Position numbers and translations under genes: made by a program. From Cetobacterium somerae ATCC BAA-474 (GTDB taxonomy: Bacteria > Fusobacteriota > Fusobacteriia > Fusobacteriales > Fusobacteriaceae), in contig NZ_KI518055.1 of the NCBI RefSeq assembly GCF_000479045.1, positions 1-64,000 of the forward strand: a stretch of DNA of 64,000 bases, written 5' to 3'. Under the pieces are notes generated by a model, which saw nothing but the letters and a program-made list of their open reading frames with translations, ran no database searches and was not told where the DNA came from. Shown here piece after piece: positions 1-64,000 of this stretch (position 1 is the stretch's first letter; the number at the start of each line of letters is the position of its first letter).

Positions 1-54
1 AAGAAGCGCCATTTTTTTATTTTTTGTAAAAAGAATTTTAAGGGGAGAATTTAA

Positions 55-1272
55 ATGGAAAATACAACTGGACAATTTTTTCAAGAAAATTTAAAAAATC
101 AACAACAAAAAATTAAAAATAAAATGATTAGATTAAGACAGAGACGATTTTCATTGTTTTTTATAATAGTAATATTGATGGTTTTAAGTTCAATTAATAT
201 GGTTAGTGCAGCTTTTTATATGAAACCTGAAAATATAAAAAAACACTTTGTATACATATTAATTTTTTTTATAATATATCTTTTTATTGGTAATGCTGGA
301 AAAATTAAAAAATTAAAATTGACATATAAAATTTTAAGTAATAGAAAGGTAAATGGATTTATATTCCTAACAAGTATTTTTATTTTATTAGGAATGTATA
401 TCGGAGGAAAAATGAATTTACCATTTATTCCCAAGATAAATGGAGCCTATGGTTGGATAAATCTAGGGCCAGTTTCTATTCAACCAGCTGAAATTTTAAA
501 ATGTGCATTTGTTATAAATATGGCAAATTGCTTGGCAAGAGCGGAAGATAATGATTTGAGTGAGAGCGTAACAATAATAAATGCTTTAATATACCTAGGA
601 GTTTATGGTGTGTTAATTTTAGCTCAGAAAGATATGGGAACAGCAATTCACTACTTAGCAATTTGGTTATTTATGATATTCATGAGTAAATTAAAAGATA
701 AATGGATTTTAAGGGTTAGTTGTTTAGGAGGAGTATTAGGTATAGGTGGACTAGCAGCGGTTTATAAATATGCCAGCGAAGAGGGAGCTTCCTATAAGAT
801 AATGAGAATAAAAAGTTATATAGATGGATTATTTTTTGGAAACTACTCAGATGATTACGGTTATCAGGTGAAGCAATCTGTTTATGCTTTTGGTAGTGGA
901 GGGTTATTTGGAAAAGGGTATGCTAATGGTGTTCAAAAGTATAGTTACCTTCCAGAGATACATACAGACTTTATAATGGCTACTTTTGGAGAAGAGTTTG
1001 GAATAATGGGTATGTTTGTAGTTGTTGGATTATTTTTTGCATTATATCATTTTATAATGGTAACAGGAAGAGAGTGTAAAAATTATTTTGGAAAATACTT
1101 GGCCTTAGGAATGGGAGCTCAAATAATAACTCAAGTAATAATAAATATATTTGTAGCTGTTGGATTACTACCAGTTTTTGGATTACCAATGCCATTCTTC
1201 AGTTATGGAGGAAGTGCAATGGTAACTATGGGAATAGCTCTTGGTTTGATTCATAATATGAATGTTGAATAA
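55..1272 (+). CDS. SEDS-family peptidoglycan polymerase, RodA/FtsW type
   Basis: This is a 405-residue polytopic membrane protein of the SEDS family, the glycosyltransferases that polymerise lipid II into glycan strands for elongation (RodA) or division (FtsW). A basic, glutamine-rich cytoplasmic N-terminus (about residues 1-32) is followed by some ten hydrophobic segments. The family motifs are visible: the extracellular stretch EIHTDFIMATFGEEFG around residue 303, with the Asp expected to be catalytic, and the C-terminal GLPMPFFSYGGSAMV near residue 375. The start is supported by GGGGAGA about 8 bases upstream. The motifs do not separate RodA from FtsW, and no dcw cluster or mreBCD genes lie beside it, so no symbol is given. 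Confidence 0.85.
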   Translation: MENTTGQFFQENLKNQQQKIKNKMIRLRQRRFSLFFIIVILMVLSSINMVSAAFYMKPENIKKHFVYILIFFIIYLFIGNAGKIKKLKLTYKILSNRKVNGFIFLTSIFILLGMYIGGKMNLPFIPKINGAYGWINLGPVSIQPAEILKCAFVINMANCLARAEDNDLSESVTIINALIYLGVYGVLILAQKDMGTAIHYLAIWLFMIFMSKLKDKWILRVSCLGGVLGIGGLAAVYKYASEEGASYKIMRIKSYIDGLFFGNYSDDYGYQVKQSVYAFGSGGLFGKGYANGVQKYSYLPEIHTDFIMATFGEEFGIMGMFVVVGLFFALYHFIMVTGRECKNYFGKYLALGMGAQIITQVIINIFVAVGLLPVFGLPMPFFSYGGSAMVTMGIALGLIHNMNVE

Positions 1273-1279
1273 ATATATT

Positions 1280-1308
1280 TTGATTTTTATATGTAAAAAT
1301 GATATACT
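1280..1308 (+). promoter_or_regulatory. Candidate sigma-70 promoter of pnp
   Basis: TTGATT at 1280-1285 and TATACT at 1303-1308 are separated by exactly 17 bases. Transcription would begin near 1315, just before the long leader hairpin. Confidence 0.6.
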
Positions 1309-1323
1309 TTAATGTAAGAATAT

Positions 1324-1408
1324 AGAGGATAAATATAAGGTAAGTAGTAAGAGATTAAAGCTAAAATCTTTAGTTTTAGTTCCTTATTATTTGCTATATT
1401 TATCCTCT
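1324..1408 (+). promoter_or_regulatory. Long imperfect hairpin in the pnp 5' leader
   Basis: A perfect 14-bp outer stem pairs 1324-1337 with 1395-1408. A 2-base bulge follows, then a 12-bp inner stem pairs 1340-1351 with 1383-1394 using three G-U wobbles, and an apical stem pairs CTAAAA 1361-1366 with TTTTAG 1374-1379. The structure ends 12 bases before the pnp Shine-Dalgarno and has no T-run, so it is not a terminator. In Escherichia coli the pnp leader forms an RNase III-cleaved hairpin through which PNPase represses itself. A similar role here is inferred from position and shape. Confidence 0.6.
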
Positions 1409-1432
1409 ACCAATTTAAAAGGAGGAAACTTA

Positions 1433-3544
1433 ATGTTTAATGAAGTAAGCTTAAGCTTAGAAATAGGTGGAAGACAATTAACGTTAAAAACTGGTAAAAT
1501 AGCAAGACAATCAAACGGAGCTGTAATGGTTCAATATGGTGATACAATTTTATTAAGTACAGTTAACAGAAGTAAAAGTGCTAGAGAGGGAATAGACTTC
1601 TTTCCTTTAACAGTAGATTATGTAGAAAAATATTATGCAGCTGGGAAATTCCCAGGAGGATTTAATAAAAGAGAAGCTAGACCATCAACAAATGCTACAC
1701 TGATAGCTAGATTAATAGACAGACCAATAAGACCAATGTTCCCAGAAGGGTTTCATTACGATGTTCATATTGTAAATACAACACTTTCATATGATGGAGT
1801 ATGTACTCCTGATTTCATGGGAATTGTTGGATCATCAGTAGCTTTAACAGTATCTGATATTCCATTTATGGGGCCAGTAGCTGGAGTAGTAGTTGGAATG
1901 ATAGATGGAGAGTTTATTTTAAATCCAACACCAGAGCAATTAAAAATAAGTGAATTAGATTTATCGGTGGCTGGAAGTATGGATGCCATCAACATGGTTG
2001 AAGCAGGAGCAAAAGAAATTGATGAGGAAACAATGTTAAAAGCTATAATGTTTGCTCATGATAATATAAAGAAATTATGTCAGTTCCAAATGGAGTTCCA
2101 AGCTTTAGTTGGTAAAGAGAAGATAGAGTTCCAAGCACCTGAAGTAATGCCGATAGTTAAAAACTTTATCGATCAAAATGGAGCTACTAAGTTAAAAGAA
2201 GCTGTTTTAACAACTGGAAAAAAAGCTAGAGAAGAAGCTGTAGATCAATTAGAAGAAGTTTTATTTGAAGAATTTGTAAATACAAACTTTGGAGAAGAGG
2301 AAGTTCCTGCAGAAGTAGTTGCAGAATTTGCAAAATATTATCACGATTTAATGAAAGAGCAAGTTAGAGATGCTATTTTATACAATAAACATAGAGTAGA
2401 TGGAAGAGCTACAACAGAAATTAGAGACTTAGCAGCAGAAGTAAATGTTTTACCAATTGTACATGGATCAGCTTTATTTACAAGAGGAGAAACACAAGCG
2501 TTAGTTGTAGCAACTTTAGGAACTAAAGAGGATGAGCAATTAATAGATGGGCTAGATGAAGAGTATTTTAAAAAATTCTATCTACACTATAATTTCCCTC
2601 CATATTCAGTTGGAGAAACAGGAAGAATGGGTGCACCTGGAAGAAGAGAACTAGGACATGGATCTTTAGCAGAGAGAGCATTAAGCTATGTAATGCCGTC
2701 AGTAGAAGATTTCCCATACACAGTTAGATTAGTTTCAGAAATAACAGAATCTAATGGATCGTCGTCTCAAGCGTCAATCTGTGGAGGATCATTAGCATTA
2801 ATGCATGCAGGAGTGCCTATTAAAGAACATGTAGCTGGAATTGCAATGGGTCTAATCAAAAAAGATGATGATTATGTTGTGTTAACAGATATAATGGGTC
2901 TAGAGGATCACTTAGGAGATATGGACTTTAAAGTTGCAGGAACTAAGACTGGAATAACTGCTTTACAAATGGATATGAAGATTGCAGGAATATCAGAGGA
3001 CATTATGAGAATAGCTTTAAAGCAAGCTTTAGACGCTAGATTACAAATATTAGAATTAATGAATAGCACAATATCAAATACAAATGAATTAGCACCAACT
3101 GTTCCAAGAATTCACCAAATGGTAATTCCAAAGGATAAAATTGCAGTTTTAATAGGACCTGGTGGAAAAAATATAAAAGGAATTATAGAAGCAACAGGTG
3201 CAACTATTGATATAGAAGATGATGGAAGAGTATCTATATTCTGTAAAGGATTAGATGTTTTAGAGGATACTATAAAGTTAGTAAATGGATATGTTAAAGA
3301 TGTTGAAGTAGGAGAGGTATATTTAGGAAGAGTGGTAAATATAGCTAAGTTTGGAGCTTTCATGGAAATATTACCAGGGAAAGAGGGACTTCTTCACGTA
3401 TCAGAAATATCTTTAGAAAGAGTAGCTAATGTTGAAGATGTATTAAAAGTTGGAGACACATTTGAAGTAAAAGTAATTTCTACAGAAAATGGAAAAATCA
3501 GTTTAAGTAGAAAGAAATTATTACAAGAAATGGCAGCTGAATAA
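1433..3544 (+). CDS. pnp: Polyribonucleotide nucleotidyltransferase (PNPase)
   Basis: This is a 703-residue phosphorolytic 3'-5' exoribonuclease that acts in mRNA decay. It has the usual order: two RNase PH-like domains (roughly 5-215 and 310-540) around an alpha-helical linker, a KH domain near 550-610 ([10 protein letters not shown]), and an S1 RNA-binding domain at about 615-690 ([20 protein letters not shown]). The catalytic-core motif DFKVAGT is present. An upstream ATG-like start at 1391 lies inside the leader hairpin. I chose the ATG at 1433 because AGGAGG lies just before it and the protein then starts like other PNPases. A terminator follows the gene, so it appears to be monocistronic. 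Confidence 0.97.
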
Positions 3545-3561
3545 TTTTAAAATTAAGGGGG

Positions 3562-3597
3562 ATAACACAGAGGACTTCAACCTCTGTGTTATTTTTC
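3562..3597 (+). terminator. Intrinsic terminator after pnp
   Basis: A 12-bp perfect stem pairs 3562-3573 with 3581-3592, with a 7-base loop, followed by a run of five T. Confidence 0.9.
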
Positions 3598-3639
3598 CGT
3601 ATAGAAATAAAAGCAACAAAAAATGAAGGATGGTAAAAA

Positions 3640-4980
3640 ATGAAATTAGGTTTAATAAGTTTAGGTTGTAGTAAAAACTTAGTTGACAGTGAGCACTTAA
3701 TAGGGCTAATGGTAGCTAGAAAAGGATTTGAAATAACAAATGATTTAGAAGAGGCAGATGTTGTTTTAGTAAATACATGTGGATTTATTGGAGATGCAAA
3801 AGAGGAGTCAATTCAAGCAATATTAGAAGTTGCAGAAAAGAAAAACTCTGGAAAAGTAAAAAAAATAATTGTTGCAGGATGCTTAGCACAGAGATATGCT
3901 GATGAATTAATTTCAGAAATTCCTGAAATAGATGCTGTAGTTGGTACAGGTGAAATACATAAAATAGAAGAGATCGTAGATACAATTTTAGAGGATTCTA
4001 AAATTGTGAGATGTGATTCTTTTGAATTCTTAGCAGATGCAGGAACAGAAAGAATTTTAACAACAAATCCTCACACAGCTTATTTAAAAATAGCTGAAGG
4101 ATGTAATAGAAGATGTACGTATTGTATTATACCTCAACTTAGAGGAAATTTAAGAAGTAGAACAATAGAGGATATTGTAGAAGAAGCAAAAGCTTTAGCA
4201 GCAAATGGAGTTAGAGAAATAAATTTATTAGCTCAAGAAACAACAGAGTATGGAATTGATTTATATAAGAAGAAAGCTTTACCTGATTTATTAAAAGAAT
4301 TAGCAAAAGTAGATGGAATAGAGTGGATTAGATCATATTATATGTTCCCTAACTCATTAACAGATGAACTAGTTGAAGTTATAAAAAATGAACCAAAAGT
4401 TTGTAAATATTTTGATATTCCAATTCAACATATTTCAGGAAATATACTACAAAATATGGCTAGAGCAAAATCAGGTGATCATATAAAATCAATTTTAAAT
4501 AAAATAAGAACTGAAATTCCTGAAGCAACAATCAGAACTACTGTAATTGTAGGATTCCCAGGAGAAACAGAAGAAGATTTTGAAGAGTTAAAAGATTTTA
4601 TAAAAGAGTTTAAATTTGATTATGTAGGTGTATTTAAGTACTCTAGAGAAGAGGGAACTGTTGCACATGATTTAGAGAATCAAGTTCCAGAAGAAATAAA
4701 AGAAAAAAGATGGGCTGAATTAACAAATTTACAAGCTGAAATTGCAGAGATAAAAAATAGAGCAATGATTGGAAAAGTTGTTGAAGTTATGATTGACGGT
4801 ATTTCTTCAGAGAGTGAGTTTATGCTAGAGGGAAGAACTAGAGGACAAGCCTTAGATATAGATGGAAAAGTTTTAACAAATGATGGAACTGCAAAACAAG
4901 GGGAAATAGTAAAAGTAAAAATAGAACAAAATTTTGAATATGACTATATAGGGGCAATTGTAGAAAACGAAATAAAATAG
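3640..4980 (+). CDS. rimO: Ribosomal protein S12 methylthiotransferase RimO
   Basis: This is a 446-residue radical-SAM enzyme that adds a methylthio group to a conserved aspartate of ribosomal protein S12. The N-terminal methylthiotransferase domain has three Fe-S cysteines (GLISLGCSKN near residue 10, NTCGFIGDA near 47, VAGCLAQ near 80). The central radical-SAM domain has the CxxxCxxC motif in CNRRCTYCIIPQ at about residue 155, and a TRAM domain ends the protein. The N-terminal SLGCSKNLVDSE distinguishes RimO from MiaB. AAGGATG precedes the ATG. The gene leads a run (pgsA, yggT) whose members are 24 or fewer bases apart. Confidence 0.95.
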   Translation: MKLGLISLGCSKNLVDSEHLIGLMVARKGFEITNDLEEADVVLVNTCGFIGDAKEESIQAILEVAEKKNSGKVKKIIVAGCLAQRYADELISEIPEIDAVVGTGEIHKIEEIVDTILEDSKIVRCDSFEFLADAGTERILTTNPHTAYLKIAEGCNRRCTYCIIPQLRGNLRSRTIEDIVEEAKALAANGVREINLLAQETTEYGIDLYKKKALPDLLKELAKVDGIEWIRSYYMFPNSLTDELVEVIKNEPKVCKYFDIPIQHISGNILQNMARAKSGDHIKSILNKIRTEIPEATIRTTVIVGFPGETEEDFEELKDFIKEFKFDYVGVFKYSREEGTVAHDLENQVPEEIKEKRWAELTNLQAEIAEIKNRAMIGKVVEVMIDGISSESEFMLEGRTRGQALDIDGKVLTNDGTAKQGEIVKVKIEQNFEYDYIGAIVENEIK

Positions 4981-5004
4981 TTTTAAAATAAGGAGGAGTC
5001 AGTC

Positions 5005-5574
5005 TTGAATTTGCCAAATAAACTTACAGCAATTAGATTAATATTAGCAATACCTTTTATATACTTTTTACAAGAATCAGCAGGGACTACACATCATACT
5101 TTGTATAGAATGATAGCGTTTGGTATATTTATTTTTGCATCGCTGACAGATTGGTTAGATGGATATATAGCAAGAAAATATAATTTAATAACTGATTTGG
5201 GTAAGATAATGGATCCTTTGGCAGATAAAATACTTGTTATATCAGCATTGGTAATCTTTGTAAAATTAGATTATATTCCAGCATGGATGTCTATAGTTGT
5301 TATAGCAAGAGAATTTTTAATTAGTGGGATAAGAACTATAGCTGCAGCAAAAGGGGAAGTGATTCCTGCAGGAATTTTAGGAAAATATAAAACAACTACT
5401 CAAATGATTGTGATTATAATTATGCTGTTCTTTGGGCTAGGAAATACTCCTGAAAAAGAAACTTTGTATAAAACAATTTATTTTTATATGACATTAATTC
5501 CAGTTGTTTTAACAATTTGGTCTGGATGGGAATACTCGGTAAAAGCAAAACATTACTTTTTAGGAGAGAAATAA
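5005..5574 (+). CDS. pgsA: CDP-diacylglycerol--glycerol-3-phosphate 3-phosphatidyltransferase
   Basis: This 189-residue integral membrane enzyme makes phosphatidylglycerolphosphate, the committed step to phosphatidylglycerol and cardiolipin. The CDP-alcohol phosphotransferase motif DG-x2-AR-x8-G-x3-D-x3-D is visible in DWLDGYIARKY and GKIMDPLADK around residues 50-75. The start is TTG, with AGGAGGAG 6 bases upstream, and the protein then begins NLPNKLTAIRL as in the family. With plsY and gpsA a few kb away, three steps of phospholipid synthesis lie in this region. Confidence 0.93.
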   Translation: MNLPNKLTAIRLILAIPFIYFLQESAGTTHHTLYRMIAFGIFIFASLTDWLDGYIARKYNLITDLGKIMDPLADKILVISALVIFVKLDYIPAWMSIVVIAREFLISGIRTIAAAKGEVIPAGILGKYKTTTQMIVIIIMLFFGLGNTPEKETLYKTIYFYMTLIPVVLTIWSGWEYSVKAKHYFLGEK

Positions 5575-5583
5575 GGAGAAAAT

Positions 5584-5838
5584 ATGGGTTTAATTTACAG
5601 AATTATAAATTTAGCTTTTGAAATTATGAATATACTTATATTAATAAGAATAGTAATCTCTTGGTTAGCTCCATATTCAAGAAATGACTTTACAAATCTT
5701 GTATATGCTTTAACAGAGCCAATTTTAAAACCTTTTAGGACTTTGATACCTATGGGAAATGTTAGAATAGATTTGTCACCAGTATTGGCTTATTTTGCTT
5801 TGAAGATTCTAAGATATATTATTTTTTATTTATTATAA
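5584..5838 (+). CDS. YggT family membrane protein
   Basis: This is an 84-residue protein with two hydrophobic segments (about 5-27 and 62-82) and the family pattern RIVISWLAPYSRNDF followed by EPILKPFRTLIP. YggT proteins are small membrane proteins often found near division or envelope genes; their biochemical function is not established. The gene lies 9 bases after pgsA with a Shine-Dalgarno (AGGAG) overlapping the end of pgsA, so it is translated as part of the same operon. A terminator follows. Confidence 0.85.
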   Translation: MGLIYRIINLAFEIMNILILIRIVISWLAPYSRNDFTNLVYALTEPILKPFRTLIPMGNVRIDLSPVLAYFALKILRYIIFYLL

Positions 5839-5842
5839 TAGA

Positions 5843-5872
5843 ATAGAGAGGCCAATGGCTTCTCTATTTTTT
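5843..5872 (+). terminator. Intrinsic terminator after yggT
   Basis: An 11-bp stem (one G-U pair) pairs 5843-5853 with 5857-5867 around a 3-base loop, followed by six T. The rsmH Shine-Dalgarno begins directly after it. Confidence 0.8.
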
Positions 5873-5887
5873 GTAGGAGGAACAAAA

Positions 5888-6826
5888 ATGCACGAAATAG
5901 AAAGTGAATACCACATACCAGTTTTATATTATGAAACATTAGAAAATTTAATAACAGATAAAGATGGTATATATGTAGATTGTACTTTAGGAGGAGGAGG
6001 ACACTCTGAAGGTATATTAAAAGAAATTAGTGATAAAGGAAGATTAATTTCTATAGATCAAGATGATCAAGCAATAGAATTTGCAAAAAAAAGACTTGAG
6101 AAATATGGAAAAAAATGGTCTGTATATAAAAGTAACTTCGAAAATATAGAAACAGTTCTGTATATGGCTGGGGCTAATGAAGTTACAGGAATTCTTATGG
6201 ATATTGGAGTTTCATCTACTCAACTTGATGATCCAGAAAGAGGGTTTTCATATAGATATGATACAAAGCTTGACATGAGAATGAATAGAGAAGAAGTGTT
6301 GTCAGCTTATGAAGTTGTTAATGAATACGAAGAAGGAGAATTAGTTAGAATTTTCTTTGAATACGGAGAGGATAGATTTGCTAGAAAGGTAGCTAGATTG
6401 ATCTGTCAAAGAAGAGAGGAAAAGCCTATTGAAACAACTGGAGAACTTGTAGAGATAATAAGAAAAGCTTATCCACCAAGAAGTGAAAAACATCCAGCTA
6501 AAAAAGTTTTCCAAGCTATTAGAATTGAAGTTAATAGAGAATTAGATGTATTAAAAAATGCGATAACAAAATCTTTTAATAGTTTAGAAAAAGGAGGACG
6601 TTTAGCAATAATAACGTTCCACTCTTTAGAAGATAGAATTGTAAAAAATATGTTTAGAGATCTTTGTACAGGATGTAAATGTCCAAAAGAGATTCCAATA
6701 TGTGTATGTAACGAAAAACCTAAAGGTAAATTGGTAAATAGAAAGCCAATAACTTCAGGTCAAGATGAGTTAAAATTTAACAATAGAGCGCATTCAGCTA
6801 AATTAAGAGTTATCGAAAAATTATAA
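5888..6826 (+). CDS. rsmH: 16S rRNA (cytosine1402-N4)-methyltransferase RsmH
   Basis: This 312-residue SAM-dependent methyltransferase (formerly MraW) modifies C1402 of 16S rRNA in the decoding centre. The glycine-rich SAM motif DCTLGGGGHSEGIL lies near residue 35. Family signatures GILMDIGVSSTQLD (about 105) and ITFHSLEDRIVK (about 245) are present, with a cysteine cluster near 265. A longer reading from 5855 would begin inside the preceding terminator. The ATG at 5888, preceded by AGGAGG, gives the usual length. As in the classic dcw order, an FtsL-like gene follows, but no mraZ precedes it. Confidence 0.95.
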   Translation: MHEIESEYHIPVLYYETLENLITDKDGIYVDCTLGGGGHSEGILKEISDKGRLISIDQDDQAIEFAKKRLEKYGKKWSVYKSNFENIETVLYMAGANEVTGILMDIGVSSTQLDDPERGFSYRYDTKLDMRMNREEVLSAYEVVNEYEEGELVRIFFEYGEDRFARKVARLICQRREEKPIETTGELVEIIRKAYPPRSEKHPAKKVFQAIRIEVNRELDVLKNAITKSFNSLEKGGRLAIITFHSLEDRIVKNMFRDLCTGCKCPKEIPICVCNEKPKGKLVNRKPITSGQDELKFNNRAHSAKLRVIEKL

Positions 6827-6844
6827 AAATAAAAGGAGGACCTG

Positions 6845-7117
6845 ATGAAGAGAAAAAAAGTTTTATTAACACTTGTTGGTATAATTTTAATCTGGTCATT
6901 TTATGGGTACCTTATAAGAACAATCTCATATTTAGAAAAAAGTAATTTGAAGATTGAAAGAGAGTTAAGAGAGCTTGAAAAAGAGAGAAGTAAAAGAATA
7001 TATGAATATGACTTACTCATGGATTTAAGTAAAATAGAACAAGAAATGAATAAACAAAAAAATATGGTTATTTCTGAAAAGATAAATTTCTTTAAAATAG
7101 ATGATAGCTCTTTTTAA
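6845..7117 (+). CDS. FtsL/DivIC-like small bitopic protein
   Basis: This 90-residue protein has a short basic N-terminus, one transmembrane segment (about residues 7-25) and a charged coiled-coil-like stretch (30-75) rich in Glu, Lys and Arg. That architecture and its place 18 bases after rsmH match FtsL, the division scaffold protein encoded after rsmH in many bacteria. FtsL sequences are too divergent for residue-level proof by eye, so the assignment rests on topology and synteny. GGAGG lies 5 bases before the ATG. Confidence 0.6.
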   Translation: MKRKKVLLTLVGIILIWSFYGYLIRTISYLEKSNLKIERELRELEKERSKRIYEYDLLMDLSKIEQEMNKQKNMVISEKINFFKIDDSSF

Positions 7118-7135
7118 AAATAAAGGAGAGTATTT

Positions 7136-8497
7136 ATGAAACTAGAAAAAGGACAAATAGTTGAAATTAAGATAGAAAAAATAGTCTACGGTGGAGAGGG
7201 ATTAGGTTATTACAATGGCGAGTTTGCTATGTTTGTGCCTATGTCTGTCCCTGGAGATATTTTAAAAGTTGAGATAATTTCTTTAAAAAAGAGTTATGGA
7301 AGAGCTTTAATAAAGGAGATTATAACTCCTGGAGCTGAAAGAATTAAAGATTTAAATCATGTAACTTTCGAAGATTTTCAAGGGTGTGATTTTGGAATGC
7401 TAGATTACACTGCTCAGTTAAAATATAAAAAAGAGATGGTAGAGGATGTAATAAGAAGAATAGGTAAAAATAGTGAAGTTTTAATAGAGGACACATTAGA
7501 ATCACCTATTGAAAAAAACTATAGAAATAAAGTTATTGAACCATTTTCTTTTAATGGACAAGAAATTATAACTGGATTCTTTAAAAGAAAAAGTCATGAT
7601 GTATTTCAAGTAGAAGATAATATGTTGAATTCAGTATTAGGAAATAAAATAATCACAGAGTTAAAAAATGTTTTAAATAAAAATAAAGTAACTGTGTATG
7701 ATGAAAAAAAACATTCAGGAATATTGAGACATGTAATGGTTAGAACAAACTCTTTTAATGAAGCTATGTTAGTTTTAATAATAAATGATACAAAAGTTTC
7801 TGAAAAAATTAAAAGTATTTTGAAAGAGGTAATGGATAAGTTTAAAGAGATTACATCGACTTATATTTCGTTAAATGATAGAAAAACGAATGTAGCTTTA
7901 GGCCATAAAAATCTACTTATTTTTGGAGAAAAAACAATTAAAGAGGATATTGATAATATTCATTTTAATATATCTCCAACATCTTTTTTCCAGATAAACT
8001 TGGATCAAACAAAAAGATTATATAGTTTAGCTATAAGTATGTTTGAAAATATAGAAAACAAAAAAATTGTAGATGCTTATGCAGGAACTGGAACAATAGG
8101 AATGATTCTATCTAAAAAAGCAAAGAAAGTTTACTCAATAGAAATTGTAGAATCAGCTGTAAAAGATGGAATTCAAACTGCAAAAGAAAATAATATAGAA
8201 AATGTTCAATTTATATGTGGGGATGTAAATAAAGAGCTAGGAAAATTAATAAAAGCAGAAAAAGTGGATTCAATAATATTAGATCCACCAAGAAAAGGGA
8301 TTGATGAGGAAAGTCTAATAAATATATCTAAAGTTGGAATAGAAGAGATTGTATATATATCTTGTAATCCATCAACTTTTGCTAGAGATATAGAAATTTT
8401 AGAAAGAGAAGGATATAAGTTAGTTAGAGTAAAACCAGTGGACATGTTTCCTCAAACAAGCCATATTGAAGTAGTGGGAAGATTAGTTAAAAAATAG
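7136..8497 (+). CDS. 23S rRNA (uracil-5-)-methyltransferase, RlmD/RlmCD family
   Basis: This 453-residue enzyme of the TrmA/RumA family forms 5-methyluridine in RNA. An N-terminal TRAM domain (about 1-65) precedes the methyltransferase fold with SAM motif DAYAGTGTIG near residue 315, DPPRKG near 383, and the nucleophilic cysteine in YISCNPSTF near 407. The 4Fe-4S cluster cysteines usual in RlmD (Cys-x5-Cys-x2-Cys after the TRAM domain) are not seen; only one remains, in FQGCDFGML. The TRAM domain and length exclude TrmA. Which uridine it modifies cannot be read from sequence. It follows the FtsL-like gene by 18 bases. Confidence 0.88.
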   Translation: MKLEKGQIVEIKIEKIVYGGEGLGYYNGEFAMFVPMSVPGDILKVEIISLKKSYGRALIKEIITPGAERIKDLNHVTFEDFQGCDFGMLDYTAQLKYKKEMVEDVIRRIGKNSEVLIEDTLESPIEKNYRNKVIEPFSFNGQEIITGFFKRKSHDVFQVEDNMLNSVLGNKIITELKNVLNKNKVTVYDEKKHSGILRHVMVRTNSFNEAMLVLIINDTKVSEKIKSILKEVMDKFKEITSTYISLNDRKTNVALGHKNLLIFGEKTIKEDIDNIHFNISPTSFFQINLDQTKRLYSLAISMFENIENKKIVDAYAGTGTIGMILSKKAKKVYSIEIVESAVKDGIQTAKENNIENVQFICGDVNKELGKLIKAEKVDSIILDPPRKGIDEESLINISKVGIEEIVYISCNPSTFARDIEILEREGYKLVRVKPVDMFPQTSHIEVVGRLVKK

Positions 8498-8506
8498 GAG
8501 GGCTTT

Positions 8507-9112
8507 ATGATAAAGTTTTTAATATTTGCAGTAATTGCATATATATTTGGTTCACTTCCTTGTGGTGTTTGGTTAGGAAAGGGAGTTAAAAATATTGATA
8601 TAAGAGAATATGGAAGCAAAAACTCTGGTGCAACAAATGCTTATAGAATTTTAGGACCAAAGTATGGTATAATGGTTCTAATATTAGATGCTTTAAAAGG
8701 ATATATTCCACTTTATATAGCAAGTTTATTTGATATTGGTGGCATATATATTATATTATTAGGTTTGGTAGCTATACTAGGTCACACTTTTTCATTCTTT
8801 TTACAATTTAAAGGTGGAAAAGGGGTAGCAACAAGCTTAGGAGTTTTTCTTTTCTTAATGCCAAAAGTGGTAGGCGTTTTGGTATTGGTATTTATACTTG
8901 TGGTAGGAATTAGTAAATACATCTCTTTAGGATCAGTTATATGTGCAGGGTTATTACCAATTTTAGCATATTTTATGCCTGTAAGAGATGACGCAACTAG
9001 ACTTCCATTAGTGGTAATATCTCTAATAGTTGGAATATTTGTAATTTATAAACATAAAGCAAATATTCAAAGGCTCATGGAAGGGAAAGAAAATAAATTT
9101 AATTTAAAGTAA
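8507..9112 (+). CDS. plsY: Glycerol-3-phosphate acyltransferase PlsY
   Basis: This 201-residue polytopic enzyme transfers an acyl group from acyl-phosphate to glycerol-3-phosphate, the first acylation in phospholipid synthesis. It shows the three PlsY motifs: GSLPCGVWLGK with SKNSGATNAYR (about 15-50), GHTFSFFLQFKGGKGVAT (about 95-113) and a later HKANIQRL. The gene starts 9 bases after the methyltransferase, and gpsA, which makes its substrate glycerol-3-phosphate, follows 13 bases later. Confidence 0.95.
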   Translation: MIKFLIFAVIAYIFGSLPCGVWLGKGVKNIDIREYGSKNSGATNAYRILGPKYGIMVLILDALKGYIPLYIASLFDIGGIYIILLGLVAILGHTFSFFLQFKGGKGVATSLGVFLFLMPKVVGVLVLVFILVVGISKYISLGSVICAGLLPILAYFMPVRDDATRLPLVVISLIVGIFVIYKHKANIQRLMEGKENKFNLK

Positions 9113-9125
9113 GGAGATAAATTAA

Positions 9126-10127
9126 ATGGAAAAAGTAGTTGTAATAGGAGCAGGAAGCTGGGGAACAGCTTTAGGAATGATTTTAGCAAAAAAAGGTTAT
9201 GAAGTTGTAATGTGGGAACATAATAAAGAGATTGCTGAAAAATTAAATCTGGAAAAAGAAAATAAGAGATTGCTTCCAGGAGTAAAATTTCCGGATAATC
9301 TGAAAGTTACGTGGGAATTAGATGGACTTTTGGCTAATGTTAAATATGTCATTTTCTCTGTACCATCACAAGTATTAAGAGGTGTAATGGCGATAGTATC
9401 TTCACAAATTGAAGAGGGTATGATATTAATAAATACAGCAAAAGGAATAGAAGTTTTAAGTGGAGAAACGTTATCTCATGTTATGAAAGATGAGATAAAA
9501 GGAAAATACCATAAAAATATAGTGATTTTATCTGGTCCAACTCATGCAGAAGAAGTAGCTCAAGAGCTACCAACAACTATAGTTGCAGCAGGAGAGCTAG
9601 AGAATGCTAAAAAAGTTCAAGAACTGTTCAACACAGAAAACTTTAGAGTTTATGTAAGTGAAGATATAGCAGGAGTAGAGCTAGGAGGAGCAGTAAAAAA
9701 CTGTTTAGCAATAGGAGCAGGAATCGCAGATGGATTAGGTTATGGAGATAACGCAAAAGCTGCTTTAATAACAAGAGGAATCGCAGAGATGATAAGATTT
9801 GGAAAAGTTATGGGAGCTGATGAAAGAACATTTTCAGGATTGACTGGGATTGGGGACCTAGTTGTAACTTGTGCTAGTCAACATAGTAGAAATAGATATG
9901 TTGGTGAAAGACTTGGAAAAGGTGAAAAAATAGAGGACATCTTAAATAGTATGGTAATGGTTGCTGAAGGTGTACCTACAGTTAAGGCTGTGTATGCTAA
10001 AAAGTTAGAGTTAGGAATAAGCATGCCAATAGTTGAGGCAATTTATGAGATAATATACGAGGGAGCAAACACAAAAGAAAAGGTTAAAGAGCTAATGACA
10101 AGAGAGTTAAAAGAAGAATTTTATTAA
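9126..10127 (+). CDS. gpsA: Glycerol-3-phosphate dehydrogenase [NAD(P)+]
   Basis: This 333-residue cytosolic enzyme reduces dihydroxyacetone phosphate to sn-glycerol-3-phosphate for phospholipid synthesis. The N-terminal Rossmann motif GAGSWGTALG begins near residue 8. The catalytic lysine lies in GAVKNCLAIGAG near 193 and the substrate-binding signature GLTGIGDLVVTC near 240. AAGGAGA precedes the ATG. Translationally coupled neighbours plsY and gpsA supply and use the same metabolite. No terminator is evident after the gene, and a 121-base AT-rich gap follows. Confidence 0.96.
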   Translation: MEKVVVIGAGSWGTALGMILAKKGYEVVMWEHNKEIAEKLNLEKENKRLLPGVKFPDNLKVTWELDGLLANVKYVIFSVPSQVLRGVMAIVSSQIEEGMILINTAKGIEVLSGETLSHVMKDEIKGKYHKNIVILSGPTHAEEVAQELPTTIVAAGELENAKKVQELFNTENFRVYVSEDIAGVELGGAVKNCLAIGAGIADGLGYGDNAKAALITRGIAEMIRFGKVMGADERTFSGLTGIGDLVVTCASQHSRNRYVGERLGKGEKIEDILNSMVMVAEGVPTVKAVYAKKLELGISMPIVEAIYEIIYEGANTKEKVKELMTRELKEEFY

Positions 10128-10254
10128 AAAGAAATTTTGCAAGTTATACTTAAATTATTAATTACATTAAAAGAAATTCATAAATAAAAAAATTAAATAA
10201 GCAACACGGAGATTCAAAATAGAAAAAGATAACTAATGAGGGTATGGGGTGTGT

Positions 10255-11079
10255 ATGACAGAAAAAGATTTAGTTTCATTTTATCTAGATGATATAAAAG
10301 AGTATGAAGTGTTAGGAAAAGATGAAGAGATATTACTTTTAAGAAAAGCAAAAAATGGTGATATTGAAGCAAGAGAAAGATTAATTTTATGTAATTTGAG
10401 ATTAGTAGTTAATGTAGCCAAGAAATATGGAAGTAAAGGTATGAGTTTTATAGACTTAATTAGTGAAGGTAACTTTGGTTTAATTCATGCAATTGAAAAA
10501 TTTGATGTAGAGAAGGGGTATAGATTCTCAACATATGCTGTTTGGTGGATTAAACAAGCTATAAGTAAAGCTATAATAAGCAAAGGTAGAGAGATAAGGA
10601 TACCGTCATATAAACATGATATGTTGAATAAAATAAATAAATTTATAATGGATACCGTTATGTTAAAAGGTGATTATCCAAGTATATATGAAATATCAGA
10701 TGGATTAAGTATAAATTTAGAAAAAGTTCAAGATTTAATGCTGGAGTTTCAAGAAACAATATCTCTTAGTTCTCCAATAGGAGAAGATATATGCTTAGAA
10801 GATACTATAGCTAGTGAGATGCACAATGATTTAGAGGATAATCTAATTAGAGAGATGAGTACATCTCAGATAAAAGAGATATTAAATAAATTAAACGATC
10901 GAGAAAAACAGATATTAAAACTTAGATTTGGATTTGATGGAAACCAAATTCATACTTTAGAAGATATTGGGCAAAGTTTTAGCATAACAAGAGAAAGAGT
11001 AAGACAGATTGAGCAAAAAACATTAGAAAAATTAAGAATACGTTATAGTGACTTACTAAAAGGAAACTATTACTATTAA
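10255..11079 (+). CDS. Sigma-70 family RNA polymerase sigma factor (short, group 2-like)
   Basis: This 274-residue sigma factor has region 1.2 (DLVSFYLDDIKEYEVL), a well-conserved region 2 (RLVVNVAKKYGSKGMSF, DLISEGNFGLIHAIEKFD and YRFSTYAVWWIKQAI, about 45-110), region 3, and region 4 with the helix-turn-helix SITRERVRQIEQKTLEKL. It lacks region 1.1 and the long non-conserved insert of a typical housekeeping RpoD, so it resembles a group 2 or alternative factor. An in-frame GTG at 10249, with GAGGG 6 bases upstream, is an equally possible start. It precedes dnaN by 16 bases. Whether it is the main or an accessory sigma factor cannot be decided from this window. Confidence 0.85.
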   Translation: MTEKDLVSFYLDDIKEYEVLGKDEEILLLRKAKNGDIEARERLILCNLRLVVNVAKKYGSKGMSFIDLISEGNFGLIHAIEKFDVEKGYRFSTYAVWWIKQAISKAIISKGREIRIPSYKHDMLNKINKFIMDTVMLKGDYPSIYEISDGLSINLEKVQDLMLEFQETISLSSPIGEDICLEDTIASEMHNDLEDNLIREMSTSQIKEILNKLNDREKQILKLRFGFDGNQIHTLEDIGQSFSITRERVRQIEQKTLEKLRIRYSDLLKGNYYY

Positions 11080-11095
11080 AAGCAAGGAGGTTAAA

Positions 11096-12217
11096 TTGAT
11101 TTTAAAAGTTAATAGATTAGAATTTCTAAAGAAGATAAAAATAGTAGAAAAAGCAATCAATGAAAATAAAATTAGACCCATAATCTCTTATGTTTATATG
11201 GAAACAAGAGAGAATAGATTATGGTTTTGTGGAACAAATTTAGAGTTAACAATATCAACACATATGGAATGTGATGTAATAGCAGAGGGAAAGGCTGTTT
11301 TTCAACATAATTTAGTAGAAGAGTACTTAAAGGAAATCAAAGATGAAGAGATTACTTTAAATATAAAAGAAGATGTTTTAACAATAGAAACATCAGATTC
11401 AGCTTCTGAGTTTATGTTAATGAATGCAGAAGAGTTTCCTAAAATTCAAGAATCAGAGTTAGAAGATAACGAGTTCGAGTTTAAATTAAAAAAATTAGAT
11501 TTAGCTGATTATTTTGATAAAGTAAAGTTTTCAGCTTCGATGTCTAGTGACAATTTATCAATAAATTGTATAAGAGTAGAGATTGAAAATAATAAAATAA
11601 AGTTTATATCTACAGATACTTATCGTTTAACATATTTAGAGCACGACTATTTAGATAGTGACGGAACTTTTAAAGTTAGTATCCCGATAAATACAATAGA
11701 TGCAATGTCTAAATTATTAAGAAACGGAAATGAAGAAGAGATTGCATTTACACAAAAAAACAAGCAGTTATACTTTAAGTTAGGAAATATCTCAATAATA
11801 AGTAGAGTTATTGACTTACCATTCCCAAACTATAAAACAATATTAGAAGCTAGTGGATATAACAAGAAATTACAAATAAATAGAGTTGAATTCGAAAAAA
11901 TGTTAAAAAGAATTCAAATTTTTGTAAAAAACAATTCAGAATCAAAGTTTGGAGCAATATTTACCTTATCTGGAAATGATATTGAAATTGAAGGAATAGG
12001 AGAGATTGCAAAGGCTAAAGAGATTGCAAAAGTAAATTATGAAGGAGATAATCTTAAGATTTCTTTAAATGTGAAGTTCTTATTAGAGTTTGTTCAATCA
12101 AGTGATAAAGATATTATCACATTGGAGTTTACAACATCAAATAGTGCTGTAAGAACAAGAAATATACAAGAAGATAATTATACTTATATAGTAATGCCTT
12201 TAGCTTTGAAAGACTAG
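11096..12217 (+). CDS. dnaN: DNA polymerase III beta subunit (sliding clamp)
   Basis: This 373-residue protein reads along its length as a beta clamp: three repeated domains (about 1-120, 125-245, 248-373), a conserved FSASMSSDNLSINCIRVE-like segment in domain 2, STDTYRLTYLEH, and a C-terminal YIVMPLALK-like end that forms part of the hydrophobic pocket for clamp-binding peptides. The start is TTG with AAGGAGG 6 bases upstream. It follows a sigma factor rather than dnaA, which is the usual neighbour, so either the origin operon is dispersed in this genome or a second dnaN exists elsewhere. A terminator follows. Confidence 0.9.
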   Translation: MILKVNRLEFLKKIKIVEKAINENKIRPIISYVYMETRENRLWFCGTNLELTISTHMECDVIAEGKAVFQHNLVEEYLKEIKDEEITLNIKEDVLTIETSDSASEFMLMNAEEFPKIQESELEDNEFEFKLKKLDLADYFDKVKFSASMSSDNLSINCIRVEIENNKIKFISTDTYRLTYLEHDYLDSDGTFKVSIPINTIDAMSKLLRNGNEEEIAFTQKNKQLYFKLGNISIISRVIDLPFPNYKTILEASGYNKKLQINRVEFEKMLKRIQIFVKNNSESKFGAIFTLSGNDIEIEGIGEIAKAKEIAKVNYEGDNLKISLNVKFLLEFVQSSDKDIITLEFTTSNSAVRTRNIQEDNYTYIVMPLALKD

Positions 12218-12223
12218 ATCATA

Positions 12224-12257
12224 AAAACTAGCTTACAGAGTGAGCTAGTTTTTATTT
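12224..12257 (+). terminator. Intrinsic terminator after dnaN
   Basis: A 10-bp stem pairs 12224-12233 with 12243-12252, followed by a T-rich tract. Confidence 0.85.
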
Positions 12258-12285
12258 TGCAAAGATAAATTCTTTATGGTATAAT
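12257..12285 (+). promoter_or_regulatory. Promoter of the DUF116-TPR-exbBD-tonB operon
   Basis: TTGCAA at 12257-12262 and TATAAT at 12280-12285 are 17 bases apart, with an extended TGG before the -10 box. It directly follows the dnaN terminator and lies 33 bases before the next gene. Confidence 0.8.
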
Positions 12286-12317
12286 TTGGATAATATTTTT
12301 TCATTTAAGGAGAAATA

Positions 12318-12854
12318 ATGAGCAAATTTTATATACTAAAAATTATATATGAACTTCAATACTTCAGGTATTTACTATTGGAATATATAACTAAAAATCC
12401 ATATGATAATAATAGCGCAAAAAAGTTTATAAATTTTAACAATAAGAGAGTCTTAAAAAAAATAAAAAAAGAGAAAATAAAAAAGATAGCAATATTATTA
12501 CCTCACTGTATACAAAAGTATGATTGTAATTTAAAAATAACAAATAATATAGAAAATTGTAAAATGTGTGGATTGTGTGATATATCTGAAATTATAAGAT
12601 TAAAAGATGAATTTAAACATATTAGCATAAAAGTGGCTACTGGTGGAACATTGGCTAGATTATACTTAAAAGAAGAGAGACCTAACTTAGTAATAGCTGT
12701 AGCTTGTAAAAGGGATTTAACTTCTGGAGTTAGAGATTCATTTCCAATACCAGTTTACGGAGTTTTTAATAAAATTATAAATACGCCGTGCAAAGATACT
12801 AGAGTAGCCGTAGATGAAATAAGAAAGGTATTAAGAGAGGTGGGGACAACGTGA
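12318..12854 (+). CDS. DUF116 domain protein
   Basis: This 178-residue protein belongs to the uncharacterised DUF116 family (COG1852). The recognisable pattern runs from LLPHCIQKYDC (about residue 60) through CKMCGLCDI (about 80), the glycine-rich ATGGTLARL, IAVACKRDLTSG (about 137) and a final conserved Cys in NTPCKDTRVA. The conserved cysteines suggest metal or Fe-S binding, but no activity is established. It is the first gene behind a good promoter and overlaps the next gene by 4 bases (GTGA), so it is co-translated with an envelope operon. Its link to that operon's function is unknown. Confidence 0.85.
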   Translation: MSKFYILKIIYELQYFRYLLLEYITKNPYDNNSAKKFINFNNKRVLKKIKKEKIKKIAILLPHCIQKYDCNLKITNNIENCKMCGLCDISEIIRLKDEFKHISIKVATGGTLARLYLKEERPNLVIAVACKRDLTSGVRDSFPIPVYGVFNKIINTPCKDTRVAVDEIRKVLREVGTT

Positions 12855-15706
12855 GAAAATTAAAACTATTTATTGCTGGACTTTTAATATGTTCTGGGTT
12901 AATTGCCTCAGAAAAAGAGGATATTAAATTTTTGGATGAGCTGTTTATTCAGAGAAAATATTCTATGGCACTTCAAGAGTCTAATAATTTTATAACAAAA
13001 TATCCACGTTCTAAATATATAAAAAATATAAAAATAAGAATGGGACAAGTTTATTACGTAGAGGGAAGATATCAAGAAGCAATAAACACTTTAAACGGGT
13101 GTTTAAAAGATTTAAAATTAAATCAAAATGAAAGTAATAATATATATTTATATTTAACTAAATCTTATATAGGGTTAAAAGATTTTGATACAGCATCTAA
13201 AGCAGCAAATTTAATAGTTAGAACGACTCCTGAAGGGAAAAATGACTATGAAGAAGCTTTATTATCAATAGGAAAGGGTTATATGGATAATAAAGATTAT
13301 ATCAGGGCTCAAAGGGAGCTTACAAGTGCTTTAAGTGTACAAGGAAAGAACTATGAAGATGTTGTGCTAAATCTTGCTTTAGCAGCATATAATAACTCTC
13401 AATATATAAAAACTATAGTTTATTTAGATGAATATTATAGAGGTGCAAAAGTTGGTACAAATAGAGACTTAGTTAATTATCTATATGGATCTTCTTATTA
13501 TAAGACAAATGAAACATCAAAAGCATTGGAGTATTTCAAAAAAGTAAAAAATAGCAATGTAAGTTCAGAATATAAAACTCTATCAGTTTTAACAATGATA
13601 GAGATTTACTTAAAGCAGGGTAATGCTAAAGAAGCTGAAAATATATTATCTAGTTTATCATCGGATCCAAAATTATATAATACAGCATTAAAAAGTTTTG
13701 GTGATTTCTATTTAGTTAGAGGATCAAGTGATGTCGCATTATCTTATTATAATAAAATAACAACTAAAGATATAGATGTGTGGTATGGAATAGCACTTTC
13801 TCAATATAGGTTGAAAGATTATAAAAATTCTTTAGAAAATTTTAGAAAATTATACCCAACAAAATATAAAAATGAAAGTATATACTATCAATTATCTATT
13901 GAGTATTTAAATAAAAATTATAAGTGGGTTTTAAATAACAGAAACTTAGCAGTTGGATTAAATTTAAGTAGAGAAGAAGAGATTGCAATAAATAATCTAA
14001 TTGGAACTTCGGCTTTCCAAGAGGGAGATTTTAAAATAGCAGAAGAATATTATGCTAAAAATTATAATATATCTCCTAATAAAGAATCTCTTTATAAAAT
14101 GATTGTAACCTTGAGTAAAACAAAGGATAGAGTAAAGTTAAATAATCTGATAAAAGAGTATAATACAAAATATCCAAGTGACCAAGAATATAAGAAAAAT
14201 ATAACGATAATAACTTCAGATAATTTACTAGCAGAAGGCAAAGGAGAACAAGCTATAAATCTTTATAAAGAATATTTAGCAGTAAATAGAGATCCTGAAA
14301 TTGTTTCTAGTTTGATAGAAGTTATGATAGCTCAAAAAAAATACAGTGATGTAATGCAATATTTAAACATTCAAGATGCTTCTTTAGAAAATACTTATCA
14401 AAAGGGAATTGCTACTATGGGAATGGGAAGATACGATGAAGCAGAAATGTATTTTAATCAAATTTTAAATAGTGGAGATAACGTTGATAAATCTCTTTAT
14501 GAAAAATCAAAATACAATGTAATAAAAAATTATTTTTTATGGGAAAAGTATTCAGATGCAATAAATTCAGGAGAGGCTTATATAGCTGGAGATAACTTAT
14601 ATGCATTAGAGGATGTTGTTGATAAAGTTGCAATTAGTTACTTTAGACTAGATAATCCAGAAAAAGCAAGAGAGTATTTTGAGAAGTTAAAATTAGTTTC
14701 AAATATGGGAGATTATGCACAGTTTCAAATAGGAGAAACATATTATAGTGAAAAGAGATACCAAGATGCAATAGATGCATATAGAATAAGTGCACAAAAC
14801 TCAAAAAATCCAGAATATAAAGAAAAAGGATTGTATTGGGAGATTTCATCTTTATATCTACTAAAAAATACAAATGAGTTTGATGCTAAAAGTAAAGAAT
14901 TTTTTAAATCATATCCTAACTCAAAATTAAAAGATAATATTCTTTTAATGGAGGGGGAGCTATATGGAATTCAAGGAAATAATACAAATAGTTTAAAAAC
15001 TTATGAAAAACTATATGGTGAAACTAAAGATGATGTTTTAAAAGAAAAATCTCTTATGAAAATAATAGAGTTATCTGAAAATACTAAAAATATTCAAAAA
15101 GAATTAGAGTGGATAAATAAAATAACTAATGATAACAAAAAAAGTTACTATATGGCAAAACATCTTCAAAGAGAGAAAAAGCATGAAGAAGCAAAAGTTG
15201 AATTTGAAAAATTAATAGTAACCAATGATTATAAAGATTTTGGAGCATTAGGACTAGGAGATTATTATTATTCTAAAAAAGATTTTTCAAAAGCAAAGGA
15301 ATATTATGAAAGTATATTAGTTTTAGAAAATAGTGCATATAAAGATAAAGCATTGTATCAAGTGGCTAATATTGAAAAAAATACTGGATTAACAAAAGAA
15401 GCTGTTAGAAATTATACTAAACTTTATGTTTTATATCCTACAAGTGAATACGCACTAGAATCAAAAATAAGATCAGCAGAGGGATATGAGAATTTAAATA
15501 ATTTTAAAGATGCAATAGCTCAATATGATGAATTGTTAAGAACAGAAAGTAAAAATAAAGATTATTTCTTAGAGAAATTAATATTTTTAAATTTAAAAAT
15601 TGAGAAAAAAGATTTAGCAAAAGTATATTATGAGCAGTTAAAAAGAGAGAATTTAAAACTTTCTGAAAAATATAAAGATTTTTTTAACGGAGGAGAGAAC
15701 ATATGA
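12851..15706 (+). CDS. Large exported tetratricopeptide-repeat protein
   Basis: This 951-residue protein has a signal peptide (MRKLKLFIAGLLICSGLIAS, likely cleaved near residue 20) followed almost entirely by TPR-like helical repeats, for example YVEGRYQEAINTLNGCL, YYSEKRYQDAIDAYRIS and YYSKKDFSKAKEYYESI. It is probably periplasmic. It starts with GTG overlapping the DUF116 stop codon and overlaps the next gene by 4 bases. In Tol-Pal operons a small periplasmic TPR protein (CpoB/YbgF) accompanies tolQ/tolR. A far larger TPR protein upstream of exbB/exbD/tonB may play a comparable scaffold role, which is inference from context. Confidence 0.8.
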   Translation: MRKLKLFIAGLLICSGLIASEKEDIKFLDELFIQRKYSMALQESNNFITKYPRSKYIKNIKIRMGQVYYVEGRYQEAINTLNGCLKDLKLNQNESNNIYLYLTKSYIGLKDFDTASKAANLIVRTTPEGKNDYEEALLSIGKGYMDNKDYIRAQRELTSALSVQGKNYEDVVLNLALAAYNNSQYIKTIVYLDEYYRGAKVGTNRDLVNYLYGSSYYKTNETSKALEYFKKVKNSNVSSEYKTLSVLTMIEIYLKQGNAKEAENILSSLSSDPKLYNTALKSFGDFYLVRGSSDVALSYYNKITTKDIDVWYGIALSQYRLKDYKNSLENFRKLYPTKYKNESIYYQLSIEYLNKNYKWVLNNRNLAVGLNLSREEEIAINNLIGTSAFQEGDFKIAEEYYAKNYNISPNKESLYKMIVTLSKTKDRVKLNNLIKEYNTKYPSDQEYKKNITIITSDNLLAEGKGEQAINLYKEYLAVNRDPEIVSSLIEVMIAQKKYSDVMQYLNIQDASLENTYQKGIATMGMGRYDEAEMYFNQILNSGDNVDKSLYEKSKYNVIKNYFLWEKYSDAINSGEAYIAGDNLYALEDVVDKVAISYFRLDNPEKAREYFEKLKLVSNMGDYAQFQIGETYYSEKRYQDAIDAYRISAQNSKNPEYKEKGLYWEISSLYLLKNTNEFDAKSKEFFKSYPNSKLKDNILLMEGELYGIQGNNTNSLKTYEKLYGETKDDVLKEKSLMKIIELSENTKNIQKELEWINKITNDNKKSYYMAKHLQREKKHEEAKVEFEKLIVTNDYKDFGALGLGDYYYSKKDFSKAKEYYESILVLENSAYKDKALYQVANIEKNTGLTKEAVRNYTKLYVLYPTSEYALESKIRSAEGYENLNNFKDAIAQYDELLRTESKNKDYFLEKLIFLNLKIEKKDLAKVYYEQLKRENLKLSEKYKDFFNGGENI

Positions 15707-16035
15707 AGAAATTAGTTATTACAGGTTTAATGGTTTTATCTTTAGGGGTTTTTGCTAATGAGGATGTAGTTATTGATAAGCAGGTAACTGGTGTAAATAA
15801 AGAGCAACTAGAAAGTTATCCAAAAGAAAGTAATGTACAGTTAGAAAAAAAAGTTATAAAAATAGATGATAAAAATATAACTGCAGATAAGTTTAAAGAT
15901 CAAAAACAAGTTATTCAAATAAATGAAACAAACGATTCAATGAATAAGAGTCTAACTGAAACTGATAGCGGAACTCCAATTTGGAAGTACATAATAGGAG
16001 TAGTTGCATTAGTTACATTGGGAATAGCATTATAA
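15703..16035 (+). CDS. Small envelope protein of unknown function in the exbBD-tonB operon
   Basis: I do not recognise this 110-residue protein. It has an N-terminal signal-like segment (MKKLVITGLMVLSLGVFA), a charged hydrophilic middle of about 70 residues rich in Lys, Asp, Glu and Val, and a C-terminal hydrophobic helix (about 92-110). It could therefore span the periplasm between a cleaved signal and an inner-membrane anchor. It overlaps the TPR gene by 4 bases (ATGA) with GGAGGAG upstream, and exbB follows after 37 bases, placing it firmly in the operon. Confidence 0.7.
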   Translation: MKKLVITGLMVLSLGVFANEDVVIDKQVTGVNKEQLESYPKESNVQLEKKVIKIDDKNITADKFKDQKQVIQINETNDSMNKSLTETDSGTPIWKYIIGVVALVTLGIAL

Positions 16036-16072
16036 TTAAAATTACAACACAAAAGATTAGGAGGTCTATAGA

Positions 16073-16684
16073 ATGTACTGGTTAGTTAATGGTGGAATAC
16101 TTATGTATTTTATAGTTTTTATGTCAATATTAGGGTTGTATGTAATAATAGAAAGAGCAATTTATTTTAGAGTAAATGAGAATATAGATATGTCTAGAAT
16201 AAGACCTATATTACGTAGTGCAATTGAAAAGAACGATATTAAAGGGGCAATTACAACTTTAGGAAATCAAAAAAGTTCAACTGCTAAGGTTATAAAGGAA
16301 GTTTTAATCTATTGGTACAAAACAAGAAGTACAAATGTAGAGACATTAGAAGAGAAAGCTAGAGAAGTAGCTTTAGCTCAAGTTCCAAAATTAGAAAGAA
16401 ATATGTGGCTTTTATCAGTAGTTGCTCATACAACACCATTAATTGGTTTATTAGGAACAGTTACAGGTATGATAAAAGCATTCCAAGCTGTATCATTACA
16501 TGGAACAGGAGATGCATCTGTATTAGCAAGTGGAATATCTCAGGCTCTATTGACAACTGCAGGAGGATTATTTGTTGCTATTCCATCAATTATTTTATAT
16601 AACTATTTTAATAAAAAAATTGATGATCAGATTAATGATATGGAAAAGGGTAGTGCAGAGTTAATAAACTACTTTAGAAAATAA
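16073..16684 (+). CDS. ExbB/TolQ family proton channel subunit
   Basis: This 203-residue inner-membrane protein of the MotA/TolQ/ExbB family forms, with ExbD/TolR, the proton-driven motor that energises TonB or Tol-Pal. Three transmembrane segments are visible: near 8-28, about 115-140 (HTTPLIGLLGTVTGMIKAF) and about 155-185 (ISQALLTTAGGLFVAIPS). The conserved TPLIGLLGTVTGM and TTAGGLFVAIP motifs are intact. AGGAGG precedes the ATG. exbD follows after 12 bases. Sequence alone does not separate ExbB from TolQ, and the TonB gene downstream favours ExbB. Confidence 0.92.
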   Translation: MYWLVNGGILMYFIVFMSILGLYVIIERAIYFRVNENIDMSRIRPILRSAIEKNDIKGAITTLGNQKSSTAKVIKEVLIYWYKTRSTNVETLEEKAREVALAQVPKLERNMWLLSVVAHTTPLIGLLGTVTGMIKAFQAVSLHGTGDASVLASGISQALLTTAGGLFVAIPSIILYNYFNKKIDDQINDMEKGSAELINYFRK

Positions 16685-16696
16685 AGGAGGGGGAGC

Positions 16697-17137
16697 ATGA
16701 AACTTAATAGAATTAAAAGAAGATCAGGTAATTCTTTAATACTTGAATTAACTCCCTTAATAGACGTAGTATTTCTGTTGCTAATATTCTTTTTAGTTGC
16801 TACAACTTTTGAAGATGTTAATAGTAGTATAAAAATAGATTTACCTACATCTACGGTAAAAAGTACTAAGCCAGTTAATGAGTTGCAAGTTATTGTAACG
16901 AAAGATAAAGAATTTTTTATAAGTTATAAGGATAAAGGAAAAAGTAAGAGGGAAAAAGTAAGTGCAAAAGATTTAAAAGAGGAACTTGCACAAAAGCTTA
17001 TTGAATCAGAAGGTAAAAATGTTATCATTAGTGCTGACAAAAGTGTTAATCATGGTATAATTGTAGATACGATGACAGCAGCTAAAGAGGCAGGAGCTAT
17101 TTCTTTAGATATAGATACAGCTTCGCCTGGAAAGTAG
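16697..17137 (+). CDS. ExbD/TolR family biopolymer transport protein
   Basis: This 146-residue protein has one transmembrane helix (about 18-40), with the proton-carrying aspartate in LTPLIDVVFLLLIFFL (Asp23), and a periplasmic domain ending in DTMTAAKEAGA. Both are standard for ExbD/TolR, the partner of the ExbB channel. The gene lies 12 bases after exbB with a strong GGAGGGGG Shine-Dalgarno, and the TonB-like gene starts 10 bases after its stop. Confidence 0.92.
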   Translation: MKLNRIKRRSGNSLILELTPLIDVVFLLLIFFLVATTFEDVNSSIKIDLPTSTVKSTKPVNELQVIVTKDKEFFISYKDKGKSKREKVSAKDLKEELAQKLIESEGKNVIISADKSVNHGIIVDTMTAAKEAGAISLDIDTASPGK

Positions 17138-17147
17138 GTGCGAATCT

Positions 17148-18059
17148 ATGAATAGACAAAATAATGATTTAAAAATATTTATAGCATCGGTAATCATAAA
17201 CCTTCTTATTTTATTTTTGATTCCTGGAATTAAAATAGATGAAATAGTTGATAAAAAGTTAAAGGTTGGTTTAGTTTCTCTTGAAACAAATACTAAAAGA
17301 ACAACAACAAAGCCAGAGCCAAAGAAAAAAGTTACTCCTATAAAAGAGGAGAAAAAAGAGGAAAAGAAAGTTGTTAAAAAAGAGGAACCTAAACCAGTAG
17401 AGCAAAAACAAGAGATAAAAGAAACTAAAAAACTTTCATTAGATGATTTAGCAAAAAGTATTTCAAAGAGAGAGACAGAGTTCTTAGCCATTGATAAACC
17501 TTCAACTAGAGAGATAAATAGTGATTTAAAGAATGAGTTATTAAATAAAAAAGATTTGCAAGAAGCTGAAAAAAAATCTTCAATAGATCCAACTAAAGAT
17601 ATAACAATATCTAAAGATGATACAATTTTAGATAAAAGCGTAGATTATCAGTTAGATGAAAGTAGTAAAGATTTAGCTTTTCAAGGAGAGGGAGAAGAGG
17701 AGCTAGGATTTAAAACTATGGTAGAAAAAAACGGAGCTGATGGACTTCCAAGTGGTTATAGATTAGGAGTAGAAGATGGAGATGTAGTTGCTAAATGGGA
17801 TCAAGGAAATAGAGAACCTAGATATCCAGAAGCTGCTCAGCTAAGAGGTATGCAAGGTAAAGTATTATTAAAAATACAAATAGATGAAACAGGTAAAGTT
17901 ACATCAGTATTTATAGAAAAGGGTAGTGGAGTTCCAGAAATAAATATGGCTATAGAAGAAATTGCAAGAACTTGGAGAATCTATTTAACAAAAAATGGAT
18001 TAAATATAAAAGGGAATGTTAATTTAGAATATAGTTTTAAACTTTTAGGAGCTTCATAA
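17148..18059 (+). CDS. TonB family protein
   Basis: This 303-residue energy transducer has a short cytoplasmic N-terminus, one membrane anchor (about 9-26), a Lys/Glu/Pro-rich periplasmic spacer (about 45-105) and a C-terminal TonB domain of about 85 residues containing EPRYPEAAQLRGMQGKVLL, the usual YP-x-A-x3-x-G-x-V pattern. It links the ExbB/ExbD motor to outer-membrane receptors. It is the last of the three-gene motor set. The acidic segment between spacer and TonB domain (about 110-215) is longer than in Escherichia coli TonB (239 residues). Confidence 0.88.
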   Translation: MNRQNNDLKIFIASVIINLLILFLIPGIKIDEIVDKKLKVGLVSLETNTKRTTTKPEPKKKVTPIKEEKKEEKKVVKKEEPKPVEQKQEIKETKKLSLDDLAKSISKRETEFLAIDKPSTREINSDLKNELLNKKDLQEAEKKSSIDPTKDITISKDDTILDKSVDYQLDESSKDLAFQGEGEEELGFKTMVEKNGADGLPSGYRLGVEDGDVVAKWDQGNREPRYPEAAQLRGMQGKVLLKIQIDETGKVTSVFIEKGSGVPEINMAIEEIARTWRIYLTKNGLNIKGNVNLEYSFKLLGAS

Positions 18060-18092
18060 ATAGAAGTAAAAATTAGAGGATGGTGAAGAGAT

Positions 18093-19484
18093 TTGACTCT
18101 TTTAGGATTTAGATTAGAAAATGAATTAAAAGATGAGTTAGAAAGTAATTTTGAAAATGAATTAAGGTTTGCAGAAAATATTAGTTCTTTTATGGAGCTA
18201 TTAAAAGAGAGAAAATATGAGGCTGTTGTAATTGATGAAACAAATTTACAACAAGACGCATTAGTTAACCTTGTTAAAAAAATTACAGAAACACATAAAA
18301 GATCAGTAATTATAATAATGGGAGAAACTTCAAACTTAAAATTAGTTGCAGGTGTGATAAAAGCAGGTGCTTATGACTATATTTTAAAACCAATTAGTCC
18401 AAAAGATGTTAATAAAATCTTAGAAAAAGCAGTAAAAGATCACAAACTTTTAGCTGAAAGAGTAGACAGAAATAAAAATACTGGAGACAAATTAATAGGA
18501 CAAACAAAAGAGATTGTAGAAGTATATAAGATGATTGGAAGAGTTGCAAATAGTAGAATTCCAGTTTTAGTAGTGGGAGAGAAAGGAACTGGAAAAAGTA
18601 GTGTGGCAACAGCGATACATCAATTTAGTGATTGGAATACAAAGCCATTTTTATCAGTAAATTGTACATCTTTTCAGAATAATCTTCTAGAAAGAAAGTT
18701 ATTTGGTTATGAAAAAGGAGCCTTTGAAGGAGCAGCGTTTTTACAAATAGGAGATTTAGAAAAAGCTAATGGAGGAACGCTGCACCTAGGAAATATAGAG
18801 TCTTTAAGCTTAGATATGCAATCAAAGATTTTGTATTTATTACAAGAGGGAGAATTTTTTAGAATGGGTGGATCTGAACCTATCGAAATGGATATAAGAA
18901 TAGTAGCTACTACAAGTGAAAATTTAGAAGAATTAATTAATAAAAAATTATTTATTGATGAATTGTATAATAAATTAAAAATATTAGAGATTAATATACC
19001 ACCACTAAGAGAGAGAAAAGATGATATTCCATTTATAATAGATCATTATTTATCTAGTTGTAATGAAGAGTTACATAAAGCTGTAAAAGGTGTAAGTAAA
19101 CCTGCAATGAAAAAAATAATGAGATACGATTGGCCAGGAAATGTAAATGAATTAAAAAATGCTATAAAGTCAGCAGTAGCTCTTTGTAGAGGAAGCTCTA
19201 TTCTAGTTGAAGAATTACCTGGAAATGTAACAGGAAATAAAATATCTAAAAGAAAAGGAGATAACCAAAGTTGGGTATTAACTGATTGGATAGAGGGAGA
19301 GCTTCTAGGATTAAAAAATAATAAACAAAATAACTATTATGGGATAATAATATCAAAAGTAGAAAAAGAGTTAATACGTCAGGTTTTAGAGATAACAAGT
19401 GGTAAAAAAGTTGAAACAGCTGAACTACTTGGAATAACAAGAAATACATTGAGAACAAAGATGAATAACTATGGCTTAGAGTAA
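18093..19484 (+). CDS. Degenerate sigma54 activator-like response regulator
   Basis: This 463-residue protein has NtrC-like architecture: a receiver-like domain (1-125), an AAA+ domain (130-370) and a Fis-type helix-turn-helix (about 425-463, AELLGITRNTLRTKMNNYG). The receiver keeps Asp48 and the lysine in ILKPIS but lacks the N-terminal acidic pair. In the AAA+ domain, Walker A (GEKGTGKS, 162-169) is intact. The GAFTGA loop reads GAFEGA (209-214), the Walker B Asp-Glu is replaced by Gly-Asn in TLHLGNIE (229-236), and both arginine fingers are gone (FIDELYNKL). It is therefore unlikely to hydrolyse ATP or activate sigma54. A DNA-binding or structural role is inferred. The start is TTG with GAGGATGG upstream. 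It lies 33 bases after the TonB gene and 24 before dnaX. Confidence 0.85.
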   Translation: MTLLGFRLENELKDELESNFENELRFAENISSFMELLKERKYEAVVIDETNLQQDALVNLVKKITETHKRSVIIIMGETSNLKLVAGVIKAGAYDYILKPISPKDVNKILEKAVKDHKLLAERVDRNKNTGDKLIGQTKEIVEVYKMIGRVANSRIPVLVVGEKGTGKSSVATAIHQFSDWNTKPFLSVNCTSFQNNLLERKLFGYEKGAFEGAAFLQIGDLEKANGGTLHLGNIESLSLDMQSKILYLLQEGEFFRMGGSEPIEMDIRIVATTSENLEELINKKLFIDELYNKLKILEINIPPLRERKDDIPFIIDHYLSSCNEELHKAVKGVSKPAMKKIMRYDWPGNVNELKNAIKSAVALCRGSSILVEELPGNVTGNKISKRKGDNQSWVLTDWIEGELLGLKNNKQNNYYGIIISKVEKELIRQVLEITSGKKVETAELLGITRNTLRTKMNNYGLE

Positions 19485-19495
19485 AACTCTAGGCC
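19473..19495 (+). promoter_or_regulatory. Hairpin across the regulator stop codon, before the dnaX ribosome site
   Basis: A 9-bp stem (one G-U pair) pairs 19473-19481 with 19487-19495 around TAAAA, which contains the stop codon. It lacks a T-run and ends 2 bases before AGGAGG, so it may modulate translation or coupling rather than terminate. Weakly supported. Confidence 0.35.
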
Positions 19496-19508
19496 TTAGG
19501 AGGAAAAA

Positions 19509-20966
19509 ATGCACGTAACATTATATAGAAAATACAGACCAAAAGGTTTTGAAGAGATTGCAGGAGAGCAAGAGATTGTTCAGACTTTAAAAAACTCATT
19601 GAAATCTAATAGGTTAGCACACGCTTATTTATTTACAGGACCTCGTGGTGTAGGAAAAACATCTATAGCTAGACTTATGGCAAAAGGTGTAAACTGTTTA
19701 ACAAATGGTATAACAGATACACCTTGTAACGTATGTGAAAATTGTAAAGAGATTTCTATGGGAAATTTTTTAGATTTAATTGAAATAGATGCAGCTTCAA
19801 ATAGAGGAATCGATGAAATAAGACAATTAAAAGAAAAGATAAATTATAGCCCAACTAAGGGAAGAAAAAAAGTTTACATAATAGATGAAGTTCATATGTT
19901 AACTAAAGAAGCTTTTAATGCTCTTTTAAAAACTTTAGAGGAACCTCCAGAGCATGTTCTATTTATTTTAGCTACAACAGAGCCTGATAAAATTTTACCA
20001 ACTATCATCTCAAGATGTCAGAGATATGATTTTAAAAGTGTTAATTATAGAGATATGAGAGAGAAATTACTATATATAGTAGATAGCGAAGGATATAAAA
20101 TAGATGAACCTAGTTTAGTCGCTATTTATGAAGCTTCTGGTGGAAGCATGAGAGATTCAATATCAATTTTAGAAAGACTTATGATAAATACAGAGGAAAA
20201 AAATATTGTAATTGAAAAAACAGAGGATGTATTAGGAATAACTCCTTTGAAAACTATAGATTTATTTATAGAAGCTATAGAGAATAAAAATCAGTCTCAA
20301 GGAATTGAACTTTTAGAAGATATCTGGAAAAATTCTATAGATATAGAGTTATTTTTTAAAGATTTAGCCAAAAGAGCTAAAGATAGAATTATAAAAGGTG
20401 ATTTAGAAACTGAAAAAGGTCTAGAAATAATTGACACAATTTATGATATTTTATCGAAATTTCGTTATGAAGAGGATAAACGTCTAATTGGATATGTTAT
20501 TTTAAATAGATTAACAGAGAGAAAAGAAAAAGAGGTTATAGTTGAGAAAATTATAGAAAAAGTTCAAGAAGTTGATAAGGATGTAGTAGACATTTCAGAA
20601 AATGATGTTAATCAAGAAATTGTATCTAAAGTAACTTATGATGAAGTAAAAAAATCTTGGAATAAAATAATAGAAGAGTCTAAAAAAGTAAAAATGACAT
20701 TTGGAGCATTTTTAATTAAAGCATATTTTAAAGATTTTTCAAACAACACTTTAACTATTGGGTTTCCAGAAGATCAGGGATTTGCAAAAAATATGATGGA
20801 AACAGAACCTTATAGAACATTGTTCTTAGATGTAGCAAGAAAAGTTCTTAAGTCAAAAATTATGATAAAATATGAATTGCAAGAGGTTAATAAAAATAAA
20901 GATAGAGGAGAAACTGAGGATTTTTCTAAAAAAATAATAGATTTTTTTGGAGGAGAAATAATATAG
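19509..20966 (+). CDS. dnaX: DNA polymerase III gamma/tau subunit
   Basis: This 485-residue clamp-loader ATPase opens with MHVTLYRKYRPKGFEEIAGE. It has Walker A GPRGVGKTS (about 45), a four-cysteine zinc module (CLTNGITDTPCNVCENC, about 64-80), Walker B IIDEVHML (about 127) and the sensor/arginine-finger SRCQRYDF (about 174). A C-terminal region of about 110 residues corresponds to the tau tail. It is shorter than the 643-residue Escherichia coli tau. AGGAGG lies 5 bases before the ATG. The common recR neighbour is absent here. Confidence 0.95.
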   Translation: MHVTLYRKYRPKGFEEIAGEQEIVQTLKNSLKSNRLAHAYLFTGPRGVGKTSIARLMAKGVNCLTNGITDTPCNVCENCKEISMGNFLDLIEIDAASNRGIDEIRQLKEKINYSPTKGRKKVYIIDEVHMLTKEAFNALLKTLEEPPEHVLFILATTEPDKILPTIISRCQRYDFKSVNYRDMREKLLYIVDSEGYKIDEPSLVAIYEASGGSMRDSISILERLMINTEEKNIVIEKTEDVLGITPLKTIDLFIEAIENKNQSQGIELLEDIWKNSIDIELFFKDLAKRAKDRIIKGDLETEKGLEIIDTIYDILSKFRYEEDKRLIGYVILNRLTERKEKEVIVEKIIEKVQEVDKDVVDISENDVNQEIVSKVTYDEVKKSWNKIIEESKKVKMTFGAFLIKAYFKDFSNNTLTIGFPEDQGFAKNMMETEPYRTLFLDVARKVLKSKIMIKYELQEVNKNKDRGETEDFSKKIIDFFGGEII

Positions 20967-20967
20967 C

Positions 20968-20996
20968 TTAACAAAACTCTACCTTTATGGTATAAT
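20968..20996 (+). promoter_or_regulatory. Promoter of the DUF2232-rplI-dnaB operon
   Basis: TTAACA at 20968-20973 and TATAAT at 20991-20996 are 17 bases apart, with TGG just before the -10. The 14 bases ending at the -10 match those at 12272-12285. Confidence 0.75.
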
Positions 20997-21023
20997 TATC
21001 CTGATAAAGTTTTAGGAGGATTA

Positions 21024-21821
21024 ATGTTTTTAATAACAGGAATAATAATAGCAGCATTATTTTTAGTTTCTACCTCGATGCCTTTTTTAAGTTGGATTTT
21101 ACCATATTATAAAATCAAAAAATTAGAAAATGCAGATTTAAAAACTAAAATTATAGCCAATGTAGTTGCTTTAGTTGCTATAGGTTGGATAGATATACAT
21201 TTTTTAGTAACTTATATTGGAGTTTTTGTTTCAATAGAAGTTCTTTACTATATATTAAAAAGATATGACAGAAAAACACAATATTTTGATAGAATATTTA
21301 TAACAAGCTTATTGATAGGTATTGGAGTTTGTATATACATATATTTTAATAGAGTTGGGTTAAATATAGGATTTGAACAATTAAAAAGTTTATATTTACA
21401 AAAAACAACATTTACTCAATATGAAGTAGATATGGCATTTAAGTATATTAAAGATAATTTTACATATTTAGTATTTGCGTATTTAAATATGACAGTATTT
21501 TTAACATATTACTTTTTAAATAAAGAAGATTTCTTTAAGTGGGAAGCTTCATATTTATGGTTAATTCCTTATATAGTTGTATTTTTTATAGAGAAATATA
21601 CTTCTTTTGGAGGAAATTTAACAAGTAATATATTAGAAGTTTTAAAAATAGTTTACATAATGTATTTTATGAAGATTGTTGCAAGTATATTAAATGAAAA
21701 AGTAAAAAAACAATCTTTATGTTTTACAGTAGGTGTATTTTTAGCTTTAATATCTCCAGAATTTGCATTTATTTTTGGAGCATTAGCTAGTGGAATAAAA
21801 ATTAAAATAGTAAAATCATAA
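21024..21821 (+). CDS. DUF2232-like (YybS-type) membrane protein
   Basis: This 265-residue integral membrane protein has about eight hydrophobic segments and no recognisable catalytic motif. Its position directly upstream of rplI and dnaB mirrors yybS (DUF2232) in Bacillus subtilis, and the overall pattern fits. Identification therefore rests on synteny and topology. GGAGG lies 6 bases before the ATG. The gene is first behind a consensus promoter. The function of YybS proteins is unknown. Confidence 0.55.
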   Translation: MFLITGIIIAALFLVSTSMPFLSWILPYYKIKKLENADLKTKIIANVVALVAIGWIDIHFLVTYIGVFVSIEVLYYILKRYDRKTQYFDRIFITSLLIGIGVCIYIYFNRVGLNIGFEQLKSLYLQKTTFTQYEVDMAFKYIKDNFTYLVFAYLNMTVFLTYYFLNKEDFFKWEASYLWLIPYIVVFFIEKYTSFGGNLTSNILEVLKIVYIMYFMKIVASILNEKVKKQSLCFTVGVFLALISPEFAFIFGALASGIKIKIVKS

Positions 21822-21841
21822 AATAATTAGGAGGAGTTTTT

Positions 21842-22288
21842 ATGTCAAAAATACAAGTAATTTTAACAGCGGATGTGGCAGGACAAGGAAGAAAAGGAGA
21901 GATTGTAAGTGTTTCTGAAGGGTATGCAAAAAACTTCCTATTAAAAAATAATAAAGGAATTGTAGCAACTCCAGAGGAGTTAAAAAAGATAGAGAATAAA
22001 AAAATAAGAGATGCTAAAAAAGCTGAAGAAGAAAAGAAAAAAGCGATTGAAGTAAAAGCATTATTAGAGAGTAAAAAATTATCAATAGTTGGAAAAACAG
22101 GAGATAATGGAAAACTATTTGGAGCAATAACAAATAAAGAGATTTCTGCTGAATTAAAAAAAGAATTTGGACTAGATATAGATAGAAAAAAAATAGAGTG
22201 CACTATTAAGAGCTTAGGAGAACATACAGTAATTGTTAAATTACATACAGATGTAAAGGCTGAGGTTTTAGTAGTTATAAAAGGATAG
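21842..22288 (+). CDS. rplI: 50S ribosomal protein L9
   Basis: This 148-residue ribosomal protein shows the L9 signature: N-terminal domain KIQVILTADVAGQGRKGEIV with GYAKNFLLKN (about residues 26-35), a long connecting helix rich in Lys and Glu (40-75), and a C-terminal domain with GKLFGAITNKEI. The start is preceded by AGGAGG. dnaB follows after 6 bases, as in many bacteria. Confidence 0.97.
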   Translation: MSKIQVILTADVAGQGRKGEIVSVSEGYAKNFLLKNNKGIVATPEELKKIENKKIRDAKKAEEEKKKAIEVKALLESKKLSIVGKTGDNGKLFGAITNKEISAELKKEFGLDIDRKKIECTIKSLGEHTVIVKLHTDVKAEVLVVIKG

Positions 22289-22294
22289 TGAAAT

Positions 22295-23635
22295 ATGGAA
22301 GATATAGAAAAACTTAGAAAAATTCCAAGTAGTTTAGAAGCTGAAAGGTCGGTTCTAGGTGGTATTTTTTTGAAGCCAGATATTTTTAGTGAGGTAATAG
22401 AAATTATTACCTCAAGTGATTTTTATAAAATGGCTCATAAATTGATTTTTGAAGTTATGCAAGAGATATATGGTTCTGGGGAATCAATAGATCCAATTAT
22501 AGTTATGGATAGATTAAAAAGAAAAGATAAGTTTGATGATATTGGTGGAGAAGCTATCTTTTATGAAATTATAGAAGAAGTGCCAACAGCAGCAAATATC
22601 TTGACTTATGCAAGAATTATAAAGGAAAAGGCAACTTTAAGAAAGCTTGGAGATATTGGAACTAAAATAGTAGAAATGACTTATGAAGGATATGAAGATG
22701 TGGATACTATATTAGATAAAGCTGAAGGAATGATATTTAAAGTTGCTGAAAGTAAAGAGTCAAAAGACATTGTTAGTTTAAAAGAGGTTGTAACAAATGA
22801 ATTTGAAAGATTGGAACAACTTTTACAAAATAAAGGTGTAACAACAGGAATCTCAAGTGGATTCAAACATTTTGATGAAATGACAAGTGGATTTCATCCA
22901 TCAGATTTAGTAATTTTAGCTGCTAGACCATCTATGGGAAAAACAGCCTTTGCGCTAAACTTAGCTTTAAATGCAGCTATGAAAGCTGAAAAAGGTGTTT
23001 TAGTATTTAGTTTGGAGATGTCGAGTTCCCAATTATTACAAAGACTTTTAGCTATAGAAGCTGGTATAGGATTACAAAAAATCAGAAATGGATTTTTAGG
23101 AGAAGATGATTGGGGAAAATTAGGAATTGCCAGTGGTAAATTGGCAAATGCTGAAATAAATATAGCAGATGTTCCCAATGTAAATGTTTTAGAGATTAGA
23201 TCTATAGCAAGAAGATTAAAAGCTGCTGGAAAATTAGACATGATTTTAATTGACTATTTGCAACTTATAAAAGGAACAAGTGGAAAATCAGATAACAGAC
23301 AGCAAGAAATCTCAGATATCTCAAGATCATTAAAAGGGATAGCTAGAGAGTTAGATATACCGATAATTGCATTATCACAGCTTTCTCGTGCTCCAGAACA
23401 AAGAGCTGATAGAAGACCAATGCTATCAGACTTAAGAGAATCAGGAGCAATTGAGCAAGATGCTGATATGGTTGTATTTTTATATAGAGATGATTATTAT
23501 AATGATGAGTCTGAACAAAAAGGTATAACAGAAGTTATCATAGGAAAGCAAAGAAATGGACCAGTTGGAACTGTAAACTTGAAGTTCTTCCACGAAATTA
23601 CCAAGTTTGGAGATTACACAACTAAGGTTGAATAG
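22295..23635 (+). CDS. dnaB: Replicative DNA helicase DnaB
   Basis: This 446-residue hexameric helicase unwinds DNA at the replication fork. The N-terminal domain begins IPSSLEAERSVLGGIFL. The RecA-like motor has Walker A ARPSMGKTAFALN (about residue 210), MILIDYLQLI for Walker B (about 318), ALSQLSRAPEQR (about 362) and SDLRESGAIEQDADMVVF (about 378). No intein is present. The start has only a weak GTGA ribosome site and probably relies on coupling to rplI 6 bases upstream. Confidence 0.97.
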   Translation: MEDIEKLRKIPSSLEAERSVLGGIFLKPDIFSEVIEIITSSDFYKMAHKLIFEVMQEIYGSGESIDPIIVMDRLKRKDKFDDIGGEAIFYEIIEEVPTAANILTYARIIKEKATLRKLGDIGTKIVEMTYEGYEDVDTILDKAEGMIFKVAESKESKDIVSLKEVVTNEFERLEQLLQNKGVTTGISSGFKHFDEMTSGFHPSDLVILAARPSMGKTAFALNLALNAAMKAEKGVLVFSLEMSSSQLLQRLLAIEAGIGLQKIRNGFLGEDDWGKLGIASGKLANAEINIADVPNVNVLEIRSIARRLKAAGKLDMILIDYLQLIKGTSGKSDNRQQEISDISRSLKGIARELDIPIIALSQLSRAPEQRADRRPMLSDLRESGAIEQDADMVVFLYRDDYYNDESEQKGITEVIIGKQRNGPVGTVNLKFFHEITKFGDYTTKVE

Positions 23636-23650
23636 AAAGGTGAGAAAAAA

Positions 23651-24880
23651 ATGAAAAGAGCAGAATTATTAGCTCCAGCAGGAAATATGGAAAAGTTAAA
23701 AATGGCTTTCCATTATGGAGCAGACGCAGTATTCTTAGGAGGAAAAATGTTTAACCTAAGAGCTGGAAGTCACAACTTTAATGATGAGGAGTTAAAAGAG
23801 GCTGTTGAATATGCACATTCAATGGAAAAAAGAGTATATGTAGCTCTTAATATAATACCTCATAATAATGAATTAGAGTTATTACCAGATTATGTAAAAT
23901 ATTTAGAAGAGATTGGAGTAGATGGTGTAATAGTTGCAGACTTAGGAGTATTCCAAGTTGTAAAAGAACACACTAACTTAAATATAAGTGTAAGTACTCA
24001 AGCAAGCAATACTAACTGGCGTTCAGTAAAAATGTGGAAAGATTTAGGAGCTAAAAGAGTAGTTTTAGCAAGAGAAATATCTTTAGATAACATTGCTGAA
24101 ATAAGAGCTAAAGTACCTGATATTGAGTTAGAAGTATTTGTTCACGGAGCAATGTGCATGTCAGTTTCTGGAAGATGTTTACTAAGTAACTATATGACTG
24201 GTAGAGATGCTAATAGAGGAGATTGTGCTCAATCATGTAGATGGAAGTATAATTTAGTTGAAGAAACAAGACCAAATGAGTATATGCCTGTTTATGAGGA
24301 TGAAAGAGGAACGTATATATTCAACTCAAAAGATTTATGTACAATAGAGATTATAGATAAAATTCTTGATTTAGGAGTAGACTCTTTAAAAATTGAGGGT
24401 AGAATGAAAGGTATTTATTATGTTTCAAATGCTGTAAAAGTATATAAAGAAGCAATAAATAAATATTATGCAGGAGAATATGAGTATGACCCAACTTGGA
24501 TGGAAGAGATTCAATCAACATCTAATAGATCATACACTCAAGGGTTCTATCATGGGCAACCAGGAGCAGAAGCTAATAACTATAATGATAGAAATTCTTA
24601 TAGTCAAACACACCAATTAGTTGCTAAAATAGAGGAAAAAATTGGAGAAAATGAATATGTTTTAGGAATTAGAAATAGAGTTTTAGCAGGAGAATCTTTA
24701 GAAGTTATAACTACTTCAGGAAAACCTAGAGTTATTGTAATGCCTAAGATGACTTTAATAACTAAAGCAGGAGAAGAAGTTGTAGAAGCTGCTAATCCAA
24801 ATTCAACTGTAAAGGTAGTTTTAGAGGGTGGATTTGAAGCTATGGATATGATTAGAAGAGTTAAAGAAACTCAAGAGTAA
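23651..24880 (+). CDS. U32 family protein, TrhP-like tRNA hydroxylation protein
   Basis: This 409-residue protein of the peptidase U32 family begins MKRAELLAPAGNMEKLKMAF. It carries the family signature EVFVHGAMCMSVSGRCLLS (about 160-178), a further cysteine pair in DCAQSCRWKY (about 193) and DLCTIEIIDKIL. Despite the family name, members such as TrhP (YegQ) act with iron and prephenate in forming 5-hydroxyuridine at the tRNA wobble position; the four cysteines fit that subgroup. The exact substrate is inferred. It lies 15 bases after dnaB and ends at a bidirectional terminator. Confidence 0.8.
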   Translation: MKRAELLAPAGNMEKLKMAFHYGADAVFLGGKMFNLRAGSHNFNDEELKEAVEYAHSMEKRVYVALNIIPHNNELELLPDYVKYLEEIGVDGVIVADLGVFQVVKEHTNLNISVSTQASNTNWRSVKMWKDLGAKRVVLAREISLDNIAEIRAKVPDIELEVFVHGAMCMSVSGRCLLSNYMTGRDANRGDCAQSCRWKYNLVEETRPNEYMPVYEDERGTYIFNSKDLCTIEIIDKILDLGVDSLKIEGRMKGIYYVSNAVKVYKEAINKYYAGEYEYDPTWMEEIQSTSNRSYTQGFYHGQPGAEANNYNDRNSYSQTHQLVAKIEEKIGENEYVLGIRNRVLAGESLEVITTSGKPRVIVMPKMTLITKAGEEVVEAANPNSTVKVVLEGGFEAMDMIRRVKETQE

Positions 24881-24881
24881 T

Positions 24882-24908
24882 AAAAAAAGAGGCAATGCCT
24901 CTTTTTTT
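24882..24908. terminator. Bidirectional terminator between converging genes
   Basis: A short G/C-rich stem (GAGGC at 24889-24893 with GCCTC at 24897-24901) is flanked by seven A on the left and seven T on the right, so it can stop transcripts from both strands. Confidence 0.85.
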
Positions 24909-24914
24909 ATTTAA

Positions 24915-25700
24915 TTAATTATTTTTTGAATCTTTTATTTTTTTCTCAGTAGCTCTTATAAATCTAGGAATGAACCATTCCTTTTCTTCTTCTTCTTTTT
25001 GATCTTTCTTTGTATAAATTCTTTGAAGCTCATCATAGTATGCTTGAGATTCTCCACTGAATTCATTTTTATCCTTTATAGGATATTTCTTTAAATTTGG
25101 GAAATTTTTATCTAATGTAGCATTCCACTCTTCTACTTGTGCTTTATGTAAAGATAAGAATAAATCAACATCTCCTGTAAATTTAATCTCTTTAATAACA
25201 TCTCCAACTTCTAATTTTTTGATATTGTTGAAATCTTTTTCTTCAATATATTCTCCAAATATAGTATGCTTATTGTTTAGCCAATCAGCAGGATAAAGAG
25301 TAAAGAAGAATTGAGATCCTCCTGTTTCAGGTCCTGTATTTGCCATTGCTAACATTCCTGGTTGATAGAAATCTAACCATTTAGAGAATTCATCAGGAAT
25401 AGAATAACCAGGTCCTCCATCTCCTCTTCCAGTAGGGTCTCCACCTTGAACCACAAAATTTTCTACAGCTCTATGAATTTTTGTATTGTCATAGAATCCT
25501 CTTTTTGCAAGGTTTATAAAATTAGCTACAGTTACTGGGGAAGCTTCTGGATATAAATAGAAACTAATATCCCCTTGTGTTGTTACAAAAGTAGCTCTAA
25601 TATCGTTATATTTTACTGCTTGAGTTTTACTAGTAGATGAACAACTCACCATTACAGCTAACATCACTACTAGAGATAGTAATTTAATGATTTTTTTCAT
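24915..25700 (-). CDS. Cyclophilin-type peptidyl-prolyl isomerase lipoprotein
   Basis: This 261-residue protein has a lipoprotein signal (lipobox VMVSC, Cys20) and a cyclophilin domain (about 35-185). The domain shows FINLAKRGFYDNTKIHR, FVVQGGDPTGRGDGGPG and GGSQFFFTLYPADWLNNKHTIFGE, retaining the Arg, Phe, Gln and His positions of the active site. A charged C-terminal extension of about 75 residues has no recognisable domain. It likely assists folding of exported proteins at a membrane. Its promoter lies inside the 3' end of potC, so it can be expressed separately from the pot genes. Confidence 0.9.
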   Translation of the reverse strand: MKKIIKLLSLVVMLAVMVSCSSTSKTQAVKYNDIRATFVTTQGDISFYLYPEASPVTVANFINLAKRGFYDNTKIHRAVENFVVQGGDPTGRGDGGPGYSIPDEFSKWLDFYQPGMLAMANTGPETGGSQFFFTLYPADWLNNKHTIFGEYIEEKDFNNIKKLEVGDVIKEIKFTGDVDLFLSLHKAQVEEWNATLDKNFPNLKKYPIKDKNEFSGESQAYYDELQRIYTKKDQKEEEEKEWFIPRFIRATEKKIKDSKNN

Positions 25701-25727
25701 ATATGCCCTCCTGTTTTTTCTGCTAGT

Positions 25728-25756
25728 ATTATACTATATAAAAACCTATTTTACAA
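25728..25756 (-). promoter_or_regulatory. Promoter of the cyclophilin lipoprotein gene
   Basis: On the minus strand, TTGTAA (25751-25756) and TATAAT (25728-25733) are 17 bases apart. The -35 box overlaps the last codons of potC. Confidence 0.7.
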
Positions 25757-26522
25757 AGTACTTTTGTAAACTTTTTGTAGATAGGGTTAAAGCTATGGAT
25801 AAAACAATAAGTAATACAGACAATGCATTTACAACTGGAGAAACTCCTAACCTTATCATAGAGTATATTCTTAATGGTAATGTAGAAGATCCAGGTCCAG
25901 CAACAAAGAACGTTGTAACGAAATCATCAAATGATAAAGTTAAAGCCATTAAAAATCCAGATATTATAGCAGGCATTAACATAGGTAAAATTACCTTTTT
26001 CAATGTTTGAAACTCATTAGCACCAAGATCATAAGCAGCCTCAACAATAGAGTAGTCAAACTCTCCAAGTCTAGATAAAACAATAAATAAAACAAAAGGT
26101 ATATTAAATGTTGTATGGGCTATAAAAATACTAGTTAATCCTAATTCTAACTTTACTGTAGCAAACATAATTAAAAGAGAAACTCCTAGAATTATATCGG
26201 GAATAACTAAAGGTAAAAAAGTAATAACTTTTAAATAATTTTTATGTTTAAAGTTATACCAATGTATACCAATAGCTCCTAAAGTTCCAATTAGTGTCGA
26301 TATTGTACTAGATAAAACTCCGATTATTAAACTATATTTAAAAGCTTTCCAAATATTATCAGAATATAAAAATAGCTCTTTATACCATTTCATTGAGAAC
26401 CCTTGCCAAGTACTAGATCTACCTTCGTTAAAGGAATACATAACAAGAATTACTAGTGGTAAATAAAAGAATATCATAGAAAGAATAAAGAAAAATAAAG
26501 ATGTTCTTCTTCTATTCATCAC
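25746..26522 (-). CDS. potC: Spermidine/putrescine ABC transporter permease PotC
   Basis: This 258-residue inner-membrane permease has six hydrophobic segments and the cytoplasmic EAA loop IVEAAYDLGANEFQTLKKVILPMLMP that contacts the ATPase. It resembles PotC, including the LVILVMYSFNEG start region and the DDFVTTFFVAGPGSSTLP segment. It overlaps potB by 11 bases. No potD gene for the periplasmic binding protein follows; the next gene is a separately promoted cyclophilin. Confidence 0.92.
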   Translation of the reverse strand: MMNRRRTSLFFFILSMIFFYLPLVILVMYSFNEGRSSTWQGFSMKWYKELFLYSDNIWKAFKYSLIIGVLSSTISTLIGTLGAIGIHWYNFKHKNYLKVITFLPLVIPDIILGVSLLIMFATVKLELGLTSIFIAHTTFNIPFVLFIVLSRLGEFDYSIVEAAYDLGANEFQTLKKVILPMLMPAIISGFLMALTLSFDDFVTTFFVAGPGSSTLPLRIYSMIRLGVSPVVNALSVLLIVLSIALTLSTKSLQKYFVK

Positions 26523-27357
26523 TTACCTCCTTAGACTTTTTTTCAGCTCTCATAAAAATTAATAGAGCAATTGATGTAACTAAGATAAGCATAGCAGATA
26601 TAGCAGAGGCTAAAGGCCAGTTTCTTGTTACAGTTAAATGTTGGGCAATGATATTTCCAAGCATAGTAGCCTGAGTACCACCCACAAGCTTAGGGATTGC
26701 GTATGATCCCATTGCAGGAATAAAAGTAAATAAAATAGCTGTAATGATACCAGATTTAATATTTGGTAAAAATACTTTTCTAAAAGCTTGACTATTAGTA
26801 GCTCCTAAATCTCTTGCAGCTTCAACTAGAGAAAAATCAAATTTTTCAATAATTGCATAAAGTGGTAATATAGCAAAGGGTAAACTAGTATAAACAGTTA
26901 TTAAAATAACCGATCCAGTATTATATAATAGCTTTAATGGAGTTTCAATTATTCCTAATTTAATTAAAAATGTATTTAAAAATCCATTTGAACCTAAGAT
27001 TGATATCCAAGCATATATTCTAATTAGAAAATTAGTCCAAAATGGAATAATAACAAGGATAAGTAATTCTTGTCTAAATTTAGACCTAGCAATAAAGTAT
27101 GCAGTAGGGACAGCTAAAAGTACTGTTATAAAAGTCACAGCTATAGATATATATATTGTTCTAAATAATATTTTCAAAAATATAGGCTCAAAAAATACAT
27201 TGAAATTTTTGAGAGTGAAGATCATTTGAACTCCACCATAAGTTCCTTTTGTTAAAAAAGCATAACTTAAAACAATAAGCATTGGAATGACAAAGAATAC
27301 AGACATCCAAAGAGTTAAAGGAATACTGTAAAAACTTCCAGAAGATATTTTTTTCAA
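26512..27357 (-). CDS. potB: Spermidine/putrescine ABC transporter permease PotB
   Basis: This 281-residue permease partners PotC in polyamine import. It has about six transmembrane segments, the PotB-like FWTNFLIRIYAWISILGSNG segment and the EAA loop LVEAARDLGATNSQAFRKVFLP. It begins at the base after the potA stop region and overlaps potC, so the three genes are translationally linked. Substrate preference (spermidine or putrescine) cannot be determined from the permeases. Confidence 0.92.
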   Translation of the reverse strand: MKKISSGSFYSIPLTLWMSVFFVIPMLIVLSYAFLTKGTYGGVQMIFTLKNFNVFFEPIFLKILFRTIYISIAVTFITVLLAVPTAYFIARSKFRQELLILVIIPFWTNFLIRIYAWISILGSNGFLNTFLIKLGIIETPLKLLYNTGSVILITVYTSLPFAILPLYAIIEKFDFSLVEAARDLGATNSQAFRKVFLPNIKSGIITAILFTFIPAMGSYAIPKLVGGTQATMLGNIIAQHLTVTRNWPLASAISAMLILVTSIALLIFMRAEKKSKEVSDE

Positions 27358-28476
27358 TTATATCACCTCAACTAAGAAGCTATCATCAGCATGCCAAGAT
27401 ATATAGGCATCTTCATCCCAGTGTATTGTATCATTGTCTTCTTCATCAAAATAAACAGCGTGCTGTTTAAAAGCTTTAAATAGAATATTCTTATCACCAT
27501 TTACCCAAACAAAATATTTACTTTGGAATCCTGAGTAAATAAGTTCGTCTACATAAACTTTTAAAGTATTGTGTTTATTTGAAAGTCCAGTAGGTATATG
27601 TTTAGAAACTCTAATTTTTTCAGGTCTTATTGAAACTCTGATTTTATCTCCAACTTTAACAGGTTTATCTAATTCAAAAATTAATTCACCTAGAGATTCA
27701 CTTTGAATTTTTCCATATGTTTCATCAAAAATTTCAGTTACCACACCTTCAAAAAAGTTATTTTCACCAATAAAATCAGCTACAAATGAATCAGCAGGAG
27801 CTTCATAAACTTCAGCAGGAGTTCCTACTTGTAAAATCTCTCCTTTATTCATAACTGCAATACGATCAGAGATCGATAGTGCTTCTTGTTGATCGTGTGT
27901 AATGAAAATAAAAGTTATTCCTACTTCATCATGAATATTATCAAGCTCAATTAAAAGATTCTGTCTTAACTTAGCGTCTAATGCTGATAAAGGTTCATCT
28001 AACAGTAAAACACCAGGTTTATTGATAAGAGCTCTAGCAATTGAAACTCTTTGTTGTTGTCCACCAGAAAGTTGATTAGGCTTTTTGTACATATGATCTT
28101 TTAAATCAACAAGTTCGATGAATCTTTTTACTTCAATATCAATTGTTTTCTCATCAACCTTTTTTAACCTAAGAGGAAAGGCTACATTTTCATAAACTGT
28201 TAAATGAGGAAACAAAGCATATTTTTGGAAGATTGTATTTACGTTCCTTTTATTTGGGGCTAATTCAACTATATTCTCATCTCCTAAATAGATTGCTCCA
28301 CTATCAGGAGTTATAAATCCTGCAATCATTCTTAAAAGAGTAGTCTTACCACATCCAGATGGACCCAAAATAGAAAAAAACTCTCCATCTTTAATATTTA
28401 AGTTAATATTTTTTAAAACATCAACTCCGTCGAAACTTTTCTTAATATCGACAATTTTAATATCTGTTTTTTTCAA
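27358..28476 (-). CDS. potA: Spermidine/putrescine ABC transporter ATPase PotA
   Basis: This 372-residue ATPase has Walker A GPSGCGKTT (about residue 38), Q-loop, signature LSGGQQQR (about 138), Walker B LLLDEPLSALD, the switch His in FIFITHDQQEAL, and a C-terminal TOBE-type regulatory domain (about 240-372). The PotA-type VAFPLRLKKV and NNFFEGVV elements support polyamine rather than sugar transport. It leads the potABC operon. A palindrome and candidate promoter lie upstream, after the hpf terminator. Confidence 0.93.
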   Translation of the reverse strand: MKKTDIKIVDIKKSFDGVDVLKNINLNIKDGEFFSILGPSGCGKTTLLRMIAGFITPDSGAIYLGDENIVELAPNKRNVNTIFQKYALFPHLTVYENVAFPLRLKKVDEKTIDIEVKRFIELVDLKDHMYKKPNQLSGGQQQRVSIARALINKPGVLLLDEPLSALDAKLRQNLLIELDNIHDEVGITFIFITHDQQEALSISDRIAVMNKGEILQVGTPAEVYEAPADSFVADFIGENNFFEGVVTEIFDETYGKIQSESLGELIFELDKPVKVGDKIRVSIRPEKIRVSKHIPTGLSNKHNTLKVYVDELIYSGFQSKYFVWVNGDKNILFKAFKQHAVYFDEEDNDTIHWDEDAYISWHADDSFLVEVI

Positions 28477-28531
28477 TTTTACCTCCTAATATATAATAAA
28501 TTTGTTCACAATAATAATATTCTATCACATT

Positions 28532-28562
28532 TAACAAATAAAATAAACCAGTTTATTTGTTA
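28532..28562. promoter_or_regulatory. Palindrome upstream of potA, candidate operator
   Basis: TAACAAATAAA at 28532-28542 is the exact inverse complement of TTTATTTGTTA at 28552-28562, with 9 bases between. It has no T-run suited to termination and lies about 60 bases before potA near TAGAAT (minus strand, about 28520-28525), a weak -10 candidate. A repressor site is possible, but the regulator is unknown. Confidence 0.4.
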
Positions 28563-28566
28563 TAAA

Positions 28567-28598
28567 TAAAAAAGAATCCTAGCTAGACTAGGATTCTT
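28567..28598 (-). terminator. Intrinsic terminator of hpf
   Basis: A perfect 11-bp stem pairs 28572-28582 with 28588-28598, followed on the minus strand by a run of T. It separates hpf from potABC. Confidence 0.9.
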
Positions 28599-28606
28599 AA
28601 ATTTTT

Positions 28607-29167
28607 TTAGAAATGAGCAGGTTCTACGTGACCGTAATCTCCATTTCTTTTTTTATAAACGATATTCATATCACCAGTTTCTGAATTTGTAAAAACATAG
28701 AAGTCTTTATTTAAAGCTTCTAATTGTAATATAGCTTCTTCTACATCCATAGGTCTAGGATTAACTGTGATACTCTCAATTTTTTTCGTAAATTCAACAG
28801 TAATTGAGTTATCAGAAGATTCGAATGTAATTTTTTTAGCAGTAGGAATATTAGGTGAAGAGTGGTTATTATCTCTTAATTTTTCCTTATGCTTTTTAAT
28901 TTGTTTTGCTAAAATTTCAGTTACACGATCTATTGCATTATAAAGGTCGTCATCTGTATAAACACCTTTAATCACATTTCCGTTTACATGAACTCTGGCA
29001 TCGACTCTTTGTAGAGGTCCTGTTTTTGATTTTGTAGCAGATAAAGTAACGTTTACAGTTAAGATGTTATCGAAGAATTTTTTTAATTTAGAAAAATTCT
29101 TTTCACAATGACTTTTGATGGCGTCAGTAATAACAAGATCTCCGTTAGTATTATAGTTTATTCTCAT
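28607..29167 (-). CDS. hpf: Ribosome hibernation promoting factor, long form
   Basis: This 186-residue protein has the N-terminal YfiA/HPF fold (MRINYNTNGDLVITDAIKS, about 1-100), a charged linker, and the C-terminal dimerisation domain (about 125-186, MDVEEAILQLEALNKDFYVFTNSETGDMNIVYKR-like). The long form makes inactive 100S ribosome dimers by itself in stationary phase. A GTG three codons upstream is possible, but the ATG at 29167 has AAGGGG 8 bases before it and gives the usual MRI start. Own terminator downstream. Confidence 0.93.
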   Translation of the reverse strand: MRINYNTNGDLVITDAIKSHCEKNFSKLKKFFDNILTVNVTLSATKSKTGPLQRVDARVHVNGNVIKGVYTDDDLYNAIDRVTEILAKQIKKHKEKLRDNNHSSPNIPTAKKITFESSDNSITVEFTKKIESITVNPRPMDVEEAILQLEALNKDFYVFTNSETGDMNIVYKKRNGDYGHVEPAHF

Positions 29168-29219
29168 ACAAACCACCCCTTATGGATATTTATGTAGCTT
29201 TCTTACTCTATCTATACCT

Positions 29220-29900
29220 TTATTCTGAAAGAATTCCTTTTTTTAAGAATAATTTTTTATTAGATATCTCAGCAAGCTCTCTTGAATGTGTTACTGTTAT
29301 AATTGTTTGACGTTTTTTGCTATTAATTTGTTTGAAAATATTAAAAATTTTTTCACTTGTCTCATTATCTAAGTTTCCAGTAGGCTCATCTAAAAGTAAA
29401 ATTTTAGGATTGTTTATTAGAGCTCTAGCAATAGCCACTCTTTGTTTCTCTCCACCAGAAAGTTCAGTTGGTTTATGATTGGCTCTATGATCGACTCCAA
29501 CCTCTTTAAGAAGTTCAAGAGCTCTTTTCTCAATCTCTTTCTTTTTAGAATAATCTTGAGTTAGAGCGGGTATCATAACATTTTCTAAAGCAGTGAATTC
29601 TGGTAAAAGATAATGAAATTGAAAAACAAAACCAATTTTTTTATTTCGTACTAAATCAATATTAGAACTATTTACAGAAATATTTTCATTATCAATATAA
29701 ATATTTCCAGAAGTAGGAGAATCTAAAAGACCAATTAAGTTTAATAAGGTAGTTTTTCCTGAACCAGATTGTCCAAGAATAGATATAAAATCACCCTCTT
29801 CAATTTGTAAGTTTAAGTTTTTAATAATTTCTAAAGTTTCTGTTTTAGTTGAATAGTTTTTACAAATATTTTTTAATTCAAGTACAATGTTTTTAGTCAT
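29220..29900 (-). CDS. LolD-type ABC transporter ATPase
   Basis: This 226-residue ATPase of the MacB/LolD/FtsE class has Walker A GQSGSGKTTLLN (about residue 40), the hallmark GFVFQFHYLLPEFTALENV, signature LSGGEKQRVAIARAL (about 144), Walker B ILLLDEPTGNLD and the switch His in TVTHS. The gene overlaps its permease partner by 8 bases. LolD energises release of lipoproteins from the inner membrane toward the outer membrane; the cyclophilin lipoprotein nearby shows such cargo exists, but substrate is inferred from family. Confidence 0.85.
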   Translation of the reverse strand: MTKNIVLELKNICKNYSTKTETLEIIKNLNLQIEEGDFISILGQSGSGKTTLLNLIGLLDSPTSGNIYIDNENISVNSSNIDLVRNKKIGFVFQFHYLLPEFTALENVMIPALTQDYSKKKEIEKRALELLKEVGVDHRANHKPTELSGGEKQRVAIARALINNPKILLLDEPTGNLDNETSEKIFNIFKQINSKKRQTIITVTHSRELAEISNKKLFLKKGILSE

Positions 29901-31059
29901 GTCTTAAAGCCTCCACAATTTTTAATTTTCCAGCTCTATATGCAGGAAATACACTAGATAAGAATATCAATAATATATTAGCTCCTACAATAGTTAGTAA
30001 CTCTTTTAACGATAACTCTATTGGAACTTTTGTTAAATAATATATAGAAGATATACCTGGAAGAGAGTATGTTTTAATATACCAAAGTAAAAACAAAGAT
30101 ATAGCAACTCCGAAAACAATTCCAGTTAAACCTAAGATTATTCCTTGGATTAAAAATATTTTAATAATAGAGCTATGAGATATTCCAACTGATCTCATAA
30201 TTCCTATATATCTAATTTTTTCTCTTACCATTGTATTTAGAATTACCCAAACTACAAACCCAGCTATAATAACAATTAATGAGAAACCTATAATCATTAC
30301 TGTTTTTTCAAGAGTAAGAGCTTTTAAAAGATTCTGATTTAGACTTCCCCAAGTTCTATTATAAAGACCTGTATCAGAATAAATTTTATTAGAAATTTTA
30401 TCAGCATCATATGGATTTTTTAAAATTAAATCGATTGAACTAATTGTTCCATCTCTTTCTGTTATATACTGGGCAGTTTGAAGAGGTAAAATAATCATTG
30501 ATAAATCATAATCGTAGTATCCACTTTGAAAAGTTCCCATTATTTCTAATTGTAATTCCTTATTATTTGCAGAAATTATATTAATAGGATCTCCAATGTT
30601 ACCACCAATTCTATTTAAAAGTTCTTCTCCAATTAAAACACCTTTTTTATTTGATAAATCAATACTTCCTCTTTTTATTTTACTTTCTAAATTAAGAGCA
30701 GGAATAGCTTTTTTTAAATCTAATCCATCTAGTTTAACTCCAGAAACATAAGTTCCTAAAATTCCGTTATATTTAACAATTCCTTGACTAGAAACTTTAG
30801 GAATTACTCCTTTAACTTCTGGATATTTTTCAAAAGTATTTTCTAAAGAATCATAATTTTTTAAGTTTTCATTGCCAATAACAGTAACATGACTAGATAG
30901 AGAAAGAATACTATCGATCATATTTTTATTTAATCCATTTGAAATACCAATAGATACAGTAAGAACTATAATACCTATAGCAATACCAATAATACCAATA
31001 AAACTTTGTTTTTTATGTTCGCAAATATGTTTTTTAGCTATAAAAAATTCAAATAACAT
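29893..31059 (-). CDS. LolC/LolE-type ABC transporter permease
   Basis: This 388-residue permease has the type VII topology: one N-terminal transmembrane helix (about 18-45), a large periplasmic domain (about 46-260), and three C-terminal helices (about 265-380) with the FtsX-domain pattern. The start MLFEFFIAKKHICEHKKQSF resembles LolC/E (FIARRYLRSKRR type). Only one permease accompanies the ATPase, so the complex is probably a homodimer, unlike the LolC-LolE pair of Escherichia coli. It follows recQ by 15 bases. Confidence 0.83.
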   Translation of the reverse strand: MLFEFFIAKKHICEHKKQSFIGIIGIAIGIIVLTVSIGISNGLNKNMIDSILSLSSHVTVIGNENLKNYDSLENTFEKYPEVKGVIPKVSSQGIVKYNGILGTYVSGVKLDGLDLKKAIPALNLESKIKRGSIDLSNKKGVLIGEELLNRIGGNIGDPINIISANNKELQLEIMGTFQSGYYDYDLSMIILPLQTAQYITERDGTISSIDLILKNPYDADKISNKIYSDTGLYNRTWGSLNQNLLKALTLEKTVMIIGFSLIVIIAGFVVWVILNTMVREKIRYIGIMRSVGISHSSIIKIFLIQGIILGLTGIVFGVAISLFLLWYIKTYSLPGISSIYYLTKVPIELSLKELLTIVGANILLIFLSSVFPAYRAGKLKIVEALRHD

Positions 31060-31074
31060 TAGTTCACCTCGTAG

Positions 31075-32994
31075 TTAGTTAGTAAAAAGAGTTTTTATTA
31101 AAATCTCTTTTAATTCATCAGTTGTAATTTCAGTATTTAAAGCTTTTTTTAATTCTATGAGCTGTTTATTACCTAAATACTTTTCATCAATAATATTATC
31201 TACATAAAGCATATCGATTTCTTGGGGAGAAAGTTTATTAATTGTCTTTAAAAAAAGATCTCCGTAATTTTTAAACTTTTGATTACCAATTCCTCTAATT
31301 TTTAACATTTCCCAACGATTTTGAGGCTTTTTTTCAGCCATTTCCATAAGAGTTAAGTCTGAAAAAATAATATAGGGAGGAACTCCCTCTTTTTGAGCAA
31401 TCTCTTTTCTTAAGTTATTTAATGTTTCAAAAAGTGGATCTTCAAAATAATCAAATGTTACAGATTCATTTACTCTTCTAAATACAGCTTTGATATTCTT
31501 TAAAACTTCAAAGGCTTTAGGAGTTAATTTGAGTGTGGGAAAACTTCCGGCACTTTGTTCTAAATAGTTTTCAGATATAAGATAGTATATAAACTCTTCA
31601 AGATTAGTTCGATTATAAGAGGACATAATTCCAAATGTAGTAAGTTTAAAATACTCCTTTCTTTCAATTTTTGTATCAATTTTTCCCATTAAAATATTAG
31701 TTAGAGTAGAGATACCAATACTTTCTTTTGTACGACCGATGCATGAAAAAACCTTTTGTGCATCTAGGGTAAAAGATTTAACATCTTTAAAATTTTTACA
31801 ATTACCACAATTGCCACAGTAATTTTTAATTCTTTTATCACCAAAATACTTTAAAATGTATTCTCTATAACAACTTTCTAAGTAAGCATAATCAATCATT
31901 TGATCGAGTTTTTTTCTTTTTGTATTTTTTAAATGATTTGAACTTTCTTCATTTTGTTCAATTAGAAACTCTTGAGTAGAAACATCTTCTTCGAAGAAAA
32001 GTAGTATTGCCTCAGAAGGCGCACCATCTCTTCCGGCTCTTCCAGCTTCTTGATAGTAACTTTCCAAATCTTTTGGAATATTTCTATGTATTACATACCT
32101 AACATTAGATTTGTCAATACCCATTCCAAAAGCATTAGTAGCAATCATAACTTTAACGTCATCTCTTAAAAATTTATCCTGAAACTCTGTACGTTCTTTT
32201 TCATCTAAACCAGCATGATATTTTCCCACACTAAATCCTTTAAGTTGTAAATAACTATATAAATTATCAACTTCTTTACGAGTAGCAGCGTATATTATTC
32301 CAGATTTTTTTGAATTTCTTTTTAAATATTCACTGATAAATGCTTCTGGAACAACTCCCTTTTCAACTTTAAAAGTAATATTTTCTCTGTCAAATCCATC
32401 AACAGAAACTTTAGGATTTTGTAAATTAAGTTTTTCAATTATATCTTGTCGAACTTTACTTGTAGCAGTGGCAGTAAGTGCTAAAATTTGTGGTCGTTGA
32501 TTGATTTTATTTAAAAAATCTGGAATTTCTAGATAACTTTTTCTAAAGTCATGTCCCCATTGAGAAATACAGTGAGCTTCATCAACAGCAATCATAGATA
32601 GTTGTATATTTTTTATAAAGTTTATAAATTTTTCATTTGCTAATCTTTCTGGTGCAATATAAAGAATTTTGATACTTTTATTTCTAACTCCTTGAACTAA
32701 TTTAAGATATTCCTCTTTACTCAGTGTAGAGTTTAAAAATCCAGCTCTTACACCTAAATATTTTAAAGAATCTACTTGATCTTTCATTAAGGAGATAAGA
32801 GGAGAGATAACAATGGTAAGGTGAGGATAAATTAAAGCTGGAATTTGATAGCAGATAGATTTTCCACCACCAGTTGACATAACACCTAAAGTATCTTTTT
32901 TAGAAAGGATATTATTTATAATTATATCTTGTCCTTTTCTAAAATTTTCATATCCATAAATAGTTTTTAGTAACTCTTTTGCTTTTGTTTTCAT
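31075..32994 (-). CDS. recQ: ATP-dependent DNA helicase RecQ
   Basis: This 639-residue 3'-5' helicase has a SF2 core with Walker A MSTGGGKSICYQIPAL (about residue 40), DEAH box AVDEAHCISQWGHDFR (about 138), SAT-like TATAT, and motif VI YYQEAGRAGRDG (about 312). A zinc-binding RQC segment has four cysteines (CYREY and CGNCGNCKNF, about 370-400). A winged helix and an HRDC domain (about 530-600, LRKEIAQKEGVPPYIIFSD) follow. It is a full-length RecQ. A Shine-Dalgarno GAAAGGAAG precedes the ATG. Confidence 0.95.
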   Translation of the reverse strand: MKTKAKELLKTIYGYENFRKGQDIIINNILSKKDTLGVMSTGGGKSICYQIPALIYPHLTIVISPLISLMKDQVDSLKYLGVRAGFLNSTLSKEEYLKLVQGVRNKSIKILYIAPERLANEKFINFIKNIQLSMIAVDEAHCISQWGHDFRKSYLEIPDFLNKINQRPQILALTATATSKVRQDIIEKLNLQNPKVSVDGFDRENITFKVEKGVVPEAFISEYLKRNSKKSGIIYAATRKEVDNLYSYLQLKGFSVGKYHAGLDEKERTEFQDKFLRDDVKVMIATNAFGMGIDKSNVRYVIHRNIPKDLESYYQEAGRAGRDGAPSEAILLFFEEDVSTQEFLIEQNEESSNHLKNTKRKKLDQMIDYAYLESCYREYILKYFGDKRIKNYCGNCGNCKNFKDVKSFTLDAQKVFSCIGRTKESIGISTLTNILMGKIDTKIERKEYFKLTTFGIMSSYNRTNLEEFIYYLISENYLEQSAGSFPTLKLTPKAFEVLKNIKAVFRRVNESVTFDYFEDPLFETLNNLRKEIAQKEGVPPYIIFSDLTLMEMAEKKPQNRWEMLKIRGIGNQKFKNYGDLFLKTINKLSPQEIDMLYVDNIIDEKYLGNKQLIELKKALNTEITTDELKEILIKTLFTN

Positions 32995-33125
32995 AACTTC
33001 CTTTCTTTTTAAAAGTTAATTTCTTAATAGATTTTATCATAATAAAGATATTTTTTATATAAATAATATTCAATTTTATTAAAAATCATAGTAAAATATA
33101 ATAAGCATAAAAAATGGAGGAAAAA

Positions 33126-34166
33126 ATGATTTTAGTAAAATATGAGGATTTGTTGAAGGAGAAGAACTACACTTTGATAGATGTAAGAACTCCAAAAGAG
33201 TTTAAAGAAGAGCCTATTCCAGGAGCTATAAATATACCATTACTTTTAGATGAAGAGAGAGTAGATGTTGGAACTGCTTATAAACAAGTTTCACCTGAAA
33301 AAGCTAAAGAATTAGGGGTTGAAGCTATTGCAAAAAGATTACCTGATATATTTAGAGAGGTTCAAAAACATGCTAAAGGTAGACTAGCATTTTATTGTGC
33401 TCGTGGTGGAATGAGAAGTGGATCTATGTCAGCTTTATTTGAAGCTTTAGGATATACAACTTGGAAGTTAGAAGGAGGATATAGAGCTTATAGACAGTAT
33501 ATTTTAGAGAATATAAAAACTTATAATAAAGATGTAAAGTATATTATTTTACATGGAAAAACAGGTATAGGAAAAACAAAAATTTTACAGCAATTAGAGA
33601 ATAAGGGATATTCAGTTTTAGATTTAGAAAAGATGGCTAATCACAAGGGTTCATTTTTTGGTGGAGTTTGTGAAAAAGAGGAGCAGAGTCAGAAAAAATT
33701 TGATTCTTTAATATTTGATTATTTTTATAAAAATAAACCTCAATATGTAATTGCAGAAAGTGAAAGTAAAAGAATTGGAAATGTATATGTTCCTGAAGAT
33801 GTATTTCAATCTTTAGGTAATGGAGTACATTTATCATTAGAAACAACAATAAAAAATAGAGTAGAAGTAATAAGAGAAGATTATGCAGGTGCAACAGTAG
33901 ATGAACTTCAAAAATGTTTAGATAAAGTAGGAAGATATATTGGTAAAGAAAAATATGAAGAATACTCTCAAATGTTAAAAGATAATAAAATAGATGAACT
34001 TTCAGAAGTACTAATGTTAGATTACTATGATCCTCTTTATCAAAAGAGTATTGAAAAGTATATTTATGATTCAGAGATATTTTATGAAACTATAGATGAG
34101 GGAGTAGAGAAAGTGGTGAGATATCTAAATGAAAAAGGTATTTTTGGAAAAGAGGTCACTGAATAA
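33126..34166 (+). CDS. selU: tRNA 2-selenouridine synthase (SelU/MnmH)
   Basis: This 346-residue enzyme replaces sulfur by selenium in wobble 2-thiouridine of Lys, Glu and Gln tRNAs, using selenophosphate made by SelD. The N-terminal rhodanese domain (about 1-125) has LIDVRTPKEF and the catalytic cysteine in FYCARGGMRSGSM (about residue 92). The C-terminal P-loop domain has LHGKTGIGKTKIL (about 143). The ATG at 33114 overlaps the ribosome site; the ATG at 33126, with GGAGG 5 bases upstream, is preferred. A TATAAT lies at 33097-33102 with no clear -35. This is one of three selenium pathways in the window. Confidence 0.93.
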   Translation: MILVKYEDLLKEKNYTLIDVRTPKEFKEEPIPGAINIPLLLDEERVDVGTAYKQVSPEKAKELGVEAIAKRLPDIFREVQKHAKGRLAFYCARGGMRSGSMSALFEALGYTTWKLEGGYRAYRQYILENIKTYNKDVKYIILHGKTGIGKTKILQQLENKGYSVLDLEKMANHKGSFFGGVCEKEEQSQKKFDSLIFDYFYKNKPQYVIAESESKRIGNVYVPEDVFQSLGNGVHLSLETTIKNRVEVIREDYAGATVDELQKCLDKVGRYIGKEKYEEYSQMLKDNKIDELSEVLMLDYYDPLYQKSIEKYIYDSEIFYETIDEGVEKVVRYLNEKGIFGKEVTE

Positions 34167-34704
34167 AATATTTATAGTTTTAGCATCATTTGCTTTAGCC
34201 GTTTTAATATATTTACTTTTTAGAAGTAGAAAGCTTTTTTACTATCAAATTGTAGAGTTGATGAATTTAGATTCTCATGTTAGATCAATAAGAAAAGTAG
34301 TATGGGTTTATAGAAAACACATACCTAATTGGGTAATATACTCCTTACCAGATGGGTTATGGTTATTTTCAATGGGTGTATCCATTTTACATAATAGAGT
34401 TTTTTACAAAAAGGCTCAAAATATATTTAATATAATATTTTTTACTATGATTGGAATAGAAGTGTTTCAAGGGATCTATGGAGGACATGGTACTTTTATA
34501 GGAACCTTTGATGGAGCAGATGTAATCTGCTATACAATAGGATACATAATGGCCTCTATACTGGGATATTTAAGTTGGGTTAAAAATTCTAAAGAGATAA
34601 AAATTCAAAATGAAGATGAGGTTTTAAAAAAAGAAAGGAAAAAAATCCTAATAATTGTAATTGTATTTACAATATTAGGATTCTTTCCAGCCTTGGTTAC
34701 TTAA
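34129..34704 (+). CDS. Unrecognised membrane protein overlapping selU
   Basis: I do not recognise this 191-residue protein. It has about five hydrophobic segments (roughly 14-30, 64-85, 95-117, 128-146 and 172-190), a YSLPDGLWLFSMGVS stretch and FQGIYGGHGTFIGTFDGADV, a loop rich in Gly and Asp. It overlaps the end of selU by 38 bases in another frame, with GGTGAG 9 bases before its ATG, which implies co-translation. Its stop codon directly abuts that of xpt on the other strand. A link to selenium is possible only by position. Confidence 0.7.
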   Translation: MKKVFLEKRSLNKIFIVLASFALAVLIYLLFRSRKLFYYQIVELMNLDSHVRSIRKVVWVYRKHIPNWVIYSLPDGLWLFSMGVSILHNRVFYKKAQNIFNIIFFTMIGIEVFQGIYGGHGTFIGTFDGADVICYTIGYIMASILGYLSWVKNSKEIKIQNEDEVLKKERKKILIIVIVFTILGFFPALVT

Positions 34705-35271
34705 TTATCTTAAAGTAATTGTATTATCTTCTAAAGATTCAATAATAGCAAGGGATTCAAGGTGGATTCCTTGCTCTTTTAATATAGTCCCACCTGGTTG
34801 AAATCCTTTTTCAATAACAATTCCAACACCTTCTAGAGAAGCTCCAGCTTGATCAATTATATTTTTAAGTCCAATAATAGCATTTCCCATAGCTAAAAAA
34901 TCATCAACAACAAGAATACGATCTTCAGATGATAAAAACTCTTTAGAAACAGTTATATTATAGTCTGTTTTCTTTGTAAAAGAATGAACATTAGCGTTGT
35001 AAGCATCTCCCATAGTAGAAGGTTTCTTTTTCTTAGCAAAAACCATAGGAACTTTGAAAGCATAAGCAGCAGCTATACCAATAGCAATCCCAGAAGCTTC
35101 TATTGTAAGAATTTTATTTATATTTTTTCCTTCAAAACGTTTTTTTAATTCTTCTCCAATCTCTATCATTAAAACAGGATCAATTTGATGGTTGATAAAG
35201 CTATCTACTTTTAAAATAGAGCTATCAGTAACTGACCCGTATTTTTCAATATATTCTTTTAATAATTTCAT
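34705..35271 (-). CDS. xpt: Xanthine phosphoribosyltransferase
   Basis: This 188-residue purine-salvage enzyme converts xanthine and PRPP to XMP. Visible are MKLLKEYIEKYGSV at the start, the PRPP-binding loop ILVVDDFLAMGNAI (about 118-131) and the Xpt-type MVFAKKKKPSTM (about 75-86), matching the family length of about 190. It overlaps yqeC-mocA by 4 bases and is the last gene of the operon led by the purine riboswitch, a switch class that controls xpt in other bacteria. Xanthine can therefore be salvaged here or oxidised by the neighbouring dehydrogenase. Confidence 0.93.
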   Translation of the reverse strand: MKLLKEYIEKYGSVTDSSILKVDSFINHQIDPVLMIEIGEELKKRFEGKNINKILTIEASGIAIGIAAAYAFKVPMVFAKKKKPSTMGDAYNANVHSFTKKTDYNITVSKEFLSSEDRILVVDDFLAMGNAIIGLKNIIDQAGASLEGVGIVIEKGFQPGGTILKEQGIHLESLAIIESLEDNTITLR

Positions 35272-36545
35272 ATTTGTTCCTCCAACATTTCTAATTTTTT
35301 TAAATCATTTTGTGTATCTATATCAAAAAACTCCAAAGAGTTTTTAAAATTACATTTTATAAAGTTTTCTTTTTTTAAAATTTCACGTCCTCCACTATCA
35401 CCTTTGAGCTTGACAAGCTCATTACGATAACGCTTTGGAAAAAGTACAGGAGCCTTTTTATTTCCATCAATAAATGGAACTATAATTTGATTATATTTTT
35501 GAAATTCATATATCAATTTTAATAGAGTGCTCTTTGTTAGGAAGGGCATATCTCCTGGAATAAATAGATAACCAGATAAAGATGAGTTTAAAGTTCCTAA
35601 TATAACAGAGTAACTTTGACCAAACTCAGGATTAGGATTGATTATATAGGTATAGCCATATTTATGACTTAGCTCATCATGAAAAGAGTTTTTTCCAATA
35701 AGTATTTTCTCTTTAAAATTTATTTGAGAGATATTTAAAAGAGTTTGCTCTAATATGGTTTTTCCATTAACCAATTTAAAATTCAATTTATCGCCTAAAA
35801 ATCTTTTTGAAAAACCTGCTGCTAAAACAATTGGGGTAATATTTTTAAAAGAAAAAAATTCATTTTTAAAAATAGATCCAAAATAGATTTTAGAGGTAAT
35901 ATTAACTTTATTTACAATATTAAAAAACTCTTCAAATAAATCAATAGATTCAATTTTATTAAAAAATAGTATTTTTTCATTTGAAGTTCCTTTAAAAAAG
36001 GTATTTGAATTAATATAACCTATATAATCATTTTTTTCAATAGTTTTATTAGAATTAAAATATTGTTTTTGAAAAAGATCAAATCTATGAATAGTATTTT
36101 CATTTTTCTCTTTATGTAAAGCTGTTATATCAATAATAGCGATAGTTTTAGTAGAAGCAGGATAAATTACAGGCTCGTTATTCTTCCATCCTTTTAAAGC
36201 TTTACTAGCACTTCCATCAGCCTCTATTAAAATAAAATCAAAACGATTTTTAAATTTATTTAACTCTTCAAAAGAGGCACTATCAATTTTATCATTTTCA
36301 ATCTTTGGACAAAAAATGTGTATAAAATTATCCTGAGGAGATATAAAATCTATCTCCTCAGGATATATGAAAATAAAACTATTATTTTCTGTGCACTCTG
36401 GTTTAAATATTTTAGTGGTTGTAGCTATTAAGACAGTTCCTCTTTTTTTTAATTGATTTGCTAGATAAAACATTAAGGAAGTTTTACCACCAGCTCCAGT
36501 AATAGATATAATATCTCCTTTAATGATATTAAAAAGTTCTGACAT
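35268..36545 (-). CDS. YqeC-MocA fusion: selenium-dependent molybdenum hydroxylase accessory protein
   Basis: This 425-residue protein joins two domains usually encoded separately. The N-terminal part (about 1-215) is YqeC, with the P-loop SITGAGGKTSLMFYLA (about 14-29), IATTTKIFKPE and ILIEADGSASKALKGW, a marker of selenium-dependent molybdenum hydroxylases. The C-terminal part (about 232-425) is a MobA/MocA-like nucleotidyltransferase beginning ITPIVLAAGFSKRFLGDKL, with PGDMPFLT near 325; MocA attaches CMP to molybdopterin. A fused maturation factor fits the adjacent xanthine dehydrogenase. GGAGGAG precedes the ATG. YqeB, the other marker protein, is not in the window. Confidence 0.87.
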   Translation of the reverse strand: MSELFNIIKGDIISITGAGGKTSLMFYLANQLKKRGTVLIATTTKIFKPECTENNSFIFIYPEEIDFISPQDNFIHIFCPKIENDKIDSASFEELNKFKNRFDFILIEADGSASKALKGWKNNEPVIYPASTKTIAIIDITALHKEKNENTIHRFDLFQKQYFNSNKTIEKNDYIGYINSNTFFKGTSNEKILFFNKIESIDLFEEFFNIVNKVNITSKIYFGSIFKNEFFSFKNITPIVLAAGFSKRFLGDKLNFKLVNGKTILEQTLLNISQINFKEKILIGKNSFHDELSHKYGYTYIINPNPEFGQSYSVILGTLNSSLSGYLFIPGDMPFLTKSTLLKLIYEFQKYNQIIVPFIDGNKKAPVLFPKRYRNELVKLKGDSGGREILKKENFIKCNFKNSLEFFDIDTQNDLKKLEMLEEQI

Positions 36546-36572
36546 AAAAATCTCCTCCCACTTTGAATAGTT

Positions 36573-38825
36573 TTAGATATCTAAAATTCCCATTAAAACT
36601 TTTTCAGATGTTACAGGTAAATTTCTAACTCTAACTTTAGTTGCTTTATATACAGCATCTACAATAGCAGGTGCAGGAGTATTTACAACAACTTCACCAA
36701 CAGATTTAGCTCCAAAAGGTCCTGTTTTTTCATAAGAGTTTGAAAATTCAACTCTTATATTTTTACAATCAAGTCTAGAAGGAATTTTATATTGCATTAA
36801 AGAGTCGGTCATAACTCTTCCCTTTTTATCATACTTAATATCTTCAAAAAGAGCAAGTCCTATTCCTTGAGCAGCTCCACCTTCAACTTGAACTTGAACT
36901 AAGTTTGGGTTGATAGGAGTTCCACAATCTACAACAGAAAGGTAGTCAGTAACTTCAACTTCTCCTGTTAAAGTATCTACTTCGACCTCAGCAAATCCTG
37001 CAATAAATGGTGGCGGAGAAGTTTCTCCTCCCCAAGTTCCAGTTGTAGTAATTTGATTCATTCCTTCAAAAGAGATAGAACGTTGAGCAAACTCTTCTAA
37101 AGAGATAATTTTGTCAGCTATTTTTAGCTCAGTTCCAAGATAATCAATATCACCAATTTCAACATTGAACATTTTAGATGCACCTTTTAAAATTTCCTCT
37201 TTCATATTATTTGCAGCAATAATTACAGCATTTCCAGTAACATAAGTACCACTAGATGCATATGCTCCAGGATCATATGGAGATAAATCAGTATCAGCTG
37301 AATGAATAGAGATTCTATCCATAGGAACTTCTAAAACTTCGGCAGCCATTTGAGTAAGAACCGTATCACATCCTTGTCCCATATCAGTAACTCCAACCAT
37401 AAGATTAAAATCACCTCTATCTCCAAGCTTTATTGTTGCAGCAGCAGTATCGATACCACCAATTCCAGATCCTTGCATTGTAACAGCCATTCCAGCAGCT
37501 CTAACTTTATTAGGAGCTACTTCTCTAGGAATTGATTTTTCTGCCCAATTAAATTTTTCTTTACCAATTTCAATACATTTTTTAATATCACCACTTGTAA
37601 TATACTTTCCTTCACCTGGTTCAACAAGATTTTTCATTCTAACTTCAGTAGGGTCAAGTTTTAGATGATGAGCTAATTCATTAATAATAGATTCTACAGC
37701 AAAAGTTCCTTGAGTAGCTCCGTATCCTCTAAAAGCACCAGCATTCATAGTGTTAGAATAAACGATATTAGCATTAAATCTCATAGGTACAGTATCGTAA
37801 AGAGGAAAAGTTTTGTATGAAACAAGAGAAGTAACTGTAGGGGCGTGCTCACCGTAAGCACCAGCATTTGATAAAACATTGATATCAATAGCTTTGATAT
37901 TTCCATTTGTATCTGCTCCTATTTTAACATCAAGTTTCATTCCATGTCTTGTAGTTGTGCAAGTATGTGTTTCTTTTCTGTTGTATACTATTTTAGATGG
38001 TTTTCCTGTTTTTAAAGTAACAAAAGCTGAATAAATTTCGCAAACAGCTGTTTGCTTACCACCAAAACCACCACCTATTCTAGGTTTAATAACTCTTATT
38101 TTACTACTAGGCATCTCTAAAGCTCTAGCTAAGTGTCTTCTAACATGAAATGGAATTTGTGTTGAACTTACTGTTGTCAATCTACCATTAACATCAAAGT
38201 AACTATAAGATCTATAAGTCTCCATCATAGCATGCATTTGCGGTTGAGTATAGTATGTTCTTTCAAGAATAATATCACTATTTTCAAATCCTTCATCAAC
38301 ACCAGGTTTTTCAGCATAAGCTTTAGAGGCTATATTTCTCTCTCTTTCGTACCCAATTTCAAAATTAGTATGAACTTCTTCTGGGTGAATAATAATATGA
38401 GAATCAATAGATTTTTCAAAGTCTAAAATCGGTTCTAAAACTTCATATTGAACTTTGATTAGTTTCATAGCTTTATCAGCAGCTCTTTCATCTTCAGCAG
38501 CTATAATAGCTACAGGATCTCCAACGTACCTAACATATTCATCAAGAATTCTTCTATCATATGGAGATGGTTCAGGGAAACTTTGTCCAGCTAAGGTAAA
38601 TCTAGTTTTAGGAGTATCATTATGTGTAAAAATAGCTTCAACACCAGGAACCTTTAAAGCTATTGATGTATCAATAGCTTTAATTTTAGCAAAAGGATGA
38701 GGTGATCTTAATAATTTTATAGTTAAAACATTATTATTTAAAATTAAATCTTCAGTATAAGCAGGATTTCCTGTAACAACTCCCATACCATCAACTTTTT
38801 TAACTGATGTATTAACAATTTTCAT
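36573..38825 (-). CDS. Xanthine dehydrogenase-type molybdenum-binding subunit
   Basis: This 750-residue catalytic subunit of the xanthine oxidase family has the a/b hammerhead domain (about 15-125), PRIGGGFGGKQ for molybdopterin contact (about 235), GAFRGYGATQG (about 365) and the active-site glutamate in FGAKSVGEVVVN (about 715). It binds the molybdenum cofactor and hydroxylates purines such as xanthine. With YqeC-MocA alongside, a labile selenium ligand on Mo is inferred; no in-frame UGA was seen, so the selenium would be cofactor-borne. It overlaps the 2Fe-2S subunit by 14 bases. Exact purine specificity is uncertain. Confidence 0.9.
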   Translation of the reverse strand: MKIVNTSVKKVDGMGVVTGNPAYTEDLILNNNVLTIKLLRSPHPFAKIKAIDTSIALKVPGVEAIFTHNDTPKTRFTLAGQSFPEPSPYDRRILDEYVRYVGDPVAIIAAEDERAADKAMKLIKVQYEVLEPILDFEKSIDSHIIIHPEEVHTNFEIGYERERNIASKAYAEKPGVDEGFENSDIILERTYYTQPQMHAMMETYRSYSYFDVNGRLTTVSSTQIPFHVRRHLARALEMPSSKIRVIKPRIGGGFGGKQTAVCEIYSAFVTLKTGKPSKIVYNRKETHTCTTTRHGMKLDVKIGADTNGNIKAIDINVLSNAGAYGEHAPTVTSLVSYKTFPLYDTVPMRFNANIVYSNTMNAGAFRGYGATQGTFAVESIINELAHHLKLDPTEVRMKNLVEPGEGKYITSGDIKKCIEIGKEKFNWAEKSIPREVAPNKVRAAGMAVTMQGSGIGGIDTAAATIKLGDRGDFNLMVGVTDMGQGCDTVLTQMAAEVLEVPMDRISIHSADTDLSPYDPGAYASSGTYVTGNAVIIAANNMKEEILKGASKMFNVEIGDIDYLGTELKIADKIISLEEFAQRSISFEGMNQITTTGTWGGETSPPPFIAGFAEVEVDTLTGEVEVTDYLSVVDCGTPINPNLVQVQVEGGAAQGIGLALFEDIKYDKKGRVMTDSLMQYKIPSRLDCKNIRVEFSNSYEKTGPFGAKSVGEVVVNTPAPAIVDAVYKATKVRVRNLPVTSEKVLMGILDI

Positions 38826-39276
38826 TTTTTATCTCCTCCATAAAATTTCTAATTGCTCTAAGTTGAGATACATATCCGCTACATCTACAAAGATTTCCAT
38901 TTAAATAATGCATAATTTCGTCATCAGTAGGGTTTTGTAATTCTTTAATCATTGCAATAACAGTTAATGTGAATCCAGGAGAACAAAAACCACATTGTTC
39001 AGCCCCTTCGCTAGTCATAAAAGAAGCAAATTTTTTAGCTTCTACTGGAAAATGTTCAATTGTAGAAATTTGTTTTCCTTGTGCTCTAGCTGCAAGAGTG
39101 CTACAAGAAAGTGTAGGAGAACCATTTAAAAGAACTGTACATAAACCACAAGCTCCAGTGTCACAACCTCTTTTAACACTTAGGTATCCCTCTTTTCTTA
39201 AAACATCAAGTAGATAATCGTCATCTTTTATAAGAATCTCTTTTTTTCTACCATTTATAGTAGTTGTTAATAACAT
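38812..39276 (-). CDS. Xanthine dehydrogenase-type 2Fe-2S subunit
   Basis: This 154-residue electron-transfer subunit carries two 2Fe-2S clusters. The N-terminal ferredoxin-like domain has CDTGACGLCTVLLNG with a fourth Cys in LSCSTL (about 39-62). The C-terminal helical domain has CGFCSPGF (about 100) and NLCRCSGY (about 134). All eight cluster cysteines are present. It passes electrons from the Mo centre to the FAD subunit. Its ATG overlaps the stop codon of the FAD-subunit gene (TAATG), indicating translational coupling. Confidence 0.95.
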   Translation of the reverse strand: MLLTTTINGRKKEILIKDDDYLLDVLRKEGYLSVKRGCDTGACGLCTVLLNGSPTLSCSTLAARAQGKQISTIEHFPVEAKKFASFMTSEGAEQCGFCSPGFTLTVIAMIKELQNPTDDEIMHYLNGNLCRCSGYVSQLRAIRNFMEEIKNENC

Positions 39277-40070
39277 TAATTTAAAACCTCCTGAATTCCT
39301 TTTCTAAGTAATGCTGCTAGAAGAAGTTCTCTATAAGACTTTGAACCTCTCATATTTGAATCTAAAGGAATTTCATTTCCAATATATTTCATAGCATTGA
39401 TAATTTCATTTTCAATATTTTCACTATGGTTAAAAATATCCATAGTTTTTCTAGCCAATATAGCTTTTCCAGGTCTTGATCCAACAGCAATAGTTATACT
39501 ATTATCAAATTTACAAATAGCTAAATTTATAATAGAATAATCAGTTTTACTTTTTCTTACACATTGAAAAGATGTTTTACAAACTTTTTTAGGTATTAAA
39601 ATCTCTACTAGTATATCTCTTCTAATATCTGATTCATTTAAAAACGACTCTAATGTTAAGATCCCACCATTGAAAAGCTTAACTTTACTATCTAAAGCAA
39701 GTAAAACTGGAATTAAATCAGAGAAACCATACTTACTAAAAACTGTTGCTCCAACAGTTACATTTGTTCTAAATTGTACACCAATAATATCCTTTAAAGC
39801 AGTATTAAAAATTTCTCCAAAATAATCTTTTAAAAGAGAGTTTGTTTCAAGAGATCTAAAAGTAGTCATAGCGCCAATTGAAATAAAATCCTCTTTTTCT
39901 AAAATATAATTTAAATTTAAATTTGATAAATCAATAGCTGTATTCCAAGAGGTATTTCCCATTCTTAAATAAGAAGTTCCACCTAGAATAATATTTTTTT
40001 TATTTTTTAAAAGTTCTGAATAAGCTTCTTCAAGAGAAGAGGCTAGAAAAAATTTTGAAAAAGAAAACAA
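39276..40070 (-). CDS. Xanthine dehydrogenase-type FAD-binding subunit
   Basis: This 264-residue subunit has a FAD_binding_5 domain (ILGGTSYLRMGN near 31, ISIGAMTTFRSLE near 64, and RTNVTVGATVF near 101) and a CO-dehydrogenase flavoprotein C-terminal domain (about 165-264). It accepts electrons from the 2Fe-2S subunit. The gene starts with TTG, supported by GGAGG 7 bases upstream. The order FAD, 2Fe-2S, Mo subunit, all overlapping or tightly spaced, shows a three-gene enzyme. The permease gene is 27 bases upstream. Confidence 0.9.
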   Translation of the reverse strand: MFSFSKFFLASSLEEAYSELLKNKKNIILGGTSYLRMGNTSWNTAIDLSNLNLNYILEKEDFISIGAMTTFRSLETNSLLKDYFGEIFNTALKDIIGVQFRTNVTVGATVFSKYGFSDLIPVLLALDSKVKLFNGGILTLESFLNESDIRRDILVEILIPKKVCKTSFQCVRKSKTDYSIINLAICKFDNSITIAVGSRPGKAILARKTMDIFNHSENIENEIINAMKYIGNEIPLDSNMRGSKSYRELLLAALLRKGIQEVLN

Positions 40071-40097
40071 GTTAAAACCTCCAATTAATCTAATTTA

Positions 40098-41447
40098 TTA
40101 AGCAACTTTTTTGGCTAATTTAGCTTCTTCAGTTACTTTTTCTTCAACTGTTTCATTCTCTGGAGGTAAAATTATATTTAAGAATACAGCAATTGTACCA
40201 GAAACAACAATTCCAGATCCACCAAATATAAGTTTTATACTCTCAGGGAAAACAGTTAGAGCCTCAGGAACATTTCCAAGTCCATATCCAAGTCCTAACG
40301 AAACAGCTAATATAACAGAATTTCTACCTTTTAAAGGTTCTTTAGTAATTAAATTGATACCACTTATTGAAATCATAGCAAAGACCATAACTAAGCTTCC
40401 ACCAATAACACTAGCAGGAATGATTGTGAAAAGAGCACCTATTTTAGGGATAAAAGCTCCAACAACTAGGAACATAGCTCCAGTTGCAACAACGAATCTA
40501 CTCATAATACCAGTCATAGCAATAATACCAGTATTTTGACTAAAAGATGTAGTAGGTAAAACAGAGAATACTGCAGCTAAAGCACTTCCAAGTCCATCAG
40601 CAAGGATTCCACCTGACAGTTCTTTATCAGTTGTTTCTCTACCAGCACCACCCATAGTAACCCCAGACATATCTCCAACAGTTTCAACAGCAGAAACGAT
40701 AAACATTAAAATCATAGCTAAAATAGCATCAAAATGAAACGCAAATCCAAACATTAAAGGTCTTGGTACAGTAAGATAATCAGCTTGAATAAGAGGTTGT
40801 AAATTTACTTTTCCAAATATTAAAGCTACAATAAAACCAACAATTGTTCCAATGAATATAGAACCAGTACTTAAGATACCTTTTGTAAATTGTTTAAAGA
40901 AAACAACAGTAATAAGAACAACCGTTCCAATAAGTAAATTTTCAACAGAACCAAAATCTGGAGCACCAACACCACCAGCAAAACTTTTAATCCCGACAGG
41001 TAAAAGAGAAAGACCGATAGAAAGAACAACAACACCTGTAACAATAGGTGGAAAAAACTTTCTTACCCTTTTTATAATAAGACCTAAAAGTCCTTCAAAA
41101 ATTCCTCCAATTAATGCAGCACCTAATACTCCTTCAAAACCATATCTTGTTCCAATAGAGATAGCAACAGGAACAAAAGCAAAACTAGTTCCAACAACAA
41201 TAGGTAGTTTAGCTCCAATAGGACCAAGAGTATATGCTTGAATTAAAGTATTTAATCCTGCAACAAACATTGAAGCTTGAATAAGAAGCGTTTTTTGCTC
41301 AGATGAAATTCCTAAAACACCAGCAACGATTATGATAGGTGTAATATTACTTACAAACATTGCTAAAATATGTTGTAAACCTAAAGGTAAAGCTGTTTTT
41401 AACTCTGGAACTCCATCTAAGTGATAAGGTGATCTGTTTTTTTTCAT
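40098..41447 (-). CDS. NCS2 family xanthine/uracil (purine) permease
   Basis: This 449-residue permease of the nucleobase-cation symporter 2 family has about twelve to fourteen hydrophobic segments. It carries the conserved GLQHILAMFVSN near residue 25, SAVETVGDMSGVT near 260 with the family's key acidic residue, and SFSQNTGIIAMTGIMSR, whose QNTG suggests a purine rather than uracil transporter. The upstream extension to 41489 is rejected because AGGAGG precedes the ATG at 41447. It is first in the operon with xdh genes, yqeC-mocA and xpt behind the riboswitch, so it probably imports xanthine or related purines. Confidence 0.92.
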   Translation of the reverse strand: MKKNRSPYHLDGVPELKTALPLGLQHILAMFVSNITPIIIVAGVLGISSEQKTLLIQASMFVAGLNTLIQAYTLGPIGAKLPIVVGTSFAFVPVAISIGTRYGFEGVLGAALIGGIFEGLLGLIIKRVRKFFPPIVTGVVVLSIGLSLLPVGIKSFAGGVGAPDFGSVENLLIGTVVLITVVFFKQFTKGILSTGSIFIGTIVGFIVALIFGKVNLQPLIQADYLTVPRPLMFGFAFHFDAILAMILMFIVSAVETVGDMSGVTMGGAGRETTDKELSGGILADGLGSALAAVFSVLPTTSFSQNTGIIAMTGIMSRFVVATGAMFLVVGAFIPKIGALFTIIPASVIGGSLVMVFAMISISGINLITKEPLKGRNSVILAVSLGLGYGLGNVPEALTVFPESIKLIFGGSGIVVSGTIAVFLNIILPPENETVEEKVTEEAKLAKKVA

Positions 41448-41521
41448 TGATAATAATCCTCCTAAAATTCTTTTTTGAATTTTACTCAAATATATATTTG
41501 GGATTAAACTATTGTAGAAAA

Positions 41522-41572
41522 TAAAAAAAGATTATCCTTTTTCATCTTCTACAAGTGAAAAATAGATAATCT
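41522..41572 (-). terminator. Riboswitch-controlled terminator in the permease leader
   Basis: On the minus strand, AGATTATC (41572-41565) pairs with GATAATCT (41536-41529), continued by an inner TTTTTCA/TGAAAAA stem, then a T-run at 41529-41523. It lies between the aptamer and the permease start, as expected for transcriptional attenuation. Confidence 0.85.
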
Positions 41573-41603
41573 AAAAAAACTAGACTAAAAAATCTATTTA
41601 TTT

Positions 41604-41670
41604 CACCCATAGTGGCTAATTTAAGGTTAGCCGTAGAAACTTCCGACCGTATTACGGATATATATGAGTA
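41604..41670 (-). promoter_or_regulatory. Purine riboswitch aptamer, guanine-type
   Basis: Read on the minus strand, P1 pairs ACUCAU (41669-41664) with AUGGGU (41610-41605). The conserved core is AGUUUCUAC followed by P3 (GGCUAA/UUAGCC), loop CCUUAAA and ACUAUGGGU. The base before UAUGGG is C, the position that selects guanine-type ligands (U would select adenine). Loop L2 contains ACGG, whose GG can pair with CC of L3. A terminator follows, so guanine or hypoxanthine should repress the operon. L3 differs from the usual CCGUAAA by one base and P2 is short. Confidence 0.88.
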
Positions 41671-41682
41671 ATTCTTTAATTT

Positions 41683-41703
41683 CCTTTGAATTTACTTCAA
41701 AGG
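41683..41703 (-). promoter_or_regulatory. Hairpin in the leader upstream of the aptamer
   Basis: A perfect 8-bp stem pairs 41683-41690 with 41696-41703 around 5 bases. It lies in the transcribed leader about 13 bases before the aptamer. No T-run follows, and its role is unknown. Confidence 0.45.
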
Positions 41704-41797
41704 TATTACATACTATACTTAAAACTTGCTCTTAAAAATAAACTAGTAAATGAATTAATCAAATTTTAGTGAATTTAAGAACGTTTACTTAGGAAAA

Positions 41798-41826
41798 ATG
41801 ATACCATAATTTAGTTAACTTTTCAA
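41798..41826 (-). promoter_or_regulatory. Promoter of the riboswitch-purine operon
   Basis: On the minus strand TTGAAA (41826-41821) and TATCAT (41803-41798) are 17 bases apart, with TATGG before the -10. The transcript would have a leader of about 345 bases containing the hairpin, aptamer and terminator. Between this promoter and the one at 41910 on the other strand I see only AT-rich DNA. Confidence 0.65.
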
Positions 41827-41909
41827 TATTTTTTTACTAAGTCGACAAAGGCAAAGTATAATTATCTAAAACGAAAATAATGATTAACAAATTATTTTAT
41901 ATAAAAAGT

Positions 41910-41938
41910 TTGACAAACGAATTATTTTGTTATAAACT
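41910..41938 (+). promoter_or_regulatory. Promoter of the candidate small RNA
   Basis: TTGACA at 41910-41915 is followed by TATAAA at 41931-41936 (15-base spacer) or TAAACT at 41933-41938 (17 bases). A second similar AT-rich motif lies just upstream at about 41884-41903. Confidence 0.55.
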
Positions 41939-41940
41939 GT

Positions 41941-42016
41941 TAAAGTAAATGCTGTTATTTACGCCAACCAAAAAATTAGTTAAAAATTGAAGACCCTTCC
42001 CAAGGTCTTCTTTTTT
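41941..42016 (+). ncRNA. Candidate small RNA, about 75-80 nt
   Basis: A promoter-like TTGACA element, a GTAAAT/ATTTAC hairpin (41945-41950 with 41956-41961), an AC-rich single-stranded stretch (AACCAAAAAA) and a strong terminator (GAAGACC 41989-41995 with GGTCTTC 42004-42010, then a T-run) make a self-contained transcription unit with no plausible ORF. It ends before the promoter of the next gene. The family is not recognised. A trans-acting small RNA is the simplest reading; a short attenuated leader is the alternative. Confidence 0.5.
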
Positions 42017-42041
42017 ATATTGATTTATTTTATTGTTTGTT

Positions 42042-42070
42042 TTGACAATTATATATTTTAAGAATATACT
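42042..42070 (+). promoter_or_regulatory. Consensus promoter of the aldo/keto reductase gene
   Basis: TTGACA at 42042-42047 and TATACT at 42065-42070 with a 17-base spacer, 34 bases before the chosen start codon. Confidence 0.85.
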
Positions 42071-42104
42071 AAGTATAACCAAAACTAATATAAGGGGGCT
42101 TTTT

Positions 42105-43004
42105 ATGAACTATACACAGTTAAGTGAAAAATTAAAGATGTCAAAAATAGCATTAGGATTTTGGCGTTTAAATGATTGGGGAATGTCTAAAGAAGAGTTA
42201 TCAGAATATTTAGAAAAAGCAATTGATTTAGGTGTTACAACATTTGATCATGCAGATATTTATGGACGTTATACTTGTGAAAAAATTTTTGGAGAGGTTT
42301 TAGCTCTAAAACCAGAGTTAAGAGCAAAAATGCAATTAGTAAGCAAAGTTGGAATAAAACTAGTATCAGAGAATATGCCTGAAAATACATATCATTGTTA
42401 TGATACAAGCTATGAACATATAGTTAAAAGTGTAGAAAAATCCTTAAAAAATTTAAATACAGATTATTTAGATTTAGTATTGATTCATAGACCTGATATG
42501 TATATGGATGCTGATGAAACAGCGAGAGCTTTAACTGATTTAAGAAAGGCTGGGAAAGTTTTAGAATGGGGAGTTTCTAATTTTTTACCATCAGATTTTA
42601 ATCTTTTACAAAGTAGATTGGATTTCAAACTTGTTACTAATCAAATAGAGTTATCACCATTAAAAACACAACATTTTTATGATGGAACAATAAACTTAAT
42701 GCAGGAAAAAAGAGTTCCTATAATGGTTTGGTCTCCCTTAGCAGGTGGAGAAATCTTTATTTCTGGGGATGAAAATGCAGTAGAGTTAAGAAAAGTTCTA
42801 GAGAGATTATCTAAAAAGTATAATTGTAAGTCTGATACGATAATCTATGCTTGGCATTTATCTCATCCAGCAAATTTAATACCAATTTGTGGAAGTGGAA
42901 AGATAGAAAGATTAGAGTCTGCTGTGAAAGCGTGTAATATAAAATTGACAAGAGAAGAGTGGTTTGAAATATTAGTAAATGGAATGGGAAATGATATTCC
43001 ATAA
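42105..43004 (+). CDS. Aldo/keto reductase, YdhF-like
   Basis: This 299-residue NADPH-dependent oxidoreductase has an (alpha/beta)8 fold with the catalytic tetrad visible: Asp and Tyr in DHADIYGRYTCEKIFGE (about 48-64), Lys in LVSKVGIK (about 79), and His in LDLVLIHRPDM (about 127). NWGVSNFLP-like EWGVSNFLPSDF and the C-terminal IPICGSGKIERLESA support the YdhF subgroup. A longer reading from 42033 runs through the promoter, so the ATG at 42105 with AAGGGGG upstream is used. Physiological substrate unknown. The gene stands alone between a promoter and a terminator. Confidence 0.9.
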   Translation: MNYTQLSEKLKMSKIALGFWRLNDWGMSKEELSEYLEKAIDLGVTTFDHADIYGRYTCEKIFGEVLALKPELRAKMQLVSKVGIKLVSENMPENTYHCYDTSYEHIVKSVEKSLKNLNTDYLDLVLIHRPDMYMDADETARALTDLRKAGKVLEWGVSNFLPSDFNLLQSRLDFKLVTNQIELSPLKTQHFYDGTINLMQEKRVPIMVWSPLAGGEIFISGDENAVELRKVLERLSKKYNCKSDTIIYAWHLSHPANLIPICGSGKIERLESAVKACNIKLTREEWFEILVNGMGNDIP

Positions 43005-43021
43005 AATGATAGAAATAAAAA

Positions 43022-43050
43022 AGCCTCACTATTTAGTGAGGCTGAACTTT
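43022..43050. terminator. Terminator between the reductase gene and tRNA-Sec
   Basis: A perfect 9-bp stem pairs 43022-43030 with 43035-43043, flanked by A-rich and T-rich sequence. It can serve both the plus-strand reductase gene and the minus-strand selC. Confidence 0.8.
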
Positions 43051-43056
43051 TAAAAT

Positions 43057-43150
43057 TGGCGGAAGCGTATAGGAATCGAACCTACCAGCGATTTAACTCG
43101 CCAAGACAGTTTTGAAGACTGCTGAGTACACCAGTAACTCATCCGCTTCC
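43057..43150 (-). tRNA. selC: tRNA-Sec (anticodon UCA)
   Basis: This 94-nt RNA reads UGA as selenocysteine. On the minus strand it begins GGAAGCGG and ends CGCUUCC-G-CCA with encoded CCA. The anticodon arm is GCAGU-CUUCAAA-ACUGU, with UCA in the loop. A long variable arm pairs UUGGCGA with UCGCUGG, and the T-arm has UUCGAUU flanked by 5 bp. Length and long variable arm fit tRNA-Sec, not a suppressor. The position expected to be the eighth acceptor pair is G-A. It lies 28 bases after the DUF3343 gene and may be co-transcribed with it. Confidence 0.95.
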
Positions 43151-43178
43151 AATTTCATATTTATTATATCATAAATAT

Positions 43179-43454
43179 TTAAAAATTAAAAGTAGAAAAG
43201 TTCTTTTTAAAACCATTTTTTTCACAAAGATAGAAATTGTATATATTTTTATCTATATTATTTTCAATTAAAAGTTCTAATATTTTATGTGCATCTTCAA
43301 TATTTGCTTTTAAAGAAAGACCACAGCTAGCTTTTAACTCACCAGGTAGTGGTATGATTCGAACATCTATTCCACTATCAACTAAGAATTTTTCTACCTT
43401 CATAACTAAATGAGTTGAATCGATTGTTATAATTAAAAAATTTTCTGAGTTCAT
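43179..43454 (-). CDS. DUF3343 family putative Se/S carrier-like protein
   Basis: This 91-residue protein matches the DUF3343 pattern: N-terminal strand FLIITIDSTHLVMKVEKFL, then GIDVRIIPLPGELKASCGLSLKA with one conserved cysteine (about residue 43). The family is annotated as putative Se/S carrier-like, and members occur beside YedF and selenium genes. The single Cys could carry a persulfide or selenide. It overlaps yedF by one base (TAATG) and precedes selC by 28 bases. The function is inferred and has not been established for the family. Confidence 0.8.
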   Translation of the reverse strand: MNSENFLIITIDSTHLVMKVEKFLVDSGIDVRIIPLPGELKASCGLSLKANIEDAHKILELLIENNIDKNIYNFYLCEKNGFKKNFSTFNF

Positions 43455-44041
43455 TATGGTCTAATCACCTTATTTGCTTTCATTTGTTTTTCTATTATAT
43501 TGTACATATTTGTGATGCTCCCGACAGCAATATTGTTTTCTAAATGGTAGAAATTAAGACAAGCTCCACAAGATAGAATTTCAACTCCTCTTTCCTCAAG
43601 AATTCTTAAGTCTTTTATAGTAGTCTCATTAGAAGCTGTTAAAAAAACACCTTTATTATAGAAAAGAATAGCTTTTGGCAGAGATTCCATTTCAGTAAGA
43701 GTATATATAAAACCTTTCATTAAAGTTTCACCAAGAGCAGTTTCACCATCACCCATTTTATCAGAAGCAATAACTATAATAGTGTTATTTTCATCATTAG
43801 AAGTACTAGAATTTGATAAAGCTTCATTAATTGTTTTATTTATTTGAATAAAAAATATTCCATTTTCTTCTCTAGTAGTAAATGAAAACCCCATCTCTTT
43901 AGAAAACTTTTCAATATTTTCCTTAGAAATTTTGTTATCTATAGAAACTTCAATTGAACCTTCTGTTATTTTTTTTAAAGCATTTTTTGTCATAATAACT
44001 GGTATAGGACAAGTCTGTCCAATAGCATTAACTTTTATCAT
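43454..44041 (-). CDS. yedF: YedF, selenium metabolism protein
   Basis: This 195-residue protein combines a TusA-like domain (1-70), with the sulfur/selenium carrier motif GQTCPIPVIMT (Cys at about residue 10), and a DsrE-like domain (about 78-190) with a second cysteine pair in ILSCGACLNFY (about 160). This two-domain form is known from genomes that use selenium and may deliver selenium to SelD or to molybdenum hydroxylases. A longer reading to 44320 passes through the promoter region; the ATG at 44041 with AAGGAG upstream fits. It forms a unit with DUF3343 and selC. Confidence 0.88.
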   Translation of the reverse strand: MIKVNAIGQTCPIPVIMTKNALKKITEGSIEVSIDNKISKENIEKFSKEMGFSFTTREENGIFFIQINKTINEALSNSSTSNDENNTIIVIASDKMGDGETALGETLMKGFIYTLTEMESLPKAILFYNKGVFLTASNETTIKDLRILEERGVEILSCGACLNFYHLENNIAVGSITNMYNIIEKQMKANKVIRP

Positions 44042-44207
44042 TATTCCACACTCCTTGAAAATTATACTTTTTTTAATTATACAATATTTATACAAAAAAT
44101 TATACTTTAAAATTGATATAATATAGACAATAAAAAAATTGATTTTTAATGTAAAAGGTGTTATTATAAAAATTGTTTTAAATATAATACAGTACGAGGA
44201 GTTGAGA

Positions 44208-45632
44208 ATGAAAAAGAAGTATCTATCTGTGTCATCACTAGTAATGATGATATTCTTGGGAGTATTTGGATTTGGAAATATTGCCAATAATTTTAAAGAA
44301 GTAGGAATGTCATCCGCCACAATGTTGGTAATAGGAATATTATTTTATTTCTTACCACTTTGTTTAATAATGGCAGAATTTGGAGCGTATGCTCAAGATA
44401 GAACGAGCGGAATATATTCATGGATAGAGATAGGATTAGGAAAAAAAATGGCCTATTTTGCAATTTGGTCATATTTTATAGCAAATATATTTTATTTACC
44501 AACATTGGCAACAAGAGTGCCAACATACTTTAGTTTTGGACTATTTGGAGATGCGAATATATCAAATATACAAACAGCTACTTTATCTTTAGTAGCATTG
44601 GTTATATCATTAATTATTGGTGTGAAGTATCAAAAAGCTATTGGAGCTCTTTCAAAGCCTATAGGTTATATTTCTTTATTTACAGTTTTAATATTTTTAG
44701 TAGCTGGAATATACCTTCATTTAACAGGTCAAGGAGCTACAAACTTAACAACTGAAATGTTTATAATAAAAACTACATCTAAATCTGATTTAGCTAGATC
44801 TTTAGGAACGTTTTCATGGATATTATTTGCATTTGGAGGAGGAGAGGTAGTAGGACCATATGTAAATCAAGTAGAAAATCCAGAGAAAAACTTTGTAAAA
44901 GGATTACTTGTAGCCTCAATGTTAATAGGAATACTTTATGTTTTAGGAATTGTTTCAGTTTCAGCATTTGGAACGCAAGAGGATTTTTCAAAAATATCTT
45001 TAATAAATGCAGTTTTAGCAGGTTTTAAATTTATGGGAGATAAGATAGGATTAGGAATTTGGTTTGTTAAATTAATGGGAATAGCTTATTCATTAATAAC
45101 GTTAGTTGCTCTTATTCTTTGGGGAAGCTCTCTGGCTGCTGGAGTATTCAGTGAAGCACCAAAAGGAACTTTTCCAGATTGGTTAACAAAGAAGTCTGAT
45201 AAAAATGGAATTTTAAGAAATGCCTTAATATTCCAAACAATATTAGCATTTTTATTCATAGCTCTTACAACTTTTGGTGGAGAAGCAGCAGGAGAGCTTT
45301 ACTATAGAGTATATGATATGACAACGATGGCTTTAATTGTGCCGTATTTTTGTTTAGGAATAAGTTATATATTCTTTAGAAAAAGAGGTTATGTATCACC
45401 GTTTCAAATATCAAAAGGGAACTTAATACCTATTTTAGCAGGAGTATCAGTTTCAGCAATGACATTTATAGCTTTTATTTTTGCAGGATATGACTTTACA
45501 GTACCAGTAGTGAAGCAATTAGATAAAATGAAGCTATATTATGGTGGTCTATTAATGTTTATGTTAATAGGTTTAGTTATTAAATTTTTAAGTGGAATAA
45601 ATCATAAATCTAAAGAAAATAAGAAAAAATAG
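44208..45632 (+). CDS. APC family amino acid permease, YjeM-like
   Basis: This 474-residue transporter has about twelve to fourteen hydrophobic segments and a glycine-rich first helix (VFGFGNIANNFKEVG). AEFGAYAQDRTSGIYSWIE (about 60-78) and FGGGEVVGPYVNQVENPEKNF (about 208, split here for reading) fit the glutamate:GABA antiporter-type YjeM group. Substrate is unknown. The start at 44208 with GAGGAG upstream is preferred to 44139, which lies in the promoter region; TATAAT at 44183-44188 may be its -10. It is divergent from yedF, within the selenium region, but a selenium-related role is only speculative. Confidence 0.85.
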   Translation: MKKKYLSVSSLVMMIFLGVFGFGNIANNFKEVGMSSATMLVIGILFYFLPLCLIMAEFGAYAQDRTSGIYSWIEIGLGKKMAYFAIWSYFIANIFYLPTLATRVPTYFSFGLFGDANISNIQTATLSLVALVISLIIGVKYQKAIGALSKPIGYISLFTVLIFLVAGIYLHLTGQGATNLTTEMFIIKTTSKSDLARSLGTFSWILFAFGGGEVVGPYVNQVENPEKNFVKGLLVASMLIGILYVLGIVSVSAFGTQEDFSKISLINAVLAGFKFMGDKIGLGIWFVKLMGIAYSLITLVALILWGSSLAAGVFSEAPKGTFPDWLTKKSDKNGILRNALIFQTILAFLFIALTTFGGEAAGELYYRVYDMTTMALIVPYFCLGISYIFFRKRGYVSPFQISKGNLIPILAGVSVSAMTFIAFIFAGYDFTVPVVKQLDKMKLYYGGLLMFMLIGLVIKFLSGINHKSKENKKK

Positions 45633-45640
45633 GTTAAATA

Positions 45641-45676
45641 AAAATGGAAGAACTTGAGTTCTTCCATTTTTGTTAT
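45641..45676. terminator. Bidirectional terminator
   Basis: A perfect 13-bp stem pairs 45641-45653 with 45658-45670 around TTGA, with T-rich tails on both strands, serving the permease and the opposing SRPBCC gene. Confidence 0.88.
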
Positions 45677-46140
45677 TTTGTTTTATTAAATTCAGTTTCA
45701 GCAACAACTTTTAATCTAGTTAGTTGATCTTCTAGAATTCTTTTATTAAAAACATTGAAAAGTTTATGTAATGAAGTTCCTTTTAATGTCCAAGCTGTTA
45801 GTATTAAATGAGTTTTAGTTGGATTAACCTCTTCAAAATCATATTCAAGTTTAAAGTCTACCCATTTATCGCCTACTTCAATTTGGTACATTTTCCCTTC
45901 TTCATAAGCTAAAACTTTTCCACAATACTCCTCTTTAAAACCATACATTTTTATTTTTTCACAGAAAGTAGAACCAGTAACTTCTGGTGCATCTGTATGC
46001 TTTTCGTCTTCTAAACCAGTAATCCAAAGAGCATGCTTACTGTAATCAGATATAAGTTTAAATACAAAATCTTTTGGGGCTTCAATATCAATACCTTGAA
46101 CAAAAAATGGTACTTTTTCGTTTAATTCTTTTAGTTCCAT
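45673..46140 (-). CDS. SRPBCC (START-like) domain protein
   Basis: This 155-residue protein has the SRPBCC helix-grip pattern: GIDIEAPKDFVFKLISDYSKHALWI (about 15-39, shown in the translation), a series of beta strands (EEYCGKVLAYEEGKMYQIEV), and a long C-terminal amphipathic helix (LFNVFNKRILEDQLTRLKVVAE). Such proteins bind hydrophobic ligands or act in aromatase/cyclase and stress functions; the ligand here is unknown. The ATG at 46140, with GGGAGTG upstream, is favoured over the in-frame ATG at 46155, which overlaps that ribosome site. Confidence 0.75.
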   Translation of the reverse strand: MELKELNEKVPFFVQGIDIEAPKDFVFKLISDYSKHALWITGLEDEKHTDAPEVTGSTFCEKIKMYGFKEEYCGKVLAYEEGKMYQIEVGDKWVDFKLEYDFEEVNPTKTHLILTAWTLKGTSLHKLFNVFNKRILEDQLTRLKVVAETEFNKTK

Positions 46141-46206
46141 ACAAATCACTCCCATTTAATAGAATATATTATATTATTAAGTGATTTTATGAAATTTCCT
46201 TCAAGA

Positions 46207-48048
46207 TTAAATATTATTTTTTATTCTATAACTATCAATTTTTTTAGTAACTTTTTTTTCATCAAAATTTTCAAGGTATACAAGAGCCATTTTACGGCTA
46301 GTTTTGAGAAGATCTCTAAACTCTGCTAGTGTAATTTGAGTATTTAATATAAGGAAGTTATCTAATCTATTTAAAGCTTCTTGATAAAAACCTTTTAAAA
46401 GAAAATATTCATTTAATTTTATAATAAGCCCTTCTCTAACTAAATATTGAAAAACTTCTTTAAAATTTAGATTTTTATGAAAATAATCATTTAACTTTTC
46501 AAAACTTAATCCATTAAACTCCTGTTTTTTTAATAGAATTAAAATTTCATCTTTTATTTTTTTTTCATCTTTTGAAAGCTTAACTTTAAATGTTTTAAGT
46601 GAAACAAAGTTATCTTTTTCTTGAAACTCATCTTGAAACTCATTTATTAAGTTGATTCCTTTAAAAAATAGGTTGTTAATAGTTGCTAAAGGTACCCCTT
46701 TTCTAAGAGGGTTTTTTAAATGAAAATCATTTAAATATAAATTAATTTCATTTTTAAGATTTTTAAGATTTTCTTTATGAATAATAGCTTTTATTGTTTT
46801 AAAAACAAAAATATTATGATCAAAACTATTTTCATTTAAAGAGAGGTTAAACTCTTTATTCAAATCGTTTATATAAGTAAAACTTCCCTTATTTAAAAGA
46901 TACTCTGAAACATTAAGTTGTTTATTTAAAAGATAGTTTAATTTTTTTAAATAAATAGAATTATTTTTTTTAGTAGGAACTCCAAAAGGTGTTAGAATTC
47001 GAGCTCCTCCAAGTAAAGCGGATGTACTAAGAGTTCTTAATATACCAATATCGTCAAAATCGACAGGAATTTCTTTGTCCATTATAAGTTGGAAAAAGGT
47101 TGATTCCTCTTCAAAATCTTGAAGATATTTAATCTTTCCATAATACTCTCCAGTACCAATATTCAATCTTATTTTAGTATTGTTTTTAGGAATAGTTCCT
47201 TCTGATAATCTATTGAATACTACATCTATTATTTTGCTATTTGTAATAGTTTTACTGTTAGTTAAAAGGTTACCTCTTTCAAGCTCCTTTGCTGTTACTC
47301 CAGTTATATTTAAGGCACATCTTTGTTGAGATGAAATGTATTCTAAATCTTTTCCATGATTTTGAATTCCCTTTATTTTAATATTAATTTTTTGAGGATA
47401 AAGAGTTAAAGTATCCCCTTTATTTATATTACCAATAGTTGTACCACTAACAATAGTTCCAATTCCTTTAGGAGAATAGATTTTATCAATATCTAGTCTA
47501 AAAATATTTTGAATATTATTAGATGAAGAGAAATCAAAATTTTCAATCTCTTTTAAAATTAAATTATATAGGTTTTCATAGGTTGAACTATCTTTTAGGC
47601 TAACTTCAACAATAGGAAAATCTTTAAAAAACTCCTCTTTAAACTCTTGAGAAATTTGAGCTTTAACTTCGTCAACTCTTTCAGAAGTAACTAGATCTCT
47701 TTTTGATAAAACAATAATTCCATTTTTTATTCCAAGAAGTTTTAAAATCTCTTTATGTTCTATTGTTTGAGGCATAATACCATCATCACAAGCTATTAAA
47801 AAAAGCACAAAGTTAATACCTTTAGCACCAGCAACCATATTTTTTATAAATTTTTCGTGCCCAGGAACATCAATAATACTGATAATATCACCAGAAGGAA
47901 TATTTAAAGGGGCAAAACCAAGATCAATGGTCATCCCCCTTTCTTTTTCCTCTTTCATAGTATCGGTATTTATATTTGTCAGCATTTTGACTAAAGTTGT
48001 TTTTCCGTGATCTATATGACCAGCTGTACCAATTACTATATTCTTCAT
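46207..48048 (-). CDS. selB: Selenocysteine-specific elongation factor SelB
   Basis: This 613-residue GTPase delivers Sec-tRNA to ribosomes paused at UGA by binding the SECIS hairpin. The EF-Tu-like part has G1 GTAGHIDHGKTTL (about 6-18), G3 DVPGHEKF (about 60), and SKRD for G4 (about 112). The C-terminal half (about 350-613) corresponds to winged-helix domains, the last of which bind SECIS RNA. It starts 2 bases after the selA stop, so selA and selB are translationally coupled. No other gene of the Sec pathway separates them. Confidence 0.95.
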   Translation of the reverse strand: MKNIVIGTAGHIDHGKTTLVKMLTNINTDTMKEEKERGMTIDLGFAPLNIPSGDIISIIDVPGHEKFIKNMVAGAKGINFVLFLIACDDGIMPQTIEHKEILKLLGIKNGIIVLSKRDLVTSERVDEVKAQISQEFKEEFFKDFPIVEVSLKDSSTYENLYNLILKEIENFDFSSSNNIQNIFRLDIDKIYSPKGIGTIVSGTTIGNINKGDTLTLYPQKINIKIKGIQNHGKDLEYISSQQRCALNITGVTAKELERGNLLTNSKTITNSKIIDVVFNRLSEGTIPKNNTKIRLNIGTGEYYGKIKYLQDFEEESTFFQLIMDKEIPVDFDDIGILRTLSTSALLGGARILTPFGVPTKKNNSIYLKKLNYLLNKQLNVSEYLLNKGSFTYINDLNKEFNLSLNENSFDHNIFVFKTIKAIIHKENLKNLKNEINLYLNDFHLKNPLRKGVPLATINNLFFKGINLINEFQDEFQEKDNFVSLKTFKVKLSKDEKKIKDEILILLKKQEFNGLSFEKLNDYFHKNLNFKEVFQYLVREGLIIKLNEYFLLKGFYQEALNRLDNFLILNTQITLAEFRDLLKTSRKMALVYLENFDEKKVTKKIDSYRIKNNI

Positions 48049-48050
48049 AT

Positions 48051-49436
48051 CTATACTCTCTCTAAGAACTTTTTAAAGTTTTTTATGATTATAGAGTACT
48101 CATCACTGTGAATTGTTTTTAAATCAATAAAAAATTGATTGTTTTGAACTCTTCCAACAATAGGTGTATCCTCTTTTAAAAAAGCTGTTTCAACTTGTTT
48201 TCCATCTAAAGAAGTGATAGCGACACCATAACTATCGATAGTTGCATCAGGCATAGAGCCTCCGCCAATTATAGCTTTTGTTTCAATGATTTCACTATCG
48301 ATTTCAATATCTTTTAAAAGATTCTTTAAAATCTCTGCTCTTTTAAAAACTTCGCTTATAGGTTCTAAAATTCTATTTAGAGTAGGGTTTTTTTCGATTG
48401 CAACCTTTTCATCAACATATTGTTTAAAAGTAAATTCTAAAGCACTAATAGTCATTTTACAAACTCTGAAAGCTCTTAAGAATTGATTTTTTTTCAATTT
48501 TGAAATTAACTCTCTCTTTCCAATAATCACTCCACATTGTGGTCCACCTAAAAGTTTATCCCCACTAAAAGTAATTAAATCAATACCAGAGTTTAAAGAT
48601 TCAAAAATTGTAGGTTCCTTTTTTTGTCCATATTTAGAAAAATCTATTAATACACCACTTCCTAAGTCTTCCATTGAAATTATTCTATGTTCTTTTGCTA
48701 ATTCAGCAATCTCTTTATTAGACACAGATTTTGTAAAACCAGAGATATGATAGTTAGATGTATGAACTTTTAAAAGCATTGATGTATTTTCATTTATTGC
48801 TTTTTGATAGTCAGCTAGATGAGTTCTATTAGTAGTTCCAACTTCAACAAGTTTAGCACTTGAGAGTTCCATAATATCTGGAATTCTAAATGAGCCACCA
48901 ACTTCAACAAGCTCTCCTCTAGATATAATAACCTCTGTATTTTTACTGAATTCATTTAAACAAAGCATAACAGCAGCAGCGTTATTATTAACTACTAATG
49001 CAGCTTCAGCGCCAGTAACTTTTGCGATAAGATCTTCTACATGAGAGTATCTACTTCCTCTTTCACCTGTTTTTAAATCAAATTCAAGATTGCTATATCC
49101 GCAAAGTGAATTTTGCAGATGCTCAATTAATTCTTTTGAAAAAAGAGCTCTTCCTAAGTTTGTATGTAGGATAGTTCCTGTACCATTTATAACTCTTTTA
49201 AAATTAAACTCTAAATTTTTAGTTAGAGATTTTGTAATTTCATTTTCGATATCTTCAATAGAGTATTGAGTGATAACTTCCTCAAGAATTCCTTTTCTAA
49301 AAAAGTTAATTCCTTCGTTAACAGCGTCGTAAACCTCTTTATAAGGTTTATCTTTAAAAAACTCCTTTTCATTCAGTAGATCGATAACTTTATCTACTTT
49401 AGGAAGATTTCTTAAAAGAGTTTGTTTATTAGTCAT
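48051..49436 (-). CDS. selA: L-seryl-tRNA(Sec) selenium transferase
   Basis: This 461-residue PLP enzyme converts Ser-tRNA(Sec) to Sec-tRNA(Sec) using selenophosphate. Visible are the N-terminal LRNLPKVDKVIDLL, INGTGTILHTNLGRALFS (about 83-100), SRYSHVEDLI, and the PLP-binding lysine in FSGDKLLGGPQCG (about residue 290). Length matches bacterial decameric SelA. It follows selD by 10 bases and precedes selB by 2, giving the order selD-selA-selB. AAGGGGA precedes the ATG. Confidence 0.95.
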   Translation of the reverse strand: MTNKQTLLRNLPKVDKVIDLLNEKEFFKDKPYKEVYDAVNEGINFFRKGILEEVITQYSIEDIENEITKSLTKNLEFNFKRVINGTGTILHTNLGRALFSKELIEHLQNSLCGYSNLEFDLKTGERGSRYSHVEDLIAKVTGAEAALVVNNNAAAVMLCLNEFSKNTEVIISRGELVEVGGSFRIPDIMELSSAKLVEVGTTNRTHLADYQKAINENTSMLLKVHTSNYHISGFTKSVSNKEIAELAKEHRIISMEDLGSGVLIDFSKYGQKKEPTIFESLNSGIDLITFSGDKLLGGPQCGVIIGKRELISKLKKNQFLRAFRVCKMTISALEFTFKQYVDEKVAIEKNPTLNRILEPISEVFKRAEILKNLLKDIEIDSEIIETKAIIGGGSMPDATIDSYGVAITSLDGKQVETAFLKEDTPIVGRVQNNQFFIDLKTIHSDEYSIIIKNFKKFLERV

Positions 49437-49446
49437 AATATTCCCC

Positions 49447-50472
49447 TTATCTAACTACAATATATTTTCCATTATATTTATCTACAGTTCCAATTAAAGA
49501 TGACTTTATTTGAAGAGTATTTAGTTTTTCCATAACCTCTGATGCATATTTTGAAGAAACAGAAAATAGTAATCCACCAGATGTTTGTGGATCTAGCATA
49601 ATCTCTTGTAACCAAAATGGAACTGCTGAAATATCAACTTTATCATTTAAATAGTTTCTATTTTTTTGTCCCATAGAGTTTATATAAAACTCTTTAGCGA
49701 ACTCTTTAGCAATGTCTAAATATGGAATAAGTTCTTGTTCTAAAACGAAAGTTTTTTCAGAAGCTACTGCCATTTCATATGCGTGCCCTAAAAATCCGAA
49801 TCCTGTAATATCTGTACAAGCAGTTATTGGATAGTCTCTTATAATTTCAGCAGAGTATTTATTTAAAGTTGTCATTATTTCAATCCACTCAGTTTTTACT
49901 TCATCAGAGAGAGTTTCAACTTTAGAAGCTGTAGAAATAATACCTGTTCCAAGAGGTTTTGTTATGATTAAAACATCTCCTTCTTGAGAACCGTAATTTT
50001 TAAAAACTTTATCAGGATGTACAAGTCCAGTTACAGAAAGACCATATTTAATCTCAGGATCATGAATAGAGTGTCCACCACTTAGAACAGCTCCAGATTC
50101 AGCAATTTTTTCAGCTCCGCCTCTTAAAATTTCTCCTAAAATTTCGATATTTTCCTTTTCAGGAAAACAAACTATATTCATAGCTGTTCTAGGTTCTCCT
50201 CCCATTGCATAAACATCACTTAAAGAGTTAGCCGCAGCTATTTGTCCAAATATATATGGATCATCAATCATAGGTGTAAAAAAGTCTAAAGTTTGGATTA
50301 AAGCTATATCATCTGTTAATTTATATATAGCAGCATCATCAGATTTTTCAAAACCAACAATTAAATTTTTATCTTCCACACTTGGAAGATTTTTTAATAA
50401 ACTTGAAAGAACCTCCGGTCCTATTTTGCTTGCTCAACCACCAATTGAGCATCTATCTAATAAAAGTTTCAT
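49447..50472 (-). CDS. selD: Selenide, water dikinase SelD, itself a selenoprotein with in-frame UGA
   Basis: SelD makes selenophosphate from selenide and ATP. A conventional reading starts at an internal GTG (50379), which would remove the catalytic loop. Reading upstream in the same frame through UGA at 50434-50436 gives a normal start: ATG at 50472 behind AAGGAGG, encoding MKLLLDRCSIGGUASKIGPE (U is residue 13). The Sec sits where Cys or Sec is known to be catalytic, followed by the essential Lys16 and the acidic KSDD (43-46). The full product is 341 residues. A SECIS-like hairpin follows the UGA. SelD thus depends on the pathway it feeds, together with selA and selB in the same operon. 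Confidence 0.93.
50404..50436 (-). promoter_or_regulatory. SECIS-like hairpin of selD
   Basis: On the minus strand, 17 bases after the UGA, AGGACC pairs with GGUUCU (6 bp, one G-U) around the loop GGA. UGA-to-loop distance and a G at the loop start fit the bacterial SECIS model read by SelB. It lies within the coding sequence. Confidence 0.7.
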
Positions 50473-50508
50473 TTAGCGCCTCCTTATTCATAAAAAATGA
50501 ACCTATAA

Positions 50509-50514
50509 ATTATA
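50509..50514 (-). promoter_or_regulatory. Candidate extended -10 promoter of selD-selA-selB
   Basis: On the minus strand TGGTATAAT (TATAAT at 50514-50509) forms an extended -10 box, with no good -35. It lies 37 bases before the selD start and just after the aroB-gppA stop, so read-through from that gene is also possible. Confidence 0.45.
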
Positions 50515-50520
50515 CCACAA

Positions 50521-52500
50521 TTATATATTTAATACCATACCGCCTTCTAAATTATCAACTGTTGAAACTGTGATGCTATTTTTATTTAAAATATCTAAAA
50601 GAGTTAATAATATTAGATTTCCAGCAATAATAACATCAGCACGGTTAGGTTCTAAACCAATAATTTTTTTACGATCTTCTAAAGTTTTACTTAAAAATAG
50701 ATATAAGTTTTCCTCTAAATCCATTTTTGTTAAAACATAGCCATTTATCTCTTTCTCATCAAACTTAGGAAATTTTTTAACAATAGAAACATTAGTTGTA
50801 ACAGTACCTGCAACTCCTATAATTTTAAAGTTATTACCTTCAAATTTAATTAATTCGTTAAAAAATCCTTTTAAATAGTTACGAGCAGATAAAAGAGTTT
50901 CCTCATTATAGTTTTCATCTGAAAAAAACATCTCTGTTAATTTAACAACTCCAATGGGGAAACTTTTGATATAGTCAATTCCATTGTAATCACCAATGGT
51001 AATTTCACTACTACCGCCTCCTACATCAATAGTTGCTATTTTTTCTCTATAGATATTGCTATTTCCATTAAAACTTAATTTTGCTTCAATCTCTCCAGGA
51101 ATAACTAAAGTATTTATATCAAATTCATTTTTTATTCCTTGAACAAACATACTACCATTACTAGCTTCTCTTGTAGCAGCAGTGGCAAATGCAATAAGCT
51201 CAGTTACACCCATAGAATCAGCTTTTTCTTTAAATCTTTTAATAATATAGTATGTTTTTTCAATAGATTCTTTCGAAAGAACACCAGTTTGATTAAGGTT
51301 CTTTCCTAATCTAGAAACTTCTAAATCCTTATATAATGGTGTAATAATCTCTATTTTATTATCAGTTTTTTCAATCTCTGCAATAAAAAGTCTACACGAG
51401 TTAGTTCCTATATCTATAACACCTTTTAAAATTCTATTTTTAAAAGAGTGGTTAACTTCAGAGATAACTTCTTTAGAAATTGGCATATTTTCAAGAGTTC
51501 CATTTTTATCAATAATAAATTTAATTTTATCATGGGTATTTTTTTTATCTTTTTTCATAACATTTATTAAAGTTTCTTCCTCTATATATATAGGAGTAGG
51601 ATCAATTTTATAAAGACTGAAAAGTTCTTTGATAGAATTAATGTATTCTTCTGTAGCAAAACCTAAAAATTTAGAGATTTGCATTTCAAAAAGTATACCT
51701 TTAGCTACTCCTTCGCCGTGAGAGATATGTTGATAATCAAAAAGAGTTTCTAAAGCATGGCCATAAGTATGACCTAGATTTAAGAAGGCACGATCACCTT
51801 TCTCAAATTCATCTTTTTCAACAAACTCTTTTTTTATTTTACAAGATTCATAAATCATTTCAATTAAAACTTCAGGTTTTAACTTTAAAATATCTCTATA
51901 TGACTCAATTAAGAAGTTAAAATAACTTTTATCTTTTGCGATGATACTATGCTTAATAACCTCTCCCATACCTGATTTAAATTGGCATAAAGGTAGAGTT
52001 TTTAAAAAATTAATATCTATAATAACTCCAATAGGTTGTTTAAAAGAACCAATTAAGTTTTTTCCAAGAGAGTGATTAATAGCAACCTTACCTCCAATAC
52101 TAGCATCAACTTGAGCTAATAAAGAAGTGGGAACTTGTAAAAAATCAAGACCTCTCATAAAGGTAGAAGCAATGAATCCTCCTAAATCGCAAACAACTCC
52201 ACCACCAACACATATGATTAAAGAGTTTCTAGAAAAATTATTCTCTATTAAAAATGAAAAAATTTCCATAGAAGTTTCCATATTCTTATATATTTCACCG
52301 TCTTCAATTTTATAGACATAGGTTTTTTTCTTTGGAAGATTACTTAAAATCTTTTGACCATAAAGTTCACCTATAGTTTTATTTGTAAGTAGTAGTATTT
52401 TGTCATAATTTTCAGTAAAATCATTAAGTCTATCTATTGTATTTTGTCCAATAAAAATGTCGTATGAATTTATAGAAGTCTTCATAACTAAATTTTTCAT
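50521..52500 (-). CDS. Fusion of 3-dehydroquinate synthase (AroB) and Ppx/GppA-type phosphatase
   Basis: This 659-residue protein has two enzyme domains. Residues about 1-345 are AroB, the second shikimate-pathway enzyme, with NAD-binding CVGGGVVCDLGGFIAS (about 96), DASIGGKVAINHS, and the metal ligands Glu in GMGEVIKHSI and His in NLGHTYGHALE. Residues about 357-659 are an exopolyphosphatase/pppGpp phosphatase-like actin-fold domain with GVIDIGTNSCRLFIAE (about 358) and TIDVGGGSSEITIG (about 493). Each half appears full length. How the two activities relate is unclear. GGAGA precedes the ATG. Confidence 0.9.
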   Translation of the reverse strand: MKNLVMKTSINSYDIFIGQNTIDRLNDFTENYDKILLLTNKTIGELYGQKILSNLPKKKTYVYKIEDGEIYKNMETSMEIFSFLIENNFSRNSLIICVGGGVVCDLGGFIASTFMRGLDFLQVPTSLLAQVDASIGGKVAINHSLGKNLIGSFKQPIGVIIDINFLKTLPLCQFKSGMGEVIKHSIIAKDKSYFNFLIESYRDILKLKPEVLIEMIYESCKIKKEFVEKDEFEKGDRAFLNLGHTYGHALETLFDYQHISHGEGVAKGILFEMQISKFLGFATEEYINSIKELFSLYKIDPTPIYIEEETLINVMKKDKKNTHDKIKFIIDKNGTLENMPISKEVISEVNHSFKNRILKGVIDIGTNSCRLFIAEIEKTDNKIEIITPLYKDLEVSRLGKNLNQTGVLSKESIEKTYYIIKRFKEKADSMGVTELIAFATAATREASNGSMFVQGIKNEFDINTLVIPGEIEAKLSFNGNSNIYREKIATIDVGGGSSEITIGDYNGIDYIKSFPIGVVKLTEMFFSDENYNEETLLSARNYLKGFFNELIKFEGNNFKIIGVAGTVTTNVSIVKKFPKFDEKEINGYVLTKMDLEENLYLFLSKTLEDRKKIIGLEPNRADVIIAGNLILLTLLDILNKNSITVSTVDNLEGGMVLNI

Positions 52501-52537
52501 AATATTGGTCTCCTTTTGTTTAATTTTCTATAGTTAA

Positions 52538-52566
52538 AGTATAATATTTTTATAAAAAAAAAGCAA
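52538..52566 (-). promoter_or_regulatory. Promoter of the aroB-gppA fusion gene
   Basis: On the minus strand TTGCTT (52566-52561) and TATACT (52543-52538) are 17 bases apart. Confidence 0.65.
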
Positions 52567-52583
52567 ATTTACCAAAAAAATGT

Positions 52584-52611
52584 TTGCAGAAAAAACAAAA
52601 AATATTATAAT
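52584..52611 (+). promoter_or_regulatory. Promoter of the exported flavoprotein gene
   Basis: TTGCAG at 52584-52589 and TATAAT at 52606-52611 with a 16-base spacer, about 30 bases before the start codon and divergent from the aroB-gppA promoter. Confidence 0.65.
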
Positions 52612-52641
52612 AAGAACATATAAATGATTTTGGAGGGGAAA

Positions 52642-54234
52642 ATGAAAAGGAAAGTCTTATTTTTTACAGCATTGAGTGTACTAGCGTTTGGTCAAAGTGA
52701 GAAATCTTATATTGGAAAAGGAAATGGTTATGGTGGTGAGTTAAAAGTAAATGTAAAAACAAAGGGGGAAGAGATTGTTGATTTAGAATTAATATCTCAT
52801 AAAGAAACATCACCAGTTGTAAAAAGAGCATTTCCTGTTATTAAGGAGAGAATTATAGAAGCACAAAGTCCTATTGTAGATAATGTATCAGGGGCAACTT
52901 ATACATCTTTTGGAGTAAAAAGAGCAGTAGCACAAGCTTTAAAAGCTCAAGGAAAAGACTATGGTAAGATTACAGTGAAAACAGGTGGACCAAAAGAGGA
53001 AATAGCATATTTAGAACCGGTAAATACAGATATAGTTATAGTAGGAGGGGGACCTGCAGGTCTTGCAGCAGCAATATCAGCTAAAGAAGCGGGAGCTAAA
53101 AATATAATATTAATAGAAAAATTAGATATTTTAAGTGGAAATGGAAAGTTTGATATGAACTTTTTTGATTTAATAAATTCAGAAGCACAAAAGAAAAATG
53201 GAACATTTGATACTGTAGAAGCTTTTGTAAAAGATAAAGCAAATAAAATGGATACAATTGAAAGAACTCAAGCTCAAGCTGAAGGAGCATTTAAACTTGA
53301 TGCTTGGTTAAGAGGTATGGGAATAGAATTAAATCATAACTACGGTTTAAGAAATCATATGGCTGAGAAAGATGCGTATGCTGGAGAAGAGATTCAAGAT
53401 GGGTTAGAAAAGAAAGTAAAAGAGTTAGGAATAGATGTAAGAACAGGAACAAAAGGTTTAGACTTAATTGTAAAAGATGGAGAAGTGACAGGGGTTAAGG
53501 TTCAAAATAAAAATAAATTTTATGATATAAATGCTAAGGCAGTTATTCTTGCAACAGGAGGATTTTCTCATAATAAAGAACTACTTGCAAAATATGCACC
53601 TGGTTCAGAGACATTAGCAACATCAAATCAAATGTCAGCAACAGGAGACTTTATTCCTGTATTTGAAAAGAATAATTTAAAGATGGATAACTTAGATGTT
53701 TTAAGCATATTCTCTTTTATACTTGTTCCAAGTAGAGATTTAACAGGAGGAGGAGACGGTTATATACTAGTTAACCAAGAGGGAAAAACATTCTTAAAAG
53801 ATAAACCAACGAGTATGGAAAGAGCTAAATCTATTGAAGCTCAAACTGGTAGTTATGCTTATTATATATATGATCAAGATCTGTATGATTCTTTTTATCG
53901 TTTACAAAAACATAATAATTTAGGACTTCATACAAAGGCTGAAACAATTGAGGAGTTAGCTAAAAAGTTAAATATTCCAGTGGAAGAGTTAAAAAATTCA
54001 ACAAAAACATTGAGAAAAGAGGGACCTTATTATGGAGCTAAGGTTCAATCAGCTATTCATATGACAAAAGGTGGAGTAGTAGCTGACGAGAAAACACAAG
54101 TTGTAAATACAAAAGGTGAAAAGGTAAAAGGACTTTATGCAGCTGGAGAAGTTACAAGCACTAGTGCAGCATATAGTGCAGCAGTTGTATTTGGACGTAT
54201 TGCAGGTGAAGAGGCTGCAAACTCTATAAAATAG
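52642..54234 (+). CDS. Exported FMN/FAD flavoprotein reductase (fumarate/urocanate reductase type)
   Basis: This 530-residue protein has a signal peptide (MKRKVLFFTALSVLAFG), an FMN-binding domain (about 22-95) with the covalent flavinylation motif SGATYTS near residue 85, and a FAD-dependent fumarate-reductase-like domain (about 110-530) beginning DIVIVGGGPAGLAAAISA. GGFSHNKELLAKY and AAGEVTSTSAAYSAA (near the C-terminus) are typical. Such soluble exported reductases use FMN on the N-terminal domain to pass electrons to FAD and reduce enoates during anaerobic respiration. The acceptor is not determined. The ATG at 52642 is chosen because GGAGGGG precedes it. Confidence 0.88.
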   Translation: MKRKVLFFTALSVLAFGQSEKSYIGKGNGYGGELKVNVKTKGEEIVDLELISHKETSPVVKRAFPVIKERIIEAQSPIVDNVSGATYTSFGVKRAVAQALKAQGKDYGKITVKTGGPKEEIAYLEPVNTDIVIVGGGPAGLAAAISAKEAGAKNIILIEKLDILSGNGKFDMNFFDLINSEAQKKNGTFDTVEAFVKDKANKMDTIERTQAQAEGAFKLDAWLRGMGIELNHNYGLRNHMAEKDAYAGEEIQDGLEKKVKELGIDVRTGTKGLDLIVKDGEVTGVKVQNKNKFYDINAKAVILATGGFSHNKELLAKYAPGSETLATSNQMSATGDFIPVFEKNNLKMDNLDVLSIFSFILVPSRDLTGGGDGYILVNQEGKTFLKDKPTSMERAKSIEAQTGSYAYYIYDQDLYDSFYRLQKHNNLGLHTKAETIEELAKKLNIPVEELKNSTKTLRKEGPYYGAKVQSAIHMTKGGVVADEKTQVVNTKGEKVKGLYAAGEVTSTSAAYSAAVVFGRIAGEEAANSIK

Positions 54235-54242
54235 CTAAAAGA

Positions 54243-54278
54243 AGAGGGATATTAGATTAAATATATCCCTCTGTTTAT
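54243..54278 (+). terminator. Probable terminator after the flavoprotein gene
   Basis: A 10-bp stem pairs 54243-54252 with 54263-54272, followed by a modest T-rich stretch. Confidence 0.65.
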
Positions 54279-54339
54279 TTACAAAAAATAAAAAATATGG
54301 TACTTTATAGAAAAAAGTCAAAAAGACTGGAGGTAAAAA

Positions 54340-55176
54340 ATGCAAGGTTTTAAAACGTTTATATTAATGCTAGTAATGACCTTATTGCTATTATTTATAG
54401 GAGGAGCTATTGGTGGAAAAACAGGAATGACAATAGCTTTAGTTTTAGCAGGAGTAATGAATTTTGTATCATATTGGTTTAGTGATAAAATTGTACTATC
54501 AATGTATGGAGCACAAGAGATACCAGAAAATAATAAAGTTTATTGGATAACAAAGAAGTTAGCTGACAATGCAGGATTACCTATGCCAAAAGTATATATG
54601 ATAAATCAAAGTCAGCCAAATGCATTTGCAACTGGAAGAAATCCTCATCATGCAGCGGTTGCAGTGACAAGAGGATTAGTTGAACTTATGGATGATAATG
54701 AGTTAGCAGGAGTAATAGGACATGAATTAGGACATGTTTCTCATAGAGATATACTAATTCAAAGTGTGGCAGCAACTTTAGCAGGAGCTATTGCATATAT
54801 GGCTAATATGGCAAAGTGGGCAGCTATTTTTGGTGGAGGAAGAAGAGATGAGGACGATAATCACGGAGGAATTTTTGGGTTATTGGCAATAAGTATTTTT
54901 GCACCTTTAGCAGCAATGTTGGTTCAAATGGCTATATCTAGAAGTAGAGAGTATAAGGCTGATAATTTTGGTGGGAAAATTTGTGGTCATCCAAGATATT
55001 TAGCAAATGCTTTAAGAAAATTAGAGTCATATGCTACAAGGATTCCCATGGATGCAGCACCAGCTACAGAAAATATGTTTATTGTTTCACCTTTAGCAGG
55101 AAGTAAGATGGCAAATTTATTTAGTACTCATCCAAGTACTGCTGATAGAATAAGAAGATTAGAGGAAATGGAATAA
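54340..55176 (+). CDS. htpX: HtpX-like M48 family membrane metalloprotease
   Basis: This 278-residue inner-membrane zinc protease has two N-terminal hydrophobic segments (about 8-50), the zinc-binding VIGHELGHVSHRD (HELGH at about 128-132), two further hydrophobic segments (about 145-200) and the third zinc ligand in SREYKADNFGGK (about 205). HtpX degrades misfolded membrane proteins. Motifs FATGRNPHHAAVAVTRGL and the C-terminal LFSTHPSTADRIRRL are characteristic. AGGAGG-like TGGAGG lies 7 bases before the ATG. A stress role is family knowledge; no heat-shock promoter was identified. Confidence 0.93.
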   Translation: MQGFKTFILMLVMTLLLLFIGGAIGGKTGMTIALVLAGVMNFVSYWFSDKIVLSMYGAQEIPENNKVYWITKKLADNAGLPMPKVYMINQSQPNAFATGRNPHHAAVAVTRGLVELMDDNELAGVIGHELGHVSHRDILIQSVAATLAGAIAYMANMAKWAAIFGGGRRDEDDNHGGIFGLLAISIFAPLAAMLVQMAISRSREYKADNFGGKICGHPRYLANALRKLESYATRIPMDAAPATENMFIVSPLAGSKMANLFSTHPSTADRIRRLEEME

Positions 55177-55184
55177 AATAAAAT

Positions 55185-55213
55185 TTGACAAATCCAATAA
55201 TATGAAGTAAATA
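55185..55213 (+). promoter_or_regulatory. Candidate promoter of the 50-residue small ORF
   Basis: TTGACA at 55185-55190 and TAAATA at 55208-55213, 17-base spacer, immediately after htpX. Confidence 0.5.
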
Positions 55214-55241
55214 TAAAAAGTAAAGAGATGGAGGAATAGTT

Positions 55242-55394
55242 ATGGAAAAAACTGTTATTTCTCAAAAGATTCTACTTATATTTACATTAATATTATTGAC
55301 TTATCTTATTGTTGTTTTATTTGAAAAAGATATAAACACCTTTGATGAATTAGAAAGAATTCTTCTTTTTAGACATTTTAGGCTACATATGTAG
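55242..55394 (+). CDS. Small single-pass membrane protein, 50 residues
   Basis: This short reading frame encodes an N-terminal MEKTVISQK, one hydrophobic helix (about residues 10-27, ILLIFTLILLTYLIVVLF) and a charged tail ending RHFRLHM. GGAGG lies 9 bases before the ATG, a promoter-like TTGACA element is upstream, and a terminator begins at the stop codon, so the unit looks like a real gene. I recognise no family. It could be a regulator of a membrane partner, such as the htpX-like protease upstream, but that is speculation. Confidence 0.6.
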   Translation: MEKTVISQKILLIFTLILLTYLIVVLFEKDINTFDELERILLFRHFRLHM

Positions 55395-55422
55395 AGAGTC
55401 AGAGTTATATCTGACTCTTTTT
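55395..55422 (+). terminator. Terminator after the small ORF
   Basis: A perfect 9-bp stem pairs 55395-55403 with 55410-55418, then TTTT. Confidence 0.85.
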
Positions 55423-55425
55423 AAT

Positions 55426-55454
55426 TTGACACTAAAGCCTTATTGGTATATACT
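55426..55454 (+). promoter_or_regulatory. Consensus promoter of the DUF2156-pepA genes
   Basis: TTGACA at 55426-55431 and TATACT at 55449-55454 with a 17-base spacer. Confidence 0.85.
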
Positions 55455-55485
55455 TGCAATAGTATATTAAGGCGGTGTAGAATAA

Positions 55486-56334
55486 ATGGACTGGAAAAAA
55501 TTAACAATAGATAGTAGAGAGGAACTACAAAAATTTTTAAAAAATAAGTTTGAAACTTCAGATATGAATTTTACAAATCTTTTTTTATGGAGTTTTAGTG
55601 AAAATATTCAATATGCAGTTGAGAATGAGATACTTTATATAAAAGGATTTTATGAAGGTAATGAATATTATTTTTCACCTGTTTCAAAAGATGATAATAA
55701 AGATAAGATAATAACTGCTGTAAAAAAAATTAAAGAAAAGAATGGAAAGATAGTTTTCATTCCTGAAAGCTATAAAGAGTTCTTAAAAGAGGATTTTATA
55801 GTGACAGAGGAGAGAGATTCCTTTGACTATATCTATTTACAAGAGGATTTAGCAGAACTTAAAGGAAGAAAATTTTCTTCTAAAAAAAATAAAATAAATA
55901 AATTTAAAAAAACATATAACTTTACTTATGAAAAAATATCAAGAGAAAATATAGAGGATATAAGAATTTTTCAAAGAGAATGGACTGAAAATAGAAAAGA
56001 GGATACAATTATAATATCTGAAACTATGGGTATAGAAGAGCTTCTTAATAACTATGAAATTTTAGAATTAAGAGGAGGAGTTATAAAAGTTGATGGAAAA
56101 ATAGTGGCTTATGCTATTGGAGAAAAATTAACAGAAAATATGGGAGTTATCCATATTGAAAAAGGGATATTTGATTACCAAGGAAGTTATCAGATGATAA
56201 ATATGTATGTTGCAAAAGAGGAGTTTTCAGATGTTAAACTTATGAATAGAGAAGATGATTTTGGAAGCTTAGGATTAAGAGAAGCAAAACTTTCTTATCA
56301 ACCAATTGAATTTATAAAAAAATACAGTATATAG
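55486..56334 (+). CDS. DUF2156 (phosphatidylglycerol lysyltransferase-like) protein
   Basis: This 282-residue protein matches the soluble DUF2156 group (LPG synthase C-terminal domain-like, double GNAT fold). It begins MDWKKLTIDSREELQKFL and has KGRKFSSKKNKINKFKKTY (about 125) and a C-terminal half with VAYAIGEKLTENMGVIHIEKG and NREDDFGSLGLREAKLSY. It lacks the membrane domain of MprF, so a cytosolic aminoacyl- or acyl-transferase role is possible but unproven. It follows a consensus promoter and lies 12 bases before pepA. Confidence 0.8.
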   Translation: MDWKKLTIDSREELQKFLKNKFETSDMNFTNLFLWSFSENIQYAVENEILYIKGFYEGNEYYFSPVSKDDNKDKIITAVKKIKEKNGKIVFIPESYKEFLKEDFIVTEERDSFDYIYLQEDLAELKGRKFSSKKNKINKFKKTYNFTYEKISRENIEDIRIFQREWTENRKEDTIIISETMGIEELLNNYEILELRGGVIKVDGKIVAYAIGEKLTENMGVIHIEKGIFDYQGSYQMINMYVAKEEFSDVKLMNREDDFGSLGLREAKLSYQPIEFIKKYSI

Positions 56335-56346
56335 AGGAGGAGTGCT

Positions 56347-57765
56347 ATGTTTAAAGTTATCAACAAAATTGAAAAAGGTTATGATTTAAATATTGTATTA
56401 TGTTTTGAGGGACAAGTTAATATTTGTGAACACATATCTTCAACAAACAAGGATTTAATAGAAAAGTTAATAAATAAAAAAGAGTTTACAGGGAAAAAAG
56501 GTGAAACTTTAAAAGTTGAATTTTTAGAAGGAACATACTTAATTTCAATGATTTTTGTAGGAATGGGTAAAGAGGAAGAGTTTAATTTAGATACATATAG
56601 AGAAGTAATGTTTGATGTATTGTCTAAAGAGAAAGGTTCAGTTTTAATATCAGCAGAGAATGAAAAATTACTAAACTATAATGTTTTAGGGGAAATTTCA
56701 TCAAATGTAAATTATAACTTTGATACATTTAAAGAGAAAAAAGGTGAAACTTTAGAAATAGAGCTATTTATTCCTGGAGAAGAAAAAGATTTTTCAGAAA
56801 CAATTCTTTTAGGAGAAGCAACAGATATAGCTAGAGATTTAGTAGATCAACCTGCAAACGTTATTAATCCAATAACTTTAGCAGAAAAAGCTGTTGAACT
56901 TGGGAAAAAATACGGATTTGAAGTTGAGATTTTAGATGAAAAAGAGATTGAAAAATTAGATATGAATCTTCTTTTAGCGGTTGGTAGAGCATCTATAACA
57001 AAACCAAGACTTATTGTAATGAGATATCTAAATGGAAAAGATAACAATGAAAAGATAGGATTAGTAGGAAAAGGATTAACATATGATACAGGTGGACTTT
57101 GTATAAAGCCAGCAGACTCTATGTTTGAAATGAAAAGCGATATGGCAGGAGCAGCTTCTGTAATAGGTGCTATGTGTGCTATTGCTAAAGGAAAAGTTGA
57201 AAAGAATGTAGTTGCAATAGTTCCAGCATGTGAAAATGCTATAAATGAGAATGCTTATAGACCAGGAGATATTATAAAATCAATGAATGGAAAAACTGTT
57301 GAGATTATAAATACAGATGCAGAGGGAAGATTAGCACTAGCAGATGCATTAACTTATGCTGTAAGAAATGAAAAGGTGACAGAAGTTGTTGATTTAGCAA
57401 CACTTACTGGGGCAATTCTTGTTGCATTAGGAACAATTACAACAGGAGTATTTTCAAATAATGATGAAAAATACGCTATGTTAGAAAAAAGTAGTAAGCT
57501 ATATGGAGAAAAAGTTTGGAGAATGCCAATATTCGATGAGTATAGCGAATTATTAAAATCAACTGTTGCAGATGTAAAACATACTGGTGGAAGAATGGGT
57601 GGATCAATAACTGCAGCTAAGTTTTTAGAAGGATTTGTTGAAGGATTACCGTGGATACATATGGATATAGCAGGAACTGCATTTAATAGCGGTGTAAAAT
57701 GGTTTAAAAAAGGTGCTACAGGAGTTGGAGTAAAAGCACTTTATAGTTATGTAAAAAATAGATAA
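56347..57765 (+). CDS. pepA: Leucyl (M17) aminopeptidase
   Basis: This 472-residue cytosolic aminopeptidase has the M17 catalytic domain (about 165-470): the metal-binding GKGLTYDTGGLCIKP (about 242), GAASVIGAMCAI, and the signature NTDAEGRLALADALTYA (about 320) with Asp and Glu metal ligands and the catalytic Arg. The N-terminal domain (1-150) is more divergent, as is common. It removes N-terminal residues in peptide turnover, which suits an amino-acid-fermenting anaerobe. GAGGAGG precedes the ATG. A terminator follows. Confidence 0.94.
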   Translation: MFKVINKIEKGYDLNIVLCFEGQVNICEHISSTNKDLIEKLINKKEFTGKKGETLKVEFLEGTYLISMIFVGMGKEEEFNLDTYREVMFDVLSKEKGSVLISAENEKLLNYNVLGEISSNVNYNFDTFKEKKGETLEIELFIPGEEKDFSETILLGEATDIARDLVDQPANVINPITLAEKAVELGKKYGFEVEILDEKEIEKLDMNLLLAVGRASITKPRLIVMRYLNGKDNNEKIGLVGKGLTYDTGGLCIKPADSMFEMKSDMAGAASVIGAMCAIAKGKVEKNVVAIVPACENAINENAYRPGDIIKSMNGKTVEIINTDAEGRLALADALTYAVRNEKVTEVVDLATLTGAILVALGTITTGVFSNNDEKYAMLEKSSKLYGEKVWRMPIFDEYSELLKSTVADVKHTGGRMGGSITAAKFLEGFVEGLPWIHMDIAGTAFNSGVKWFKKGATGVGVKALYSYVKNR

Positions 57766-57769
57766 AATA

Positions 57770-57796
57770 AAAAGGTGAGAAATTCTCACCTTTTCT
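57770..57796 (+). terminator. Terminator after pepA
   Basis: A perfect 10-bp stem pairs 57770-57779 with 57785-57794 around AAATT; the right arm ends in TTTT. Confidence 0.75.
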
Positions 57797-57816
57797 TATA
57801 TAAGGTAGGTGGGAAA

Positions 57817-58959
57817 ATGATAAAAAATCAATTAAAAGTTTTATGGAAGAATCTTTTTAATGATGAGTCAGATTATATAAATTGGTATTTTGATAATGTT
57901 TATAATGAAGAAAATACAAAGATGTTTTTAAAAAATAATAAAGTTTATGGAATGCTATTTGAAAATAGTTATCATATATCAGTTGATGAAGATAGGTTTA
58001 TGGGAAGATATCTTGTAGGTGTAGGAGTAACTCCTGAAAAAAGAGGAGAGGGGGTTATGAAAGAGTTACTTTTAAAAAGTTTAAAAGAAGCATATGATTT
58101 TGGTGAAGAGTTTATATATTTAACGCCAATTGATAAAAAAATATATGAAAGATTTGGATTTGCTTATATTTCAACACTTTCTAAATATGAACTAGAGTTT
58201 CCTGTATTATGTGATTTTAAAAAAGAGTTTAAAATTGAGAAAATACAAGATGAAAGTTATGACCAAAATATTTTAATAAAATTAAAAGAATTTTATAAAG
58301 AAGTTTCTCAAGAATATTATGTAAAAGTTGCTAGAGAAAAAGAGGACTACCAGAAGATATTATCAGAAATTTTTTGTGAAGATGGATTAATCTATATTAG
58401 CTATGATATAGCTGGAAAAATAAATGGTTATATGAGTTTAGTTAAGTCTGAAAGTATATATGTAAAAGAAATTTTATTTAAGGATAAAGATACTTTAGAA
58501 GGATTATTATCTATTTTATATGGATATAAGGATTACTATAAAAAAATAGAGATTATTCTTCCTGAAAATACATATTTAGAAGATTATTTAGATAGTGAAA
58601 ATTTAGTTAAAAAAACTCTAAAAAATAAAATACAAGTAAGAATTTTACATGTTGAAAAAGTATTGAAAAGACTAAGTAAAAGTTTAAAAGAGAATGAAGA
58701 GATTAAAATATATGTACAAGATAGATATATAGAGTCTAATACAGGGGTATTTAAAATAAATAAAAGTGAAGTTGAGAAGATAGAGGGAGAGTTTGATTTA
58801 AGTTTGGATATAAATGATTTAGCAACTTTAGCTTATGGATTTAGAGATTATAAATCTTTAAAAAAAATAGAAAGTTTTTATATAAAAAATAAGGATAAAG
58901 AGCAAATATTAAGTAGTATATTTATAAGAAGAATAAACTATTTTAATCAAGATTTTTAG
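57817..58959 (+). CDS. GNAT family N-acetyltransferase (Eis-like)
   Basis: This 380-residue protein has an N-terminal GNAT domain with the acetyl-CoA-binding segment VGVGVTPEKRGEGVMKELL (about 70-88) and FIYLTPIDKKIYERFGFAY (about 105-123). A central second GNAT-like domain (about 150-270) and a C-terminal sterol-carrier-like domain ending NDLATLAYGFRDYKSL follow. This three-part layout resembles Eis-type acetyltransferases. Substrate unknown. A longer reading to 57775 begins inside the preceding terminator; the ATG at 57817 has GGTGGG upstream and fits the usual start. Confidence 0.8.
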   Translation: MIKNQLKVLWKNLFNDESDYINWYFDNVYNEENTKMFLKNNKVYGMLFENSYHISVDEDRFMGRYLVGVGVTPEKRGEGVMKELLLKSLKEAYDFGEEFIYLTPIDKKIYERFGFAYISTLSKYELEFPVLCDFKKEFKIEKIQDESYDQNILIKLKEFYKEVSQEYYVKVAREKEDYQKILSEIFCEDGLIYISYDIAGKINGYMSLVKSESIYVKEILFKDKDTLEGLLSILYGYKDYYKKIEIILPENTYLEDYLDSENLVKKTLKNKIQVRILHVEKVLKRLSKSLKENEEIKIYVQDRYIESNTGVFKINKSEVEKIEGEFDLSLDINDLATLAYGFRDYKSLKKIESFYIKNKDKEQILSSIFIRRINYFNQDF

Positions 58960-58984
58960 AACTTTAAATAGCTAAGGAGGGACT

Positions 58985-59452
58985 ATGGAGAGTAGAATAG
59001 AATATGTAGAAAAACATCTAGGAAGTTTAGAAGACTTTGTAAGAAAAAATTCCAAATATTACTTAGAAAGTTGGAGAAGTGAAAAGATTAAATTTAATTT
59101 TGCAGCATTTCTATTTGAAACACTATGGTTTGCCTATCGGAAAATGTATAAAAGTGCAGTTGTACTTTTACTTATAAATCTTCTTATAAACTTAGTAACA
59201 TTTTTATTTTTAATAAAAACAAAGTTTTTTATGGGAGGAACTATTTTAGTTCTATTTATTAGGATATATATTGGCTTTAAGGCTAATGATTTTTATTTTA
59301 TGAAAGCAGAAAAAATTCTTGAAAAAAGAGGTTTTGAACCAGAAGATAGAGATTGTGGAACAAGTATGTTAGGAGTAGTAATAATAATATTTATAGCAAT
59401 TGTTTTTCAAGTGTTATTAGATTTTTATTTAGGAGTGACCTTATATTATTAA
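58985..59452 (+). CDS. DUF2628 family membrane protein
   Basis: This 155-residue protein has a soluble N-terminus (about 1-45), the DUF2628 pattern KIKFNFAAFLFETLWFAYRKMY (about 33-54, read in parts), and three hydrophobic segments (about 57-80, 83-97 and 127-150). Proteins of this family are uncharacterised. It lies 25 bases after the GNAT gene with AAGGAGG before its ATG, so the two are probably co-transcribed. It ends at a terminator shared with the opposing SIMPL gene. Confidence 0.75.
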   Translation: MESRIEYVEKHLGSLEDFVRKNSKYYLESWRSEKIKFNFAAFLFETLWFAYRKMYKSAVVLLLINLLINLVTFLFLIKTKFFMGGTILVLFIRIYIGFKANDFYFMKAEKILEKRGFEPEDRDCGTSMLGVVIIIFIAIVFQVLLDFYLGVTLYY

Positions 59453-59456
59453 AATT

Positions 59457-59488
59457 AAAAAACAGCTGAGAAATCAGCTGTTTTTTTT
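59457..59488. terminator. Bidirectional terminator with GAAA tetraloop
   Basis: A perfect 9-bp stem pairs 59461-59469 with 59474-59482 around GAAA, flanked by A-rich sequence on the left and eight T on the right. Confidence 0.88.
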
Positions 59489-60164
59489 ATTTTTCCATAT
59501 AGAAAATTACATTCATACTTGCAGTAACATCGACATCATTTGGAACTGTTAAAGGAATTGGTGTATCATCAGCTTTAGCTGCTGAGTTTAACATAAAAGA
59601 TATTGGTCTAGGCATTGAGTAATTTAAATCAATATTTTTAGGAGAAACCTTAAAGTCATCTATACCTGCGATTAAAGCAGCTTTATATTTAGCATTTTCA
59701 TAGGCTAATTTATATGCTTTATCCTCTAACTCTTTTCTATCAGCTATAAAAAAGTTAATCTCTCCAATATTATTTACACCACCATTATTAAGAGCAGTAA
59801 GTACAGTACCAGCTTTATCTAAATCATTACTAGTAATTAAAATTTGATTTCTAACAAAGTACTTCATCTCTCCATCTTTTACATTGTAATCATTTCTATA
59901 ATTTAAAGAGTAATTTTCAGTTTTTATATTATTTTCTTTTAAACCACTTTTCTTTAATAAACCAATGGCTTTATTAACAATATCTGTATTTTCACTAATA
60001 GCTGTTTGTGAGTTTTTATTTGTTGTTTCAACAGTAGCTATTATGCTAAAAGTATCAGGTTTTCCTGAAACAGTTCCTGTTCCAGTAACAGAGATTGTAG
60101 GCGTTTCATTAGCTAAAGAGAAAGCTGAAGTTAAAAGAAATAAAGTTCCAATTGTTTTTTTCAT
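59487..60164 (-). CDS. SIMPL (DUF541) domain exported protein
   Basis: This 225-residue protein has a signal peptide (MKKTIGTLFLLTSAFSLA) and one SIMPL domain (about 22-222), with the characteristic ISVTGTGTVSGKPDTFSI start, GLKENNIKTENYSL and AYENAKYKAALIAG. These periplasmic or outer-membrane-associated proteins form oligomers, and their role is not well defined; some affect oxidative-stress resistance. It follows the nitroreductase gene by 9 bases on the minus strand, so the two form an operon with one promoter. Confidence 0.87.
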   Translation of the reverse strand: MKKTIGTLFLLTSAFSLANETPTISVTGTGTVSGKPDTFSIIATVETTNKNSQTAISENTDIVNKAIGLLKKSGLKENNIKTENYSLNYRNDYNVKDGEMKYFVRNQILITSNDLDKAGTVLTALNNGGVNNIGEINFFIADRKELEDKAYKLAYENAKYKAALIAGIDDFKVSPKNIDLNYSMPRPISFMLNSAAKADDTPIPLTVPNDVDVTASMNVIFYMEK

Positions 60165-60173
60165 AAAATCCTC

Positions 60174-60752
60174 CTAGAATTTTTTTAAAATCAAAGTTTC
60201 TAGAGAAAGTTTAGGCACATAGTGTACATTTTCCTCTACATCTCTATGATACTTTAAATTACCAATATTTCCTTTAGTTAAAATAACTTTGTCAGTTGGT
60301 TTTCCTAGGGCTACTAAAATTTGAGGATTGTAAGTATCCATATCTAAATCAAGAGTTTTAGATACATCTAATTTATTAAAAGCTCCAATTAAACATCCAC
60401 CAAAACCTAGCTCTGTAGCTTTTAAAAGAATATTTTGACATGCAATTCCAATATCAATACCTAAAGTTATAGGAGATAAAAGATTTTCTTTAAGAGTACT
60501 AATAAGGATATAGGCTTTGGGTCCCTCTTCTAAAGTTGGACTCCAAGGAATAGCTCCCGCCCAAGCTGTGTGAGGAAAAATTTTGTGACATAAACTTTGA
60601 GAACTAACAAGGGTATATCTAAGTGTTTGGCTATTTCTAGCAGATCCACCTAGATGAGCAGCATTGATTAAACTTTCTAAAGTTTCAATATCAATTTCTG
60701 TAGAATCGAAAGTTCTATGAGAACGAGTTTTGATTAATAGTTCATTTAACAT
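60174..60752 (-). CDS. Nitroreductase family FMN oxidoreductase
   Basis: This 192-residue flavin enzyme shows the nitroreductase pattern: RSHRTFDSTEIDIETLESLI near the N-terminus with the FMN-phosphate-contacting SHR, GGSARNSQTLRY (about 35), a central IDIGIACQNILLKATELGFGG (about 105, read in parts) and VALGKPTDKV near the end. Reduced substrate unknown. The first in-frame ATG at 60767 is bypassed because GAGGAGG lies before the ATG at 60752. A TTGACT/TAGTAT promoter drives it together with the SIMPL gene. Confidence 0.88.
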   Translation of the reverse strand: MLNELLIKTRSHRTFDSTEIDIETLESLINAAHLGGSARNSQTLRYTLVSSQSLCHKIFPHTAWAGAIPWSPTLEEGPKAYILISTLKENLLSPITLGIDIGIACQNILLKATELGFGGCLIGAFNKLDVSKTLDLDMDTYNPQILVALGKPTDKVILTKGNIGNLKYHRDVEENVHYVPKLSLETLILKKF

Positions 60753-60780
60753 GGATAACCTCCTCAATTATTTTAACACA

Positions 60781-60809
60781 ATACTACTTTATAAATACTA
60801 AAAAGTCAA
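60781..60809 (-). promoter_or_regulatory. Promoter of the nitroreductase-SIMPL operon
   Basis: On the minus strand TTGACT (60809-60804) and TAGTAT (60786-60781) are 17 bases apart. Confidence 0.65.
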
Positions 60810-60827
60810 CATGTTAAGAGGAAAAAG

Positions 60828-60856
60828 TGGACAATTGGTGTAAGTTATTATAGAAT
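60828..60856 (+). promoter_or_regulatory. Promoter of the acyl-activating fusion gene
   Basis: TGGACA at 60828-60833 and TAGAAT at 60851-60856, 17-base spacer, 36 bases before the start codon and divergent from the nitroreductase promoter. Confidence 0.6.
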
Positions 60857-60892
60857 AAGTTATTATTTTTACAAATTAGGGAGGGAAAATTT

Positions 60893-63403
60893 ATGAATTT
60901 TATATACGACAGAAAAAAAACTGCGGTAATTTATAAAGATAAAGAGCATTCGTACTATGAACTTATAAAGATGGCAAAGATATATTCAAGTTTAATGAAT
61001 ATAGAAAAAGAGGATAGAGTAGCTATTTTTATGGAGAATAGACCGGAGTATATGGGAGCTGTACTAGGAGTATGGGATAAGAAAGGGACGTGTACTAACT
61101 TAGATGCAAGTTATAATGCAGATCAATTGATATATGTTTTCAATGATTCTCATCCTAAATATATAATTACTTCTAATGAGAATATAGAGGTAGTTAAAAA
61201 AGCTAAAGAGGCATCAAATTCAAGTATAAATATATTGAATGTTGATGAAATAGATATAACAAAAGATATAGATATTGAAAATGTAGCTGTAGAATGTTTA
61301 GAAAAAGATGCAGTAGCAGTTATGTTGTATACATCAGGGACAACAGGAAATCCAAAAGGTGTAATGTTAACTTTTGATAATATAATGTCTAATGTAGATG
61401 CTATAGAAGAGATAAAAATGGTAACACCTGAAGATAGATTACTAGCTTTATTGCCATTTCATCATATACTACCACTATCTTTTACAGTATTAATGCCACT
61501 AAAATTTGGATGTTTAGTTGTTATTTTAGATGAGTTATCATCAGAAGCGATAAAAAGAAACTTACAAAAATATAAAATAACTATTGTGATAGGAGTACCA
61601 AGAGTTTGGGAGATGTTCCACAAGGGAATTAAAGGAAAAATTAAAGAAAATGCGTTAAGTTATAAACTTTTTAATATATGTAAATCTTTAAATATTATGC
61701 CTTTAAATAAAATTGTGTTTAAAAAAATTCAAGATGCTTTTGGAGGAAATATAAAGTTCTTAGTTTCAGGTGGAGCTAAGTTAGATAAAGAGATTTGTGA
61801 AGATTTTAATATATTTGGATTTAAAATGTTAGAGGGATATGGACTAACAGAAACGTCACCAATTATATCTTTCAATAGAATAGATAATGTTATTGCTGGT
61901 ACAGTTGGAACTCCTTTACCAGGAGTTAAAGTTAAATTAGAAGAAGATGGAGAGATTGTTGTAAAAGGTAGAAATGTTATGAAAGGATATTATAACAAAC
62001 CTGAAGCAACAGCTGAAGCTATAGATAGTGAAGGATGGTTCCATACAGGAGATTTAGGACAGTTTGATGGAGATCATTTAAAAATAATTGGTAGAAAAAA
62101 AGAGATGATCGTTTTATCAAATGGTAAAAACATTAATCCGTCAGATATTGAAGCTGAAATTATGAAAGGAACTAATTTAATTCAAGAGGTTGCTGTAACA
62201 GAGGATGAAAAACATCTAATAGCAATTGTTTATCCTGATTTTAAAGTTTTAGAAGAGAAGAAAATTGCAAATGCTAAAGAAGCTATTAAATGGGAAGTTA
62301 TAGATAAATATAATGTAACAGCACCAAAATATAAAAAAATATTAGATATAGTTATAGTAAAAGAGGAGTTGCCAAAAACAAAACTTGGAAAACTTAGAAG
62401 ATTTATGTTAAAAGATTTACTGAAAGGAAGTAATTTAATTAAAGGAACACCAGATGAAATAGTATCAGAGAAAGAGGTTGAAAAAAGAGTATCTACATCT
62501 AAAGAGATTAATACTCAAGAGTTTAAAGCAATTTCAAAATTTATTGGAACTCTTCATGATGAAATAGAGATAATTCCAGAATCACACTTAGAAATTGATT
62601 TAGGACTAGATTCATTAGATATAGTTGAAATAATAACATTTATTCAAAATACTTTTGGTGTTGATATTTCAGAAGAGGATTTCTCAAGAATAAAAACTGT
62701 AGAAGCTCTTTGTCAATATGTAAGAGAAAAAGGTGGAAATTTTGAAGAGAAAGAGATTAATTGGAAGAAGATATTTGAGGAACCAGTTGATTTAAAAATG
62801 CCTAGTTCAAAATATGTCATTCCAATAACAACGATATTAAAACCTTTATTTACTTGGTATATAAAATTAGAAAAAAATACAAATAAATTGGAAAAAACAT
62901 CTCCTGTTATATATATAGGAAACCATCAAAGTATGTTAGATGCTTTTGCTTTTGGACAAGCTTTACCAAAGGATATATTAAAAAATACATATTTCTTAGC
63001 TATAAATATTCATTTTGAAGGTAAAATAAAAAAATATTTAGCAGAAAATGGAAATGTTATTTTAATAGATGTTAATAAAAATCTAAAAGAAACATTGAAA
63101 ATAGCAGCTAAAGTCTTAAAGGAAGGGAAAAATTTAGTGATATTCCCAGAGGGAGCTAGAACAAGAGATGGAGAGTTACAAGATTTCAAAAAAACATTTG
63201 CTATGTTGTCAAAAGAGCTAGATATTCCAGTTGTTCCTTTTGCAATAAATGGAGCTTATGACTTAATGCCATATGGAAAAGGAGTTCCAAGTTCAGGAAA
63301 AATGAGTATCACAATTTTAGATAAAATATTACCTGAAAATAAATCAGTAGAAGAGATTGTAAAAGTAACTAGAGACTCGATAGAAAAAAGTATAAATAAC
63401 TAA
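60893..63403 (+). CDS. Acyl-CoA/ACP synthetase - acyl carrier protein - 1-acylglycerol-phosphate acyltransferase fusion
   Basis: This 836-residue protein joins three domains. Residues about 1-530 are an AMP-forming ligase with the P-loop YTSGTTGNPKGVML (about 148), LEGYGLTETSPIIS (about 322), GWFHTGDLG and a C-terminal lysine region. About 545-620 is an acyl-carrier domain with the phosphopantetheine Ser in GLDSLDIVEI (about 573). About 640-836 is a PlsC-type acyltransferase with NHQSMLD (about 677, the H-x4-D catalytic motif) and FPEGARTRDG (about 752). It could activate exogenous fatty acids and transfer them to lysophospholipid, like Aas but with its own carrier. GGGAGG precedes the ATG. 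Confidence 0.92.
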   Translation: MNFIYDRKKTAVIYKDKEHSYYELIKMAKIYSSLMNIEKEDRVAIFMENRPEYMGAVLGVWDKKGTCTNLDASYNADQLIYVFNDSHPKYIITSNENIEVVKKAKEASNSSINILNVDEIDITKDIDIENVAVECLEKDAVAVMLYTSGTTGNPKGVMLTFDNIMSNVDAIEEIKMVTPEDRLLALLPFHHILPLSFTVLMPLKFGCLVVILDELSSEAIKRNLQKYKITIVIGVPRVWEMFHKGIKGKIKENALSYKLFNICKSLNIMPLNKIVFKKIQDAFGGNIKFLVSGGAKLDKEICEDFNIFGFKMLEGYGLTETSPIISFNRIDNVIAGTVGTPLPGVKVKLEEDGEIVVKGRNVMKGYYNKPEATAEAIDSEGWFHTGDLGQFDGDHLKIIGRKKEMIVLSNGKNINPSDIEAEIMKGTNLIQEVAVTEDEKHLIAIVYPDFKVLEEKKIANAKEAIKWEVIDKYNVTAPKYKKILDIVIVKEELPKTKLGKLRRFMLKDLLKGSNLIKGTPDEIVSEKEVEKRVSTSKEINTQEFKAISKFIGTLHDEIEIIPESHLEIDLGLDSLDIVEIITFIQNTFGVDISEEDFSRIKTVEALCQYVREKGGNFEEKEINWKKIFEEPVDLKMPSSKYVIPITTILKPLFTWYIKLEKNTNKLEKTSPVIYIGNHQSMLDAFAFGQALPKDILKNTYFLAINIHFEGKIKKYLAENGNVILIDVNKNLKETLKIAAKVLKEGKNLVIFPEGARTRDGELQDFKKTFAMLSKELDIPVVPFAINGAYDLMPYGKGVPSSGKMSITILDKILPENKSVEEIVKVTRDSIEKSINN

Positions 63404-63407
63404 AAAT

Positions 63408-63441
63408 AAAAGCTGACATATTTTCTATGTCAGCTTTTTAC
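63408..63441 (+). terminator. Terminator between the tandem fusion genes
   Basis: A 13-bp stem (AAAAGCTGACATA at 63408-63420 with TATGTCAGCTTTT at 63426-63438) and T-rich end. Confidence 0.88.
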
Positions 63442-63454
63442 TTACCTCATGATA

Positions 63455-63483
63455 TTGAAATAATAACACAATTATGCTATAAT
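63455..63483 (+). promoter_or_regulatory. Promoter of the second acyl-activating gene
   Basis: TTGAAA at 63455-63460 and TATAAT at 63478-63483 are 17 bases apart, with TGC just before the -10 (extended box). Confidence 0.8.
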
Positions 63484-63528
63484 CACTTGATGATTAAAAA
63501 AACACCTGTAATAATTTGGGAGGAAAAA

Positions 63529-64000
63529 TTGGAATTTGTAAAGAATCATAATAAAACAGCGATATTTTATGAGGGGAAAGAATATTCGTATAAAGAGTTA
63601 ATAGCTGGAGCTAAAGAGTATGCATCACTTTTAGATTTAGTAAAAGAGGAAAAAGCAGTAATATTTATGGAAAATAGACCAGAACTATTATATGCTTTTT
63701 TAGGGATTTGGGATAAAAAAGGAACGTGTGTATGTTTAGATGCTGCTTCAAAAGTATCTGAGTTTCAATATTTTATAGAGGATTGTACACCTAAATACAT
63801 ATTTGTTTCAAATAATACTTATGATATAGCAAAAGAAGCTATTAATCTATCTGGAGTCCAAACAATAGTTTTAAATGTAGATGAGATAGATCTATCAAAA
63901 GCAGATAAAGAGGGAATTATTTATGCCCCAGATAGAGAGGCAGTGGCATTAATACTATATACATCTGGAACAACTGGAAGTCCAAAAGGAGTAATGTTAA
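63529..64000 (+). CDS. Second acyl-CoA/ACP synthetase, 5' part only
   Basis: The first 157 codons of a paralogue of the preceding ligase are present, up to the window end. The products share FMENRPE, WDKKGTC, PKYI, NVDEID and the P-loop TSGTTGxPKGVML at the same spacing. The start is read as TTG at 63529, 5 bases after GGGAGG. An in-frame ATG at 63490 sits at the expected transcription start and has no ribosome site. The gene has its own promoter and terminator boundary, so the two copies are separately transcribed. Whether carrier and acyltransferase domains follow cannot be seen. Confidence 0.88.
   Translation, partial: MEFVKNHNKTAIFYEGKEYSYKELIAGAKEYASLLDLVKEEKAVIFMENRPELLYAFLGIWDKKGTCVCLDAASKVSEFQYFIEDCTPKYIFVSNNTYDIAKEAINLSGVQTIVLNVDEIDLSKADKEGIIYAPDREAVALILYTSGTTGSPKGVML

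Follow-up and report, generated by a model that had tools for sequence, protein, structure and literature searches.

The window analysed here, a stretch of 64,000 nucleotides, is contig C2 of a 3.07 Mb Cetobacterium-like genome. It contains a selenium region of ~17 kb (33114-50472) that holds selU, yqeC-mocA, a molybdenum hydroxylase, the gene for tRNA-Sec, a PF11823 carrier, yedF, selB, selA and selD. The features on which the following sections draw are:

50473-50485, minus strand: Shine-Dalgarno sequence AAGGAGG 5' of the selD ATG; aaGGAGGcgctaa precedes ATG 50472
49447-50472, minus strand: selD, selenide, water dikinase, 341 residues with predicted selenocysteine codon 13 (TIGR00476, 382 bits)
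50434-50436, minus strand: TGA of Sec13 in the motif GGUASK (UxxK); the aligned column is Sec or Cys only in 97 loci
50408-50422, minus strand: SECIS-like hairpin AGGACC-GGA-GGUUCU, 17 nt from UGA to apical loop
48051-49436, minus strand: selA, Sec synthase, directly 3' of selD (TIGR00474, 572 bits)
46207-48048, minus strand: selB, Sec-specific elongation factor (TIGR00475, 296 bits; cut-off 242)
43454-44227, minus strand: yedF-type sulfurtransferase-like selenium protein (TIGR03527, 223 bits); true start probably ~44035
43179-43454, minus strand: putative Se/S carrier protein (PF11823)
43057-43150, minus strand: selC, tRNA-Sec with anticodon TCA (ARAGORN; RF01852, 68.6 bits)
35268-36545, minus strand: YqeC fused to a MocA-like cytidylyltransferase (MocA/MobA-like), a selenium-cofactor trait (TIGR03172, 129 bits)
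33114-34166, plus strand: selU/mnmH, tRNA 2-selenouridine synthase, a second selenophosphate user (NF008750, 358 bits; TIGR03167, 327 bits)

The selD frame and its Sec/Cys column

On the minus strand, the selD frame runs for 341 codons from ATG 50472 to a TAA at 49447-49449 and contains exactly one TGA. Under translation table 11 the same gene appears as a 310-residue ORF that starts at GTG 50379, and a standard reading thus misses the first 31 residues. The preliminary description had proposed translation through the UGA from ATG 50472 with a strong ribosome site, and had held that the extra 31 residues restore the N-terminal catalytic loop of SelD. The frame and the AAGGAGG motif confirm the first proposal and alignment confirms the second, and an AGGAGG-like motif precedes the start of selD in most relatives. 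A frame with one TGA is present in 48 Fusobacteriota genomes at identities down to 55%, and the reading is therefore not a matter of chance.

The full-length reading scores 382 bits against the TIGR00476 equivalog model, for which the cut-off is 125, and is thereby assigned to SelD. Across 97 selD loci, which include Clostridia, Bacillaceae, Desulfobacteraceae and Chloroflexota and in which some genomes are represented twice, the codon aligned to the TGA is only ever TGA, TGT or TGC, and Lys stands at +3 from this column in all 97. The earlier placement of Sec at the known Cys/Sec site, with Lys three residues on, is thus borne out, and a search of the same loci for relatives with neither Cys nor Sec in the column found none. 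Taking the UxxK definition of Sec-containing SelD (PMC9312934), we find the Sec codon at the column with Lys at +3, together with selA, selB and tRNA-Sec in the same genome.

As an enzyme type, Sec-containing SelD is well known and not novel. Among bacterial selenoproteins it ranks second in frequency, with 383 organisms recorded (PMC5029168), and 19% of prokaryotic SelD proteins hold Sec, always at one position (PMC4561486). The Cetobacterium gene shares with the bacterial Sec-SelD (TIGR00476/COG0709, UxxK) its family, Sec position, Lys and linkage to the Sec operon; nothing essential differs, and the host lineage and the SECIS-like sequence are local variants. No paper was found in the literature on Cetobacterium selenoproteins. 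E. coli SelD (PDB 3U0O) aligns over residues 11-330, with Cys17 and Lys20 matching Sec13 and Lys16. Having Cys in place of Sec, the E. coli enzyme is independent of Sec decoding. Native Aquifex aeolicus SelD presumably carries Sec at the site aligned to Sec13. The crystallised chain of this protein, which is the best-scoring solved relative (PDB 2YYE, 2ZOD, 2ZAU), has Cys at that site, and Aquifex SelD is more distant in sequence from the Cetobacterium protein.

Directly upstream of selD, at 50521-52500, lies a 3-dehydroquinate synthase (AroB) fused to a Ppx/GppA phosphatase domain; the full fusion also occurs in the Cetobacterium loci L032-L037 and in F. mortiferum (L038). A promoter scan at selD returned no significant site. 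Between the fusion gene and selD there is an extended -10-like motif (TGGTATAAT, 50505-50520), whose TATAAT, judged by eye, is kept in Cetobacterium, and this suggests that selD may have its own promoter. After selB, at 45673-46155, a small START/Polyketide_cyc2-like protein is encoded, with a match in one other locus (L035).

A SECIS-like hairpin under synonymous constraint

The region that follows the TGA was compared with a bacterial SECIS model (PMC13188914) that asks for an apical loop of 3-9 nt, an upper stem of 4-16 bp, a G in the first two loop positions, a UGA-loop spacing of 16-37 nt and a minimum free energy of -7.5 kcal/mol or lower. The hairpin of selD has a 3-nt loop on a 6-bp stem, a loop sequence GGA (GGA or AGA in other Fusobacteriaceae) and a spacing of 17 nt. 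Loop, stem, G and spacing of the element sought by the preliminary description therefore agree with the model, but the folding energy does not (-6.7 against -7.5 kcal/mol), and we call the hairpin SECIS-like because the energy cut-off is missed. Among the Sec alleles of Fusobacteriota this energy ranges from about -4 to -14 kcal/mol. No SECIS family match was obtained here with Rfam.

Folded by itself, the sequence reaches -6.7 kcal/mol in either 41 or 51 nt with z of -0.4 to -0.9, a stability that is not significant, and the case for a SECIS element thus rests on comparison. Among 30 distinct Sec alleles, pairing in the helix amounts to 95%, and it drops to 42-73% once the partners are slid. 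A compensating change from A-U to G-C occurs in eight Sec-allele sequences, at one base pair only. Codon usage is also peculiar at the hairpin. Its Pro codon is CCG in 31 of 48 genomes and CCA in the other 17, as against 53% CCT and 4% CCG elsewhere in selD; its Glu codon is GAG in 36 of 36, compared with 26% in the remainder of the gene; and its Val/Ala codon ends in A or G in none of 48 genomes. These codon choices show a synonymous constraint that tracks RNA pairing rather than the protein. The Cys alleles of G041-G044 retain a weaker stem but have lost the hairpin loop GAG.

Selenocysteine decoding and rival readings of the TGA

The gene order selD-selA-selB is kept in Cetobacterium and F. 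mortiferum. A true SelD is encoded in 57 of 98 Fusobacteriota genomes, 48 of them with exactly one in-frame TGA and nine with none. Below its cut-off the search for tRNA-Sec is noisy, since every genome has further tRNAs that match weakly, and we therefore took selB as the marker of Sec decoding. It is present in all 48 genomes with TGA-selD and in three of the nine with Cys-selD (absent from six), a co-occurrence for which Fisher's test gives p ~2e-6 with the relatedness of the genomes ignored. The window's genome also encodes an FdhA with TGA at the canonical Sec site, CARLUHSS. As a separate observation, G053 has two tRNA-Sec genes, at C7:46259 and 75537.

It might be argued that a suppressor or near-cognate tRNA decodes the UGA as Trp or Cys rather than Sec. 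Nothing specific favors this, apart from the thought that a small basal readthrough could aid bootstrapping when SelD is absent, and it is made highly improbable by the retention of selB in 48 of 48 TGA-SelD genomes and by the six SelD genomes without selB, each of which has Cys instead of TGA. Somewhat less probable still is that the TGA is a true stop and that a shorter SelD, devoid of the N-terminal loop, starts at GTG 50379. The 310-residue ORF does exist under table 11, and the Aquifex SelD chain 2ZAU (311 residues) begins past the loop, which shows that a truncated form is able to fold. Against this, the shorter protein would be without the catalytic Sec/Cys and Lys that 97 of 97 homologues keep; GTG 50379 lacks a Shine-Dalgarno sequence, and the GTG codon is not conserved, occurring in only 28 of the 48 TGA-selD genomes; and conservation among the selD genes of relatives extends to the upstream ATG, its Shine-Dalgarno sequence and the codons that precede the TGA. 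We also looked for evidence that translation starts only at GTG 50379, which would have counted against the longer reading, and found none. The least probable reading is that the TGA arose through a sequencing error, or that it is what remains of a Cys codon in a pseudogene; the division of the assembly into 172 contigs could be invoked in its favor. Independent genomes refute it: 48 of them, some in a single contig, share the TGA with an intact frame on both sides. Synonymous constraint on the SECIS-like hairpin also speaks against it.

Thus, we suggest that selD almost certainly encodes a standard selenocysteine-type selenophosphate synthetase whose UGA would be decoded as Sec13 by the SelB route. 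Translation would begin at ATG 50472, and the UGA at 50434-50436 would be read by SelB and Sec-tRNA-Sec with the aid of the downstream hairpin. The predicted insertion of Sec at codon 13 would place Sec13 and Lys16 in a mobile Se-binding loop, giving an enzyme that probably produces selenophosphate. This product would feed SelA (Sec), SelU (selenouridine) and the YqeB/YqeC cofactor route, making SelD both a supplier of the Sec pathway and its customer.

Selenium use and the Sec-to-Cys switch in Fusobacteriota

Judged by homology, the genome encodes all three known selenium-use traits. A molybdenum hydroxylase (36573-40070) adjoins the YqeC-MocA fusion, and YqeB is encoded outside the window in the same genome. 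A search of the genome for a second or Cys-type SelD found none, leaving one SelD, of the Sec type; a SelD-like match on contig C18 was rejected as a back-up, being of HypE/ThiL type and below the selD cut-off. With one Sec-type SelD and no Cys copy found, every encoded selenium trait depends on the reading of a single UGA, and the positive feedback of a Sec-dependent SelD on selenium supply, put forward in the preliminary description, is plausible. Elsewhere, the selenouridine synthase is found as two adjacent pieces (G003:C1:244653-245554, G086:C71:7926-8815), which could reflect decay, a frameshift or a natural split. There is also a weak HesB-like ORF with TGA in GSKUCPVIF at L100 (G009:C2:520798-521007) and in G011:C79, likely a further Cetobacterium selenoprotein.

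The Cys-SelD of G041-G044, about 67-70% identical to the Cetobacterium protein and with TGT at the site, nests inside the Sec-SelD of Fusobacteriaceae in a maximum-likelihood tree, beside the Sec gene of G053 (support 93/94), and this nested position implies a change from Sec to Cys. Where it could be read, the Cys selD adjoins yedF and not selA-selB. G041-G043 retain Sec decoding, with a TGA-containing FdhA, and G044 lacks selB. The g25 genomes, likewise without selB, have a Cys-SelD of another and more distant kind.

Among the 48 Sec-SelD genomes there are 27 in which we found no TGA-form FdhA, GrdA, HesB or peroxiredoxin, nor a full-length GrdB, a count that is an upper bound on SelD-only genomes, as few of ~110 selenoprotein families were covered and peroxiredoxin was sought among the matches listed. 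All 27 carry SelU or YqeB, and 26 carry SelU, which in G003 is split into two pieces. The window's own genome lies outside this group, as it also has the TGA-containing FdhA. According to an earlier proposal (PMC1794560), it is SelD that keeps Sec decoding in place in organisms without FdhA, and this proposal fits Fusobacteriota. We tentatively speculate that in much of Fusobacteriaceae, as represented by these 27 genomes, the Sec machinery may serve SelD alone, with selenophosphate passing to selenouridine and the molybdenum-hydroxylase cofactor; such a self-sustaining loop, with no Cys-SelD as back-up, would have to be bootstrapped from inherited SelD or from basal readthrough, and we regard it as possible but rather unlikely.

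The analysis fixes the start and the active site of selD, a gene that is shortened by a table-11 reading. With a nested Sec-to-Cys switch, a member of the Cys clade (G044) that lacks selB, and genomes in which SelD may be the only selenoprotein, Fusobacteriota provide a clean natural experiment on why SelD keeps Sec.
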